NCBI GenBank assembly: GCA_949358305.1 | Contig: OX442322.1 | Span: 7,874,001 to 7,938,000 of the forward strand | Source: Strigamia acuminata | Lineage: Eukaryota > Arthropoda > Chilopoda > Geophilomorpha > Linotaeniidae | Direction: 5' to 3' | Length of the DNA: 64,000 bases | Part shown: one piece after another, positions 1 through 64,000 of the stretch | Numbering within the stretch: the stretch's first letter is position 1 | Layout of the letters: every line of letters starts with the position of its first letter | The notes under the pieces: generated by a model | What the model was told of the DNA's origin: nothing | The model's input: the letters and a program-made list of their open reading frames with translations, nothing else | Database searches by the model: none | Made by a program: the position numbers and the translations under genes

Positions 1-3000
1 TGGGCCTTATAAACACTTTATTTGGCTGGGTTCTCACCGGTGCAGCTGGAAATATTGATTTGTTTGATGATGAAGCCGACTTAACCACGTGTTGCAACAC
101 TTGCAACGTTGATATAAACGAAAAGTTGGACAAACTCTGGAATCTGGAGGCAATCGGGATAGACTCGGGAGAAAAGGATTCCGACTTTATTCGAGACCGA
201 TTCGAATCCACGACAACACGTTTGGAGGACGGAAGATATGAAGTGATGCTCCCCTTCAATGGACAGGAAAAAGAATTAGAATCGAATTGGGAGTTGGCAA
301 TGAATCAACTCGCAAATACGCTTAAACGAATCGATGCAAATGAGGACTATAAAAAACGATACGACGACTCAATGTGGCAGTACATCGAGGAAAATCACGC
401 GGAGGAAGTCCCAAAGGAGGAACGTTTTCTCAAGAAGGGGATATATAATATACCTCACCACCCCGTCATAAAAGAGGATCGAGATACTTCCAAATTTAGA
501 GTAGTGTTTAACGCGTCTTCATCCAAGAAGGGAAAACTTTCCCTCAATGACTGTTTATTTCCGGGACCTTCCCTCAACCCTGACTTAATTCTTGTGATTG
601 TGAGATTTCGTCTCTATTGCATCCCGATAATAGCGGATATCAAGCAGGCATTTCTGCAGGTTATGATCAACCCGACTCAAAGAAACTTTCTACGCTTTCT
701 GTGGGTGGCTCGTGATTATTTTAAACAGCCTTATTCGTGGCAAAACCTGTGGAACAACATTATGATCCTGAGAATGATCGTCGTGCCCTTTGGTGTTATT
801 TCCTCACCATTCCTCCTATGTGCAACCATTAGAAAACATGCAAAACAATTTGAGAAAACACACGCCAAAGAAGTTGATGCGCTTGATGATGGAATTTTTA
901 TGGATGACTTAACATCTGGAGGAGATTTTCCAGCCGACACGACGACACATTGCGAGAGATTAAAAATGATTTTAGACAGCGGAAAACTTCCCCTTGTGAA
1001 GTGGGCGACTTGCAGTAAAGACGTCTTCGAGAACTTGAAAAAAGAGGGATTCCACATGCGAGGCGAGGAGTTTTCTAGTCTTAGAATCATTAAAATGCTC
1101 GGCATACTGTGGGACACAGAAAAGGACACTATAATGTTTAAAATACCGAAAATTGAAAAAATCCCGATTACAAAGCGAGAAGTTGTCTCATTTTTAGCTT
1201 CGATTTTCGACCCCATGGGACTCTTAGCTCCTGTGATTCTGCAAATGAAATTGCTCATTCAAGCGATCTGGGCTCGGACGAAAAAATGGGATGAAAAAAT
1301 TCTTGATTCAGAGAAAAAAGAAATTGAAGAATGGAATTCCGACATCCAACAACTCAAGGAACTAAAAGTTCAACGTTGGTTAAACACTTATTCAGGTCAG
1401 GAAATAACCCTAGAAGTTTTTTGTGATGCCAGCACAAAAGCATTTGGCTGCACGATTTTTGTCGTCAACGTGGAGGGCAAAAGAACATTGTTGTTAAGTA
1501 AATGCCGTATTGCGCCGGCCAAAAAAATAACTCTTCCTCGACTCGAATTAACAGCAGCAGTGGTTGGAGTCAGAATGACAAAATATCTGCTCGAGAACTT
1601 TCTTCCTGGATACCCCGTCACTGAAGTTCGTTACTATTCGGACTCCACTATCACACTCGCCTGGATTAATTCAGACAAAAATGTTTGGAAACCGTATGTC
1701 TCAAACCGAGTTCAGGAAATTATTTCCTTTTCCAAGCCTGAGCAATGGTCTCATGTGCCAACCGAATTCAACCCAGCTGACTTATTGACCCGTCCACACA
1801 ACTCAAAAACATTGATGAACAGTAAACTTTGGTGGGACGGAGTTGATGTTTCAAAACTGGAAAAGAAGGAAGTTATACAGGAAAACCCACCCGATGAAGA
1901 AAGAAAATTAATTGTTATGACTATTCAAGTAAAAGAGAATTTTATTTACAAATTTTTCCGACGTTTTAGCAATTACAACCGACTTTTGAGAGTGTTTTCC
2001 TACATAATGAGATGGAAAAGTCAACTTGTTCGCGGTGAGCCCCTCTCGCCACTCGAGTTGGAGGCAAACCAACTGAAGATCTTAAAACTTTCGCAGAAAT
2101 TACATTTTTTGGAGGAAGTTGAAGACGTGAAAAACAAAAGGGAATTAAGCAAACATTCCACTTTGAGGAATTTCGAACTCTTTATTGACGAAAATGGTTT
2201 ACTTAGACTTCATAGCCGTTTGAAAAAATCTTTATTGACATTTGATGAAGTCTATCCGATTATTTTACATTACGATAGTTGGATAACACGACTGTTGATC
2301 AGAAAAGCACATCTAGAACTACTTCACGGTGATATTAGTGAAACCCTTTATCACTTACGTGAACAATTTTGGATCATAAGAGGAAGAAAAACAATTCAGA
2401 CAGTGATTCGAGAGTGTGCAATTTGCAGACGTGCTAAACTTGCAAGAAATAACCCTTCTACTGGTAACCTTCCCACTGAACGTGTAACTCCAGCGGCTCC
2501 ATTCCAACACACTGGAATTGATCATCTTGGACCCATTTATGTTGGCAACAACAAGAAGGAACGGAAAAAGGTTTATATTCTTTTATTCACGTGTATGGTG
2601 ACAAGAAGCCTACACTTAGAAGTGTCCGAAGACCTTTCTGTTCCCAAGTTTTTGTTAGCAATTCGACGATTTGGAGCTCGCTTTGGATATCCTGCCAAAA
2701 TATTCTCAGATAATAGCAAAACATTTGAACGCGGTAGTGTGGAGTTACAATCATGGGGCAAGCTCATTGGTCACAAGGACATACAAACTTTCCTATCTGA
2801 AAAAAGAGTGTTATGGACTTTTATTCCACCACTGTCCCCCTGGATGGGAGGGGCATGGGAACGCCTTGTCCGTTCAGTTAAAGATAAACTTCGAAAAACT
2901 TTGCTTCGATATACCGTTGATTTGGAGACTCTTCAAACTTTAGCTTTGGAAATTAGTTCCGTATTAAATTCAAGACCTTTGTCCTACGTTCCCGACAGTG

Positions 3001-3407
3001 TTGATGGAGGCAGAATTTTGGCGCCTGAAAATTTTTTAACCGGTGGTTTACCAAAATACCTTATAAACAAAAAATTGAGTGCCATCAAAAAGACGGATTT
3101 AAGAAAATTAGACATTAAACGAAGACAGTTCATTTGGGAATTTTGGAGAGTGTGGAGAAAAAGTTACCTTATGCAATTGCGAAATTTTTATGAGACCAAA
3201 GGCGATAAAAATTTCAAAAGTCCCAAAGTGAATCAGATTGTGTTGTTAGAAAAAATAGGAACAAATCCCTATTTTTGGCCACTTGCCAGGATAAAGGAAA
3301 TTTTTCCAGGTGAGGATGGTTTTACCCGAGTCATTAAAGTGGTGCTACCCGATGGACGTGAACTGAAAAGATCAGTTAAGCATGTGAGAGCTCTTGAACT
3401 GGACTGA
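1..3407 (+). CDS. BEL/Pao polyprotein, 3' part (protease end, RT, RNase H, integrase)
   Basis: The reading frame is open from the window edge, so the true start lies outside. The first residues, with the motif FGWVLTG, match the end of the BEL protease domain (DUF1758), since BEL2 and BEL3 have FGWIANG and FGWILNG there. Next comes a Pao-type reverse transcriptase: first catalytic Asp in ADIKQAF at about 636, FMDD at 897-908. RNase H follows (Asp in CDAST near 1425), then an integrase zinc finger (HLELLHG..CAICRRAK), and the integrase core with Asp near 2519 (GIDHLGP), Asp near 2709 (SDNSKTF) and Glu near 2859 (GGAWERL). The long second Asp-Glu spacing fits BEL integrases. The C-terminus, ending KRSVKHVRALELD, fits DUF5641. 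No internal stops are present, so this could be a functional autonomous element able to supply enzymes to BEL2/BEL3-like copies. Family assignment is certain; activity is inference. Confidence 0.95.
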   Translation, partial: GLINTLFGWVLTGAAGNIDLFDDEADLTTCCNTCNVDINEKLDKLWNLEAIGIDSGEKDSDFIRDRFESTTTRLEDGRYEVMLPFNGQEKELESNWELAMNQLANTLKRIDANEDYKKRYDDSMWQYIEENHAEEVPKEERFLKKGIYNIPHHPVIKEDRDTSKFRVVFNASSSKKGKLSLNDCLFPGPSLNPDLILVIVRFRLYCIPIIADIKQAFLQVMINPTQRNFLRFLWVARDYFKQPYSWQNLWNNIMILRMIVVPFGVISSPFLLCATIRKHAKQFEKTHAKEVDALDDGIFMDDLTSGGDFPADTTTHCERLKMILDSGKLPLVKWATCSKDVFENLKKEGFHMRGEEFSSLRIIKMLGILWDTEKDTIMFKIPKIEKIPITKREVVSFLASIFDPMGLLAPVILQMKLLIQAIWARTKKWDEKILDSEKKEIEEWNSDIQQLKELKVQRWLNTYSGQEITLEVFCDASTKAFGCTIFVVNVEGKRTLLLSKCRIAPAKKITLPRLELTAAVVGVRMTKYLLENFLPGYPVTEVRYYSDSTITLAWINSDKNVWKPYVSNRVQEIISFSKPEQWSHVPTEFNPADLLTRPHNSKTLMNSKLWWDGVDVSKLEKKEVIQENPPDEERKLIVMTIQVKENFIYKFFRRFSNYNRLLRVFSYIMRWKSQLVRGEPLSPLELEANQLKILKLSQKLHFLEEVEDVKNKRELSKHSTLRNFELFIDENGLLRLHSRLKKSLLTFDEVYPIILHYDSWITRLLIRKAHLELLHGDISETLYHLREQFWIIRGRKTIQTVIRECAICRRAKLARNNPSTGNLPTERVTPAAPFQHTGIDHLGPIYVGNNKKERKKVYILLFTCMVTRSLHLEVSEDLSVPKFLLAIRRFGARFGYPAKIFSDNSKTFERGSVELQSWGKLIGHKDIQTFLSEKRVLWTFIPPLSPWMGGAWERLVRSVKDKLRKTLLRYTVDLETLQTLALEISSVLNSRPLSYVPDSVDGGRILAPENFLTGGLPKYLINKKLSAIKKTDLRKLDIKRRQFIWEFWRVWRKSYLMQLRNFYETKGDKNFKSPKVNQIVLLEKIGTNPYFWPLARIKEIFPGEDGFTRVIKVVLPDGRELKRSVKHVRALELD

Positions 3408-3460
3408 TTTGTTTGAGCTCGTCGTGTTTTCTCTTCTCTGTTCTCTCGCCGGCAATTCGC

Positions 3461-4997
3461 TGTTGCAAGACAGCGTGGAAGAATTGTTGTGCTGAGATTG
3501 TGTCAATAAATATTACTAATTGCTTTGATTTGTTTAATTTTCCTTTAGTGTTTTATTTTTCATAATTAATTGATATTTTTCACTTTACAGGAATTTTGAC
3601 TTATTAAAATGTTTTTCATTGTTTTTTATTGTCACTTTTCGATTTAATGTAGTGTAAATACTTTGCTATTATTTTTATTCGTGTCTTTTTTGAGTGCATT
3701 TTTGAACCTTTTTATTAATTTTCCCTGATTTTGTGTTTATTGCGTGCAGTTCTAATGTTTTCTTCGTTTTCTGGCATACATTTGCGATGCTCGTTACGTC
3801 ATTTTTCGGTTCCTAGCGGACTTTTGCTTCCGTCTTCTAACCTTTCGTTTAGTGTTTTAAAACTCATTTGGAGTTTGTTTTACTATTGTTTCAGACTAAT
3901 TCGGGTCTGATCTTTCTTTCTGGATGCATTAGAACTGCCCAAAATGCTTCGATCGGTTGTCTTGAACGTTCGTTGTCGGCTGCCGTAAAAGCGCAGCCGA
4001 GAATGTTCGGTTCGATCAACAATCCGTATTTATTAAACTTGTGTTTATTCATTCAGTATTTTGTGATGAGAATTAATAATTGTTCTTGTATTTTATTCTA
4101 TACTTTATTTGTTATTTACATTAAGTGCTTTATATTCCAATTCCGAATTGTTTTGACGCTTTTGCAATGTTCGCCGGACGCCATGTTTGATCCAACACCT
4201 TTGTTATGTTCGCCTGTCGCCATGTTTGTCCCAAGCGACAATTACACAATGTAACCGTTATTTTTGTATTTTATATTCTTATAATCTGCATTTACTATTT
4301 CATTTCGAAGTGTTTTCACCTGTATTCTTTGCTATTTTTGCATTTTTATTCCGTTCGGAATTCAAATGTTTTGATTGCATCATTTTGCTTGACGCTGATT
4401 GGCTGTCTCGATCGTCTGCTTGACGATCATTGTTTTCGTTCCGTTTGCACTGTTTTACTCTTCTGATCTTATTGATGTGATTAGATTTTTTATTCCTGGT
4501 ATTCTTGTGATCATTTTAGTGTATCACAATCTTTATTTCGTGCAGTTTTTATGTAACTACAACTTTGCTGTGATTTCGTTTCCTCCGTTGCTATGACAAC
4601 GGAGTTTCTTGTGTATCTGTATTTTGCCGCTATCGGCTTGGCGCGTGCCGTAATTGGGTGCTGCGCATGTGCGGTTCCTCAGGAACCAATGTAATCAGTG
4701 TATTTTATTCAGTTCTCAACCAACTTTTTAATAAACAAGTTGTTTTTTGTTAACTCCCGTGTTTTCTATTTTCAACCTTAGTTTTTCAATGTGTTGTGAG
4801 TAGTTAAGCCTTTCCCTGGATTAGCCATTGATTCAGCACTCCATTGGATATTAATCATCGGTGTTCCCATCAATGCTCCATGCATTCAACAATAGTTTTC
4901 AGTGCGGATTTGTGTTCTCAGCGCGGTTTTCGTACGAATTTAACAACACGATCACTTGAGGTTTTAGAGGCGGGAAATTCAAATAGCCCCAACCCCA
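3461..4997 (+). repeat. 3' LTR of BEL1
   Basis: The LTR starts TGTTGCAAGACAG 53 bases after the pol stop codon, preceded by the CGCCGGCAAT border motif seen in the other BEL elements here. It ends ..AACCCCA. An inverted copy at 62507-64000 matches it without net length change (position x pairs with 67504 minus x), and similarity stops two bases past 4997, which sets the 3' end. Length is about 1537 bp. Short ORFs inside it are not supported as genes. Confidence 0.85.
4730..4735 (+). promoter_or_regulatory. Candidate polyadenylation signal in BEL1 LTR
   Basis: An AATAAA hexamer is followed within about 10 bases by a T/GT-rich tract. Its placement late in the LTR fits the end of R. The call rests on motif and position only. 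Confidence 0.45.
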
Positions 4998-6429
4998 TTC
5001 CTAACTGTTTGGTGTTGACAGACCGCAACAACTCTCTCTACAGAAACTTGCTACACTTAAGGTTTTTTTTTGATCAACTTTTAGAGTTGAAAAGATAGTC
5101 CAGCTCAGGAAGTTCACGTTCCTGAAAGGAAGTGTTCTTCAGTTATCCTTACGTACTCGCTCAATAGAAAAAGATACATAACAGGTGCTCAGTCACACAC
5201 ACATATAGAAGAAATTATCTCCCATCTTAGCTGTTTCGTGATATTCCTAGAATTGGTTTTACTCTATCGTTAGATTAGTAATCCCATCACTTCCTTAAAC
5301 TTATCTTGTGATGTTTAGACAACGCTCATGCTTTTGAGACAAGCAGAATGGTAGATGACAATTGAGTGCTCGAATCATGTACCAATTGCATTTGGGTTGC
5401 AATGTTTGGTAGATAGCTGGCACTTACATGCAAGTTGTAAAGAGCTATATCAGTAAACACATACAAATCCTCATACTTAAAATACTAAATACTCTCTTTC
5501 ATAAGCTACACTTACAAGGATGATTGCTAGTTCTTAACCTCCTAACCACTAGTTGCTTCTACAAGTCAACACTACATAGATGTTTGAACGGATTTAACTC
5601 TAAGGGCAAAAGCATTGGCAGCCATATAGGACAGTAGAAAATCCGGTGATTTCACAACTACTTTTCCGAAAGTAATGGATTGTGATATCAGAAACAGAAA
5701 TAATATCCAAGGAGACGCTTTAGACTTAGGTCAGAATACTGCAGAAGTTTTTTGAATGAATTTTTGGGGACGAGAGTGGGGGCGATGGTTATTCTCTTTT
5801 TGGTCAATCTCAGATAATATACGGTTTTTTTTAGTTAAGCAGTCTAAAATATCCAAAGAAACCTTCTCGGCTCGGATATAAGATAGTTTCTAATTAATTC
5901 CACTTCTATAGTCACTTAACATTTATATATCTTGGCAGTCAAGCGCTGGAGATCAAAGGATCACAGACAGGACGGGAGGTCCGAATGCGTTCGCCTCTCT
6001 CAGAGTATGATAGTTGGGGGCTTGGAAACTTGGGATCTGGAGGATTGAACTTGGGAGAGCCGTTGTTCTTGCTAATCAAGATTATTTTCTGTTGAATGAG
6101 CCAGTTTCTCTTAGGAGCGCTACTAGAAAAAGCGAAATGGGGGAATGGGGTTTGACAGGTCCACTTGATCTTCATGTAGAAAAATTTGTTCTGAATCGGT
6201 CTTTTAGCTTAAAATAGAAAAATAGAATTCTAGCAATTATTAGGCCCATCTCAGATGATAGATGAAAGTTAGATGAATTTTAAGTGAGTTTTCCTTGCAA
6301 TATATGCACTGGGATTCGGAGTACAAAATTTCATAACACCATTGCTCAAAACATTACAGCTCATACATTTTAGTTTGAATTGAAGGAGGAATAAGTCAAA
6401 TTTGGCGAAAACAATCGAGTTTAACATGG
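4998..6429. other. Spacer with no recognised gene
   Basis: AT-rich sequence between the BEL1 3' LTR and the outer boundary of BEL2. Only short ORFs (under 80 codons) without recognisable motifs are present. I see no RNA gene, clear repeat or element boundary apart from the ATGG target duplication at its right end. It may be old intergenic DNA or decayed transposon sequence. Confidence 0.5.
6426..6429. repeat. Target-site duplication ATGG of BEL2 (left)
   Basis: ATGG directly precedes the TGTTGCAACTGG terminus. The same four bases directly follow the other end of the element at 33932-33935. Confidence 0.8.
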
Positions 6430-7936
6430 TGTTGCAACTGGCCTTGGCTGGGCCAATTAAGAAACAAAGGACCTTCTTTTTGACCGATGATTTTGTTTAG
6501 TGGCTTTGAATATTCAATGTCCATCTGTCAGGCATCCAGAACAGCAGGTACTTTGGAGGAAACAAGGTGTTTTTACTCCTCACTCATTCTGTTAATAAAA
6601 TCCACGGGAGTAAAAATAAACATCGTTTAATATCATTGAAAACATGAATAACACAGATACAATGCAGCGCCAGAGCAGAAACAAAGCAGTTACACTTAAA
6701 ACAATAAACTATAACCAGTGCAATCACATAAGCATTGTATAAGGACATATGCACTTGAAAGTAAGGAAGCCTTAGGTCCCTGAAAAAGGGAGGAAATAAA
6801 CCATCTGATACAAATAGACTACCGTACAGGGCATCAAGTACATTTGATTAAGCCTAACAACTGAAAACCTACATTAAATGTAATAAATCAGTTTTACAAT
6901 CAATCTTTAGATGCTATATTCAAGAACCCATTAGAAATGCATTAAATCCAAGTAAGTATTCATGAAACACAAGAAAAAGAATAAATATAGAGGTTTTTCT
7001 ACCAATCAAATTGCAGCTCTACAGTGAGTGCAGTATTTACATCAGAAAGCATTATCATCATGCAATAAAACTTAAGACTATTACATTGCTAAATACACAA
7101 ATGCCTAATTACTCACAAATACCTCATAAAACCCACAAAAAGGTAATTTTAAATACATCTTTACAGAGACACTTAAGCCACGCCCACAGCAATGGCGGAC
7201 AATGAGAGAGAGATTGCTCATATGAGCACAAAAGCAATCCAATTAACCTTCCAGGACAAGTGAGAGGCATTTTAAGGTAACAAATTAATTAATAGGCATA
7301 CAAACAACTAATATATGTGGTTTTTAATCCGTGACAGGACCTGGAACATTTCTACCAGCTGTCCAGAGGCGGACACGCATAGGAGGCGATCATTTGCACG
7401 CATTTTGGACGTTTTCACACCTGAAACGAGCGGTGTTGAACTCACATGCGCACAATAGACACACAGGACATTAAACAAGGTAGGAAAATTGCTAATAAAC
7501 TGATAAAATGCACTGAATGCATTTAAACATTAATAATAACAGTTAGATCTCTTCCAGTCCACATTTGAATTGAGCGAGATGCATCCAGCTTGTCATACTG
7601 CTTACACTAATGAACTGGAAATAGATAACACTCAAGAAACAGGTAAAAATTGCACAAAACGTTAATAAGTGACAACAAAAACTTACAGAGCAATATTTTG
7701 ACATTTCAGATAATTAATTCACATGGCAAACGTTCACGGCAATGACACTAGTACACATGTGCTATGAAAACATTGATTTCAGACACGGAAATATTCAGAT
7801 AATTGACAAATTCAAACTCAAACACACAAGAATGTTATTAAAAACGTTTTGTCTGTATTTCCAGGAAATTGCCACATGTATAGATTTTCTTCCTAGCCGG
7901 TAAACGTTTTGACAACTCCATTTGTTGCTAGCAACA
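6430..7936 (-). repeat. BEL2 3' LTR
   Basis: On the plus strand it runs TGTTGCAACTGG..GCTAGCAACA, 1507 bp. In element orientation it starts with the perfect 14-nt palindrome TGTTGCTAGCAACA. It is nearly identical to the split 5' LTR, except for eight substitutions clustered in the first ~150 bp (6430-6580). Confidence 0.9.
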
Positions 7937-7969
7937 AAGATTGCCGGCCGAAAGAAAGAAACCGACATC

Positions 7970-10645
7970 CTATGTAATTCTTTGACGTAATAGGTTTGAA
8001 ATCCATTCAGGTATTCTTTTACCAACAGCGACCAAGCTTAACTTGACCAGTGTATTTATCATCTGTTTCTGTTTCAGTGGATCTTTTGAATAGAAACCAT
8101 AGTCTTGATGAGTGAAAGAAAATTTCTGATTTTTGCCTACAAACGACTTCATCTTTGTGCAAGGCGATCTATATCGATACTTAGGACGACGTGCATCTGC
8201 TTCCTTTACCAATTCGATTTCTGCGCCAACATTTCGATCTTGTTTGATAATAGTTTGACTCAAAACGTCTCTTGTATTTCTGAATAGTAAAGGTTTTTTG
8301 TCTATTTTCAGAAACTCGAGAAGCTTTTCCTTTTTTCCCAAGAACATTGGGCCTTTAATCGATTGAATTTCCTCTAGATTACTTCGAATCGAGCCCCAGA
8401 AATTTAAAAAGTCCGGGTGGGATAACCTTACACTCCAATTCCGAGTCCAACTCTTCTCCACACGGTAACGAGGAATATTTTCCCGGCCGAAAGAACCAAG
8501 TAGCCAGCTCTTGACTGCATGTCCAGATCCTTCCTTTCGAGAAAGCATGGTCTTTGATGATTCGGGAAGGTTTGAGTTGACTGTGCAGAAACAACTTGAC
8601 TTTTCATCTGAAATTTGACTCAACTTCTTGCGATGGACGACTTCCGATGCTTGAGTTGCGATTAGGACCGGATTTTTTGATTTGTTCCGGATAATTTGGC
8701 CTTGTTCTACCGAGAGACACGATACAGCTGCGCTAGTATCCGAATATTCATCCAAATCGTGGTTTGTGTTTCCAATCGATCCATTGGCAATCCAACCAAA
8801 TATCGTGCGAGACAAACCAAATGTTTTGCTAATCCGTTTTCTTCCACAGAGAGCAACTTTCCAAAAGTTGTCACCTCCTATTAGGAAGTCAATTTCATCC
8901 GTGACTGACGGATGCGGTTCAGCTAATTCCAATCCAAACGCCAATATTTTCTTGATAGTTTCGGCGTTTGTCAGTCCACTGACTGTGGGCAACGCTTTAG
9001 CTTTTAACGCATCAAATGTAAGCTTTTGATTTCCGTGACGTGACTGTAGCTCTACTGGAATTACGTCGTAATTAGCGGGAACCGCATGTTCATCATCCAA
9101 TCGCTTCATCATGTATGCTACGGATCCCTTCTTTGTCATCCGAAGGCATTCGACCAATTTGGTAGATACGTACGACCGGTGACTCCCGGGGTCAAGAAGA
9201 CCTCGGACGATAACTGGCTCCTTGTTTTTTCGGATTAATTGAGCTGAAAATACCATCAACTGAATACTCGATGCAACTGCTAAAGATACATTTGCAGAGA
9301 CACTGGATTGGGTGGGAATTTCTTCTTTCTTTTCAGCAGGTTTTTCTTCCCCTTTTTGACAAATTATCGTGTGATGTCGACCACCACATTTCCTGCAACT
9401 GAAGCTTACCAAGCAGTCTTTCGCCGAATGATTTCTGCGGAGGCAATTAAAGCATAAGCGCTTTTGTTTAGCGATTTCTGTTCGTTCCGCAACAGTAAGA
9501 GAAGCGTCGCATTTCGCATTATAATGTGATCCGTCACAAAAAACGCAGACGATTTTTCCCGACCCCATTGGACCGGATGGTTTCGGTTTGTCCTTCCCTG
9601 ACTGTGAGATGAAACAGGTTGACATGGTGCCTTTTCGCGTAAAATCCGACTCTTTCGGTGACTTTTCTAATTTTTCTTGTTTTTTCTTAGATGCTTTAGC
9701 TTTCATAACCGTTTCTTCGGCAAGTTCAGCGATTCTAAGTTCTTCCGCAACAAATTCCACGAACTTCAGCACGTTGTCCATTCGACCTTGGTTGGTGCGG
9801 TGGTAACGTTTCGCTATGTCAGGTGGAAACTTTTCCAGAAGGTCAGGCACAAGGAAAAGACCAGCTGTTCGGATAGGTACATGTAGCTTATCGAGCGTTT
9901 TTAATGAGGATGAAATCGATGTCAACAATTGCTTGACCGGCAGGACTGGATACATCTCGTGTACCGCCTTGAGTTCGCGTATCGACTTTACCAATGCATT
10001 CTTCTGATTAATTTCAGATCCATAACGACTTCTTAGCTCTGCCAATGCAAGAGAGTAAGAGTCTTTGGTTAGTGGAAAAGATCCAACAACCTTTTCCGCA
10101 TCTCCGGTACAGGTTGACTTCAAGTATTGTAGTTTCTCGATGTCCGACAATTCATCGTTCTTGTCGACAGCAGCATCGAACATGTCTATATATGACTGGA
10201 ACTTCAGTGGGCTTCCATCATATTTGGTGATCTCAATCTTGGGTAGGCGTAAGTTATGCTTCTTTGACGACACCGATGTGAATCCGGTGTTGAACGTCTG
10301 TGAAGCAATGGCACTAGCTCCCAAGGAGGTTGAACTGGTCCGGGCGACTTCCACTCGCTTCTTCAAGTGGTTGACCTTCGATCCAATCTTGTCCAAACGA
10401 ACGATGAAATCCAGATATTTCTCCCTTGCCAGGTGCGGTTGGAGAACGGTGAGATCATCTATCAATGTAGCGTGTTGCTCCTGAATTGATTGGGAAATGG
10501 CATCCAACTCCCCAAAATCCTGCATGTTTGTTGACGTTCCCAACAAGTCTTCTACGTTCCCTATCTTCGATTTCCATAAGATTTCCCATTCTTCTATCTG
10601 ATCTGCGGACGGCGGTGTGACTGGAGTGGTTACTGGCAGTGACAT
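7970..10645 (-). CDS. BEL2 gag-protease polyprotein with decayed thymidine-kinase-like tail
   Basis: 891 codons. Residues ~1-330 form a BEL gag region (DUF1759-like, with coiled-coil-like segments). CCHC-type knuckles lie near 367-379 and at 398-411 and 417-429 (CRKCGGRHHTIIC). The aspartic protease (DUF1758-like) has LDPGSH at 484-489 and ends at FGWIANG (616-622). No RT or integrase follows. Instead, residues ~750-890 align with the BEL3 kinase fusion: both have an NFW motif, then a P-loop-like GPMFLGKKEKLLEFL (765-779), then a tail ending RIPEWISNLLRQRI like BEL3's RIPPWIPDLIRQRI. The P-loop Thr is Lys here, the catalytic DEGQF motif and zinc cysteines are absent, and the kinase region is about 100 residues shorter. 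I infer a dead kinase remnant on an otherwise open frame. Confidence 0.88.
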   Translation of the reverse strand: MSLPVTTPVTPPSADQIEEWEILWKSKIGNVEDLLGTSTNMQDFGELDAISQSIQEQHATLIDDLTVLQPHLAREKYLDFIVRLDKIGSKVNHLKKRVEVARTSSTSLGASAIASQTFNTGFTSVSSKKHNLRLPKIEITKYDGSPLKFQSYIDMFDAAVDKNDELSDIEKLQYLKSTCTGDAEKVVGSFPLTKDSYSLALAELRSRYGSEINQKNALVKSIRELKAVHEMYPVLPVKQLLTSISSSLKTLDKLHVPIRTAGLFLVPDLLEKFPPDIAKRYHRTNQGRMDNVLKFVEFVAEELRIAELAEETVMKAKASKKKQEKLEKSPKESDFTRKGTMSTCFISQSGKDKPKPSGPMGSGKIVCVFCDGSHYNAKCDASLTVAERTEIAKQKRLCFNCLRRNHSAKDCLVSFSCRKCGGRHHTIICQKGEEKPAEKKEEIPTQSSVSANVSLAVASSIQLMVFSAQLIRKNKEPVIVRGLLDPGSHRSYVSTKLVECLRMTKKGSVAYMMKRLDDEHAVPANYDVIPVELQSRHGNQKLTFDALKAKALPTVSGLTNAETIKKILAFGLELAEPHPSVTDEIDFLIGGDNFWKVALCGRKRISKTFGLSRTIFGWIANGSIGNTNHDLDEYSDTSAAVSCLSVEQGQIIRNKSKNPVLIATQASEVVHRKKLSQISDEKSSCFCTVNSNLPESSKTMLSRKEGSGHAVKSWLLGSFGRENIPRYRVEKSWTRNWSVRLSHPDFLNFWGSIRSNLEEIQSIKGPMFLGKKEKLLEFLKIDKKPLLFRNTRDVLSQTIIKQDRNVGAEIELVKEADARRPKYRYRSPCTKMKSFVGKNQKFSFTHQDYGFYSKDPLKQKQMINTLVKLSLVAVGKRIPEWISNLLRQRIT

Positions 10646-11711
10646 TTTTCAGATAAGTAAACTTTGACAACTGGAATTGATTCTTTGTGTAAAAATAAAA
10701 TCTCCTTTTCCAGTTGGATCTCAACCCAACGGACGACACACTAAGGGCAAAGCAGAGACACCAACAAACAAAAAGGACGGATTTGACTTACACACTCGAA
10801 TTTCGACCTCGAAATCCCACGTTCAAGGATCGATGCGACAGCGCTTAATTTATGTGAGCTAACTATTGACTTTGGAGATGACAAGGACCCCCAAAACCCC
10901 CGAGTCACAATAAATTTCGATACGCTTATATCTACGGAAATGCACACTGGCGTAATTAAGACGACAATTGCTCTCTGCCTAATGCAGTAATGGCGAGCGA
11001 ACTTGAGTATTTGCCCAGATTCAATTGTAGATTTAACAACCAAATTGCAAACAAAACACTCCTAACTGAATTATTCTCGAAAATCTTTTCTTATTAGACC
11101 AAAACTGATCACTTGAATAAGACTTTGCTAAATAAACGATTTGTTTTCCCCCAAAGACCCGACTGAATGCTGGACATATACTTAAGAAGATTATATACAA
11201 TTTATTTGAGACAAAATTATAAATATAAATCTTTGATTCAGATGGACATCGCATTGCGTTGTGTGATGATTGACGACTAGTTGACAGCCAGGAACTTCTG
11301 CGACCAGTGGTGCACTGTGGCTTGAACTCCACACTGAGGACGTTGTCCACTCTTAGGAGATCCGCTGCCACGATGACACAAGACGGGGAAAGGACGATTT
11401 GCTCCAAGCAGGCGAATTTACTGCACGGCTCACTGACACCTGGCACAAACTCGTGTGCGCACTTGAAGACAGACGGCGCTAAGCAGCTGGAAACACCTGA
11501 TGCACTTGAAATACACCTTTCTGCACTCTCACAAGATACGTGACCGCAACTGACCGGAGGTACGAGCGTACAACGGCGCACGGACGACACGCATACAAAA
11601 AGCACTGATGCTTGTCACTTGAAATGAGAGCAAATCATAAATCACACAATAAACCTGGCACAGACTCGAATTCGCGATGACACGAAGTATCCTGGTCACT
11701 GGGACCAAAAA
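10646..11711 (-). other. BEL2 5' leader
   Basis: Untranslated leader of about 1 kb between the 5' LTR and the gag start. A stretch near 11250-11275 (CATTGCGTTGTGT followed by an ATTG-rich segment) is also found in the BEL3 leader near 44583-44615. It is a candidate conserved RNA signal, perhaps packaging, but this rests on two copies only. No supported ORF. Confidence 0.6.
11690..11707 (-). promoter_or_regulatory. BEL2 primer-binding site
   Basis: Four bases inside the 5' LTR boundary, the minus strand reads TGGTCCCAGTGACCAGGA. It begins with the TGG expected for pairing to a tRNA CCA end and resembles the BEL3 site. I could not assign a specific tRNA. Confidence 0.65.
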
Positions 11712-12252
11712 TGTTGCAACTGGCCTGGGTTGGGCCAATTATGAAACTAAGGACCTTCTTTTTGACCGCTGATTTTGTATAGTGGCTTTGAAGATTCAAT
11801 GTCCATCTGTCAGGCATCCAGAACAGCAGGTACTTTGGAGGAAACAAGGAGTTTTTACTCCTCACTCATTCTGTTAATAAAATCCACGGGAGTAAAAATA
11901 AACATCGTTTAATATCATTGAAAACATGAATAACACAGATACAATGCAGCGCCAGAGCAGAAACAAAGCAGTTACACTTAAAACAATAAACTATAACCAG
12001 TGCAATCACATAAGCATTGTATAAGGACATATGCACTTGAAAGTAAGGAAGCCTTAGGTCCCTGAAAAAGGGAGGAAATAAACCATCTGATACAAATAGA
12101 CTACCGTACAGGGCATCAAGTACATTTGATTAAGCCTAACAACTGAAAACCTACATTAAATGTAATAAATCAGTTTTACAATCAATCTTTAGATGCTATA
12201 TTCAAGAACCCATTAGAAATGCATTAAATCCAAGTAAGTATTCATGAAACAC
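11712..12252 (-). repeat. BEL2 5' LTR, first segment (split by Gypsy1)
   Basis: Starts TGTTGCAACTGG like the left LTR and follows it until ..CATGAAACAC, where Gypsy1 begins. The LTR resumes at 32962 with ACAC duplicated. The edge sequence here (for example CCGCTGATTTTGTATAGTGG) agrees with a decayed relative at about 35060, so this copy probably keeps the ancestral edge. Confidence 0.9.
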
Positions 12253-13272
12253 TGTCGCGCTCAACTCTAACCGTCGCTAACTCGTGGGTTGATTACTTAA
12301 TTCGACTAACTCACTACCGCTTTGCTCAAGCGGTTTACCCAAAGAAATGATTACACAGATATAAAAGGTAAAATATAATATAGATTTATTCTGTGGGACA
12401 ATGTACAGATATATCTTATATATATATATATATAAAAGGTAGGTAAAAGGTAAATCGGAATGGGTGAAGGGAAATGGAAAGGTAAAGGTATGATGAAAGC
12501 TGGCTGGAATCGGCGAGGTCGTCCTTTGTTTCGTTCGCGTCCAAGATGGCGTCCTCGTTGTGGCAACGCGATGTCGTCTTGGGCCGGCGTGGCAATATGG
12601 CGTCCTCGGCTCGTCTCTGGCTGGTCCTTCGGGCTCACGCTGGTCGGGCGCGAGTGAATGCTTAGTTAAAAGGCTTACTTCGGGCTGTTGTCTAGGTTTT
12701 TGTGTGGTGTCCGGCGATCACACAGCGGCGGACTCTTCTGGCTCCCGGCGGTCACACAGCGGCGGGAACGCTCGTCGTGGTTTTACTGCAGTTTAGGCTT
12801 GTGCGACCGTTTGTCTGCACAACTCGCTAAACTGGAGTGGTTTTTACTATTTCTAGCTGGTGTGCTAAAATAGTGTGGTAATCTTATCTCGCAGGTTACT
12901 CTGCGGAGTTTGACACTGACCAAACGTACTCACGGTAAATTGTCCTTTGTCCTTGGTCAATCCCAGTATATTTACTTGGGCCTGATCTTGTAGGACGACG
13001 GGTTTTACGTGTGTTTCTCGTTTGATGGTTGTGTTGGTTCTGCCCGCTCAGTGCAAGGCACATTCCTTTGCACAAAGCGGGGTCGACAGGTGACCGGAAT
13101 CACCCAATGGTGGGGTGGACGAGCCATCCCCACTCCCTCAGGGCAGACGCCTGTCCATTGACTAGATGTCAATGCACTGAGGGAAGGGAGACGCGCTTGC
13201 GGCTCCCCTTACACCCGAAACGAGGTCACGAGAGAAACTCTTCGTTGACCCCGGTCCAGTCGGGTCACAACA
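12253..13272 (-). repeat. Gypsy1 3' LTR
   Basis: 1020 bp, bounded by TGTCGCGCTCAACTC and ..GGGTCACAACA on the plus strand, and matching 31942-32961 throughout by eye. It contains an AT dinucleotide run near 12415-12435 and a duplicated CACACAGCGGCGG motif near 12720-12765. Small ORFs inside both LTR copies are identical simply because the LTRs are. Confidence 0.93.
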
Positions 13273-13283
13273 CTTCCCCCTCC
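13273..13283 (-). other. Gypsy1 polypurine tract
   Basis: The minus strand reads GGAGGGGGAAG directly upstream of the 3' LTR, the expected place for plus-strand priming. Gypsy2 has a similar tract at 46988-46998. Confidence 0.75.
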
Positions 13284-13308
13284 GAGCTCAGACCGTGGGG
13301 CTGAGCGA

Positions 13309-13511
13309 TCACTTCTTTCCTGGGGGACCCGACACTGAGTCCGTCACCTGGGCGTAACTCACTCCAGGGACAGGCGGTTGAGTGCCGGGTGGCGCGGGTA
13401 GATCGCCTACTAACGCCGAGGACCGATCTCGGGGGTCCTCATGCTCCGTAATGAAGCATAATGCATGGCCGTCAACTGGCTCATGCGGGGCACGCGTCCT
13501 CTCGTGTAACC
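13309..13511 (-). pseudogene. Gypsy1 ORF3, C-terminal fragment cut off by Copia
   Basis: This is the last part of the Gypsy1 third ORF. Skipping the Copia element and one TAACC copy, the frame runs from the TTA codon at 20711 into the CAC codon at 13506 with no shift, giving ..PSVWL then HERTRAP... Gypsy2 has ..PPIWA then HERTGNP.. at the same place, which confirms the continuity. About 65 codons and the stop lie here. The fragment is now separated by 7.2 kb from the rest and is presumably not made in the original form. Confidence 0.85.
13507..13511. repeat. Target-site duplication TAACC of Copia (left)
   Basis: TAACC immediately before the left LTR is repeated at 20711-20715 immediately after the right LTR, a 5-bp duplication usual for Copia elements. 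Confidence 0.93.
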
Positions 13512-14048
13512 TGTTGGTCAAAAGACCATTTTGTATCGATGAATACATTTGTTATTTCCTAGTTTTCCCTTTGTGTTTAGGTATACAGCGCATCTTTGTT
13601 ATTATTAAATTGATTTCGATGTTACCATTCGTTTTGCGCTGTCCCGTATGTAATTCCATACTTTTATCACTTTATGCTAGGATTTGTCCTATTATCAAAT
13701 GATTTGTTTAAAACTTAATGTAAATTCCCGGCACTAGGTGCCACTACCCATTGCTTTTTCATCCAAGATGGCGTCATACACAGCCGTGTATGACTTAGCT
13801 GCTTTCCCACCTGTTTGGATACCTATTTGTAATGTATTACTATTTAATTAAACCGTTTTTATTGTTTTACTCATTGTGTTTGATTTAAAGCACCTTTAGT
13901 GCTTCTTGCTAGCGCATATAAGCGGCATTAGGCCGCGCGCATTTCCGAAACGATACGCGTCGTATCGTTAACGTCTGTGCGGGTCGCACAGCGCCAATTC
14001 ACGCTTTCAATCGGTTAACACCGATATTTTGCGCATTCTCTGCCTACA
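13512..14048 (+). repeat. Copia 5' LTR
   Basis: Runs TGTTGGTCAAAAGACC..CTCTGCCTACA, 537 bp. A CATATAAG TATA-box candidate lies at 13915-13922, a suitable position for a promoter driving the genomic RNA into the polyprotein. Confidence 0.95.
13915..13922 (+). promoter_or_regulatory. Candidate TATA box in Copia LTR
   Basis: CATATAAG lies about 130 bp before the LTR end and is repeated in the 3' LTR at 20577-20584. Supported by motif and position only. Confidence 0.5.
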
Positions 14049-14049
14049 T

Positions 14050-14067
14050 TGGTAGCAGAGGATGGTT
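14050..14067 (+). promoter_or_regulatory. Copia primer-binding site (initiator tRNA-Met)
   Basis: TGGTAGCAGAGGATGGTT starts two bases after the LTR. As far as I know the family, it is a full 18-nt complement of the 3' end of animal initiator methionine tRNA. This is the usual Copia primer and supports an animal host. Confidence 0.9.
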
Positions 14068-14958
14068 GTTGGTTAAACAACCACTCCATTCGCCTAATTT
14101 ATCGACGTTTTTTTCGCGAAATTCGCGAATTTGCGCCGATATTTTTATTTTCAGATTTTCGGCGGCCATTTTGTCTCGATTTTCGTCTCGCCTGCGACGC
14201 CGACGTTTTATCGACGTTCACAGACGACCAGGGTCGTCAATCACACCATTATTTGTCTAATTTTCTCCGAAATTCCGCGGGATTCGCGAATTTCGAGAGA
14301 ATTTCTTTCTTTTTGCAGATTTCACGTCGATTTTCGCTTCGCCAACGTCGAAGCGACGTTTTTCAACGAGAAACGGATCGAATTCCGCTGTGTATACCCC
14401 GGCGTATGCACAGTATCGTCGATCTATTATTTTCCGGACGAAGAGCCTCGATTTATCGAGAAGAAATTCGGATTTTTCAATCCGAATTTGCGCTTTTTCC
14501 AGTTTTTCGAGAAAACTGCGCCGTGCCTTCATTTGCACGAGGATCGCAACCGCGATCGATTCACCTATTTCTCCTTCTGTCGAAATACTATTGTTAATTT
14601 TAAGATATTATTAAGGCTTTTGGGGGTTCCTTTAGAATCGTGTTTGCCCTTGGATCGAGTCCGGTCAAGCTTACACGTATTCTCCGGTTGTGCTTGTCGT
14701 GGTACAAGTGAGGTTTCCCGCGGCTCCAGGAAGCCGATCGGACCCTCTCAGACTGGCAACCGGAGGTTATTTGATTCCTTCAGAAGGAATTGCCCAATTT
14801 GTGGTTTTTCGCCTCGAACACCGAGGGAACCGTGCAGTGAAGTGCTCCGAATTGTGAAAATTGTGAAAAGTGCTCCAATCTTGTGCGACATTTCAGCGCC
14901 TCTCTCTGAGTCAGTGTGATTTTCGCGTTGTGTTACGCTCTTCGCGAATCGATCTACG
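14068..14958 (+). other. Copia 5' leader
   Basis: An 0.9-kb leader rich in repeated TTCGCGAATT-type palindromic pieces (for example near 14117-14130 and 14280-14292). It contains overlapping open frames up to ~260 codons with no recognisable motif. I regard these as chance ORFs in a low-stop sequence. Confidence 0.55.
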
Positions 14959-17900
14959 ATGCAGAAAGCGGCCAACTCGAACAGTTTAATTCCGGTTCTC
15001 GGTGTCGACAATTATGAACAATGGCGATTGTCGATGCAGTTTCTCTTAAAATCGGAAGGGCTTTGGCGTCACGTAACGGAGGATAAGGAGGCAGAGCACA
15101 TTGCCACCCTGACGCCAAAAGAACTTGATCGCTTTATGGTGAAGAAGGACAAGGCCCTAGGCCACATATACATCCATGTGAGCCCCGCCAAGCGTACAGT
15201 TTTGGAAACCTGTAACACGCCAAAGGAGGCGTGGGACAAGTTGGCGAAAACCTACGCACCCAGCTCTAGAGCCCGTCAAGCGGCGATGCGCTGGGAGTTT
15301 CTCAGCCTCCAACTCCAACCTGGCGAAGATATGCCGGACTTCATTGCCCGCGTCGACAATTACGTGCGGCAACTAAGCGATGTCAACGAGATTATTAGCC
15401 CGGTTCACCACGCATACCAGTATTTGAAGTGTCTGCCGCCTGAATATGCTCAGGCAACATTTGCCATATACCACTGGCCGGATCCCCAATTCACGCCGAA
15501 GGATGTCGCCGAGCAGCTGATTTCCGAGCACATGCGGCTCAAATCCATCGGGTTGCTCGGAACGAGCCAATCATCAGCTCACACGTCTATGAAGGGACAA
15601 TTCCGACCCCGAAATAAATCCGGACCTCGTGATATCTCGACAGTGAAGTGTTTTAATTGCGACCAGCTCGGACATTACGCGAACCGATGTCCACGTCCAC
15701 CCCGTCAACAACAGGGACAACCTACGGTTTCACTCCAACGTAATTCTCGGAGCAAGAGTCGCCGGCGCAACAAGAACGCTGCTGCGAAGGCCAACAACGC
15801 GCGTCCCCGAGAAAGCTCGCATCCACACCGAGAGGGGACATATTTTGTCAATGCGCCGCAGGTTATCCAACGTCCAGTCGCTCATTTTATGCAATCCAAT
15901 GAGTGGATTCTGGATTGCGGCGCTACAGATCACGTATCTCACGTGCGTGCCGGTTTCACCGAGTTCACCGATGTCATTCCATTCGACATCGAGTTGGGAC
16001 AGGGAAAGTCCCAAGTGACGGGAAAAGGAACGGTTCGTTTGCTAATGGCGATCGATAAGACCCGGTGCACCGTGAATTTAACAAACGTCCTTTACGCGCC
16101 GAATTTCGAGGCAAACTTGATTTCGGTTTCGAAGATAGACAAGGCGCGACATCATATCCACATTTTCAATAGTGAGATACATGTTTACGAATCGGACATT
16201 CGCAGCCCTCTTATTCGTGCAAAGGAGAGAGGAGGTCTTTATTATGTGGACGGTTTGTGTACAAATCCGACATTTGCGACAACGGTTTCTCCCACTGTAC
16301 AACCGACTCCAACGCTACCGCCGCAAATGTACGTGACTACGGAAGAGGATTTCATTAAAATTCCCAAACCGAAAAAGGGAAAAGGACAGCAACGAGAAAT
16401 TACGGATTTTCGGATTGAAATGCCGCTAGTTGAACCCGTGAAGCAAATTCCCGTCCAACAAGCTCCCATTCCAACCAATCCGATTCCTCCTCCTATCCCT
16501 ACTCAAATCCACAACGATTTGACCACCCTTCCTTCCTATGCGAATGCCCTACAGTCAATCCCAACGGCAACTCCTATTGCAATTCCAAATGCAAATTCCT
16601 TTCCTCCCCTTGGCAACCCGTCTCAACCTAAAAAGAAGGTCATCGCCAATCCAGCCTCCGTCAAGGACGCCACCGGCTTATGGCATAGCCGTCTTGGCCA
16701 CCTTCATACGAATGGAATGAAGCTATTGGCCGCAAACGACCAAGTTTACGGAATGTCACCAGGGGAAGTGAGCAGGGAATTGGCCTGCAACGACTGCAGA
16801 ATAGCCAAATCGACAAAAGCTTCTCATAAGCCTGATCCTAATCCCTCGACTACGAAGCCTTTGGACCTTCTCCACATGGATATTTGGGGGCCAGCCCCAG
16901 TTCCATCGTTTGGAGGAGCACGTTTTGTCCTTACCGTCATCGACGACGCAACACGCTATTGCTGGATTATACCGCTAGCCCAGAAATCGCAGGTTTTCGC
17001 AACCTTTAAGGACTTCGTTGCTCGAGTTGAGAGAATCCAGGACACGCAAATAAAAGCGATTCGGACTGATCGAGGCGGAGAGTTTATGTCAAACGAGTTT
17101 CTCCGATATCTACAAGCCAAGGGCATCCAAGGTCAACGGACAAATCCGTCGTCACCACAGATGAACGGCACGGCCGAGCGCATAAACCGGACAATGGCCG
17201 ACAACTTTCGTGCAGTCTTATCCGAGACTAAGTTGCCGGAGGCGCTCTGGGCCGAGCTAGCGGTCACGTTTGCCTACATCAAGAATCGGAGCCCTCATTC
17301 TCGACTTAACAATCAAGTTCCGTATATCCTTTGGCGACAGAGAGCCCTTTCGTTACGACATCTACGAAAAGTCGGTTCCAAGTGCTGGGTGCACTACACC
17401 GCACCAGGACGCAAGAAGCTGGATCCGCGGGCCTGGGAGGGATATTTAGTCGGCTACGCTTCAGGGACCCGTGGATACAGAATTTGGAACCCAACTGACA
17501 ACCAAGTCTACGAATCTATTCACGTTAAGATCGATGAGCGGCAGTCGTATCGGAAATCCATCAAAATTTCGACGCAGCAGCCGCAACAATCGTTTACTGG
17601 TCCCGGACAGCAAACCGTTACATTTGATGATAACCTACATTACCATCAGTGGCCGAAAGGATCTGATTCCGAGGCGTCAGAACATTCTGCGAACGATTCC
17701 GAACGTGTGTCGACGGCATCCGCTTCGATGCACACGCCTCTGGCTTTTCCGCACATCCACATACCACCACCGACAACTCCGGAACGGGCATTGCTGGATT
17801 TATGTGCGACCTTACCTCCGGGTTCTGCGTCTCTTCGACAATCCCATCATATTTCATATGAAGAGGAACGTGATACGGACCACGACATCCGAGAGATGGA

Positions 17901-19962
17901 CGAATTGTCAATTTATCCGGAAACATCCGAACACGTTGATGCGTCAGCGGAACAATCGGCACGACCATCGCCTCCGACAACTCCTCGTACATCCGCTCCG
18001 CCATCACCTCAGCGATCGGCAGCGCCTTCTCTTCCCCGTGAAACACCGGTACCGACGCCGAGATTTATTACGACGCGTCGTCAGCAACGTGTTGATGATC
18101 AGGCTGCGCAAGGGTTGCAAATTTTCGACCCCGATCCCAATTCACCAGCGACTGCGCGCCACACTACTCATAAGTGGCGATTCGTCGGTGGAGATGGCGA
18201 GTGCCGTGAATGGGTACGCGAGGAACACCTGAGAAAGGATCAAAAACCCGGGAAGATCTTAATTGATGTCTATTATTTTCCAACTCCGAAGATCCGTCTA
18301 AGATCTTATCACGACATCGAGGAGTATTGTATGTTGAACAATATTGATTACGACCCCGGACTGTTTTTCTTCGGTAATCTCGAACACAAATTGCCAACTC
18401 TTCCGGGCGTTCGTCATGCGGCTCATCTGTGCCGAACCGAGCCGGCTTCATTCGCCGAAATTCCCAAGTTCAACGACGCTCCGAAATGGCGTGAAGCAAT
18501 CGGAGAGGAACTCGATATGTTCAAAGAGCGAGAAATCTATAAAGAAGTTCCCCGACCACCCGACACCACTATTCTTGGCTGCAAGTGGATTTTTAAACTC
18601 AAAACCGATGCAGCCGGAACCGTCACCCGATACCGAGCACGCTTAGTAGCACAAGGTTTTTATCAAACCCTCGGAGTCGATTTTGATGAGGTGTTTAGCC
18701 CAGTCGTGAACTTCATATTGATCCGTCTGTTTTTCTGTCTTCTCGTCGTATTGCGTGGTTGGCAGGACGCCCACCTCGACGTGAAAGGTGCGTACCTGTA
18801 CGGGGAATTAAAGCATAACGTATACATGAGAATCCCTGCAGGTGCCACATGCACTGATCCAAATAACGTGTGGCTTCTTCTCAAATCGCTTTACGGCCTC
18901 CACCAATCCGGGAGACAATGGTTCGAGAAACTTGACGAGACACTTCGGGCCCTCGGATTTCGAAGACTGCCAGCATGTAATTGTGTTTACGTGTTCGGGA
19001 ATACAGCTGTTATGCTGGTCTACGTGGACGATATCGTCGTGTTTTACGCGTCCGACAGCGTTTTTAATCAGCTAATCCGTCTCATCTCTTCGAAATTCGA
19101 TATAGTCAACCTCGGTCCAATCACGAAGTTATTAGGCGTCGAGTTTATCCGCGACGCCGGACGCACGTTCATAACGCAACGTGCTTATATCGCCAAACTG
19201 GTTAAGAAATTCGGGGCGTCGACCAATAATCTCGTCAAGACACCAGTGACCCCGGGAACGACACTCGTTAGAGGATCGACCGAAAACTTGGAAGATTTTC
19301 CATACCGATCTCTAATCGGTTCACTTCTGTTTTTGGCATCGAGAACTCGTCCCGACATACTCTATTCCGTCATCGCTTTGGCACAGTACAACACGTGCTA
19401 TAATCGAACCCACATCCGCGCCCTGTTACAGGTTCTGCAGTACGTGGCAAACACTGCGGAGCTTTGCATCGAGTTATCCGGTTGCTCTTCTAGTCAACTA
19501 TCTGCATTTACCGACGCGTCGTGGGCAAGCGATCCGGAGACATCATTGAGCTTCGGAGGATACATCGTATACGTTGGAAATGTCCCTATTGGCTGGTCCT
19601 GTCGCAAACAGTCGACCGTAGCGTGCTCAACCATGGAAGCTGAATTTATCGCCCTGGTTGAGTGCGTGAAGGAGATTTTCTGGCTCGACAGCGTGTACAC
19701 CGAATTCCCGATTCTCAATCGTCTATCCCGACCTATCGTGTATTCGGACGCCCTGGCCTCGATTCAATTCACATCTAATGATATCGAGAACGCGAAGACG
19801 AAGCATATTCGCGTGAAGTTTCACTGGCTCAGGGAGTGGTTTACTGCGGGAGTCTTCGATCTTCGAAAGGTAGCCGGCGAAGCTAATACCGCCGACATAT
19901 TCACAAAGTGGCTATCTTCGGAACGTTTACGATCATTGATTTCGAAGATCTTCCGAGCATAA
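14959..19962 (+). CDS. Copia gag-pol polyprotein
   Basis: One 1667-residue frame carries every domain in Ty1/copia order. Gag is ~1-220, with a CCHC knuckle CFNCDQLGHYANRC at 231-244. The aspartic protease has DCGATDH at 319-325, followed by a proline-rich linker (~440-570). The integrase zinc finger uses H576, H581 (or H583), C610 and C613, and its catalytic triad is D641, D704 and E740. Reverse transcriptase has YVDD at 1355-1358 and the Copia RNase H has FTDASWA near 1517. Placing integrase before RT defines the Copia superfamily. The protein is longer than a typical Copia polyprotein because of the linkers around integrase. The ATG at 14959 is the first in frame after the leader. No stop or shift was seen, so it could be active. 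Confidence 0.96.
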   Translation: MQKAANSNSLIPVLGVDNYEQWRLSMQFLLKSEGLWRHVTEDKEAEHIATLTPKELDRFMVKKDKALGHIYIHVSPAKRTVLETCNTPKEAWDKLAKTYAPSSRARQAAMRWEFLSLQLQPGEDMPDFIARVDNYVRQLSDVNEIISPVHHAYQYLKCLPPEYAQATFAIYHWPDPQFTPKDVAEQLISEHMRLKSIGLLGTSQSSAHTSMKGQFRPRNKSGPRDISTVKCFNCDQLGHYANRCPRPPRQQQGQPTVSLQRNSRSKSRRRNKNAAAKANNARPRESSHPHREGTYFVNAPQVIQRPVAHFMQSNEWILDCGATDHVSHVRAGFTEFTDVIPFDIELGQGKSQVTGKGTVRLLMAIDKTRCTVNLTNVLYAPNFEANLISVSKIDKARHHIHIFNSEIHVYESDIRSPLIRAKERGGLYYVDGLCTNPTFATTVSPTVQPTPTLPPQMYVTTEEDFIKIPKPKKGKGQQREITDFRIEMPLVEPVKQIPVQQAPIPTNPIPPPIPTQIHNDLTTLPSYANALQSIPTATPIAIPNANSFPPLGNPSQPKKKVIANPASVKDATGLWHSRLGHLHTNGMKLLAANDQVYGMSPGEVSRELACNDCRIAKSTKASHKPDPNPSTTKPLDLLHMDIWGPAPVPSFGGARFVLTVIDDATRYCWIIPLAQKSQVFATFKDFVARVERIQDTQIKAIRTDRGGEFMSNEFLRYLQAKGIQGQRTNPSSPQMNGTAERINRTMADNFRAVLSETKLPEALWAELAVTFAYIKNRSPHSRLNNQVPYILWRQRALSLRHLRKVGSKCWVHYTAPGRKKLDPRAWEGYLVGYASGTRGYRIWNPTDNQVYESIHVKIDERQSYRKSIKISTQQPQQSFTGPGQQTVTFDDNLHYHQWPKGSDSEASEHSANDSERVSTASASMHTPLAFPHIHIPPPTTPERALLDLCATLPPGSASLRQSHHISYEEERDTDHDIREMDELSIYPETSEHVDASAEQSARPSPPTTPRTSAPPSPQRSAAPSLPRETPVPTPRFITTRRQQRVDDQAAQGLQIFDPDPNSPATARHTTHKWRFVGGDGECREWVREEHLRKDQKPGKILIDVYYFPTPKIRLRSYHDIEEYCMLNNIDYDPGLFFFGNLEHKLPTLPGVRHAAHLCRTEPASFAEIPKFNDAPKWREAIGEELDMFKEREIYKEVPRPPDTTILGCKWIFKLKTDAAGTVTRYRARLVAQGFYQTLGVDFDEVFSPVVNFILIRLFFCLLVVLRGWQDAHLDVKGAYLYGELKHNVYMRIPAGATCTDPNNVWLLLKSLYGLHQSGRQWFEKLDETLRALGFRRLPACNCVYVFGNTAVMLVYVDDIVVFYASDSVFNQLIRLISSKFDIVNLGPITKLLGVEFIRDAGRTFITQRAYIAKLVKKFGASTNNLVKTPVTPGTTLVRGSTENLEDFPYRSLIGSLLFLASRTRPDILYSVIALAQYNTCYNRTHIRALLQVLQYVANTAELCIELSGCSSSQLSAFTDASWASDPETSLSFGGYIVYVGNVPIGWSCRKQSTVACSTMEAEFIALVECVKEIFWLDSVYTEFPILNRLSRPIVYSDALASIQFTSNDIENAKTKHIRVKFHWLREWFTAGVFDLRKVAGEANTADIFTKWLSSERLRSLISKIFRA

Positions 19963-20160
19963 ACTTATCGTGACATTCCTAGTTTCTTTTCACCCGACTT
20001 CGAGGATCATCGGGTTTCTGTGGGAATACCGAGCTTAGTTAAGTGATAACCACGACAGTACCCGGCCCGATGGTTCGACTTTATCATCTTTTTTTTTCTC
20101 AACGATTATCAACTGTAATTCCAGTTTACGTTCATCTTGTCCCCTGATAAATATTTCCAT

Positions 20161-20172
20161 CGAAGAGGGGAT
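20161..20172 (+). other. Copia polypurine tract
   Basis: CGAAGAGGGGAT lies just before the 3' LTR start at 20174, the expected site of plus-strand priming. Confidence 0.7.
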
Positions 20173-20173
20173 T

Positions 20174-20710
20174 TGTTGGTCAAAAGACCATTTTGTATCG
20201 ATGAATACATTTGTTATTTCCTAGTTTTCCCTTTGTGTTTAGGTATACAGCGCATCTTTGTTATTATTAAATTGATTTCGATGTTACCATTCGTTTTGCG
20301 CTGTCCCGTATGTAATTCCATACTTTTATCACTTTATGCTAGGATTTGTCCTATTATCAAATGATTTGTTTAAAACTTAATGTAAATTCCCGGCACTAGG
20401 TGCCACTACCCATTGCTTTTTCATCCAAGATGGCGTCATACACAGCCGTGTATGACTTAGCTGCTTTCCCACCTGTTTGGATACCTATTTGTAATGTATT
20501 ACTATTTAATTAAACCGTTTTTATTGTTTTACTCATTGTGTTTGATTTAAAGCACCTTTAGTGCTTCTTGCTAGCGCATATAAGCGGCATTAGGCCGCGC
20601 GCATTTCCGAAACGATACGCGTCGTATCGTTAACGTCTGTGCGGGTCGCACAGCGCCAATTCACGCTTTCAATCGGTTTACACCGATATTTTGCGCATTC
20701 TCTGCCTACA
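20174..20710 (+). repeat. Copia 3' LTR
   Basis: 537 bp, identical to the 5' LTR except at 20679. It is followed by the TAACC duplication at 20711-20715. Confidence 0.95.
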
Positions 20711-23278
20711 TAACCAAACGCTCGGGATGTAGGCGGAGAAGCCGGTGTTCGTATGCCGGATGGCATTGGCTTCCGCTGGCGTCACTGGCACACGGTGGGC
20801 TCTCAGCAACCTCTGGTGGAAGATGAGGTCTCTAGTCTTCCGGATCTGGTTGTGAAGCCAGATGAAGACTGATTTGCCTTTGTCCCGCTGCGCGAGGATA
20901 AACCTCCTGGTCGCCGTCGTCATCGAGAGATGGGGAAACTCTTCGATGATTCGCCCGTAATAGTCTGGCGGAGGCGGTGCCGGCTTCGGCTTCTGGGTGG
21001 CCGCGGGAATAGCGGCTTGCGTCGTTGTCGCCGCTCGGGCCGGTGAGGTCCCGGGCGGTGTCGGCTTCGTTTGCTCGACGGACCTGACGGGTGGCGTTCG
21101 GCACAGCAAGCGCTTTGGTTTACCCGCCACTTCGAACAGGGCGGGTCCTTGCGGGGATATCTCCGCAGGCATCGGTGGCGGAATCGGAACTCCGCTCGTC
21201 GGCGAGATCACCATTTCTACATCCTCTGCCGATTCTTCCGTCTGGATGGTCAAGGCGCGCAGTTGTTGGGTAGGCGCCGCTGTCCAGGTGGCGGAGGTAT
21301 AACGAAACGCCGTGCTTCGCAACTTGTACCCCTCAAATTCGGGGTTTACCACATCCCTGGTTAGCTCGTACCGAGTCAACACAGGGTCGGGCAGAATGGA
21401 GCTCCACTCTGCGAGGAGTGCACGGGGAACCTGTACACCCTCTCTGTCCACGACAGACCATGCGGCCATCGCCTGACGCCCTTCTCCGAAGAGTGCTGGG
21501 GTTAGCAGCTGCATCATGACCTTGGTCAATGATAGCTGTAGGCTGCGACGATTCACTGGATTCGATCGCTCCGAATCCGCAGTGAAGGCACACGAGAGCT
21601 TACTCATCATCGCCGTTGCCCATTCGATGAAATATCGCTGGGCCTGATCCACACCTCGCAAGGCGGGCGCGGAGACTCTTGGGTCTTCCATCACGAAGCG
21701 AAACGCTGAGAGCTCGGAGATAGTCGGATTGGCGGCTTCTCTCGCGAGTCGCGCTTCTTCGTCTCGCCTCTCGAAAAACAGGGCCGAGGAACCGGATCGG
21801 GGTTGGCTCGGCCTGTAAATGCCGGTCAAATTGGCTCGACATTCCTGCGCAATGCTCTGTCCAACGGGGAGAGGGACTGAGCGGTCGGTGGGTAAATCCG
21901 GCGGATCGCTCGAATTCAACAACGACGGCGGCGGCAGGTTCGGAGGCGGCTGCGTCTTGGTCGGCAGCGTCGGCGTCGGCAGCGGTGGTGTTGGCTGCGT
22001 CGGCGGTGGTGGCGTCTCCGTCGTCTGCACTCCAGTCATTGCGACTTGGAGCGCCGGGAGATGTTGTCCGGAGCCTGAAGGCTGCACGATGGCGGTTGGC
22101 ATGCCATCGGGTCGTGGTCGCGAATTAATGTAGTCTGCGAGCCACCTTGCCACCTCGTGTGGGGTCACCTTCCCGTCGGTGACAACACCCATCTTCCTGG
22201 CGTGTTTCATCGCGGGATCGAAACGTGTCAGTTTCGTCCGCTTCATCTGAGTCAGAATCTCGCGAAGGTCCCGCGTATCTGCCGCTGGGACGTTTCGCTC
22301 ACCTGACTGGCTACCACCTCGTCGACCCGCTCTCTTGGAGGCGTAGGCGGGTTCGGGGATGGGACGGCCCCGAGCTTCGCACCTCGCGAAGTATCGCTCT
22401 TTGCGATCTTTTTTCCGCTGCTCGCGATGAGTCAGCGGACGTCTAGAAGTGCTGGGACGAGAGACTCGCTCTTCGTCACCAGACATCCAAACCTCCTTGC
22501 ACTCCTTACCGTCTTTAATCTGACGGTTTATGAAAATTCGCGGTCGGGAATACTGCGAAGGGTCACGCACCGTACTAGTGGATGGCCCAGCTTCGTTGCC
22601 TTCAGTCGTGTTTTGAGCGACACGCTGCTTCTTGGTTGTCGCTGGGGAACGCGACTGGCTGTCCCCGGCGCCTTTGGAGCGCTTGCGCTTCCGCGGGTAG
22701 CTGCTCTTGGGCCCCAAAATCCCCAGGTAGTGGAGCTGCCACATCTCGGCTTGGGACGTCAAAATTCCCATCCGAGGTCTCCACTGGGGCGTACTCTCTC
22801 CCAATCGCAGCCTCTCAAACCACAGATGAATATCATCCGCGGTCATCCCCTCGTTTTGGAGGATGCGCTCGGCCACTGCCGTAGCGGTATCCACCAGCTG
22901 TTGTCTATAATGCTGGTAGATGGCCTCACGGGCCTCTTCTGTCTCGGCTGCTCGCCACGCATGCAGCACGTGTTCCTCCGCCGGGTTGCCAGTGTACTGA
23001 CTTGACAATCCGGGGTGGAAAATCGGCGATTTCGGGTCATCGTCACGAGCTAACTCTGTGGCGATGCCTTCGCGCATTCCCTCCGGGAACGTATCCAGGA
23101 GCGTGCAGTCTCGTACCCAACGTCGGGCGATGCATCGGGAATGTAGTATTCGCAGGCGCCAAGGGTCGGCGTCTTCGCCGAAACATCGTCGGTAAAAATC
23201 GGGCAGCGCGCCTCGAAATATCCCGCCACGAGTGATGCAAGCGGGGTCTAATGGTCCCCATGTTTTACGTAGTGCCAT
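20711..23278 (-). CDS. Gypsy1 ORF3, exon 2 main part (unknown protein)
   Basis: 856 open codons up to the Copia insertion. The exon begins at ATGGCACTACG directly after a strong acceptor (pyrimidine-rich stretch ending TTCCAG). The equivalent Gypsy2 junction is at the same protein position: both proteins then read xxxR(K/T)TWGxxDP. The N-terminal ~70 residues and C-terminal ~110 residues are shared with Gypsy2, including the block HQRLLRAHR. The middle is basic (a run PRKRKRSKG) and proline-rich (PPPPTQPTPPLP and similar). I see no signal peptide, furin-like site or membrane span, so it does not look like an envelope although it sits in the env position. A second structural protein or nucleic-acid binder is possible. 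Function unknown. Confidence 0.82.
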
Positions 23279-24125
23279 CTGGAAGGATGGAGAAATAAAC
23301 AATTAATAAAAAGTTAATATTTAAATACGTAGATAAATGGTTGGTTTCGAGGGACGTTGCCAGTACGTGCAGCCGTCCGTCGAGACCGATTCCTGTCTAT
23401 CGGTGCAAACGTAGGACGAATTGTCCCTCGTCGGATAGAAAAAGAGAAGTCATCACGTGAAAAATCTGTCTCATGTCCAAAACGCACAGCGAGACGGAAT
23501 CGAGCCTTTAATCTGGATTCTTATCATCAGATTTTACTTCAAATTAATTCTAACATTAATTAGAACATTACTAATAATTAAATTAATAATTATCAGTCAT
23601 TCGTAAAAAGAATTCGTCGGGTGTAAATTATTACTAAAATCGCACAATAAATGTGCTTGTCGAAATGTTATTAAATAAATAAACCTAATAAAGAATTATT
23701 CCGAAGTCGGACTTTGTCTAATTTTTAAAAAAGTTAAAGTCAAATTAAATTTATCCAACACACCGAAAAATTCATCGTACGAATGTTAAGTTGCATCAAT
23801 TTGATGCGTCAAATTACTTGTGGAGAAAAAATATTCTTTTACAGAATATTCTCCCCTTGTCATAAAATTATCTATGGCTCGAGCCCATTGTCTCGCTCGT
23901 GACTCAAGTCATGAGGAATTTTCGAGACGCGAGGCGACGTGAAGTCTGCGCTCGCACCTCGAAAACAAATTAACAAGGAAAAAAAATACGATCGTGTGAG
24001 CGATCGCGGTTAATAATTAATTATACGCTATTTCGAGTGCAAAGCACTCATGTCAGGTATTAGTCAACAAAATTTCTTCTTCAGCAGCACGGAACTAGTT
24101 CTCATGTGCCGATGCCGACTTCTAC
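23279..24125 (-). other. Predicted intron in Gypsy1 ORF3
   Basis: The donor is CAG|GTAGAAGT at 24126/24125 and the acceptor TTCCAG|ATG at 23279/23278. The 847-bp segment is AT-rich, has stops in all frames and no similarity to coding regions. The phase is 0 on both sides. The matching junction in Gypsy2 supports it. Confidence 0.75.
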
Positions 24126-24215
24126 CTGATCGGGCTGGACTTGGTTTACATCGCGGTCCCAGTTTTCCTCGTCCTCGTGCTCGATGGCCAGCACGTCGTT
24201 CTCTTCCTCGTCCAT
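24126..24215 (-). CDS. Gypsy1 ORF3, exon 1 (30 codons, acidic)
   Basis: ATG at 24215 opens 30 codons rich in Asp/Glu, ending ..NQVQPDQ before the GTAGAAGT donor. Gypsy2 exon 1 ends ..EPDVQPD before GTAAGT and shares E-x-NWD upstream, so this short exon is conserved between two otherwise different elements. Together with exon 2 and the fragment at 13309-13506 it would encode about 950 residues. Translation needs a subgenomic RNA spliced from an upstream donor, as for retroviral env. I did not find a convincing acceptor for that first splice. Confidence 0.75.
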
Positions 24216-24435
24216 GGCGAGGAGCGCGCACAAAAATCTCAATCACGATTTAAAAAGGATGATAAAACTATCTCAAAAACTCGGTGAAAAACTCGGTAAA
24301 ACGTTAAAAACGAGGATCACGCACGAATGCAGCGATCAGCTGTGAAAAGCGGAAGTCTGTGTGAACACGAGGTAATCGCGATGGATTCTGGGTAATATAC
24401 TCCAGAACCCGGGTGTTTGAGACTAGTGCGCACCT

Positions 24436-24549
24436 ACCCGTGCGCATGTTACGCTACGGGTCTCCTTTGTTCTCACTCCCGTGCGCGATTGCTGCTACGG
24501 GGTCTTTTGCACGCGGTATCCGACCCGTGCCGATAATTTTGCTACGGGT
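24436..24549. repeat. Three successive short hairpins between pol and ORF3 of Gypsy1
   Basis: Segments 24436-24461, 24478-24501 and 24523-24549 each pair (A)CCCGT at one end with ACGGG(T) at the other and share CGTGC..GCTACG. This gives three stem-loops of ~25 nt in a row in the spacer after the pol stop. An RNA structure affecting splicing or stability is possible. Confidence 0.55.
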
Positions 24550-24691
24550 CCCGCGTTTCCACGCCATCTCGTGACGCGAATTCGACCGATATCCGCTTTG
24601 TTGGACTTAGCGAAATTTTCTGCGACGTGATGGCTTGCACTATCGGTCGATTACATTTATTTTTAGTGCCGCCATCGACTCGTAATTTATT

Positions 24692-27600
24692 TTACTTCTT
24701 TCCTACGACCTTTCCGCCTTTTATGAACGGATTATCTCTTTTTGGTCGCAGGTTACGGATCGAGGCAGGTACGATATTTTTTGTTGTTTTTTGTGTCTGT
24801 ACCTCCTCATTATTGTTTTCTTTTTTATCCGTGTTTTTTGTGTTTGTTTCAGGAGTTTCTCCTGTTTCCCCCCCGACCAAAATTGGATCCGGAACGGATT
24901 CAACTATCTCGTTTACCGGAGGTGAAGGGGCGTCGAAATACTCCTCGTTGTCACTTGGCGGTGCTTTTTCCGACTCGCCAGCGAACATATCGACGATTTG
25001 GCCGTCAGTTTTAGACTTGACTTGGCCTTTGGCCCACATTTCTTGCGGGAATTCCGGAATGTACGGAGTTAACTCTCGTACTTGTATCGACTTATGCTCG
25101 GTGTTGTCCTCGAGCTTGCGTAATTTATACGCGTTACCGCCATGCTTGCCGATGATCACATACGGACCATCTCTCTTGTCGGCCAAGCTGGCGGTGATTC
25201 CTCTCGCTGCATTTGAGAGGATGTGTGTGTCCTTCCACACTAAATCATTGTTCTCGAAATTCACAAATTTTCCACCGCTTTTATCTTGTAAAATGCGGTC
25301 GCGCATGTTAAAAATGTGCGCCATCATATGTTTGTATGTGCTCGAAATTGTTTGCTCCAATTTATATACATACTCATGTGGTTTCTCTGGGTCCACCACA
25401 TTTACCGACTCTGCCACTCGTGGGTCCCAAGGCACTCGTAGCTCTCGGGCGAAGTTGAGGTAGGCCGGAGAAAAATCTCTCGTCCTCGAGACTGTTGTTC
25501 GTATGCTGAACGCGATCTCCCTCAAGTATTCATCCCACCTATTGTGGATGTCAGTGAATATGCTTAGTGCATATTTAATGTCCCTGTTGAGTCGCTCAAC
25601 GGGATTTGTTCTGGGATTGTAGGTCGAAGTATGTGACGCCACAATCCCGAATTTCTCACAAAACTTACCCCAAATTTTCGAGATAAATTGGGGTCCGTTA
25701 TCGGATATAATTTTACGTGGAAATCCGTAACGTAACGCCACGTCGTAGATACATTCAACGATTTTCTCTGCTGAAGGTCTAGCGACGGCGTACAACTCGG
25801 GCCAACGAGTTGCCACGTCCATTATAACGATAATGTACGCATTTTTATTTCCCGTAACGGGTTTTGGGCCCATCACATCGACACTTAAACAATCAAAAGG
25901 CGCGTAAGGCCCTAAGAAGATAGTTTCGAATGGTGATTTACTCCTCGGCTTGCACGCTTGACATCGCTGACATTGGTGGACAAAAAGAGCAATATCTTTT
26001 TTCATCCCTGTCCAGTGAAAAAGCTGTGTAGCACGATAGAGTGTTCTGCTTACTCCCGCATGGCTCGCAAGCGGGTGCCCGTGTAACAACCACAGCACGC
26101 GACCGATTAAGGAAGCAGGTATTACTACCTTTACTGCGGTGTCCGATTCACTCAAGTCATCTTGGTGATTTGGGTGATGTTTCACTAAAAGGCCGTCATC
26201 CAATAGGTAATCTATGGATTCGTGTGCATAACGACGCTTCTGCCTTCTGGTTAAGTTGGGCGGATATTTTCCTGTCAGTACGAATCTAGCTCTGTCCTGA
26301 CATTTTTTGTCTAATTTTTGTTGCACAATTATTTCCTCCCTTGTTGGGGGATTGCTTTTCATTTGCTTGCTGACACGAGCGTGGAAGGCGCTTAGAAGCG
26401 GGTCATTTATTCTCCGCTCTAGCTTAAATTCCTTCTTTGCGTTTGGGCAATTGTCAGCAGCTGGTTGGTATAACCGCGTCCAGAATCCACAGAATTTTAC
26501 GTCTGCCGGAGACGCGGTGGGAATTTCATTCATCTTCCTTAAATCCCAACGGTGACAACTCGTAGGGCAATAAATGATGCGGGAGTCATCCTCGCCATCA
26601 TCGTCAGCGTCGATTGGATCTGACACTGGTGCCCGTGACAGAGCGTCAGCCACGACGTTATATTTGCCGGGCTTGTATTGAATGGTCAAGTCGCATGCCA
26701 TCAGTTCTAACTGCCATCTGGCTAGTCGACCGGCTGGCTCCTTTAATTTCATCAGCCATTGTAACGCTTGATGATCTGTGTGGACTACAAATTTGGTATA
26801 TTCGAGATAATCTCTAAATTTCCTTATAGCCCACACAACTGCCAAACACTCCAACTCTGTGGCGTTGTAATTTTTTTCAGCGCCTTGGAGTTTGCGACTT
26901 ATAAACATGCACGGCAGGTCTTGTTCGACTCCGTCGCGCACGTGTGTTTGAAGCAACGCGGCTCCCAACCCAACTCTGCTGGCGTCCGTATGTAATATGA
27001 ACGGCCGGTTTAGGTCGGGTAGAGGCATTACACCGACTTCCGTCAGCATCCTCTTTATCGCATTAAATGCGATGTTGCACTCATTTGACCATACAAATTC
27101 GTTTTCATTCTTCAGGAGGTCGGTAACTGGGGCTGCCACTTCAGCTAGACCCGGTAGCAACCTGCCGAAGAAGTTTATCATTCCCATAAACCGTTGGACA
27201 CCTTTAACGTCCTCGGGTGGTGGGAAACGATCAATCGCATCGATTTTTTCGGGGCCAATAGCTAAACCATTGACTCCAATGCGATAACCCAGGAAGGCAA
27301 GCTCCTTTCGACAGAACTTGCTCTTGCCCGGATGCACGTGTAACCCAGCTTTCGCCAGCCGGGTGAGCACTTGGTCGATATGCTCAATGTGCTCTTCGAA
27401 TGTTTTGGAGGCGATAACTATGTCATCTAGGTATGCCCACACAAACTGATGCAGGATATCACCCAATACGCTTTCGATTAGTCTCTGAAAGGTACTGGGA
27501 GCGTTCACTAAACCAAATGGCATGACGTTGAACATCAACCGTCCAATTGGCGAGTAAAATGCTGTTTTTAGCTTATCCTCTGGCCTCATCTCAACCTGCC

Positions 27601-28762
27601 AGTATCCCTTCGACAGATCCATCGTCGTAACCCAAGAAAAGGGGCTGAGCTCTCTCAAAATGGATTCGATAGACGGCATCTGTATGGGATCTATCTCTGT
27701 CACCGCGTTTAATGGGCGGTAATCAATGCATAGGCGTGGGTCCGAGCCCGGGCGCATCACGAGCACAACTCGCGTCGCGTATTCTCCCTGGGCCTCGGAG
27801 ACAATGCCACTGTCTAGCATTTCTTGGCACATCTTTTGCACTATTTCACGTTTTTGCGGGTTCATTCCCTTATACGCAACTCGTATAGGTTTATTATCCG
27901 TCAATTTAATTTCGTGAATAGCCCTATTCGTTCGGCCCGGTTTTTTCGACAGGATCCCCTCATATTTAAGTAGGACCCTTCGTAGGGCTGCCGCTTCGTT
28001 TAATTCTAAAGCGGCGTCGGCGACAAGTGTTTCCACTACATTGTCCCGTTGCAATTCTGTTACGAATGCTTTAAAATCGTAGTCTTGAACGAATTTCTTT
28101 AGGCCTTTCTCCCACTGTGTCTTGTCGGCCGCTTCTTTTACAAGAGCTGGTGGCACGACAATTGCGGGTCTTTCCTTATCATTTCTGATATAATTCCAAG
28201 ATTTCGTTATTGGATTTGGTTGTATTTCCATTGACGCCATGAGGTCTAAGCCCAACAGAAAAATTCTGTCGCATGTGGGCAGGACCAGGAAAGGGTGCTG
28301 TTCTACCCCTCCGAGCCACTCCATGGTCAATAATATAACTCCTTTTGGACGCGCCATTCCGTTGGCGGTTTTTAGACGTATATTTTTATTAACGCCTTTT
28401 ATCTTATCGGTGAGACCCAATGATGCTACTATGTCTTCGGAAACGAACGAGCGATCTGCTCCCGAGTCTGGTAGTCCCATAATTTTTTCACGTTCTATTG
28501 TCATGGGCAACATACATAGGCGGTTGGTGTATTCGACCGCCACGTTGCACATGAAAACACGAAATTCTTCTGTGTCTTCGACTACTTGAGGTAATTCTTC
28601 AAGCAGTAGGTTCGGTTCTTCCGCCTCAGCCTCAGCGTTTGCGGTAATTACCTGCAAAGCGTTGTTGGCCCTGTCTTGAATTTGGGCGTTAGCTATGTCA
28701 CTACCCATTTCTTTGACTGGTGGCGGCTTATCGAACCCTTTGTTAAACCCCTTTTTCTTCAT
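24692..28762 (-). CDS. Gypsy1 pol (protease, RT, RNase H, integrase)
   Basis: 1356 residues from the first in-frame ATG. It is probably translated as a gag-pol fusion, because the frame stays open upstream through the frameshift site at 28813-28831. The protease has DSGAD at 99-103 and RT has YLDD at 444-447. RNase H has D593, E636, D663 and D706. The integrase zinc finger is around H896, H901, C931 and C934, and its core is D962, D1021 and E1056. A GPY/F motif (DGPYVI) lies near 1198-1203 in the integrase tail. RT before integrase defines Ty3/gypsy. The last residues NPFIKGGKVVGK recur in Gypsy2 pol as NPFIKDGKLVGK, an unexpected conserved C-terminal tag. No stops or shifts seen. Confidence 0.95.
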   Translation of the reverse strand: MKKKGFNKGFDKPPPVKEMGSDIANAQIQDRANNALQVITANAEAEAEEPNLLLEELPQVVEDTEEFRVFMCNVAVEYTNRLCMLPMTIEREKIMGLPDSGADRSFVSEDIVASLGLTDKIKGVNKNIRLKTANGMARPKGVILLTMEWLGGVEQHPFLVLPTCDRIFLLGLDLMASMEIQPNPITKSWNYIRNDKERPAIVVPPALVKEAADKTQWEKGLKKFVQDYDFKAFVTELQRDNVVETLVADAALELNEAAALRRVLLKYEGILSKKPGRTNRAIHEIKLTDNKPIRVAYKGMNPQKREIVQKMCQEMLDSGIVSEAQGEYATRVVLVMRPGSDPRLCIDYRPLNAVTEIDPIQMPSIESILRELSPFSWVTTMDLSKGYWQVEMRPEDKLKTAFYSPIGRLMFNVMPFGLVNAPSTFQRLIESVLGDILHQFVWAYLDDIVIASKTFEEHIEHIDQVLTRLAKAGLHVHPGKSKFCRKELAFLGYRIGVNGLAIGPEKIDAIDRFPPPEDVKGVQRFMGMINFFGRLLPGLAEVAAPVTDLLKNENEFVWSNECNIAFNAIKRMLTEVGVMPLPDLNRPFILHTDASRVGLGAALLQTHVRDGVEQDLPCMFISRKLQGAEKNYNATELECLAVVWAIRKFRDYLEYTKFVVHTDHQALQWLMKLKEPAGRLARWQLELMACDLTIQYKPGKYNVVADALSRAPVSDPIDADDDGEDDSRIIYCPTSCHRWDLRKMNEIPTASPADVKFCGFWTRLYQPAADNCPNAKKEFKLERRINDPLLSAFHARVSKQMKSNPPTREEIIVQQKLDKKCQDRARFVLTGKYPPNLTRRQKRRYAHESIDYLLDDGLLVKHHPNHQDDLSESDTAVKVVIPASLIGRVLWLLHGHPLASHAGVSRTLYRATQLFHWTGMKKDIALFVHQCQRCQACKPRSKSPFETIFLGPYAPFDCLSVDVMGPKPVTGNKNAYIIVIMDVATRWPELYAVARPSAEKIVECIYDVALRYGFPRKIISDNGPQFISKIWGKFCEKFGIVASHTSTYNPRTNPVERLNRDIKYALSIFTDIHNRWDEYLREIAFSIRTTVSRTRDFSPAYLNFARELRVPWDPRVAESVNVVDPEKPHEYVYKLEQTISSTYKHMMAHIFNMRDRILQDKSGGKFVNFENNDLVWKDTHILSNAARGITASLADKRDGPYVIIGKHGGNAYKLRKLEDNTEHKSIQVRELTPYIPEFPQEMWAKGQVKSKTDGQIVDMFAGESEKAPPSDNEEYFDAPSPPVNEIVESVPDPILVGGETGETPETNTKNTDKKENNNEEVQTQKTTKNIVPASIRNLRPKRDNPFIKGGKVVGKK

Positions 28763-28785
28763 GAATGGCGCAGACGGTCGAGAAA

Positions 28786-31700
28786 TTATTTCTTCGCCGC
28801 CTGCGCTGACTCGTTTTTTGACTCGTTTTTTGCCATGGCGAGTTTAATCTCTGCCATCTGCTTCATTATCGCGTCAAACTTAGCGTCTTCTTTCGCTGTT
28901 CTTGGGCACTCATTGGAGTAGTGGCCCGGTTGGTTACACTTGAAACAGCGAATATTTGATTTGTCTCTTGGGGCTTCAGTCGATTTTTTCTTTTCAGGGT
29001 CTGCTTTCGACGGTGGCGTGTAATTTTTCCGAAAATACTTCGGAATTCGACCGGCATTTGGTTTTAACCTGGCGCGAAATTCTTCTACCGCTCTATCTCG
29101 ATGGATGAGATGTACTAGCGGTCCTTCCTCATCGCAACCCGTTGATAAGGTATCGCGATAGCTTCGTATTTCTTCGTCCGTCGAATAATCGTCTTTTTCT
29201 TCTTTTTCGTCTGATTTTCCGACATTTTGTTCGGCTTCCTCCCCCTCCTTGACCTCCTCCAGTGTCGCTTGCATGGCTGACGCTGTCGGTGCCTTTTTAG
29301 GGGCGGCCAAAGGGTTGGAAGGCAGCGGGGATGTCAGTTTATTTTTTATTTGCAAACCAACGCTAGCTTCTGCCAGCTCCATTATACCGCTAAGATATTC
29401 AGTAGGGCGCATAATCTTATCTGTCGCCCCATATCTTTCCGCACTCAACTTGAGACGTTTTGCGGTCGCTGCTTTCTCCGCTTCTGGTAAAGCGGAATAA
29501 TATCTCTTCTCGATATCTATCGTGTTCTCGAACAGGAAGGCGCTCATCTCCTCGTAGCTACCTCCTGTCGGTGCCCTTTCTTCAAGTAGCACCCTTTGCG
29601 AGTATTCCGACAAACCGCCGAGAAAGAAAAGGTTGAATCCCGTGGCGTGAAATTCCATCGGGGCCTTTTCGAACAACAATCTGGCGCGAATGTCGTAATC
29701 CATTATGGTTTCACCAGGCATCTGGCGAAGACCTCGCATCTTTCGGCTCACCTCTTCGGGTGTCTCGCCGTAGCGCAGGTCGAATCTCATTAAAAAGTCG
29801 TCCCAATTGACGCCTTTCAATCCTTGGTACCACTCACGTGCCGAGCCTGTCATTAGCTCGACAATACCGTGGGTGAGCATGTCTCCTACGGTGGCTTTAG
29901 TGGCAGTCTTAATTCGAATTACTTCGTCAAGGAAGCGATCTCCCGCTTTCCATGACCCGTCGAAACGGTTCTGAATATAAAATTGCCACCTAATATTCCC
30001 GGTAACACTCATGGTGTCACGTCGGGAGACAGCGTATTTTTTCTTTACGCGGTCACCAGTGCTACGATTACGATCGTTTCGTTTGCTCAGATCAATTCCC
30101 TCGGCTTTTAACGAGCCGAGTAGGGCTCTTCCAAGCTCTCCCATCGTATACTGCCGACCCGTCGAATCGGTAAACGCGCTTTGTCGGGGAAGGTCCTGAA
30201 ACTCCTCCCGTCGGTGGTCGCTATTTTCCGATCGACGTCGTTTCTCTCTATCGCGCGGAGAGTTGGATCTCTTCCGGCGATTACTTGATTTTTCCTTTCG
30301 TCTGTCGTCGTTGGATGAGGGGTCGGAGCTGGGGTCGGGAGACGGTGAGCGGCGTGGCGGGTTGCGCCGTGAAGAGTTTGACTCTTTCCGGCCCCTACGA
30401 CGGTCGTCACGTTCCCTTTCTCTGCGTTCATCGCGTTCTCTTTCCCTTCGTCTTTCTCCGGAACCTCTCTCCGAATCGTGATGACTGGGTGCATTTGACT
30501 CCAGTCCATCTGACGACGAATCACTATTTCCGTAGTGAAAATATTTCGGTCTTTCATCGCGTTTGCCTTCTTCTCGCGAAGAGGTGCGATCATGCGATTG
30601 TCTCCTTGACGACTCGTCGTCTTTAAGGATGGGCACTGGTTGTTGCCACTCAGTCCCTTGTGGATTATCATGCTGTTGGCTTGTGAGAGCTTGCTCTTCA
30701 TTTCGCCTAGCATTATTAGCGTTGATTAATCGCGTTATCGCATTATTTGTGGCTGAATCGAGAGCTTGCATGCGGGGCCGAGTTTGTTGTTCTCTGGCCG
30801 ACGCATCTCTCTTGCGCGGAGTAGCTGGTGTTGCTCTCTCCGGCTGGGGTTTGGGTTTGGCCTTCGGCGTGCGCTTTGGGTCTCCCTCTAGGCTCTCGTC
30901 GGACAGCTCGGATGAACTGACCTCTGGTTTGCGGACGGATTTCGGGTCATCTCGTCGCAATCTGGCCATAAATGCTCGCTCTGCTTCTTGTTGCGAGTGG
31001 AAAGCATATCGATGTGCTCTCAGGGCTCGGTCAACTATTTCTACCTCCTCGGGAGTAGTCGGATTGGGCTGGGTTCTGCCGTACTCGAGAGCTTGCGCTT
31101 CTCTTTCCGCCAGCTTCCTCCGTCTCTCGCGAATGGCTTGACGAGCCTCGTTCTCTGCATCCGCTTCAAATTGAGCGGAATCAACCAATTGTTGAGCGTG
31201 TGCACCTTCAACAATGGTGATTTGTGGGGATACACTGTGCGCTTTTAAAGCTGCACGTACGATCTGTAACGTTTCGTACACGGTAATTTTCCCCGTCGGA
31301 AGGGTGTATCTCACTCCTTCCGCCTGTGCCAATTGCATCGCATCAATCAAGGTGCCCGAGACGCTGTAAGGCTGGCTCGAAACACGCTTGACAGAGGATG
31401 AGTTGGACTTGTGTCCTTCGGACCTGACCGAAGCTGGGCGGCTTTGCGTAATTGGCGTGTTTAGTGCCGAATTAGCGGTCGTATTTGAGGCCGTCTTTTG
31501 TATCGGAGACGCTGCTTTCGGACTGCCCACCTCGGTGTCGTGCGTTAGACGAGGCGATTGGTTACGGGATAAAACCTCGTTTCCGCTCGTCTCGCCGTCA
31601 CGGTTAGAACGCGGCAGTTTGGAGTGAGATTGCTCTTCACCCCGCTCTGTCTCGTCCAATCGCTGCCTCGTCTCGGTGCGAGACGGGTGCGATGCCTCGG

Positions 31701-31896
31701 ATGCGCTTCTACGATCGGGTTTAGGCTTACGCCGTTTTTGCCTCGCTTCGTGCGCTGAGGCTTTGGGTAAGGGACCTCCAGATCGCAAGTGATAGTCGGC
31801 GCCTTTACGACTGCCGGCTCTCTTGTTTGCGTCGGAGTCGGAATCTGTTACTCGGGTATTATCTGCCATTTCTTGCTTTGGGTATGATGTAATCAC
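28786..31896 (-). CDS. Gypsy1 gag
   Basis: 1036 residues, starting at ATG 31896 only ~25 bases after the PBS. The N-terminal half is low-complexity and rich in Ser, Arg and Glu, with a strong RS/RE stretch (for example GERRRERERDERRERE). The conserved retrotransposon gag core (WYQGLKGVNWDDFLMRFDLRYGE) comes next, then a single CCHC knuckle CFKCNQPGHYSNEC near the end. The stop at 28786 follows two A_AAA_AAC heptamers by a few codons. At over 1000 residues it is long for a Ty3/gypsy gag, mainly because of the N-terminal extension, which may direct nuclear or RNA interactions. Confidence 0.93.
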   Translation of the reverse strand: MITSYPKQEMADNTRVTDSDSDANKRAGSRKGADYHLRSGGPLPKASAHEARQKRRKPKPDRRSASEASHPSRTETRQRLDETERGEEQSHSKLPRSNRDGETSGNEVLSRNQSPRLTHDTEVGSPKAASPIQKTASNTTANSALNTPITQSRPASVRSEGHKSNSSSVKRVSSQPYSVSGTLIDAMQLAQAEGVRYTLPTGKITVYETLQIVRAALKAHSVSPQITIVEGAHAQQLVDSAQFEADAENEARQAIRERRRKLAEREAQALEYGRTQPNPTTPEEVEIVDRALRAHRYAFHSQQEAERAFMARLRRDDPKSVRKPEVSSSELSDESLEGDPKRTPKAKPKPQPERATPATPRKRDASAREQQTRPRMQALDSATNNAITRLINANNARRNEEQALTSQQHDNPQGTEWQQPVPILKDDESSRRQSHDRTSSREEGKRDERPKYFHYGNSDSSSDGLESNAPSHHDSERGSGERRRERERDERRERERDDRRRGRKESNSSRRNPPRRSPSPDPSSDPSSNDDRRKEKSSNRRKRSNSPRDREKRRRSENSDHRREEFQDLPRQSAFTDSTGRQYTMGELGRALLGSLKAEGIDLSKRNDRNRSTGDRVKKKYAVSRRDTMSVTGNIRWQFYIQNRFDGSWKAGDRFLDEVIRIKTATKATVGDMLTHGIVELMTGSAREWYQGLKGVNWDDFLMRFDLRYGETPEEVSRKMRGLRQMPGETIMDYDIRARLLFEKAPMEFHATGFNLFFLGGLSEYSQRVLLEERAPTGGSYEEMSAFLFENTIDIEKRYYSALPEAEKAATAKRLKLSAERYGATDKIMRPTEYLSGIMELAEASVGLQIKNKLTSPLPSNPLAAPKKAPTASAMQATLEEVKEGEEAEQNVGKSDEKEEKDDYSTDEEIRSYRDTLSTGCDEEGPLVHLIHRDRAVEEFRARLKPNAGRIPKYFRKNYTPPSKADPEKKKSTEAPRDKSNIRCFKCNQPGHYSNECPRTAKEDAKFDAIMKQMAEIKLAMAKNESKNESAQAAKK
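28813..28831 (-). promoter_or_regulatory. Gypsy1 gag-pol -1 frameshift site (two tandem slippery heptamers)
   Basis: The minus strand contains A_AAA_AAC in the gag reading phase twice, at 28831-28825 and 28819-28813, separated by five bases. Pol lies in the -1 frame relative to gag. After slipping at either heptamer the -1 frame is open through the gag stop into pol. Gypsy2 has one such heptamer at the equivalent place. Confidence 0.88.
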
Positions 31897-31920
31897 AGGT
31901 TAGAATCAGTTATTCGACTT

Positions 31921-31939
31921 GATCCCGGACAGGCCCCCA
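31921..31939 (-). promoter_or_regulatory. Gypsy1 primer-binding site (tRNA-Pro-like)
   Basis: Two bases after the 5' LTR the minus strand reads TGGGGGCCTGTCCGGGATC. It matches the usual complement of the tRNA-Pro 3' end except for CT in place of TC, and is identical over 18 bases to the Gypsy2 site. A host tRNA-Pro with a GGCCTGT acceptor strand would pair fully. Confidence 0.78.
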
Positions 31940-31941
31940 CG

Positions 31942-32961
31942 TGTCGCGCTCAACTCTAACCGTCGCTAACTCGTGGGTTGATTACTTAATTCGACTAACT
32001 CACTACCGCTTTGCTCAAGCGGTTTACCCAAAGAAATGATTACACAGATATAAAAGGTAAAATATAATATAGATTTATTCTGTGGGACAATGTACAGATA
32101 TATCTTATATATATATATATATAAAAGGTAGGTAAAAGGTAAATCGGAATGGGTGAAGGGAAATGGAAAGGTAAAGGTATGATGAAAGCTGGCTGGAATC
32201 GGCGAGGTCGTCCTTTGTTTCGTTCGCGTCCAAGATGGCGTCCTCGTTGTGGCAACGCGATGTCGTCTTGGGCCGGCGTGGCAATATGGCGTCCTCGGCT
32301 CGTCTCTGGCTGGTCCTTCGGGCTCACGCTGGTCGGGCGCGAGTGAATGCTTAGTTAAAAGGCTTACTTCGGGCTGTTGTCTAGGTTTTTGTGTGGTGTC
32401 CGGCGATCACACAGCGGCGGACTCTTCTGGCTCCCGGCGGTCACACAGCGGCGGGAACGCTCGTCGTGGTTTTACTGCAGTTTAGGCTTGTGCGACCGTT
32501 TGTCTGCACAACTCGCTAAACTGGAGTGGTTTTTACTATTTCTAGCTGGTGTGCTAAAATAGTGTGGTAATCTTATCTCGCAGGTTACTCTGCGGAGTTT
32601 GACACTGACCAAACGTACTCACGGTAAATTGTCCTTTGTCCTTGGTCAATCCCAGTATATTTACTTGGGCCTGATCTTGTAGGACGACGGGTTTTACGTG
32701 TGTTTCTCGTTTGATGGTTGTGTTGGTTCTGCCCGCTCAGTGCAAGGCACATTCCTTTGCACAAAGCGGGGTCGACAGGTGACCGGAATCACCCAATGGT
32801 GGGGTGGACGAGCCATCCCCACTCCCTCAGGGCAGACGCCTGTCCATTGACTAGATGTCAATGCACTGAGGGAAGGGAGACGCGCTTGCGGCTCCCCTTA
32901 CACCCGAAACGAGGTCACGAGAGAAACTCTTCGTTGACCCCGGTCCAGTCGGGTCACAACA
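31942..32961 (-). repeat. Gypsy1 5' LTR
   Basis: 1020 bp, matching the LTR at 12253-13272 by eye over its full length, and followed by the ACAC duplication. The promoter for gag-pol RNA should lie here, reading leftward. The AT run near 32104-32124 could hold a TATA element. Confidence 0.93.
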
Positions 32962-33931
32962 ACACAAGAAAAAGAATAAATATAGAGGTTTTTCTACCAA
33001 TCAAATTGCAGCTCTACAGTGAGTGCAGTATTTACATCAGAAAGCATTATCATCATGCAATAAAACTTAAGACTATTACATTGCTAAATACACAAATGCC
33101 TAATTACTCACAAATACCTCATAAAACCCACAAAAAGGTAATTTTAAATACATCTTTACAGAGACACTTAAGCCACGCCCACAGCAATGGCGGACAATGA
33201 GAGAGAGATTGCTCATATGAGCACAAAAGCAATCCAATTAACCTTCCAGGACAAGTGAGAGGCATTTTAAGGTAACAAATTAATTAATAGGCATACAAAC
33301 AACTAATATATGTGGTTTTTAATCCGTGACAGGACCTGGAACATTTCTACCAGCTGTCCAGAGGCGGACACGCATAGGAGGCGATCATTTGCACGCATTT
33401 TGGACGTTTTCACACCTGAAACGAGCGGTGTTGAACTCACATGCGCACAATAGACACACAGGACATTAAACAAGGTAGGAAAATTGCTAATAAACTGATA
33501 AAATGCACTGAATGCATTTAAACATTAATAATAACAGTTAGATCTCTTCCAGTCCACATTTGAATTGAGCGAGATGCATCCAGCTTGTCATACTGCTTAC
33601 ACTAATGAACTGGAAATAGATAACACTCAAGAAACAGGTAAAAATTGCACAAAACGTTAATAAGTGACAACAAAAACTTACAAAGCAATATTTTGACATT
33701 TCAGATAATTAATTCACATGGCAAACGTTCACGGCAATGACACTAGTACACATGTGCTATGAAAACATTGATTTCAGACACGGAAATATTCAGATAATTG
33801 ACAAATTCAAACTCAAACACACAAGAATGTTATTAAAAACGTTTTGTCTGTATTTCCAGGAAATTGCCACATGTATAGATTTTCTTCCTAGCCGGTAAAC
33901 GTTTTGACAACTCCATTTGTTGCTAGCAACA
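32962..33931 (-). repeat. BEL2 5' LTR, second segment
   Basis: Starts with the duplicated ACAC and continues the BEL2 LTR exactly where 12252 stops, to the palindromic end GCTAGCAACA. It is followed by the BEL2 target duplication ATGG at 33932-33935. One difference from the left LTR is visible (ACAAAGC versus ACAGAGC). Confidence 0.92.
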
Positions 33932-34790
33932 ATGGATTGTCGAGGAGGAATGCTGTTGTCCAGGTCTTTTTCTTGGGAAGGTAAAAGCTAGGATTTTCCA
34001 CATAAAGATGAAGGATATCTTGGTCGAATGAATTTTGCTTTCCTAGATAATTGGGGTCTCGTTCAAAGTAATCCCATTTGTCGACATCTTTTTAATAAAC
34101 TAAACACTTAACTCTTACAGTCAAATAATGTCTACCCCTAACACACAGTAACTTGAAGGAGAACATAAAATGCAATTAACTTCAATAGTTTTGATTTAAT
34201 TTAGAATTGCATAGATTTTATCTCTTACCCCAGTCAATGACAGGTTTTTTGTTCTTACTGATCAATTTCACTGAGACAATCATCCATTGTAGGTTTGACA
34301 CTTAGGAAATTTTCTCAGTTATCACAAGGATAATTGTGAGAATTCATGCTCAATTCGCAGACAGTTGAAACACAGACGGTTTTGTTTGACTATCTGTCAT
34401 ACTAAAACCTTGGATAGGTCTCAAATAATAGCTGTCCGGATACAAAGAACAGGAGAATCTTTTCCGTGACGCTTAACTCTTCACTTTCTTGAATAATTGT
34501 TAGAGTGCCATAATCTGCGCGGTTTCTGTTCAGTGACACCATATTAACTTTACAAAGGCGAAGAGATATAAAAAAGGTGTAATCATCCAATTTCTTTGTA
34601 AATTCGCAAAAGCGGATATAGGTGTCAATTAATAATTAGGTAAATCAGTTTCCCTTTTTATTAAATTCAGTTGATGTCATAACATACAGAATGTTTGGCA
34701 TTCGGGTCACTTCACTTCCTTTTCTATTTGCCGGGAAGACCTCCTGAGAGGAGTGGAAAAGTCATCCCTTATAGGACATTGGGCAGAGTG

Positions 34791-34884
34791 TTAGGCCTAG
34801 TTCTCAAACAGTAGATCAGATGGAAAAAACATCTCAACTAAGGGGCAAGCAAATGTGTCTTCAAGGAGGAGGAGAGTCAGCTTG
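34791..34884. repeat. Fragment related to BEL4 LTR
   Basis: About 94 bp beginning TTAGGCCTAGTTCTCAA and including AAGCAAATGTGTCTTCAAGG matches 60439-60533 with a few mismatches. It is probably a remnant of a BEL4-type LTR. Confidence 0.65.
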
Positions 34885-34977
34885 GAAAAGGAGTCCAAGT
34901 GAGAGAGAGAGAGTCACATAGTTAATTGAGATAGGAAATTACACCCTTAGAATATATACACCGGAAAAGACAAAAAC

Positions 34978-35110
34978 TGGCGTAGACTCGAATCCTGGTC
35001 AACAGGTACAACAAAACTGTTTCCGACGACTTCGGTGGAAGTGCAAAGGAAGCAGGGAATTCGATGTTGACCGCTGATCTCGTATAGTGGCTTTGAAGAC
35101 TTGAAATTCA
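34978..35110 (-). repeat. Decayed BEL LTR/PBS junction
   Basis: Contains AGACTCGAATCCTGGTCAAC, then a TGTTT.. LTR-like start, then TTGACCGCTGATCTCGTATAGTGG. These correspond in order to the leader end, PBS, LTR start and LTR sequence at BEL2 11662-11790. It is an old relative of the BEL2/BEL3 lineage. Confidence 0.6.
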
Positions 35111-35163
35111 TCTGCAGGTCGAATATTTGGATTTGAGTCACTGCATTTTTTCATTCCTCGTGA

Positions 35164-35330
35164 ATTAGAAGAGGTCCAAGTTCGGACAAGAGTGCCGACG
35201 CCTAGTCATTAGAATAGAAGAGGTCCAAGTTCGGACAAGAGTGCCGACGCCTAGTCATTAGATTAGAAGAGGTCCAAGTTCGGACAAGAGTGCCGACGCC
35301 TAGTCAGTAGAGTAGAAAGGTCCAAGTTCA
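35164..35330. repeat. 49-bp tandem repeat, about 3.3 copies
   Basis: The unit containing GAGGTCCAAGTTCGGACAAG recurs at 35171, 35220 and 35269, with a shortened last copy near 35317. Copies differ by single bases, so the expansion is recent. Confidence 0.85.
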
Positions 35331-35515
35331 GAAAAATAATTAAGGGTAACACACGTTGCTTAAAACTCCCCTTATTATTTATGGTTTTTTGACACCTAGC
35401 ATAATTGAAGATTGGGAATTTGAAATACACGGTTCAGGTCGTTATTCACCCAAAAATTCCAAACTGAAAAATAATTAAGGGTAACACACGTTGCTTAAAA
35501 CTCTCCTTATTATTT
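35331..35515. repeat. Duplicated 50-bp hairpin-forming sequence
   Basis: The sequence starting GAAAAATAATTAAGGGTAAC and ending in CTTATTATTT occurs at ~35331-35380 and ~35466-35515. Its ends are partly complementary (AATAATTAAGGG against CCTTATTATT), so each copy could fold. It may be a very short transposon-derived piece. Confidence 0.5.
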
Positions 35516-36102
35516 AAAATCGAGTCAGATAGAAGAAAATGTGATGAGACATTTTTAACAGTTAGATTTCCGTGTTAAATTACCTGAGAGGTTTTTAAGT
35601 TAAAGGAAATAATTAATATCGAGATCTGATTCATTTGAGAAATGACAATGTGTCATTTAAGGTTAGAGTTTCCATAATTGGAAAAAATTCTGGACTTAAG
35701 GGAAAAGATAAATTTCCACCAGTGGATACAGAAATTGCTTTGTCAATTTAATGAAAGGTTAACTTGAATTTTACTTAGCTTTGAAGTTCTGTTGATCCAT
35801 GCAATGACGAAGAGGATATCCACGTGGGTTGTCGAAAATTGAGGAATACGGTCGATATTCGTCCCTGCGTATCAGAGTCAAATAGTTAGTTGAGTCAAAA
35901 GAAAAATGTAAAGGAGAGAAATTGCATTTGAGAAAGACAAGATATCCAAGACATTTTTTGAGATTCAGGAAAAGAAGAATTTTTATTTCCCACAAAAATA
36001 AAATACAGTTCTTTAAGTGTAAAAGAAAAAAAGAGGAAAACTATTGTACAGTATAGTTTTAGACATAATGATTTGCAATTCCTTTTGTTTCGGCGAGAGC
36101 GC

Positions 36103-37682
36103 TGTTGCGAATCGGTTCGAAACAGGAAATGCTTCTCAAAATATAAGGGAAAGAAAAGATGGTGAAAGTTGAAATAAGTTCGAACTTTTCACTAAAAGAA
36201 AGAAAGAAATAAATTAGTTAAATTTATTTACCACTCAGAAGGCAATCCGTTGTCACTTAGTTGAAGTGGAACAGGCATCTTCTCGGGGTGTCGATCACAT
36301 TGAAGTTCTAGGAGGTTCTGAAAAGGAGTTCGAGCTTTTAAATAATTGTTCATATCGGGAATTAATTGCTACAACTTATCTGACTTTGAAGAACTCCCCG
36401 GGTCGTGATAAAATCTCTGGATTCGAGTATGTCTGAAAGGAAAATACGTGTTAATTATAATCGAGGTTTACAGGTTTTCATTCGCGTTGATTTAGCACTT
36501 ACGGATAAATTAAGACGGTTCGCGGGATGAGGCAGGAGCCACAGGCCTGCTTCAGATGAGGGAATGCCTGTAAATAAAGAATGTTTAGTTTAAATATAAT
36601 TACGCTAATTGTTAAATTTATGTTTGACTTTGTACACTTGAAATTGTTTACCTTAAGTTTGGCTGAATATGGATGCAATTCGGTTTGTGAGTTGCACGAG
36701 GCTGTAAATAGATATTAAGTTTTATTTACACTTGTTATTTATTCAGATATTTATTTACCTTATAGTTATATCGTTGAAGAACATCTCACGCTGTTGTGAA
36801 GTCGAGGAGACGGAAATCGTACGGCTTGGTTCGGGTGATGGACGCTGAAATGGCCAAAGGAAACGCTCGTTTAAGCTCAAAGACACAAGCAATATGTTGG
36901 AAGGAAATACATATGTGCTTACTTACCTGATCGGTAATTCATGGGATCGCGGGAGAAAAGTAATCCGCAGCAAAAGGCGATCGTGAGCGAAGGCGTTGTA
37001 TTAGGTCGGCCATTTTCAGTAGTTGAGACCCGGATGAAGCGTGCGGTTGAATGTTTCTTCGATTATCTGCTAATGTAAATAGTAATTAGGTTTGAATTTG
37101 TAATTAGAGGAATTAGTTTAAGTAATTTGTTCACTTTCACTCCTGATTTAATTTCGATGTGAGAATAGACGATTTGCGAGAGATAACAAGACGCGATGGA
37201 GCATTCATACTCGCAAATGACGTCATACACAGAGGAGTTGTATTTTATCAATGTTTATATAACTCAAGTTGTTGTTTGTTAGTTTAAGATATGTTTTTAT
37301 CTCGGATTGCTACTTTCTATGTGATCTGAGAAGTGTATTTAAGTTTGACAATTTGTATTCAATCATTTTCAATGTTAAATTCGACACTTGTGTTAAAAGT
37401 GATGATTTTAGGCCAGAAAAGCGCCTGACAACTCCACCTCTGTTATATTTAAGTAGGAAGCTTCATGTCTTCTATAAATGAAGTTTCTGAGATATAATTA
37501 AGACATTTATGCAATGTTAGGCTTAAAAAACATAAACCTTGTTTTGTGACACTTGATATTTAATTGTTGTCCATCTCGTGTCACGTTTCGTCTCATTGTT
37601 AAAAGGATTAAATTCCTCACTTGCGAATAAAACCCCACGTTGAAAAGTCAGGTCATCTTTCTCTCTCTATCTCCTTGCAACA
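36103..37682 (-). repeat. LTR-like sequence (LTR5), left copy
   Basis: Starts TGTTGCGAATCGG and, if a BEL-type LTR, ends CTCCTTGCAACA at 37682, about 1580 bp. The first 614 bp are repeated in the same orientation at 59707-60319 on the far side of the satellite. The end matches the TTGCAACA/GCAACA termini of the other BEL LTRs here, but no second full copy or coding region confirms it. Small ORFs are unsupported. Confidence 0.45.
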
Positions 37683-37820
37683 AAAAATGCTTAAAACCAG
37701 GCATAACGACGAGAGTCGATGCGACTCAGATCGGGCGATTTGCACAAGGCAAATCAATGCTCCGTGCCCGAATCCTATCCTCGAATCGCTGGCGTTGAAA
37801 TCGACAGGCGATCTGAAAAA
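37683..37820. other. Junction between LTR5-like sequence and satellite
   Basis: 138 bp without similarity to the satellite or to the other LTRs. It ends ..CTGAAAAA immediately before the first satellite unit. It could be the 3' end of a BEL5 internal region or unique DNA. Confidence 0.35.
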
Positions 37821-39670
37821 AGTCAACTGTGATGAGATCAAAAGTCTATTCTTCCAAATCATTACTTGGCTGTTGCTAAAACTTACATTGAAGGCTTCTA
37901 CTAAGGTTTAAACACTATTTCTGAACATTCAGAGACATTGGTCATGTGGTGTTTGTGCTAAGTCAACTGTGATGAGATCAAAAGTCTATTCTTCCAAATC
38001 ATTGCTTGGCTGTTGCTAAAACTTACATTGAAGGCTTCTACTAAGGTTTAAACACTATTTCTAAACATTCAGAGACATTGGACTTGTGGTGTTTGTGCTA
38101 AGTCAACTGTGATGAGATCAAAAGTCTATTCTTCCAAATCATTATTTGGCTGTTGCTAAAACTTACATTGAAGGCTTCTACTAAGGTTTAAACACTATTT
38201 CTGAACATTCAGAGACATTGGCCATGTGGTGTTTGTGCTAAATCAACTGTGATGAGATCAAAAGTCTATTCTTCCAAATCATTACTTGGCTGTTGCTAAA
38301 ACTTACATTGAAGCCTTCTATTAAGGTTTAAACGCTATTTCTAAACATTCAGAGACATTGGTCTTGTGGTGTTTGTGCTAAGTCAACTGTGATGAGATCA
38401 AAAGTCTATTCTCCCAAATCATTACTTGGCTGTTGCTAAAACTTACATTGAAGGCTTCTACTAAGGTTTAAACACTATTTCTGAACATTCAGAGACATTG
38501 GACTTGTGGTGTTTGTGCTAAATCAACTGTGATGAGATCCAAAGTCTATTCTCCCAAATCATTGGTTGGATGTTTCTAAAACTTACATTAAAGCCTTCTA
38601 CTAAGGTTTAAACGCTATTTCTGAACATTCAGAGACATTGGTCATGTGGTGTTTGTGCTAAGTCAACTGCGATGTGAAATGAGCTCAAAATTTTTTTTTC
38701 AAAATTTATTGCTTGGATGTTGCTAAAACTTACATTGAAGCCTTCTACTAAGGTTTAAACACTATTTCTGAACATTCAGAGACATTGGTCATGTGGTGTT
38801 TGTGCTAAGTCAACTGTGATGAGATCAAAAGTCTATTCTTCCAAATCATTGCTTGGATGTTGCTAAAACTTACATTGAAGCCTTCTACTAAGGTTTAAAT
38901 ATTATTTCTGAACATTCAGAGACATTGGTCTTGTGGTGTTTGTGCTAAGTCAACTGCGATGTGAAATAAGCTCAAAATTTTTTTTTCAAAATTTATTGCT
39001 TGGATGTTGCTAAAACTTACATTGAAGCCTTCTACTAAGGTTTAAACACTATTTCTGAACATTCAGAGACATTGGACTTGTGGCGTTTGTGCTAAGTCAA
39101 CTGTGATGAGATCAAAAGTCTATTCTCCCAAATCATTACTTGGCTGTTGCTAAAACTTACATTGAAGGCTTCTACTAAGGTTTAAACACTATTTCTGAAC
39201 ATTCAGAGACATTGGACTTGTGGTGTTTGTGCTAAGTCAACTGTGATGAGATCAAAAGTCTATTCTTCCAAATCATTATTTGGCTATTGCTAAAACTTAC
39301 ATTGAAGGCTTCTACTAAGGTTTAAACACTATTTCTGAACATTCAGAGACATTGGCCATGTGGTGTTTGTGCTAAATCAACTGTGATGAGATCAAAAGTC
39401 TATTCTTCCAAATCATTACTTGGCTGTTGCTAAAACTTACATTGAAGCTTTCTACTAAGGTTTAAACGCTATTTCTGAACATTCAGAGACATTGGTCATG
39501 TGGTGTTTGTGCTAAGTCAACTGCGATGTGAAATGAGCTCAAAATTTTTTTTTCAAAATTTATTGCTTGGATGTTGCTAAAACTTACATTGAAGCCTTCT
39601 ACTAAGGTTTAAACATTATTTCTGAACATTCAGAGACATTGGTCTTGTGGTGTTTGTGCTAAGTCAACTG
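37821..39670. repeat. Satellite array, segment 1 (140/147-bp units)
   Basis: Units start AGTCAACTG and recur at 37821, 37961, 38101, 38241, 38381, 38521 and 38661. Two main types occur: A (140 bp, with TGATGAGATCAAAAGTC) and B (147 bp, with GATGTGAAATGAGCTC followed by a T-run). A variant A' carries GGTTGGATGTTTCTAAAAC. The segment is cut by BEL3 after AACTG at 39670. Confidence 0.95.
39667..39670. repeat. Target-site duplication ACTG of BEL3 (left)
   Basis: ACTG of the satellite precedes the LTR and is repeated at 46248-46251. The uninterrupted satellite reads AGTCAACTGCGATG. Confidence 0.85.
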
Positions 39671-41028
39671 TGTTTCTGGCAAGGTCGCAGGCGACAACCA
39701 GGCCAGAAGGAGGGGCGGCAATACTTGACTGCTGCTTGGCTAAAATTGATACACAGAAGTTGGCCAAAGACTTGAAGAAATGCAAACACTGGAATTGAAC
39801 TTGCTGCTTCACATGTTGATCTGCCACTGGTGAGTTCAAGGAGGAGGAAGGAGGATTTTTCTACTCACTGCACATTGCTTTCTGGTTGTATAGAGAAATG
39901 AAACTTGGAGAGAAATAAAAAGAACCCATTTTATTCTCTAAATTCTTAACAAGACTACTACAATTGAATCACGAGGATTTTACAAAGAAGTCACACGTTA
40001 ACAATAATAAGAAACAACAAGTGTAACTATCTCCACATTGTATAAGGACACTTGCACTTAAAGTTACAGAGGTCTCTAAGTGCTTGTAAAGAGAAATAAG
40101 TACTGCTGGCACAACAAAACTACCGTAGAAGTTAATAGTTGAAAACACATAAGCCTAACAGCAAGTATTTGACATTAAATGCAAAAGTATACATTAACAA
40201 CAGTCTCTAAACACAATGCTCATTGAGAACTAAATTATTCACTCTAAAACACACTGAACAACTCATAAAATAGAGAAAAGAATAAGTAAAGACATTTTAG
40301 ACCAATGAGCTGGCAACTTTACAGTAAGTGCAGAAGTTAAGTTATAAATCAACACAGATAAATCTTAAACTTAACACTTTTACATTGCATAATAATTAAG
40401 TGATTAATTATTAATCAGAACCCACAAAAACTCTTTGGGATTAAACATTTTCTCCTCTCTTTACAGATACAAGTAGACCACTCCCACAGTAATGGCCGAC
40501 AATGTAAACAGAGATCACTTGCAGGAAGATAAAAAGGCTTGAAATTAGCTCACTAGACAGGCTACACACAATCTTAGTTAACAAAACGCTTAATTGGTTA
40601 GTAATATACAGAAAACAAACAGAAATTGATTGAAACAGCTTAAAACTGATAATAACATACATTTCTCATTCTAGTACCCTTTTGCTGTCTGAGAGCATCA
40701 TTACACCTTGTCACTACATTGACAGTAGTGGACTGGAAACAGGAAAACACTTGGAAACATCAAAACATGCATAACACAGGTAAACAAGATAGAAAATAAA
40801 TTCTAAGTGGATAAATAACTAATGTAAAAACTCTTTTCTTCCCAGATTTATCCGGTCAGATCAACCAGTACTGAGAAATTCACTCAAACTAACTCAAAGA
40901 AGACTTATATTCAGATAAGTGTCTAATTAAATTCCCAATCTAAGATAAATATTAAAAACCCTTTTTAATAATTCCAGATGACTAATTTTTAAGACGTTTA
41001 GCAGCTTTCCTTTATGTTGCTAGCAACA
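39671..41028 (-). repeat. BEL3 3' LTR
   Basis: Runs TGTTTCTGGCAAGG..TTGCTAGCAACA on the plus strand, 1358 bp, the same as the 5' LTR. In element orientation it opens with the palindrome TGTTGCTAGCAACA, as in BEL2. Confidence 0.93.
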
Positions 41029-41063
41029 TAGATTGCCGGCGAAAAGAAAGTGCGAACAACCCA

Positions 41064-44000
41064 TCATTTAGTTTGATTACTTCTGGTCTTTGATGATAAT
41101 ATTTGGGAGACCTCTTTCACCTTTTTGTATTTCACTCTGGGTGGCAAGATTCTTTGACGGATCAAATCTGGTATCCACGGAGGTATTCTTCGGTTGACAA
41201 TCATACAACTAAGTCGAATAATTCCGTTGATGATTTTCCTTTTCGTCTCTAGGGACTTCATGGGCTTTGAGAAACATACTCGACAGGTTGGTTTGTATTT
41301 GTCGATCCCTCCTATCACCTTGACTCTGGTTTCGTGCGAAATTCGTCTTGAAAATTCAGCTTTATCTCCGCAAAAATAACATTTTGCTTGTAGTTTCACA
41401 ACAGACTCGGCTAGTGGAACTAACTTGGATATCTGATCAAATGGCTTCCTCTTGAAGTCGACGTCTAATGCGGCGACTATTACCTTTTTCTTTTGCTCAG
41501 CCATTTCATTTGAAAAAGTAAAAATGTCGGGAAAAAACTGTCCTTCATCAATTCCGATTGTCTTCATTAATTTCGTTTTTTCCACAGCATTGGTTAGGCT
41601 ACTGGTCGCGATTGCTTCTCGTCGATGACCATCGTGGGTCACGACTTCGGCTTTACTGTAACGTTCGTCATTGGAGTGCTTAATGAGCAAGGACGACGTC
41701 TTCTCTTCCTTTTCTAAGATCTTCAATAACTTGGTTGTTTTCCCGGCATACATTAGACCAAGGATAAGGTGAATTCCTCTTTGATTGGTCGATAAGACAT
41801 TTTTCTTTCTCCAGAAATTGAAAATCAATTCTCCGGTCCATCTCAGGATTGCACACAATTTGGGTAAACTGGGCACTTGGTTTGCTTTCTTTCTCAGTGA
41901 CTCCGACTGATTTCGCCCTCGTAATTCCGGCTTCATGTCCGAGCTTGGAGTTCTGTTGACCAATCCTCCATCCTTGAACGACTTTTTCGTTTTTTGGAGG
42001 GTGGTGTCCAGTTCCTCTTTCTCCAGACCACTGGAGAGGCTCGCGGCAAAACAAGAAGGTGTGACGTCTGTCTGTTTATTCACACCGGGTTTGCCATTCA
42101 TGTCGGACAGTGATTTCGGAATTAACTGGACTATTTTGTTTTCGTCATTTTCAGGTTGATTTGAGATCACTTCTTCTTTGGACTCGACCGCCATGCAAGA
42201 AATGTTGCACGCTGCCATGTTTTCTTCAAACGGGTTGTTTGGTTTCAGTCGACCGTTTAGAATCCACCCAAAAATTGTCTGCATTAATCCCAACTCGTCG
42301 TTGATTTTTCGGCTTCCACCTTGACAAATCTTCCACCATGCGTTGCTTCCTAATAAGACGTCAATGTCTTCCGATTCTGACGGATGTATCTCAGCCATCT
42401 CAAGTCCGAGTGATTGGACCTGCTTTATGGCTTCTGCTCCAATTATCCCTTTGACTTTCGGGAGCGTGTCGGTTTCTAATGCAAGGATTGATGTCTTTTC
42501 CGTTCCGTGTCTTGATTGCAGTTCGAATCTAAAGACATCATGTGTCGTCGGAACTGGCTTTTTGTTGAGCAGACACTGTGTCATCGTGTGTAGTGTCTCG
42601 ATCTTTTGCATCCGGAATTTATTTACTAGTCTCTTCATGACGTAGGAGCGATGGCTTCCTGGATCTAGTAATCCGCGGACGGGGTACATGTCTCCATTTT
42701 TCTTCACAAAAAGAGCAGTGAAGACCATCAGTTGAATCTCCACCGACTCGGTAAGCGATACATTAGTAGACACGTTTTCTTCTTTTGGTGTAATCGCTTT
42801 TTCTTTGTTGTTTTTGTTGCAGATCGATGTGTGATGTCTTCCACCACACAAGCGACAACAAAACTTCACGGTACATTCTTTGGCTGTGTGGTTATATCTC
42901 AAGCAGTTGAAACAAAGTCGTTTCTTCTTCACTATTTCGATCCTCGCCGGTACATCTAGATCGGCGTCACAGTTTGCGTGTGCGTGATCACCATCACAAT
43001 AAGCGCTTGCGGGTTTGCGGTTTGGATTCGACTTGGAATTCATGCTTAATTTTCCATTCTCAGAAGTCACGAATGAGGACATTGTTCCAGTTGGTCTTTC
43101 TCTTGTTTCCTTTGAAGTTTTCTCAAATTTTTCTGACTTCTTCAGATGAGCGCGCTTAAGGAGAACGCTTTCTTCCGACAATTCAGCCAGTTGTATCTCG
43201 GTTGCTACGAAGTCCAGAAAAACGTTAACATCATCAACTTTTCCTTGATGCTTTCGGTAAAAACGTTGGGAGATCTCCGGTGGAAATTTTCTAAGTAGTT
43301 CTGGAATAAGGTACGTTCCAGTAGTGTCAACTGACACAGACAGTTGCGCCATGGTCCGGACAGCAGATGCCAATGACGTGAATAGAGCTTTAAGTGGCTC
43401 GATTGGGTAGAGATCGAAAACGGGTTTCGACTCCCTAATCATCTTTGAAATCGCATTTCTCTGCGTGTTTTCAGATCCGAATAGACTCTCCAATGTATTT
43501 TTCGCTAATGGGTAGGCGTCATCAGTTATTGGGTACGACTTGATTGCGGATTCTGCAGCCCCAGTGCAGCATGACCTCAAATATATAAGCTTTTCCACGT
43601 TCGAAAGCTCCGTGTTCTGGTCAACTGCTGAGTCAAATAAATTCGCGAAGCCTCTATATTCAGTTGCATCGCCACTAAATTTGGAAATGTCCGTTTTTGG
43701 CAATCTAGTGTTTCTCCTGGATGAAGCGGATGTTTGGTTTAAACTGGAATTCTGTCCCGGATGGGACCCAAATTGCTCTGCCATTTTTTCAGACACTTTG
43801 GCTCTTTGTTTCAATAAATTAACTCTGGTTCTAATGTCTTCAATTCGTTGAAGCCCTGCTAAATAATCCTCTCTTTTTGACTCGTCTTTAAGAGCTTTCA
43901 ATTCGTCGGCGAGATCACTCAATTGCTGGTCAACCGTTATTTGCATGGCTTCCAGCTCTCCTCCGTCTAGAATGTTGACTGAAGATCCCAGCAGATCCTC

Positions 44001-44078
44001 GGCTCCTTGAGCCTTTGCTTTCCAAATGACCTCCTTTTCCTCGAGATCAGCAGCGGATAATGTAGCCATAATCCTCAC
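41064..44078 (-). CDS. BEL3 gag-protease-thymidine kinase fusion polyprotein
   Basis: 1004 residues. Met4 (44069) aligns better with the BEL2 start than Met1. Gag ~1-330 is DUF1759-like with a predicted coiled coil. CCHC knuckles use C389, C392, H397 and C402, then C408..C420. Protease LDPGSH lies at 471-476 and its domain ends FGWILNG (603-609). After a variable linker, residues ~768-938 form a type II (TK1-like) thymidine kinase: P-loop GLMYAGKT (774-781), GIDEGQFFPD (842-851) with the expected catalytic Glu845, VIVAALD (866-872), FKRKPF, LVPLAESVVKL, and zinc-site cysteines C900, C903, C932 and C935 with VIGGIDKY between them. All expected catalytic residues are present. A basic tail (940-1004) is shared with BEL2. 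The predicted reaction is ATP-dependent phosphorylation of thymidine to dTMP, possibly raising dTTP for reverse transcription. Fold and motifs are seen; the role is inference. Confidence 0.95.
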   Translation of the reverse strand: MRIMATLSAADLEEKEVIWKAKAQGAEDLLGSSVNILDGGELEAMQITVDQQLSDLADELKALKDESKREDYLAGLQRIEDIRTRVNLLKQRAKVSEKMAEQFGSHPGQNSSLNQTSASSRRNTRLPKTDISKFSGDATEYRGFANLFDSAVDQNTELSNVEKLIYLRSCCTGAAESAIKSYPITDDAYPLAKNTLESLFGSENTQRNAISKMIRESKPVFDLYPIEPLKALFTSLASAVRTMAQLSVSVDTTGTYLIPELLRKFPPEISQRFYRKHQGKVDDVNVFLDFVATEIQLAELSEESVLLKRAHLKKSEKFEKTSKETRERPTGTMSSFVTSENGKLSMNSKSNPNRKPASAYCDGDHAHANCDADLDVPARIEIVKKKRLCFNCLRYNHTAKECTVKFCCRLCGGRHHTSICNKNNKEKAITPKEENVSTNVSLTESVEIQLMVFTALFVKKNGDMYPVRGLLDPGSHRSYVMKRLVNKFRMQKIETLHTMTQCLLNKKPVPTTHDVFRFELQSRHGTEKTSILALETDTLPKVKGIIGAEAIKQVQSLGLEMAEIHPSESEDIDVLLGSNAWWKICQGGSRKINDELGLMQTIFGWILNGRLKPNNPFEENMAACNISCMAVESKEEVISNQPENDENKIVQLIPKSLSDMNGKPGVNKQTDVTPSCFAASLSSGLEKEELDTTLQKTKKSFKDGGLVNRTPSSDMKPELRGRNQSESLRKKANQVPSLPKLCAILRWTGELIFNFWRKKNVLSTNQRGIHLILGLMYAGKTTKLLKILEKEEKTSSLLIKHSNDERYSKAEVVTHDGHRREAIATSSLTNAVEKTKLMKTIGIDEGQFFPDIFTFSNEMAEQKKKVIVAALDVDFKRKPFDQISKLVPLAESVVKLQAKCYFCGDKAEFSRRISHETRVKVIGGIDKYKPTCRVCFSKPMKSLETKRKIINGIIRLSCMIVNRRIPPWIPDLIRQRILPPRVKYKKVKEVSQILSSKTRSNQTK
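41265..41777 (-). other. Captured TK1-type thymidine kinase domain within BEL3
   Basis: This is the part of the BEL3 ORF encoding residues ~768-938. It has no introns and keeps every motif of cellular and viral type II thymidine kinases at normal spacing, ~170 residues in all. Capture from a processed transcript is the simplest origin. Whether the donor was the host TK1 gene or a DNA virus cannot be told from the sequence alone. Confidence 0.93.
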
Positions 44079-44889
44079 CGAGAAATGAAGAATTCAAGGA
44101 TCAGTTCAGGATTCAAACTCAACTTAACTGACTAAATTGGTTAACAAGAAATTGTCTAATTCTTTTACACTCTAGGATTTACTGAACACACAAAAACAGG
44201 ATGGATATCCACAAACTGTTAACAGGATTGAAACACACGAGATGTTAAAAGGATTGGCAAATTAACCCCCAAAATTCAATAATTAAAGGTAATTGACAAT
44301 TCTCTTATTTTCACAATTGAGTTTCTGACTAGATACTCGTTTTAAATTGGGATACCAACACTAAAGCTTGGTATTATTCACTAATTCACTGGATATTCTC
44401 TAAATTCCACAAACTGGAATCGAGAATTTTATCAAATGGTTAAGACTTAAACTTCTTCTCCCCCCAACTACACCAGTTTCTAATCAAAAACTCCTTTGAA
44501 ATGATTACAGCAGCAAATTCGGATATTATTCTATTTAAATAATAATTCTTAATAATTATTTCTTCAAATCTTCTTGTAGGATGTACATTGCGTTGTGTTT
44601 GGAATTGATTGTCGTGCAGGATCGCTCGTACTCTCGAAGCCTTGCTTGATCCAAGTTGAAAAACATCTTGACCATCTTGACAATTTGAGAATCCAACTTG
44701 AAAAACCCACTTTTTTGCCCGTGAAAGGCGGACGAGAGCATACACTTCACTGTAGTGGCACAACTTCAATGGCACTTTACACATAAAAGCTTTGCACAGC
44801 TTGAGAACAAAACCCACTGATGAATTTTGCAGCACACATGAAGGTCCACTGAGATAACTGGAAGAAATCCTTGGTTCACGGTACCAAAT
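44079..44889 (-). other. BEL3 5' leader
   Basis: AT-rich leader between the LTR and gag. A segment near 44583-44615 (ACATTGCGTTGTGT..ATTGATTGTCG) resembles the BEL2 leader near 11250. No supported ORF. Confidence 0.6.
44869..44886 (-). promoter_or_regulatory. BEL3 primer-binding site
   Basis: The minus strand reads TGGTACCGTGAACCAAGG, three bases inside the 5' LTR. It resembles the BEL2 site. Part of it (CCGTGA) is like a tRNA-His complement, but the match is too weak for an assignment. Confidence 0.65.
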
Positions 44890-46247
44890 TGTTTCTGGCA
44901 AGGTCGCAGGCGACAACCAGGCCAGAAGGAGGGGCGGCAATACTTGACTGCTGCTTGGCTAAAATTGATACACAGAAGTTGGCCAAAGACTTGAAGAAAT
45001 GCAAACACTGGAATTGAACTTGCTGCTTCACATGTTGATCTGCCACTGGTGAGTTCAAGGAGGAGGAAGGAGGATTTTTCTACTCACTGCACATTGCTTT
45101 CTGGTTGTATAGAGAAATGAAACTTGGAGAGAAATAAAAAGAACCCATTTTATTCTCTAAATTCTTAACAAGACTACTACAATTGAATCACGAGGATTTT
45201 ACAAAGAAGTCACACGTTAACAATAATAAGAAACAACAAGTGTAACTATCTCCACATTGTATAAGGACACTTGCACTTAAAGTTACAGAGGTCTCTAAGT
45301 GCTTGTAAAGAGAAATAAGTACTGCTGGCACAACAAAACTACCGTAGAAGTTAATAGTTGAAAACACATAAGCCTAACAGCAAGTATTTGACATTAAATG
45401 CAAAAGTATACATTAACAACAGTCTCTAAACACAATGCTCATTGAGAACTAAATTATTCACTCTAAAACACACTGAACAACTCATAAAATAGAGAAAAGA
45501 ATAAGTAAAGACATTTTAGACCAATGAGCTGGCAACTTTACAGTAAGTGCAGAAGTTAAGTTATAAATCAACACAGATAAATCTTAAACTTAACACTTTT
45601 ACATTGCATAATAATTAAGTGATTAATTATTAATCAGAACCCACAAAAACTCTTTGGGATTAAACATTTTCTCCTCTCTTTACAGATACAAGTAGACCAC
45701 TCCCACAGTAATGGCCGACAATGTAAACAGAGATCACTTGCAGGAAGATAAAAAGGCTTGAAATTAGCTCACTAGACAGGCTACACACAATCTTAGTTAA
45801 CAAAACGCTTAATTGGTTAGTAATATACAGAAAACAAACAGAAATTGATTGAAACAGCTTAAAACTGATAATAACATACATTTCTCATTCTAGTACCCTT
45901 TTGCTGTCTGAGAGCATCATTACACCTTGTCACTACATTGACAGTAGTGGACTGGAAACAGGAAAACACTTGGAAACATCAAAACATGCATAACACAGGT
46001 AAACAAGATAGAAAATAAATTCTAAGTGGATAAATAACTAATGTAAAAACTCTTTTCTTCCCAGATTTATCCGGTCAGATCAACCAGTACTGAGAAATTC
46101 ACTCAAACTAACTCAAAGAAGACTTATATTCAGATAAGTGTCTAATTAAATTCCCAATCTAAGATAAATATTAAAAACCCTTTTTAATAATTCCAGATGA
46201 CTAATTTTTAAGACGTTTAGCAGCTTTCCTTTATGTTGCTAGCAACA
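44890..46247 (-). repeat. BEL3 5' LTR
   Basis: 1358 bp, matching 39671-41028 by eye. It is followed by the satellite with the duplicated ACTG. Confidence 0.93.
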
Positions 46248-46356
46248 ACTGCGATGTGAAATAAGCTCAAAATTTTTTTTTCAAAATTTATTGCTTGGAT
46301 GTTGCTAAAACTTACATTGAAGCCTTCTACTAAGGTTTAAACACTATTTCTGAACA
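46248..46356. repeat. Satellite array, segment 2
   Basis: A 109-bp piece of a B-type unit (CGATGTGAAATAAGCTC followed by a T-run) lies between BEL3 and Gypsy2. It begins with ACTG duplicated by BEL3 and ends with AACA duplicated by Gypsy2. Both elements therefore entered the same repeat unit. Confidence 0.93.
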
Positions 46357-46987
46357 TGTCGTGATTCGACTTTGTGGTTAAAGATAATAAATAATACACT
46401 CGGGAATACAATATATTTCAAATACTGCTTTATTAAAACACGCTTACTAATACAAATATAAGTCAAGATGTTTCCTGTGTTGGTCCTCGGATTCGGCTGC
46501 GAATACGAGTTGCCGCTAAACAATGGCGGATCCAATTGTTTAGTCCTACGCGTGGTCTATGTTTGTTGTCTAGGGTATTTCCACGTGTTATTATGAACAC
46601 GCGAGAATTCGCTTTCTCGTGCGAATTAAACGAATATCGTTCGAATATTTATTCTAGCGTAGATTGGCTACGCTAAATAAATGTGGCTGTTGTACAGTTG
46701 AGATGGTCAGCGGGCACCGGTCCTCGATCAATCCGTGAAACGGCCTGAAAGGTGAGGTAAATGGTGCTCTTGCTGAAATGTGGTAACTGTAGTGTCGTTT
46801 CCGGTCAAGTATCGGCGTTATATACTAACCGGAAATGACGTCATATGCAAATCCTTCCGATTATGCAGGTTCGCAGAAACACGAGACTAGTCAGTCTAGT
46901 CGGTATTTCTAGCGCGCTCTAGTGGCGAGTATTAGTAACACAATAATCACCGCTAATTACTTCTTCAGGTGATGCCGAATCACCACA
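46357..46987 (-). repeat. Gypsy2 3' LTR
   Basis: 631 bp from TGTCGTGATTCGAC to GCCGAATCACCACA on the plus strand. The AACA duplication precedes it. A polypurine tract (minus strand GGGGAGGGACG) lies next to it at 46988-46998. Confidence 0.93.
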
Positions 46988-47186
46988 CGTCCCTCCCCGA
47001 GAATAAATCATCGGGGTCCCTTAAATAAAAGGAGGAACAATATCTAATCATAAAATAATCTTTTTATTTAAATGATGATGAATGGTGCATAAAATATTTT
47101 ACATTCTTAAATAATTGATACGCAAACAAATAATAATAATTTCCTAGTTTGGAGAAGACAGTCTTCTCGTCACGATTTCTAATTAC

Positions 47187-48972
47187 TTATTTCTTCAAGT
47201 TATCGGCATAACTCGGCTTATCTTCCGAACTTGGTTCGTCCAGGTTGGGAGATGTGGTCAGTCTTGAAGAGTAGTCCGAGGGGTCTTCGCTCTCATTCAA
47301 GTAGAAACGTAGGTGTCCCGGCGCTTCCAGCGGATTTCCCGTTCGTTCGTGGGCCCAAATTGGTGGCAGGAAGGCCGACATACCTTGATTGGTGTGGTGG
47401 ATTCTTTGGGCCTCGGCGATGCTGGTTGGTGCGCGATGGGCTCGGAGTAGTCGTTGATGTTGGATGAAGCGCTCGCCTCCGGCTCCGGCTTCGATAGCGT
47501 CCTTCATCCAGACGTAAAGAGAATAGCCACGATCTGGAGACTGGAGTAGTTTTGCCTCCGTGTCCTTCGTAAAGGACAACCCTGGGAAGTACATCCTGAG
47601 TCTGGCGGCGATTTGAGGCTCTGTCGTCTTTGGAACCTTCTTGCTCGACTTTGGGAGGAGCATCTTTTTCTTGGGTTCCTTCTTCTTGAGCGGGACTGGT
47701 TCGGCCAGTGGCTCGGAGGGTCCCTTCTCCCTCGGCGGAGGCGGAGGGGGAGGCGTCGGATCCCTGGGAACCGGAGCCTCTGCGGTTGGCGTGGCCGCCG
47801 AAGGTGACGGGAGCGAGCGTTGAATTATCGCTCGAACGTTCTGGTAGGAGGCCTCTGGATCCGGGTCCTGGGCCACCATTTGGGCTCGAATTACTGCCGC
47901 AGAGGGCACCAGACGTGTCCAGCTGTCTACGAGAGCCGGCGGAACTTGGAAACCCTCGTGGGCCACCACGATCCAGGCTGCTACAGCAACACGTGCGTTT
48001 CGGAAGGTGGCGGCGGCCAGCAAAATCGACATCAAGTCGGTAATGGCAACCACGATCCTCGTATTCCAATTTGGATGATCCCGATTTTTGTTCTGCGTAT
48101 ATTCAATTGAGATCCGCTGAAGGTTCGTGATGACGTTTTGGATCACGTTTTGTTGGTAGGAGTCCATCTCGCACAAAAGCGCTCTAGCTTGCTCCACGGT
48201 CGTTACCTCCAGAAACTGTTGCAACGTTACCTCCGAAGGGTTGATTGGAGTCGAGGCTTGGATGACTGCTGGGGCTGGCAACATCGGATTGGGTCCCGTG
48301 GATGTCGTTGGCTGAGGCACAGATCTGACCAGACGTCTTGATTTTTCCGGTTCGGGCTTGTCCCAAACGATTGGAGTTCTCGTTGAAGTTGAGGCTTCGG
48401 GGATAGTTGGGAGAGGTTCGACTTTGGTCGGTCCAAAGCGAGCTTCTCGATGTCTGAGTTGTTCTTCAGAACTCAGTGTCGGTGCGCCGATTATCACTTT
48501 CTTGCGAAAGGCGCTTGGGAGGCTGACGCTGGATGTTACGCTTCTCGTCTGTGAGAGTTCCGGCTTGATGAAAGCACTTGGCGCCGTCTCTAGACTCGAG
48601 GCGGTCGAGGGAGTCGGGCGGTAGACTGGTTTCGGCGTCGCGCCATTGTTCGTAAACGTCCCATCCTCGCTGGTCGTCAGGAAAGGCGGCTCGGATTAGT
48701 GGATTCGGGATTGGCGCTGGCGGGTCCATATTTCTCGAGATAACTGCCCGTAAAGCTGCTTGATATTGGCGCGGCATGTAGTGGATCAACGTTTGCTGGC
48801 TGGACCAGTAGCGGCTGATCGCACGGGACAATAAAAGGCGAATTTTCCATGGTTCAAAGTCGACCGCTTCTTCGAGCGCTTGTCGGAACAGTATGGGGAT
48901 TACTTCGCGCCATAAGCTGCCTGCGGAAACTCTTTTCGGGTCGATTTGCCCCCACGTAGTGCGATATCCGTC
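47187..48972 (-). pseudogene. Gypsy2 ORF3, exon 2 (frame disrupted)
   Basis: The exon starts at 48972 after a TTTAG acceptor and reads DGYRTTWGQIDP, matching the start of Gypsy1 exon 2. This frame continues to a stop at 48466. The second part (to 47187) lies in another frame that is open from about 48655, so a shift occurs near 48580-48660. Gypsy1 has a much longer middle section here, so a deletion with frame loss is likely. Programmed shifting or a second intron cannot be excluded. The C-terminal part keeps HQRLLRAHR and a proline-rich stretch (PTPPPPPPPREKGPSE), and ends ..SYADNLKK. No signal peptide or membrane span is visible. Function unknown. Confidence 0.72.
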
Positions 48973-49249
48973 CTAAATATTAGAATATTAATAAATATAT
49001 TAGGATCGTTGATTAATTTGTCATATTTTTGTAGAGATTCTTTCGTCTAACACAAGATGGCGTCATGGTCGGCCATGTGCTTTTCGACCACGTGTTTTGA
49101 AGTTAATTTTTCTTTCGGTATTTGATTAATTTTGATAATTTGTCACTTAAAGTTAAATTATTTTTTCGTTTGTGGTCAGTCCACGAACTTATTTCGTATT
49201 TTTGATTATCGATACTTGAATTTTTTCTATTTTTTTTTTTTTTACTTAC
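48973..49249 (-). other. Predicted intron in Gypsy2 ORF3
   Basis: The donor is GAC|GTAAGT (49250/49249), a consensus splice donor, and the acceptor ATATTTAG|GAC (48973/48972). It is 277 bp, AT-rich and phase 0. The flanking codons align with the Gypsy1 junction. Confidence 0.78.
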
Positions 49250-49402
49250 GTCGGGTTGGACATCGGGTTCATTGGGTTCGTCCCAATTTCCCTCTTCGTT
49301 GTTTACAATGATTTGTAACAAATCCACTTGATCTTCATCGTCATCCTCGGAAGCGTTGTTTACGGCCCGTTCAATTTCTTTCTTCCAATCATTTCTTTTC
49401 AT
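49250..49402 (-). CDS. Gypsy2 ORF3, exon 1 (51 codons, acidic)
   Basis: ATG at 49402 opens 51 codons with a basic start (MKRNDWKKE) and an acidic body (SEDDDEDQVD), ending ..EPDVQPD at the splice donor. Reading through the intron would add about 48 codons of lysine-rich sequence before a stop, which has no counterpart in Gypsy1. The shared NWD..VQPD pattern with Gypsy1 exon 1 supports the exon and its junction. Confidence 0.78.
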
Positions 49403-49587
49403 TTTTCGGAAATTAATTTGATACTTTGATTTACGGCTGCCTCGAGGTGATCGTCGCTTAGTCGGAGATGACAGTGATAAATGTGGGTCGGGTTAGAGGT
49501 TAACTATTAGTCTCATGTCATCTTTGATTGGTTTGGCCAATTAAGACGCATTGTGGGACGTAACAGGTGTCCCCCCTGTGGTTGTTT

Positions 49588-52500
49588 TTATCGATTGTTT
49601 GAGACAATGGCCGGAGTCGCTTTTTGTTTTCCGACGAGTTTCCCGTCTTTTATGAACGGGTTTGGCTTGTGTCGACGCATACCGTATATTTTATCAGGTT
49701 TGAGGATTCTTGTAGTCTTATTTTTGTTTGATTGCTTTCCTTTTTTAGGAGATTCTTCGACTATTTCCTCCCTCTCCGAAATCTCATCCGGGGCGTCGGC
49801 CGCTTCGTGTGACTCATCTTGAACTAAATTGGTTGGGCCAGTTTGTTCATCTAAAAACATGTCGCGAATAATTGGATTTTGCGCTGGTTTCGTCTGATAT
49901 TCCGTCCAAGCCTCTTGAGGAAACTCAGGTAAGTATGGAGTTAATTCTCGGGCGTGGATCGATCTAAAATTAACGTTGTCTGCCAATCTTTTTAGCTTGA
50001 AAGCGTTTCCGCCGTGGGCTTCGAGTATGACGTACGGGCCGTCGCGTTTGTCTGCTAAGCCTGCGTGGACCCCCTTATTGGCGCTGGACTGAATATGTGT
50101 GTCTTTCCAGACGAGGTCATTGACTTTAAAATTGCAGAAGGGCCGATCCTTTCCAGCAATGCTAATACGATCTCTCATGTCGAATATGTGTGACATCATG
50201 TGCTGATAAGTGGCCGAAATTATTTGCTCCAGTCTGTCGACATAAATATGAGGCTTCTCAGGATCAATTTCCAGTATTTCCTCCGGTATTCGTGGGTCCC
50301 AGGGTACTCTGAGTTCCCGAGCGAAGTTTAGAAACGCGGGAGAAAATTTGCGGTTCCTTGAGATCGTTGTGCGGATGCTGAAGGCAATTTCACGAAGATA
50401 TTCGTCCCAGCTGGAGTGAACATCGGTGAAAATTGCTAGTGCATATTTTATATCGCGATTTAACCTTTCGACGGGATTGGCCCGTGGATTATAGGTTGAT
50501 GTATATGATGTCTCGATGTCGAATTTTTTACAGAAGTCTTTGTACAAATTTGACGCGAATTGTGGTCCATTATCGGAGATTAATTTTCGAGGGAATCCAA
50601 AATGAAGCGCCACTTCGTACAAACATCGAATGATTTTTTGCTTAGTTGGTCTCTCCATTGGAAAGAGTTCGGGCCATCCAGTCGCGACATCCATGATTAC
50701 TAATATATATTTGTTTTTATTGGATGACGTGGGCTTTGGGCCCATTAAATCCACGCTCCAGCAATCGAAGGGTGCGAAAGGGCCAAGTGAGATTCTCTCG
50801 TAGCTCTTGGGCGTCCTCGGCTTGCACGCTTGGCATCTGGGGCAGTGATGAATAAAACGAACGATATCTCGGGTCATTTTTGGCCAGAAATAAAGTTGAT
50901 TTGCTCGGTAGATCGTTCTGGCCACTCCAGAATGTCCGGCGAGCGGGTGTCCGTGGACCATCCACAGAAACCTTGTCAGCAGACTCCTGGGTATAACGAC
51001 TTTCATCGAAGTTCCCGTCTCCGTCAGATCATCGCGGAAATTCGGGTGGTGTTTTAGTAGAAGTCCATCCTCGATTAAGTACGTGGAGGCTTCTCTTTCG
51101 AATTCTTCGCGTTGGATTTCGTCGAAATTCTCGTCGGGAAATTTTTTATCTGTGATGAAGTTTCGATAAGTTTTACAGAAGTCGTCTGTCATCTGGGCGG
51201 CTATTAATTCGTCCCTGGTGGGCGGCTTACTATTCGTCCCCTTGCTTACGTGGGCGACGAATGCTCGAACGTACTTGTCGGAGATTCGAGGTTCTATCGT
51301 TAGCTCGTAATTTGGGTGAGCGTCCTTGACAGACTGGTATGCTCGGAGCCAATAATTGTAATAATTTTGGTCTCCTGACTCGAGTTTCTCCTTGGGTAAT
51401 TCGTTTAGCTTTTTAAATTCCCATTTTCGGACGGGGTTCGGACAGTAGAAGAGGCGTGAGTCGTCCTCTCCGCAGTCGGTCTCGTCTTCGGGGTCTGAAG
51501 CTGGGGCTCGTGAGAGGGCGTCTGCCACGACGTTGAATTTTCCGGGTCGGTATTCAATGATTAAGTCACAAGCCATTAATTCTAGCTGCCAGCGAGCCAT
51601 TCTTCCGGATGGTTCCTTCAACGCCATTAACCACTTTAGTGCTTCGTGGTCAGTTTGTACGTTGAACTTGGTAAATTCCAGGTATGGTCTGAATTTTCGG
51701 ATTGCCCAGACGACGGCTAGACATTCTAACTCTGTCGCATTATAATTCTTTTCGGCTGCTTGTAATTTCCGGCTGATGAACATCGTCGGGACCTCTAACA
51801 CTACTCCGTCGATGTCATGCTTTTGAAGCAACGCAGCACCTAGGCCAATTCGACTGGCGTCGGTGTGAAGAGTGAATTCTCGATTAAGATCTGGTAGGGG
51901 AATTCGTTTTACATCGATCAGCATTTGTTTTATCTTGTTAAACGATGTTTCGCAGTGGTCAGTCCACTCGAAATCTTTATCGTTGCGTAACAGATCTGTG
52001 ATGGGTGCCGCGACGTCTGCCAAATTTGGGAGCAATCGATTGAAGAAATTCACCATGCCCATGAAACGTTGGACTCCTTTTACATCTTCCGGGGCGGGGA
52101 ACTGGCTAATCGCCTGGGTCTTTTTCGGGTCGATGGATAGGCCACCTGTTCCGACTGTGTAACCCAGGAATGCCAATTCTTTGCGGCAAAATTTACTTTT
52201 CCCTGGATGAATGTTTAGACCGGCTTTTGTGAGTCGCTCCATGACGTCATTCACGTGTATCAGGTGGTCTTCAAAAGTTTGGGAGACTATGACTATATCA
52301 TCGAGGTAAGCCCATGCGTATTTGTGTAAGGCATCGCCGAGAACTTTTTCTATTAGTTTTTGAAAGGTGGCGGGTGCGTTTACTAACCCGAAGGGCATTA
52401 CATTAAACATCAGTCGACCCTGTGGTGCCCAAAAAGCTGTTTTCTCTTTATCCTCTTCCCGCAATTCAACCTGCCAGTAACCCTTGGACAAGTCCATGGT

Positions 52501-53670
52501 CGTGACCCAGTTAAATGGGGCGAGCTCCCGTAGAATCGCTTCTATTGACGGCATTTGGATGGGGTCGATGACGGTTATGGCGTTTAAAGGTCTATAATCG
52601 ATGCAGAGGCGCGGTTCGGAGCCTGGTCGCATGACGAGGACAATCCTCATTCCATATTCTCCGATGGCGTGCGACACGATCCCTTTTTCGAGCAACTCGT
52701 TGCACATCGTTCTTACGATATGTCTCTTTTGGGGATTCATAGTTTTAAAAGGTACTCGCACCGGTTTTCCCGTAACCAATTCGATCTCGTGCATTACGTA
52801 ACTAGTCTTTCCTGGATCTTTATTTAAGTTCTTCGAGTGCTTCTTGAGCATTTCCTCGAGGAGTTTCGTTTGTTCTTCTCCAAGATTGGCGTCCATGGCC
52901 AGATTATGTATTAAATTCTCCTCTTGGAGGATAGTATTAAACGACTTAAAATTATAGTCTTGGATGAACTTCTTAATTTCGCCTCCTCCCCATTCCTCGT
53001 CGTCCTTAGCTTTGTCTAGGAGTTCCGGAGGTATTATGGGTAGTCGTGGGTCCTCGTGGTTGTCGATGTAATTCCACGAACGTGTGACTGGGTTGGGCTG
53101 GATGTTCATCCGTTCCATCAAATCCATTCCTATCAGCAGGATTGTGTCTCGGGTTGGTAACACGATGAAGAAATGCTTAATCGTGCCTCCTTCCCATACA
53201 AAATCGGTTGATAACGTCCCCACTGCTCTAACTTCTCCCGCTGCTGTAAGAACTCGAATGTTCTCGTTCATTCCCCGTAATTTTTTCTGTATTTTTTCTT
53301 CGAGTGATTCGAATAAGTCGGTGGAGATAAACGACTGATCCGCTCCCGAGTCGAGTAGTCCCATTAACACCTTTTTGCCGAAAGAGACTGGTATTTTAGC
53401 CAGTACGCTCTTCGCTTCTGTTGATAGGTTGCAACGAAGTATTCGCTTTTTAAGAGGATTGGCCCCTTGGTCAAGCGGCAAAGTCATGAAAGCGTTGGCT
53501 ATACCGTCTTCGTCTCTAATTTCGAATTTCCGTTTTTTGGTTGGAGTTGTGACTTCCTCGTTGGCAGCTTCCTCGAAGAATTCCAACAATTTTTCCATTT
53601 CTTTAATTTGTTTTTCCACCAGAGTAAGGTCCATCGTTTTCGAAGTTATCGCGAGCGGATGTGGAATCAC
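49588..53670 (-). CDS. Gypsy2 pol (protease, RT, RNase H, integrase)
   Basis: 1360 residues in the -1 frame relative to gag. The nominal first codon is GTG, so expression is by frameshift at 53694-53700 rather than by its own start. The protease has LLDSGAD (105-111), RT has MDLSKGY then YLDD (455-458), RNase H has LHTDASRIGLG, the integrase finger ends CPRCQACK, and the catalytic core shows VDLMGPK, SDNGPQF and NPVERLN. The GPY/F motif is DGPYVI. It is highly similar to Gypsy1 pol throughout, including the C-terminal NPFIKDGKLVGK. The frame is intact. Confidence 0.95.
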   Translation of the reverse strand: MIPHPLAITSKTMDLTLVEKQIKEMEKLLEFFEEAANEEVTTPTKKRKFEIRDEDGIANAFMTLPLDQGANPLKKRILRCNLSTEAKSVLAKIPVSFGKKVLMGLLDSGADQSFISTDLFESLEEKIQKKLRGMNENIRVLTAAGEVRAVGTLSTDFVWEGGTIKHFFIVLPTRDTILLIGMDLMERMNIQPNPVTRSWNYIDNHEDPRLPIIPPELLDKAKDDEEWGGGEIKKFIQDYNFKSFNTILQEENLIHNLAMDANLGEEQTKLLEEMLKKHSKNLNKDPGKTSYVMHEIELVTGKPVRVPFKTMNPQKRHIVRTMCNELLEKGIVSHAIGEYGMRIVLVMRPGSEPRLCIDYRPLNAITVIDPIQMPSIEAILRELAPFNWVTTMDLSKGYWQVELREEDKEKTAFWAPQGRLMFNVMPFGLVNAPATFQKLIEKVLGDALHKYAWAYLDDIVIVSQTFEDHLIHVNDVMERLTKAGLNIHPGKSKFCRKELAFLGYTVGTGGLSIDPKKTQAISQFPAPEDVKGVQRFMGMVNFFNRLLPNLADVAAPITDLLRNDKDFEWTDHCETSFNKIKQMLIDVKRIPLPDLNREFTLHTDASRIGLGAALLQKHDIDGVVLEVPTMFISRKLQAAEKNYNATELECLAVVWAIRKFRPYLEFTKFNVQTDHEALKWLMALKEPSGRMARWQLELMACDLIIEYRPGKFNVVADALSRAPASDPEDETDCGEDDSRLFYCPNPVRKWEFKKLNELPKEKLESGDQNYYNYWLRAYQSVKDAHPNYELTIEPRISDKYVRAFVAHVSKGTNSKPPTRDELIAAQMTDDFCKTYRNFITDKKFPDENFDEIQREEFEREASTYLIEDGLLLKHHPNFRDDLTETGTSMKVVIPRSLLTRFLWMVHGHPLAGHSGVARTIYRANQLYFWPKMTRDIVRFIHHCPRCQACKPRTPKSYERISLGPFAPFDCWSVDLMGPKPTSSNKNKYILVIMDVATGWPELFPMERPTKQKIIRCLYEVALHFGFPRKLISDNGPQFASNLYKDFCKKFDIETSYTSTYNPRANPVERLNRDIKYALAIFTDVHSSWDEYLREIAFSIRTTISRNRKFSPAFLNFARELRVPWDPRIPEEILEIDPEKPHIYVDRLEQIISATYQHMMSHIFDMRDRISIAGKDRPFCNFKVNDLVWKDTHIQSSANKGVHAGLADKRDGPYVILEAHGGNAFKLKRLADNVNFRSIHARELTPYLPEFPQEAWTEYQTKPAQNPIIRDMFLDEQTGPTNLVQDESHEAADAPDEISEREEIVEESPKKGKQSNKNKTTRILKPDKIYGMRRHKPNPFIKDGKLVGKQKATPAIVSNNR

Positions 53671-56513
53671 TTTTGTTCCGCCCGCGAGTTCCAGTTTTTT
53701 GTCATACTGTCGAGTTTGGCGGTGAGTTCCTTCAAGATTTTGTCTTGTTCCTTCGCGAGCAATTTCACTAGCTCCTCACGCTCTGCGGCCTTGTCGTCGG
53801 CTTTTTTCTTTGCCAGTTTTGGGCAGGCCTGACGCCAGTGGCCGTCTTCGTTACAGAAATTACAAGGGCTTTTCTTCTTTCCCTCCCGCTCAAAAGGTTT
53901 TTTGGGGTAGTCCTTCTTCTCGGAAGTCGCCTCTGTTTTCGGGTTGTGGTGTTCCGATTTTCTGGACTTCATCTGAGGTCGGTAGCTGGGCGCCAGTTCC
54001 TTCCCCATGTTTGCGTGTACCACATCGTTGATACCTTCGTCAGCCTCATCGCTTTCCGAGAATTGCTCAGAGTCTTCGCTTACTTCGTCTTCCGACTTTT
54101 CCTCGGCGGCGTTAGTTTGCGTGCGATAGGCCTTACTCGGAGGTGGTAAAGGGTTAGAAGCTTGTTGGTTTTTCTTTGAGGGGAGTGGCTCTATACTTCC
54201 GTTTAGATAATTTCGCGATTGGAGCAGCTTAGTGGAGTCTATGCTGCGCTCCTGTATTCGTTGCTGTCGGGCCACTCCTAGAGCTCGCTCTTCTTTTGTC
54301 AGATTTTCGTTATACCGAGCATTTACTTCGGTGTGTTTCTTCTCGACGAAAGCTAGGATGGCTTTGAAATTATCCCCCTTAGGAGCGTTCATTTCTCGTA
54401 GGACTTTGGTTGCGGTTTCGTTTAGTCCTTGTTCGAAGAGAGCTTTCTGAGCGTGTTGGTCAAATGGTTTGTCCATTTCACGGAACAGGCTGTCGGCTCG
54501 TTGTACGTATTCCCTCAGAGTTTCCCCGGGAGCTTGCTTCATAGAGCTTACTCTTTTCTGGATTTCTTGGCTCGTCTCGCCATATTGATTGTGGAACTTT
54601 ATGACGAAATCTTCCCAGTTTCGGGGTTGGACATCAGCGTACCAGTTTCGGGCCCGGTTGATCAGCATTTCTGGTATTCCGCGTGCAACCATTTCGTCGG
54701 GTTCCGCTCCTAAGCGATTAATCGTCAGGGCGACTTCGTCCAAAAACAAGTTGCCGGCGTTCCAGGATCCGTCGAACTTAATTAGTCTCAGGGTCGTCCA
54801 CTTGATGTTGTTATCCTTGCGAGAATACAGCCATCGGTCTGCGGAGTAACGTTTCAACAATCCTTCGCTTCGATCGTCCTCCTCGGTCTCTTGGCCACGG
54901 CTTTGTTGAAGCTTTTGGTCCATGGCCTGAAGGAGTTCGTCTCTCATCGTCCGTAGTTGGTTGCTTAGCGAGTCAGTCTCACTAAGCAGCGGTGATGATC
55001 GTGGATTGTCGGAAGGGAGGCTTGGGTAATGCGTACCGTTGCCCGTCAGTCCGAACTGATTGTGTTGGAACGACGTTTTCCCTGATGATCCCGCGGTGTT
55101 CGGGTTATTCGTGAGGTCTTGCGCTATGGTTGAGTTATCTGGGTTCGCTTTCTCTGGAGCGGAGGTTTGGCTCAACTTTGTTCCGGGCGGTATCAGATCG
55201 TCCAGTCGGGTCCCCGTGAGGCCTTGGTTCGTTTTTTTGATAAAAACGTAGGAATCTCTCCCAGCATACGCTTCGGCGGCGTGTTTCTTTTCGAGGTGAT
55301 TTTTAACTGCGTTAATCTCCTCGAGCGTCGGCATGGCCAGTTTATTTTGACCTACTTCGTTGCGTATTTGATTCTTCTGATTTATACATCTGATTAGTTC
55401 TGCGTTAGGGTCGCCTGGGTTGTTATTACTGGTTTGGCCAGTTTTCATTGCGAATGAGTTTTTTATTGCCCATGATTGCGCGCCCTGATTATTCCTCCTA
55501 TCTTGTATAAACGCCTCGTACAGTTCTCCTTTGACTTCGTCCGATTCGTTCAAGATGCTATCTAGTCCGTTGACTCGGATACTGCCGTGAGATGCTTGAG
55601 AGTCGATACTTTCGCTGTCTGACGTTGCTTCGCCGCCTGTCTCGGACTGTTGTCGATCTGCTCCGACCCGACGTCGTTTCTCTCCGCGTCTGGCCGTGTT
55701 ATCTGCCGATCGTTTTTCAGTCCTCTGATTTACTAGGTCGATTACTCGGCTTAGCTCTGCGTAGGGATCCTTGTCCTGGTCGATCTCGATGCCGTGTGCG
55801 CAAGCTACCCGAGTTACTTCTATTGCTTTGGCTACCAGCTCCTTAGCTGTGTGAGACCGTTCTGGGGAGCTCTGTACGGAGTTTGGCTCCGAATGCTGGC
55901 TTAACCCGTTGCTTGGCGGCCGGATCTGGCAGTCCTTTGCCATTTCTCGTTCGATTATTTTCTGCTTCGCGAGCAATTCTCGAGCCAGCTCGCGCTCCAG
56001 TGCCATTTGTTTAGCTTGGTGTTCTTGTGCCAAGCTCTGTTCCATGGCAGCTAATTTCTCGCGATGCTCTCTGGCTAAATCTTCCATCAATTCGTTTTTC
56101 TTCTTCTCTAACGCGACTGTTCTTGCTTGGTCTGCGCGGGCAGCCTCGTTGATCATTGCGGCACTTGTGTTTGCCGCTTTATTTAGAAGAGTCATTAGAT
56201 CCATTTCACTGGGATCCTTTTCGACAGGTCTTGGGCTTTTCAATCCGAATCGAGGGTTTTCGAACGATTTATTTAGTCCGTTTTCTTCGTGAGAGCTTCC
56301 TGATCCTTCGAATTCGCCTCCCGTAAACGGAAGTTGTCTTGCAAGGGGAAGGCTTTCACTTGGTGATTCCGTTGAAACTTTAGTCGAGTTAGTCTCGACT
56401 TCTGGTTCCACGTGGTTCGCTTCTTCCGCTTTTTGGCGTTCGATTTCTTCGGCTTCTTTTCTATCCTTTTCGTCGTTACGCCTTTTTCTATCTTCTGCGG
56501 TAGTTTTTGTCAT
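53667..56513 (-). CDS. Gypsy2 gag
   Basis: 948 residues from ATG 56513, ~70 bases after the PBS. The N-terminal part is charged and contains a long Glu/Lys/Ala heptad-like region (repeats such as LAREHREKLAAMEQ), a likely coiled coil. The gag core (NWYADVQPRNWEDFVIKFHNQYGE) corresponds to that of Gypsy1, and a CCHC knuckle CNFCNEDGHWRQAC lies near the C-terminus. It ends with a TGA that overlaps the first pol codon region, just after the slippery heptamer. Confidence 0.93.
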   Translation of the reverse strand: MTKTTAEDRKRRNDEKDRKEAEEIERQKAEEANHVEPEVETNSTKVSTESPSESLPLARQLPFTGGEFEGSGSSHEENGLNKSFENPRFGLKSPRPVEKDPSEMDLMTLLNKAANTSAAMINEAARADQARTVALEKKKNELMEDLAREHREKLAAMEQSLAQEHQAKQMALERELARELLAKQKIIEREMAKDCQIRPPSNGLSQHSEPNSVQSSPERSHTAKELVAKAIEVTRVACAHGIEIDQDKDPYAELSRVIDLVNQRTEKRSADNTARRGEKRRRVGADRQQSETGGEATSDSESIDSQASHGSIRVNGLDSILNESDEVKGELYEAFIQDRRNNQGAQSWAIKNSFAMKTGQTSNNNPGDPNAELIRCINQKNQIRNEVGQNKLAMPTLEEINAVKNHLEKKHAAEAYAGRDSYVFIKKTNQGLTGTRLDDLIPPGTKLSQTSAPEKANPDNSTIAQDLTNNPNTAGSSGKTSFQHNQFGLTGNGTHYPSLPSDNPRSSPLLSETDSLSNQLRTMRDELLQAMDQKLQQSRGQETEEDDRSEGLLKRYSADRWLYSRKDNNIKWTTLRLIKFDGSWNAGNLFLDEVALTINRLGAEPDEMVARGIPEMLINRARNWYADVQPRNWEDFVIKFHNQYGETSQEIQKRVSSMKQAPGETLREYVQRADSLFREMDKPFDQHAQKALFEQGLNETATKVLREMNAPKGDNFKAILAFVEKKHTEVNARYNENLTKEERALGVARQQRIQERSIDSTKLLQSRNYLNGSIEPLPSKKNQQASNPLPPPSKAYRTQTNAAEEKSEDEVSEDSEQFSESDEADEGINDVVHANMGKELAPSYRPQMKSRKSEHHNPKTEATSEKKDYPKKPFEREGKKKSPCNFCNEDGHWRQACPKLAKKKADDKAAEREELVKLLAKEQDKILKELTAKLDSMTKNWNSRAEQK
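53694..53700 (-). promoter_or_regulatory. Gypsy2 gag-pol -1 frameshift heptamer
   Basis: The minus strand reads A_AAA_AAC in gag phase (codons for T-K-N). The -1 frame after it is open (KKLELAGG..) into pol and aligns with the same region of Gypsy1 (KKRVSAGG..). Confidence 0.88.
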
Positions 56514-56585
56514 TTCTTACGATATAATGATCGATCGAAAGATCCCGGTTATTATTTAAAGTATTGTCTTAAGGTTAGCAAATCT

Positions 56586-56603
56586 ATCCCGGACAGGCCC
56601 CCA
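56586..56603 (-). promoter_or_regulatory. Gypsy2 primer-binding site (tRNA-Pro-like)
   Basis: TGGGGGCCTGTCCGGGAT on the minus strand, two bases after the 5' LTR and identical to the Gypsy1 site. Confidence 0.8.
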
Positions 56604-56605
56604 CG

Positions 56606-57236
56606 TGTCGTGATTCGACTTTGTGGTTAAAGATAATAAATAATACACTCGGGAATACAATATATTTCAAATACTGCTTTATTAAAACACGCTTACTAAT
56701 ACAAATATAAGTCAAGATGTTTCCTGTGTTGGTCCTCGGATTCGGCTGCGAATACGAGTTGCCGCTAAACAATGGCGGATCCAATTGTTTAGTCCTACGC
56801 GTGGTCTATGTTTGTTGTCTAGGGTATTTCCACGTGTTATTATGAACACGCGAGAATTCGCTTTCTCGTGCGAATTAAACGAATATCGTTCGAATATTTA
56901 TTCTAGCGTAGATTGGCTACGCTAAATAAATGTGGCTGTTGTACAGTTGAGATGGTCAGCGGGCACCGGTCCTCGATCAATCCGTGAAACGGCCTGAAAG
57001 GTGAGGTAAATGGTGCTCTTGCTGAAATGTGGTAACTGTAGTGTCGTTTCCGGTCAAGTATCGGCGTTATATACTAACCGGAAATGACGTCATATGCAAA
57101 TCCTTCCGATTATGCAGGTTCGCAGAAACACGAGACTAGTCAGTCTAGTCGGTATTTCTAGCGCGCTCTAGTGGCGAGTATTAGTAACACAATAATCACC
57201 GCTAATTACTTCTTCAGGTGATGCCGAATCACCACA
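56606..57236 (-). repeat. Gypsy2 5' LTR
   Basis: 631 bp, matching 46357-46987 by eye, and followed by AACA and the satellite. It should contain the element promoter. Confidence 0.93.
57066..57074 (-). promoter_or_regulatory. Candidate TATA box in Gypsy2 5' LTR
   Basis: The minus strand reads GTATATAAC. The same site occurs in the 3' LTR at 46817-46825. Supported by motif and orientation only. Confidence 0.5.
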
Positions 57237-59706
57237 AACATTCAGAGACATTGGACTTGTGGTGTTTGTGCTAAGTCAACTGTGATGAGATCAAAAGTCT
57301 ATTCTCCCAAATCATTGGTTGGATGTTTCTAAAACTTACATTGGAGCCTTCTACTAAGGTTTAAATACTATTTCTGAACATTCAGAGACATTGGTCATGT
57401 GGTGTTTGTGCTAAGTCAACTGCGATGTGAAATGAGCTCAAAATTTTTTTTTCAAAATTTATTGCTTGGATGTTGCTAAAACTTACATTGAAGGCTTCTA
57501 CTAAGGTTTAAACACTATTTCAGAACATTCAGAGACATTGGTCATGTGGTGTTTGTGCTAAGTCAACTGTGATGAGATCAAAAGTCTATTCTTCCAAATC
57601 ATTGCTTGGATGTTGCTAAAACTTACATTGAAGCCTTCTACTAAGGTTTAAACACTATTTCTGAACATTCAGAGACATTGGACTTGTGGTGTTTGTGCTA
57701 AGTCAACTGTGATGAGATCAAAAGTCTATTCTCCCAAATCATTACTTGGCTGTTGCTAAAACTTACATTGAAGGCTTCTACTAAGGTTTAAACACTATTT
57801 CTGAACATTCAGAGACATTGGACTTGTGGTGTTTGTGCTAAGTCAACTGTGATGAGATCAAAAGTCTATTCTTCCAAATCATTATTTGGCTATTGCTAAA
57901 ACTTACATTGAAGGCTTCTACTAAGGTTTAAACACTATTTCTGAACATTCAGAGACATTGGCCATGTGGTGTTTGTGCTAAATCAACTGTGATGAGATCA
58001 AAAGTCTATTCTTCCAAATCATTACTTGGCTGTTGCTAAAACTTACATTGAAGCTTTCTACTAAGGTTTAAACGCTATTTCTGAACATTCAGAGACATTG
58101 GTCTTGTGGTGTTTGTGCTAAGTCAACTGTGATGAGATCAAAAGTCTATTCTCCCAAATCATTACTTGGCTGTTGCTAAAACTTACATTGAAGGCTTCTA
58201 CTAAGGTTTAAACACTATTTCTGAACATTCAGAGACATTGGTCTTGTGTTGTTTGTGCTAAGTCAACTGCGATGTGAAATAAGCTCAAAATTTTTTTTTC
58301 AAAATTTATTGCTTGGATGTTGCTAAAACTTACATTGAAGCCTTCTACTAAGGTTTAAACACTATTTCTGAACATTCAGAGACATTGGACTTGTGGTGTT
58401 TGTGCTAAATCAACTGTGATGAGATCCAAAGTCTATTCTCCCAAATCATTGGTTGGATGTTTCTAAAACTTACATTAAAGCCTTCTACTAAGGTTTAAAC
58501 GCTATTTCTGAACATTCAGAGACATTGGTCATGTGGTGTTTGTGCTAAGTCAACTGCGATGTGAAATGAGCTCAAAATTTTTTTTTCAAATTTTATTGCT
58601 TGGATGTTGCTAAAACTTACATTGAAGCCTTCTACTAAGGTTTAAACATTATTTCTGAACATTCAGAGACATTGGTCTTGTGGTGTTTGTGCTAAGTCAA
58701 CTGCGATGTGAAATAAGCTCAAAATTTTTTTTTCAAAATTTATTGCTTGGATGTTGCTAAAACTTACATTGAAGCCTTCTACTAAGGTTTAAACACTATT
58801 TCTGAACATTCAGAGACATTGGACTTGTGGTGTTTGTGCTAAGTCAACTGTGATGAGATCAAAAGTCTATTCTCCCAAATCATTGGTTGGATGTTTCTAA
58901 AACTTACATTGGAGCCTTCTACTAAGGTTTAAATACTATTTCTGAACATTCAGAGACATTGGTCATGTGGTGTTTGTGCTAAGTCAACTGCGATGTGAAA
59001 TGAGCTCAAAATTTTTTTTTCAAAATTTATTGCTTGGATGTTGCTAAAACTTACATTGAAGCCTTCTACTAAGGTTTAAACATTATTTCTGAACATTCAG
59101 AGACATTGGTCTTGTGGTGTTTGTGCTAAGTCAACTGCGATGTGAAATAAGCTCAAAATTTTTTTTTCAAAATTTATTGCTTGGATGTTGCTAAAACTTA
59201 CATTGAAGCCTTCTACTAAGGTTTAAACACTATTTCTGAACATTCAGAGACATTGGACTTGTGGTGTTTGTGCTAAGTCAACTGTGATGAGATCAAAAGT
59301 CTATTCTCCCAAATCATTGGTTGGATGTTTCTAAAACTTACATTGGAGCCTTCTACTAAGGTTTAAATACTATTTCTGAACATTCAGAGACATTGGTCTT
59401 GTGGTGTTTGTGCTAAGTCAACTGCGATGTGAAATAGGCTCAAAATTTTTTTTTCAAAATTTATTGCTTGGATGTTGCTAAAACTTACATTGAAGCCTTC
59501 TACTAAGGTTTAAACACTATTTCTGAACATTCAGAGACATTGGACTTGTGGTGTTTGTGCTAAGTCAACTGTGATGAGATCAAAAGTCTATTCTCCCAAA
59601 TCATTACTTGGCTGTTGCTAAAACTTACATTGAAGGCTTCTACTAAGGTTTAAACACTATTTCTGAACATTCAGAGACATTGGACTTGTGGTGTTTGTGC
59701 TAAGTC
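57237..59706. repeat. Satellite array, segment 3, with 434-bp higher-order repeat
   Basis: Continuation of the 140/147-bp satellite after Gypsy2. From 58408 the order A'-B-B (140+147+147 bp) repeats at 58842 and again from 59276, giving a 434-bp higher-order unit. The array stops after AGTC at 59706, where LTR5-like sequence begins. Confidence 0.93.
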
Positions 59707-60319
59707 TGTTGCGAATCGGTTCGAAACAGGAAATGCTTCTCAAAATATAAGGGAAAGAAAAGATGGTGAAAGTTGAAATAAGTTCGAACTTTTCACTAAA
59801 AGAAAGAAAGAAATAAATTAGTTAAATTTATTTACCACTCAGAAGGCAATCCGTTGTCACTTAGTTGAAGTGGAACAGGCATCTTCTCGGGGTGTCGATC
59901 ACATTGAAGTTCTAGGAGGTTCTGAAAAGGAGTTCGAGCTTTTAAATAATTGTTCATATCGGGAATTAATTGCTACAACTTATCTGACTTTGAAGAACTC
60001 CCCGGGTCGTGATAAAATCTCTGGATTCGAGTATGTCTGAAAGGAAAATACGTGTTAATTATAATCGAGGTTTACAGGTTTTCATTCGCGTTGATTTAGC
60101 ACTTACGGATAAATTAAGACGGTTCGCGGGATGAGGCAGGAGCCACAGGCCTGCTTCAGATGAGGGAATGCCTGTAAATAAAGAATGTTTAGTTTAAATA
60201 TAATTACGCTAATTGTTAAATTTATGTTTGACTTTGTACACTTGAAATTGTTTACCTTAAGTTTGGCTGAATATGGATGCAATTCGGTTTGTGAGTTGCA
60301 CGAGGCTGTAAATAGATAT
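59707..60319 (-). repeat. LTR5-like sequence, right copy (truncated)
   Basis: Matches 36103-36715 at a constant offset of 23604 bp in the same orientation, with no difference noticed. It is cut at 60319/60320 by the BEL4 LTR. Open frames here are shared with the left copy and are not supported as genes. Confidence 0.75.
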
Positions 60320-61577
60320 TGTTGCAAACAGACATGTCGAACTCGGAAGTCGCGTGGTACATTCATAGGCAACTGTCCTGTTGCGCCTCCATGATCGTAT
60401 AGTAGAAATTCCAGCAGCAGAAAGCGTTAGGCCTAGCATTAGGCCTAGTTCTCAACCAGTAGATCAAATGGGAAAAACATCTCAGCTAATGGGCAAGCAA
60501 ATGTGTCTTCAAGGAGGAGGAGAGTCAGCTTGGCTCTCTACTCACTCATTCTCTGGGAACTCATTTCAGAAATAATCCAAAGTAAGAACATCAAAGAAAG
60601 AGAAAAGAATAACAACTTATTTATTCTAAATCAACCATAACAAGCTTCTTCTAGCAACAACTACAACTAAGCCTAGCAACAACAAGCGCCTAGCAACCGT
60701 GAACAATGGCGCTAAAAAATAGGCTTAATTACAAGTGACAATTACTCATTATAAATAACTTATTGCCTCCAAAGAGGGCGCTAAGTGTCTCAAACTTACC
60801 CCTTTTACATCAAATTGATAACAAGTAATAAAAGCTTAAACTTAACATCTATTAGAGGCATAAAATACATAAATAAACAAGTATTAACAATTCCCATTCT
60901 TAGTTCCAGAGGAAAGCCAACTTCCCTTCTCAAAGACAAAAGCCAACCGCTCATCATGCAAGATGGCGGCACAGCAACTTGCTAACAGCTGTGCAGGCGA
61001 ACAGGAGCGAGCCAGACAGACTTCCATAGCCGCCCTTGACCAGACATCGACGCAAGGACCTTCCAAACAGCGTGGGGACTCGAACGAGAGTCCAAACCAA
61101 GGCGTATCGACGCCGCTCTAGACACACACGCGGATCCGATGCGTCCAAATGCCGTCAACTGTCACGGGAGCTTTACGCCGCTCGCCACCTGCTGCCTCAC
61201 GTCTTGGAAAGTCGCTGACCCCCTAAAACATCAAGCAAAAGGTAAACAACAATCAAATAAAATATGCCTATCTCAAAACAACTCTAATAATTCTTAAACT
61301 AATACACAGAATTACTAAACCACTAAAACGATCACATCAAAACGACCACAAGTGACCGACAACACATCTCCCGACCAATCCAGGTGCGACTGGCAGCATG
61401 ACGACCGTCAAGGACATCACCAAACAAGACCGCTGGTCAGCCAAACAACCGGACATCTCAGATATGTCTCCAACTTGTGTCAAAAACTAAAAAGCAAATT
61501 AAAAAGTCAAATCTTCTTTTCAGAAGCCAAAACGTGGAAAACTTCTAAATCTTTTTGTTGCGTTCCTGCTCGCAACA
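60320..61577 (-). repeat. BEL4 3' LTR
   Basis: Starts TGTTGCAAACAGAC and ends CTGCTCGCAACA (1258 bp). It is followed by CGCTGCCAGCCGAAAAAGAA, the same border arrangement seen beside the BEL2 and BEL3 3' LTRs. It contains the TTCAAGGAGGAGG..TACTCACTCATTC section that other BEL LTRs here also show. No second copy is present in the window, so the outer limits rest on termini and border motif. Confidence 0.65.
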
Positions 61578-61904
61578 TCGCTGCCAGCCGAAAAAGAAGA
61601 GAACAGCCGGCCGAAAGGTCTGTTTCCGGCGCCACCAGAAAACCGTGAAAGAAGGCGCCGGAAGGCGGGAGAAATGTCGGCGCGGCCCGCCCAAACCGTC
61701 CTCGAGATCAACGAACGACGAGACGGATCGTTTCGTGATCTTGACGTTCGCGCCTGACATCAACTTGGCCACTCTAATGGCCTGAACGTGGCTGACCTGC
61801 TTGTAAAAGAGCTCACGCTCAAGGGAAAACACTGCTGGCATGGCGAGGCCTATTTGCGATCGAACATCAAATAGCGCGCGCGCGGCCAGCTCAAACGAAA
61901 ACAA
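61578..61904 (-). pseudogene. BEL4 pol C-terminal remnant
   Basis: The minus strand next to the LTR encodes RVAKLMSGANVKITKRSV and then FVDLED. This parallels the C-terminus of BEL1 pol (RVIKVVLPDGRELKRSV..LELD) in spacing and the KRSV core. Upstream similarity fades quickly and no RT or integrase is present. It is therefore read as the broken 3' end of a BEL element whose body is lost or lies beyond the window. Confidence 0.45.
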
Positions 61905-62506
61905 AACGGGACATTAAAAGCAAACGATGTCTTTACTTCAAAATGTCAACATAAACTCACTTAAACAATGTAACTGTAAATAGTTCACGAGCAAAACATC
62001 TCGTGAACAATCGAATCCGAATAAAAACTTGTAAAACAACACTTACTGAAAAATACAGACTTCGTCTCCTTGCCACTAGATGTCTCACGCAGGAGGCAAG
62101 GCCAAAACTCAACTTAATGCTAACAAAATCAGTAAATGTCAGCATTGAACGTACTAACAACTAATACAAGCTTAGTGTAAGAACTTAAACTATATAAGAC
62201 ATAAATCATATCCGAATCCTAACCAGACAACTAAAAAACCCAAACCGGAAGTGACCGATAACGCATCACCGACTTGCCTACATCGTGGTGCAGCAAACAC
62301 GACAACGAAACGGTCAGAACTAAACAACGAGAAAGTGTGCTGGACACAAATCAAGGCTTTTTAAGACCTGAAACCTTGCTAAAACACTAAACACGCAGCT
62401 ACAAAACGTTAAACAAGCAATCATTATCCCAAGAGAAGAGGCGATCGAATAACGACTTACGAGAAGAAACGAATCATTTCGGTAAGATAAAACAGCTAAA
62501 ATTAAA
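61905..62506. other. Sequence without recognised gene between BEL4 and inverted BEL1 LTR
   Basis: AT-rich, with no ORF over ~70 codons and no motif I recognise. It could be BEL4 internal sequence into which the BEL1-type LTR inserted. Confidence 0.4.
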
Positions 62507-64000
62507 TGGGGTTGGGGCTATTTGAATTTCCCGCCTCTAAAACCTCAAGTGATCGTATTGTTAAATTCGTACGAAAACCGCGCTGAGAACACAAATCCGC
62601 ACTGAAAACTATTGTTGAATGCATGGAGCATTGATGGGAACACCGATGATTAATATCCAATGGAGTGCTGAATCAATGGCTAATCCAGGGAAAGGCTTAA
62701 CTACTCACAACACATTGAAAAACTAAGGTTGAAAATAGAAAACACGGGAGTTAACAAAAAACAACTTGTTTATTAAAAAGTTGGTTGAGAACTGAATAAA
62801 ATACACTGATTACATTGGTTCCTGAGGAACCGCACATGCGCAGTACCCAATTACGGCACGCGCCAAGCCGATAGCGGCGAAATACAGATACACAAGAAAC
62901 TCCGTTGTCATAGCAACGGAGGAAACGAAATCACAGCAAAGTTGTAGTTACATAAAAACTGCACGAAATAAAGATTGTGATACACTAAAATGATCACAAG
63001 AATACCAGGAATAAAAAATCTAATCACATCAATAAGATCAGAAGAGTAAAACAGTGCAAACGGAACGAAAACAATGATCGTCAAGCAGACGATCGAGACA
63101 GCCAATCAGCGTCAAGCAAAATGATGCAATCAAAACATTTGAATTCCGAACGGAATAAAAATGCAAAAATAGCAAAGAATACAGGTGAAAACACTTCGAA
63201 ATGAAATAGTAAATGCAGATTATAAGAATATAAAATACAAAAATAACGGTTACATTGTGTAATTGTCGCTTGGGACAAACATGGCGACAGGCGAACATAA
63301 CAAAGGTGTTGGATCAAACATGGCGTCCGGCGAACATTGCAAAAGCGTCAAAACAATTCGGAATTGGAATATAAAGCACTTAATGTAAATAACAAATAAA
63401 GTATCGATTAAAATACAAGAATAATTATTAATTCTCATCACAAAATACTAAATGAATAAACACAAGTTTAATAAATACGAAAATGTTGATCGAACCGAAC
63501 ATTCTCGGCTGCGCTTTTACGGCAGCCGACAACGAACGTTCGAGACAACCGATCGAAGCATTTTGGGCAGTTCTAATGCATCCAGAAAGAAAGATCAGAC
63601 CCGAATTAGTCTGAAACAATAGTAAAACAAACTCCAAATGAGTTTTAAAACACTAAACGAAAGGTTAGAAGACGGAAGCAAAAGTCCGCTAGGAACCGAA
63701 AAATGACGTAACGAGCATCGCAAATGTATGCCAGAAAACGTTGAAAACATTAGAACTGCACGCAATAAACACAAAATCAGGGAAAATTAATAAAAAGGTT
63801 CAAAAATGCACTCAAAAAGACACGAATAAAAATAATAGCAAAGTATTTACACTACATTAAATCGAAAAGTGACAATAAAAAACAATGAAAAACATTTTAA
63901 TAAGTCAAAATTCCTGTAAAGTGAAAAATATCAATTAATTATGAAAAATAAAACACTAAAGGAAAATTAAACAAATCAAAGCAATTAGTAATATTTATTG
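62507..64000 (-). repeat. BEL1-type LTR, inverted copy (cut by window edge)
   Basis: The reverse complement of 3504-4997 with scattered differences and no net length change. It starts TGGGGTTGGGGC on the plus strand and continues past the window. It is either a solo LTR or the 3' LTR of an element whose body lies to the right. No BEL1 PBS or coding region adjoins its left end. Confidence 0.85.

Follow-up and report, generated by a model that had tools for sequence, protein, structure and literature searches.

Retroviral dUTPases are nucleotide-metabolism enzymes carried by reverse-transcribing elements, and the viruses that encode them keep reverse transcriptase (RT) and integrase. Plant TR-GAG elements are LTR elements without a pol region, and centromeric members found in coffee are thought to borrow the machinery of complete elements (PMC5818461). 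The maize LTR element Bs1 carries transduced host gene segments, reportedly none of them full length (PMC13317346). The element described here, termed BEL-TK, lies in a window of 64,000 nucleotides from the centipede Strigamia acuminata, and its single frame joins a BEL-type Gag and a protease-like part to a TK1-type thymidine kinase. As a cargo this parallels the retroviral dUTPases, but the enzyme is a different one and BEL-TK has no recognizable RT or integrase. Like TR-GAG it has gag and lacks pol; however, TR-GAG elements are plant members of the Gypsy superfamily, not BEL, and the available portion of their description mentions no captured enzyme (PMC5818461). It shares with Bs1 the carriage of captured gene sequence, but keeps a full enzyme domain in two subfamilies, unlike the segments reported for Bs1 (PMC13317346).

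Searches of the open-licence PMC literature listed no earlier account of an LTR retrotransposon that carries a thymidine kinase. A protein search with residues 755–945 for Gag-TK fusions in other organisms, covering 491 candidates that shared words with the query and were 0.55–1.75 times the full-frame length, gave one match at E≤0.001, a Trypanosoma congolense kinase. The gag part, with 8,000 candidates scored, gave seven matches, all BEL proteins 22–39% identical and none listing PF00265, and none of the five stretches matched in an IMG/VR pattern search was confirmed. BEL-TK gives a clear example of a reverse-transcribing element that has no replication enzymes of its own and keeps a predicted DNA-precursor enzyme under selection. 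Two questions become open to experiment: is retrotransposition in germ cells limited by the supply of dNTPs, and can a non-autonomous element repay its helper in substrate?

The window copy (6,577 bp, subfamily A; Table 1) has the LTR pair, TG..CA ends and target duplication of an LTR retrotransposon. A sequence-only reading, which coined the label BEL3, had reported matching 1,358-bp LTRs with a clean target duplication and a BEL/Pao element with a full TK1-type kinase. Both descriptions hold, the LTRs being identical and the BEL/Pao-type gag domain sharing one frame with PF00265. The 19-base pattern that contains the putative primer-binding site has 91 matches in the genome (at most one mismatch) versus none for a backward control, and most of these, assigned by stretch and not one by one, fall in stretches with BEL-TK copies. 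The primer-site neighbour C1:42527200 was set aside; it has no BEL protein match and short frames only.

Table 1. Features of the BEL-TK element and its surroundings (window coordinates)
Feature	Position	Strand	Evidence or remark
Lineage C gag-PR frame (891 aa) with kinase remnant and same tail	7970..10645	-	40% identical over residues 8-804
140-bp satellite array at insertion site	37820..39672	.	
Target-site duplication, copy 1	39667..39670	.	ACTG on + (CAGT on -)
Whole non-autonomous element, subfamily A	39671..46247	-	Identical LTR pair, TG..CA ends, 4-bp duplication
3' LTR, 1,358 bp	39671..41028	-	100% identity with 5' LTR
Putative plus-strand priming sequence before 3' LTR	41029..41049	-	Alike in A, B and C; read from sequence, presumed role
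Single gag-PR-TK frame	41064..44078	-	1,004 codons from GTG, where the listed ORF begins, three codons upstream of the first ATG (codon 4, at 44069)
C-terminal tail, first part alike in A, B and C	41067..41270	-	Shuffle-tested scores
TK1-type thymidine kinase domain, residues 769-936	41271..41774	-	Pfam, human TK1 alignment, fold
Fast-evolving linker, residues about 629-767	41778..42194	-	35/135 identical A/B; homology to autonomous BELs already ended
Protease active-site motif DPG, replacing DTG, residues 472-474	42657..42665	-	Aligned with two autonomous BELs, both DTG
Cys/His-rich knuckle region, residues 361-420	42819..42998	-	Sequence reading and alignment to lineage C; no Pfam match
BEL gag domain DUF1759, residues 134-275	43254..43679	-	Pfam PF03564, E 3.7e-17
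Putative tRNA primer-binding site, TGG 3 bases past 5' LTR	44870..44886	-	Pattern count in genome
5' LTR, 1,358 bp	44890..46247	-	100% identity with 3' LTR
Target-site duplication, copy 2	46248..46251	.	ACTG on + (CAGT on -)

Among the six Pfam families matched by the frame at E≤0.1 there is none for RT, RNase H, integrase or protease. The kinase had been read as standing in place of reverse transcriptase; no RT was indeed matched, but neither were RNase H and integrase, and BEL-TK is therefore regarded as a non-autonomous derivative rather than a full member of BEL/Pao. The proposed order of gag, zinc knuckles and aspartic protease stands for gag by Pfam and for the knuckles by inspection, while the protease needs qualification. 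The catalytic aspartic protease of BEL/Pao is defined by D[TS]G. In BEL-TK the protease part is recognizable through alignment with autonomous BELs and with a related lineage, C, and the motif is DPG in subfamilies A and B and in lineage C versus DTG in both autonomous relatives.

These two autonomous BELs of the same genome share with BEL-TK the DUF1759 gag, a protease part, one long frame and a similar LTR start. They differ from it in carrying DTG, the Pao domain PF05380 and the integrase zinc domain H2C2; they also have DUF5641, and RVT_1 was matched in one of them (L041) at 28.5 bits, under the cut-off of 29.6. By BLAST they align to the A protein, numbered from its ATG, from residue 5 up to residue 628 or 633 and no further (42%), both alignments ending at the linker. 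At its LTR start the autonomous element auto1752 agrees with B at 13 of 14 bases (0 of 5,000 shuffles as good) and with A at 12 of 14 (4 of 5,000). For a second element, auto2105, 11 of 14 bases agree with A (14 of 5,000), and its agreement with B was equalled by 211 of 5,000 shuffles. An LTR start common to BEL-TK and auto1752 is shown, and the nearly identical LTR end makes auto1752 a candidate helper. None of the 69 scored gag matches described below is an autonomous BEL with a gag close to A; each is A, B or an 87% fragment.

The kinase domain matches Pfam TK (PF00265) at 178.6 bits (E 1.3e-52, cut-off 20.6), the match that the sequence-only reading had put forward as a check. The region aligns to human TK1 (2wvj) at 4.1e-42, and its predicted model fits human TK1 (1xbt_D) with a Foldseek value of 3.3e-18. 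Identity is 42–46% in the human TK1 rows of the structure search and 48.6–51% in five listed matches to other outside kinases. PF00265 over its length, the P-loop, the catalytic Glu and four Cys make this a TK1-type kinase; it has the fold and catalytic motifs of the human enzyme (2wvj, 1xbt), but is fused to Gag and bears an extra tail. A motif set comprising the P-loop, Arg-Tyr/His, DEGQFF, AAL and two Cys pairs is present in 27 of 29 sources (the window and L001–L028, two pairs of which overlap), being absent from L002 and L024, and in 12 of 13 among the window and L001–L012. The P-loop of the window copy is GLMYAGKT, where L009, the sole other subfamily A copy compared, has GPMYAGKT.

That the kinase fold is retained as a structural part of Gag, for oligomerization or nucleotide binding, with catalysis not being what selection preserves, is compatible with this Leu for Pro substitution, with fusion behind an altered protease motif and with the oligomeric nature of TK1 enzymes. 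However, all A and B copies that match the motif set agree in the P-loop Lys, in DEGQFF and in the four Cys, and the catalytic Glu would be dispensable in a scaffold. Lineage C also manages without the kinase, and we consider this structural role unlikely.

The genome holds more than the sequence-only reading described: subfamilies with a kinase, numbering at least two, another that retains a remnant of it, an altered protease triad, and related kinases in three other repeat classes. A gag copy search (69 scored of 1,309 candidates) gave 51 A-type matches at 97–100% identity, 47 of them with frames of 1,009–1,013 codons, 17 B-type matches at 57–58% and one 87% fragment. As had been suggested, the element moved recently with its kinase cargo, as seen from the identical LTRs and the A-type matches. 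The possibility of a gag-TK assembly chimera, raised earlier, or of contamination is rejected on copy number and subfamily divergence and is vanishingly improbable: nothing was found in its favour, copies are numerous and spread over many contigs, LTR pairs spaced about 5.2 kb recur many times, and two subfamilies exist whose gag is 58% identical.

Subfamilies A and B are identical at 358/617 residues of gag-PR (58%), 94/168 of TK (56%) and 35/135 of the linker (26%). Since dS between them is saturated, selection between subfamilies is judged from identity contrasts and dN. Within A (window versus L009, NG86), TK has a dN/dS of 0.018/0.129, gag-PR 0.006/0.086 and the linker 0.058/0.095, and the tail shows no constraint (dN 0.039, dS 0); constraint is thus weaker on the kinase than on gag-PR. 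At the level of codons and residues these comparisons show the kinase to be under purifying selection. The kinases of the two BEL subfamilies fall in a single clade (support 99/95). The gag-kinase fusion is shown to predate the A/B split.

We propose that a BEL/Pao element acquired an intronless TK1-type kinase by capture, in frame and in place of its RT-RNase H-integrase part, and that the product would be mobilized in trans, probably by autonomous BELs that belong to the same clade and reside in this genome. Given the altered protease triad, Gag and kinase probably remain one uncleaved protein, which would place the kinase inside the particle or on it. In that position it would be expected to act on thymidine as a kinase, so that more dTTP is available to reverse transcription in dTTP-poor cells. 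The helper's identity, the lack of cleavage, catalysis, packaging and the dTTP benefit are inferred, and we give the whole explanation, a trans-mobilized non-autonomous BEL with a Gag-fused kinase supplying dTTP, slightly better than even odds (about 0.55).

Lineage C, with A and B, offers a natural comparison of two kinase-bearing subfamilies with one that is nearly kinase-less. Its kinase has shrunk to about 40 residues, yet it has 27 listed copies, some partial, 19 of them with an 892-codon frame. Its tail scores 88 against A (best of 2,000 shuffles 45) and 71 against B (best shuffle 47). In the gag tree, support for a group of A, B and C is 48/12, and the alternative in which C joins the autonomous BELs is retained (p-AU 0.63). 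A multicopy lineage that has nearly lost its kinase counts against a strict need for the enzyme and against dTTP supply being essential. It fits a passenger kinase in the course of loss, one that aids the host or every element equally and brings no benefit specific to its carrier, as do the diffusible nature of dTTP and the dNK-type and thymidylate-synthase matches elsewhere in the genome. However, A and B hold the kinase about as strictly as gag-PR while the adjoining linker drifts, which makes a mere passenger doubtful.

The eight repeat-borne kinases compared, including sisters of the BEL-TK kinase from the three other repeat classes, form a single clade. Four kinases of the R221 class (assigned by frame length) sit 150–413 kb from four intact thymidylate synthase frames, which score nearly equal and lie on C3, C5 and C13. 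This arrangement, as if in one large multicopy element, together with the single clade would agree with a kinase that an integrated large DNA virus brought into this genome, rather than one taken from host TK1, an origin compatible with the explanation preferred above. The kinase–synthase distances are large, though, no thymidylate synthase match lies near a fifth R221 kinase (C13:7.71 Mb), and the host's own TK1 gene was not found; we regard a viral origin as possible but rather unlikely. More broadly, and tentatively, thymidine salvage may be an accessory function of mobile DNA in this animal lineage, with selection keeping a single captured kinase lineage both in the BEL clade, fused to Gag, and in three other long-repeat classes, some of which may descend from a large DNA virus with a thymidylate synthase of its own, and with elements competing over dTTP. 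Six ORFs of the R190/R216 repeats have no Pfam match above cut-off, and other ORFs, compared between copies, mostly have dN close to dS, contain stops or differ too little to be informative. Of 682 database matches to the R190 kinase, the best 120 reach no more than 50% identity.

The window carries a complete LTR element of the BEL type. Such elements are known from animals, and an animal genome is also indicated by its 15-kb mitochondrial contig, in which TGA encodes Trp in COX1. Its two LTRs (1358 bp each) show zero base differences, its termini are TG...CA and a 4-bp duplication is present in its flanks, in agreement with the matching LTRs and clean target duplication claimed in the sequence-only reading. 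The 3861-bp interior holds one long frame, in which Pfam searches placed DUF1759 at residues 134-275 and a thymidine kinase domain (TK, PF00265) at residues 769-936 with an E value of 1.3e-52, confirming the kinase proposed earlier. No reverse transcriptase (RT), RNase H, integrase or protease family was matched in the frame at E<=0.1, and the earlier claim of a kinase in place of RT therefore stands. The nearest solved structure to the window kinase is human TK1 (2wvj, 4.1e-42), which also ranks first in a Foldseek search with the kinase model. Block means in the AlphaFold model of residues 700-1004 are mostly 84-97 within the kinase (two blocks at 69 and 74), no higher than about 65 in the linker that precedes it (residues about 629-767), and 42-65 in the C-terminal tail.

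Features of the window and locations of related copies in the genome
Feature	Position	Strand	Remarks
Complete LTR element	39671-46247	minus	6577 bp; LTR pair, TG...CA ends, 4-bp duplication
Long frame	41064-44078	minus	stop end 35 bp short of 3' LTR
Second BEL gag frame, lineage C	7970-10645		kinase remnant and conserved tail; complex LTR layout
140-bp satellite arrays	37820-39672; 57237-59706		flanking LTR elements
Three other LTR elements, one copia-type and two gypsy-type: long open frames	14959-19962; 24692-31896; 49588-56513		
Inverted copies	3504-4999; 62505-64000		located towards each end of the window; length about 1.5 kb, complementarity 99-100%
Intervals of listed A, B and C copies	C13 7.9-10.3 Mb; C8 6.8-7.6 Mb; C5 12.1-15.5 Mb; C1 64.6-66.5 Mb; C9 0.1-1.1 Mb; C11 0.1-0.6 Mb		single sites at C4 0.4 Mb and C6 15.2 Mb
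Repeat class R190	L013-L017		kinase frames
Repeat class R216	L018, L019, L023-L028		kinase frames
Repeat class R221	L020-L022		kinase frames

The sequence-only reading had named evidence of an assembly chimera as a refutation. In a search of the genome (237.5 Mb, 157 contigs) 150 of 205 kinase candidates were scored, every one above the curated cut-off. A search with the gag and protease-like part (gag-PR) had 1309 candidates, of which 69 were scored: 51 belong to the subfamily of the window element (A, 97-100% identical), 17 to a second kinase-bearing subfamily (B, 57-58%, frames of 995 or 1002 codons), and one is a fragment at 87%. The A frames comprise 1009-1013 codons in 47 of 51 cases and 799, 954, 836 and 880 codons in the remaining four. 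The A LTR gave 122 candidates, and all 40 that were scored matched at 99-100%. Three further elements, in stretches L009, L010 and L012, have LTR pairs that are 99.9-100% identical, with flanking duplications of 4-5 bp. A chimera is excluded, since copies are many and lie on many contigs and LTR pairs with flanking duplications occur elsewhere.

Autonomous relatives were found with the gag of lineage C, for which 69 of 1246 candidates were scored. These included 27 C copies (an 892-codon frame in 19, the others partial, an internal stop in two), 32 matches at 47-48%, mostly the 995- or 1002-codon frames of B, and ten at 49-50%, with frames of 1752-2105 codons in seven. Two of these ten were read in detail. 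The 1752-residue protein of L041 (auto1752) contains DUF1759, DUF1758, the Pao domain (PF05380), H2C2 and DUF5641, with RVT_1 slightly below the cut-off; that of L040 (auto2105; 1760 residues read of a frame given as 2105) contains DUF1759, PF05380, H2C2 and DUF5641. Subfamily A is 42% identical to both, and because the alignment stops at residue 628 or 633, pol was replaced downstream of the FGWI segment. The protease site is DPG in A, B and C, compared with DTG in both autonomous proteins, a change that, from knowledge of retropepsins, presumably disables the protease.

The A LTR begins TGTTGCTAGCAACA. Sequence 3' of the auto1752 stop codon agrees with the B LTR start at 13/14 bases (0/5000 shuffles) and with the A LTR start at 12/14 (4/5000). 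For auto2105 the agreement is 11/14 with A (14/5000), and the 10/14 with B, reached by 211/5000 shuffles, is not convincing. Given this likeness and the kinship of the gag proteins, the autonomous members of this BEL clade are candidate helpers.

Between A (window) and B (L010), 358/617 residues of gag-PR, 94/168 of the kinase, 22/44 of the tail and 35/135 of the linker are identical. The kinase is thus conserved to about the same degree as gag-PR, despite the drifted linker before it; dS between the subfamilies is saturated and no ratio is given. Within A (window versus L009, NG86), the kinase has a dN of 0.018 and a dS of 0.129; the corresponding values are 0.006 and 0.086 in gag-PR, 0.058 and 0.095 in the linker, and 0.039 and 0 in the tail. 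Within A the kinase is therefore under constraint, weaker than that on gag-PR, and the tail shows no visible constraint. Active-site motifs are present in 27/29 sources, and in 12/13 of the window and L001-L012.

Levels of dNTPs can limit reverse transcription. On this basis, and given the conserved catalytic residues, we propose that Gag-TK would carry thymidine kinase to the particle and raise dTTP. The main argument for catalysis is the persistence of active-site residues while the linker drifts; that against the kinase being necessary is lineage C, which is multicopy with intact frames, so that the kinase is dispensable for mobility in this lineage. The C frame gave no Pfam kinase match. 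It retains about 40 residues resembling the kinase start (score 56 versus A, equalled by 0/2000 shuffles, of which the highest scored 55; 53 versus B, 1/2000) and a tail whose score is 88 with A, where 2000 shuffles reached at most 45, and 71 with B (at most 47). A gag tree joins A with B (100/100) and A, B and C with the autonomous pair (100/100); the position of C within it is not settled by the tree, so that the evidence on whether capture preceded the C split is the DPG, tail and remnant that C has in common with A and B.

Copies of A, B and C in the listed matches cluster in few intervals and small contigs. None of the best 150 of 1068 Pao-domain candidates, which are not a random sample, falls within these intervals; two lie just outside the C8 interval and five on small contigs, of which C63 also carries an A copy. 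Many of these 150 have frames of 1738-1816 codons, and BEL families look very active. Two of the ten autonomous-type sites are inside the C5 interval. A 140-bp satellite flanks the window element. Flanks were read for the window element and L009-L012, and the satellite is present in the stretches around four of these five, L010 being the exception; on the 3' side, the insertions in the window and in L009 join the satellite within 2 bases of the same position. These observations suggest, without proving it, that the elements are targeted to satellite regions or survive there.

TR-GAG are gag-only LTR elements that may depend on complete relatives (PMC5818461), and Bs1 is an LTR element with transduced host sequence (PMC13317346). 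Searches of the open-licence PMC literature gave no earlier report of a complete nucleoside kinase joined to Gag where pol would be, and a protein search with the kinase part gave no other Gag-fused nucleoside kinase.

Intact intronless TK1-type kinase frames also occur in three further long dispersed repeat classes, R190, R216 and R221. The likeness of R190 to R216 lies mainly over the 523-bp kinase (79% DNA identity; dN 0.119, dS 1.006), with short weaker stretches elsewhere, and across about 10 kb no other clearly conserved gene was seen. The P-loop is altered in one R216 copy, L024. In a 53-kinase tree the eight repeat-borne kinases form one clade (100/98) separate from 45 others, which were hand-picked from the best 120 of 682 matches to the R190 kinase, a list ordered by likeness to R190. 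BEL subfamilies A and B group as sisters (99/95). The program warned of unsettled bootstrap and some long outside rows, and a Trypanosoma match from the kinase-part protein search was omitted. An integrase-type frame (H2C2, rve) at L021:8190-9809 lies on the opposite strand near an R221 kinase; none of this kind was seen in the one L020 frame scanned. Four intact thymidylate synthase frames with near-equal scores are located on C3, C5 and C13, 150-413 kb from R221-class kinases, and the two genes may perhaps belong to a single large element present in several copies, or to an integrated DNA virus.
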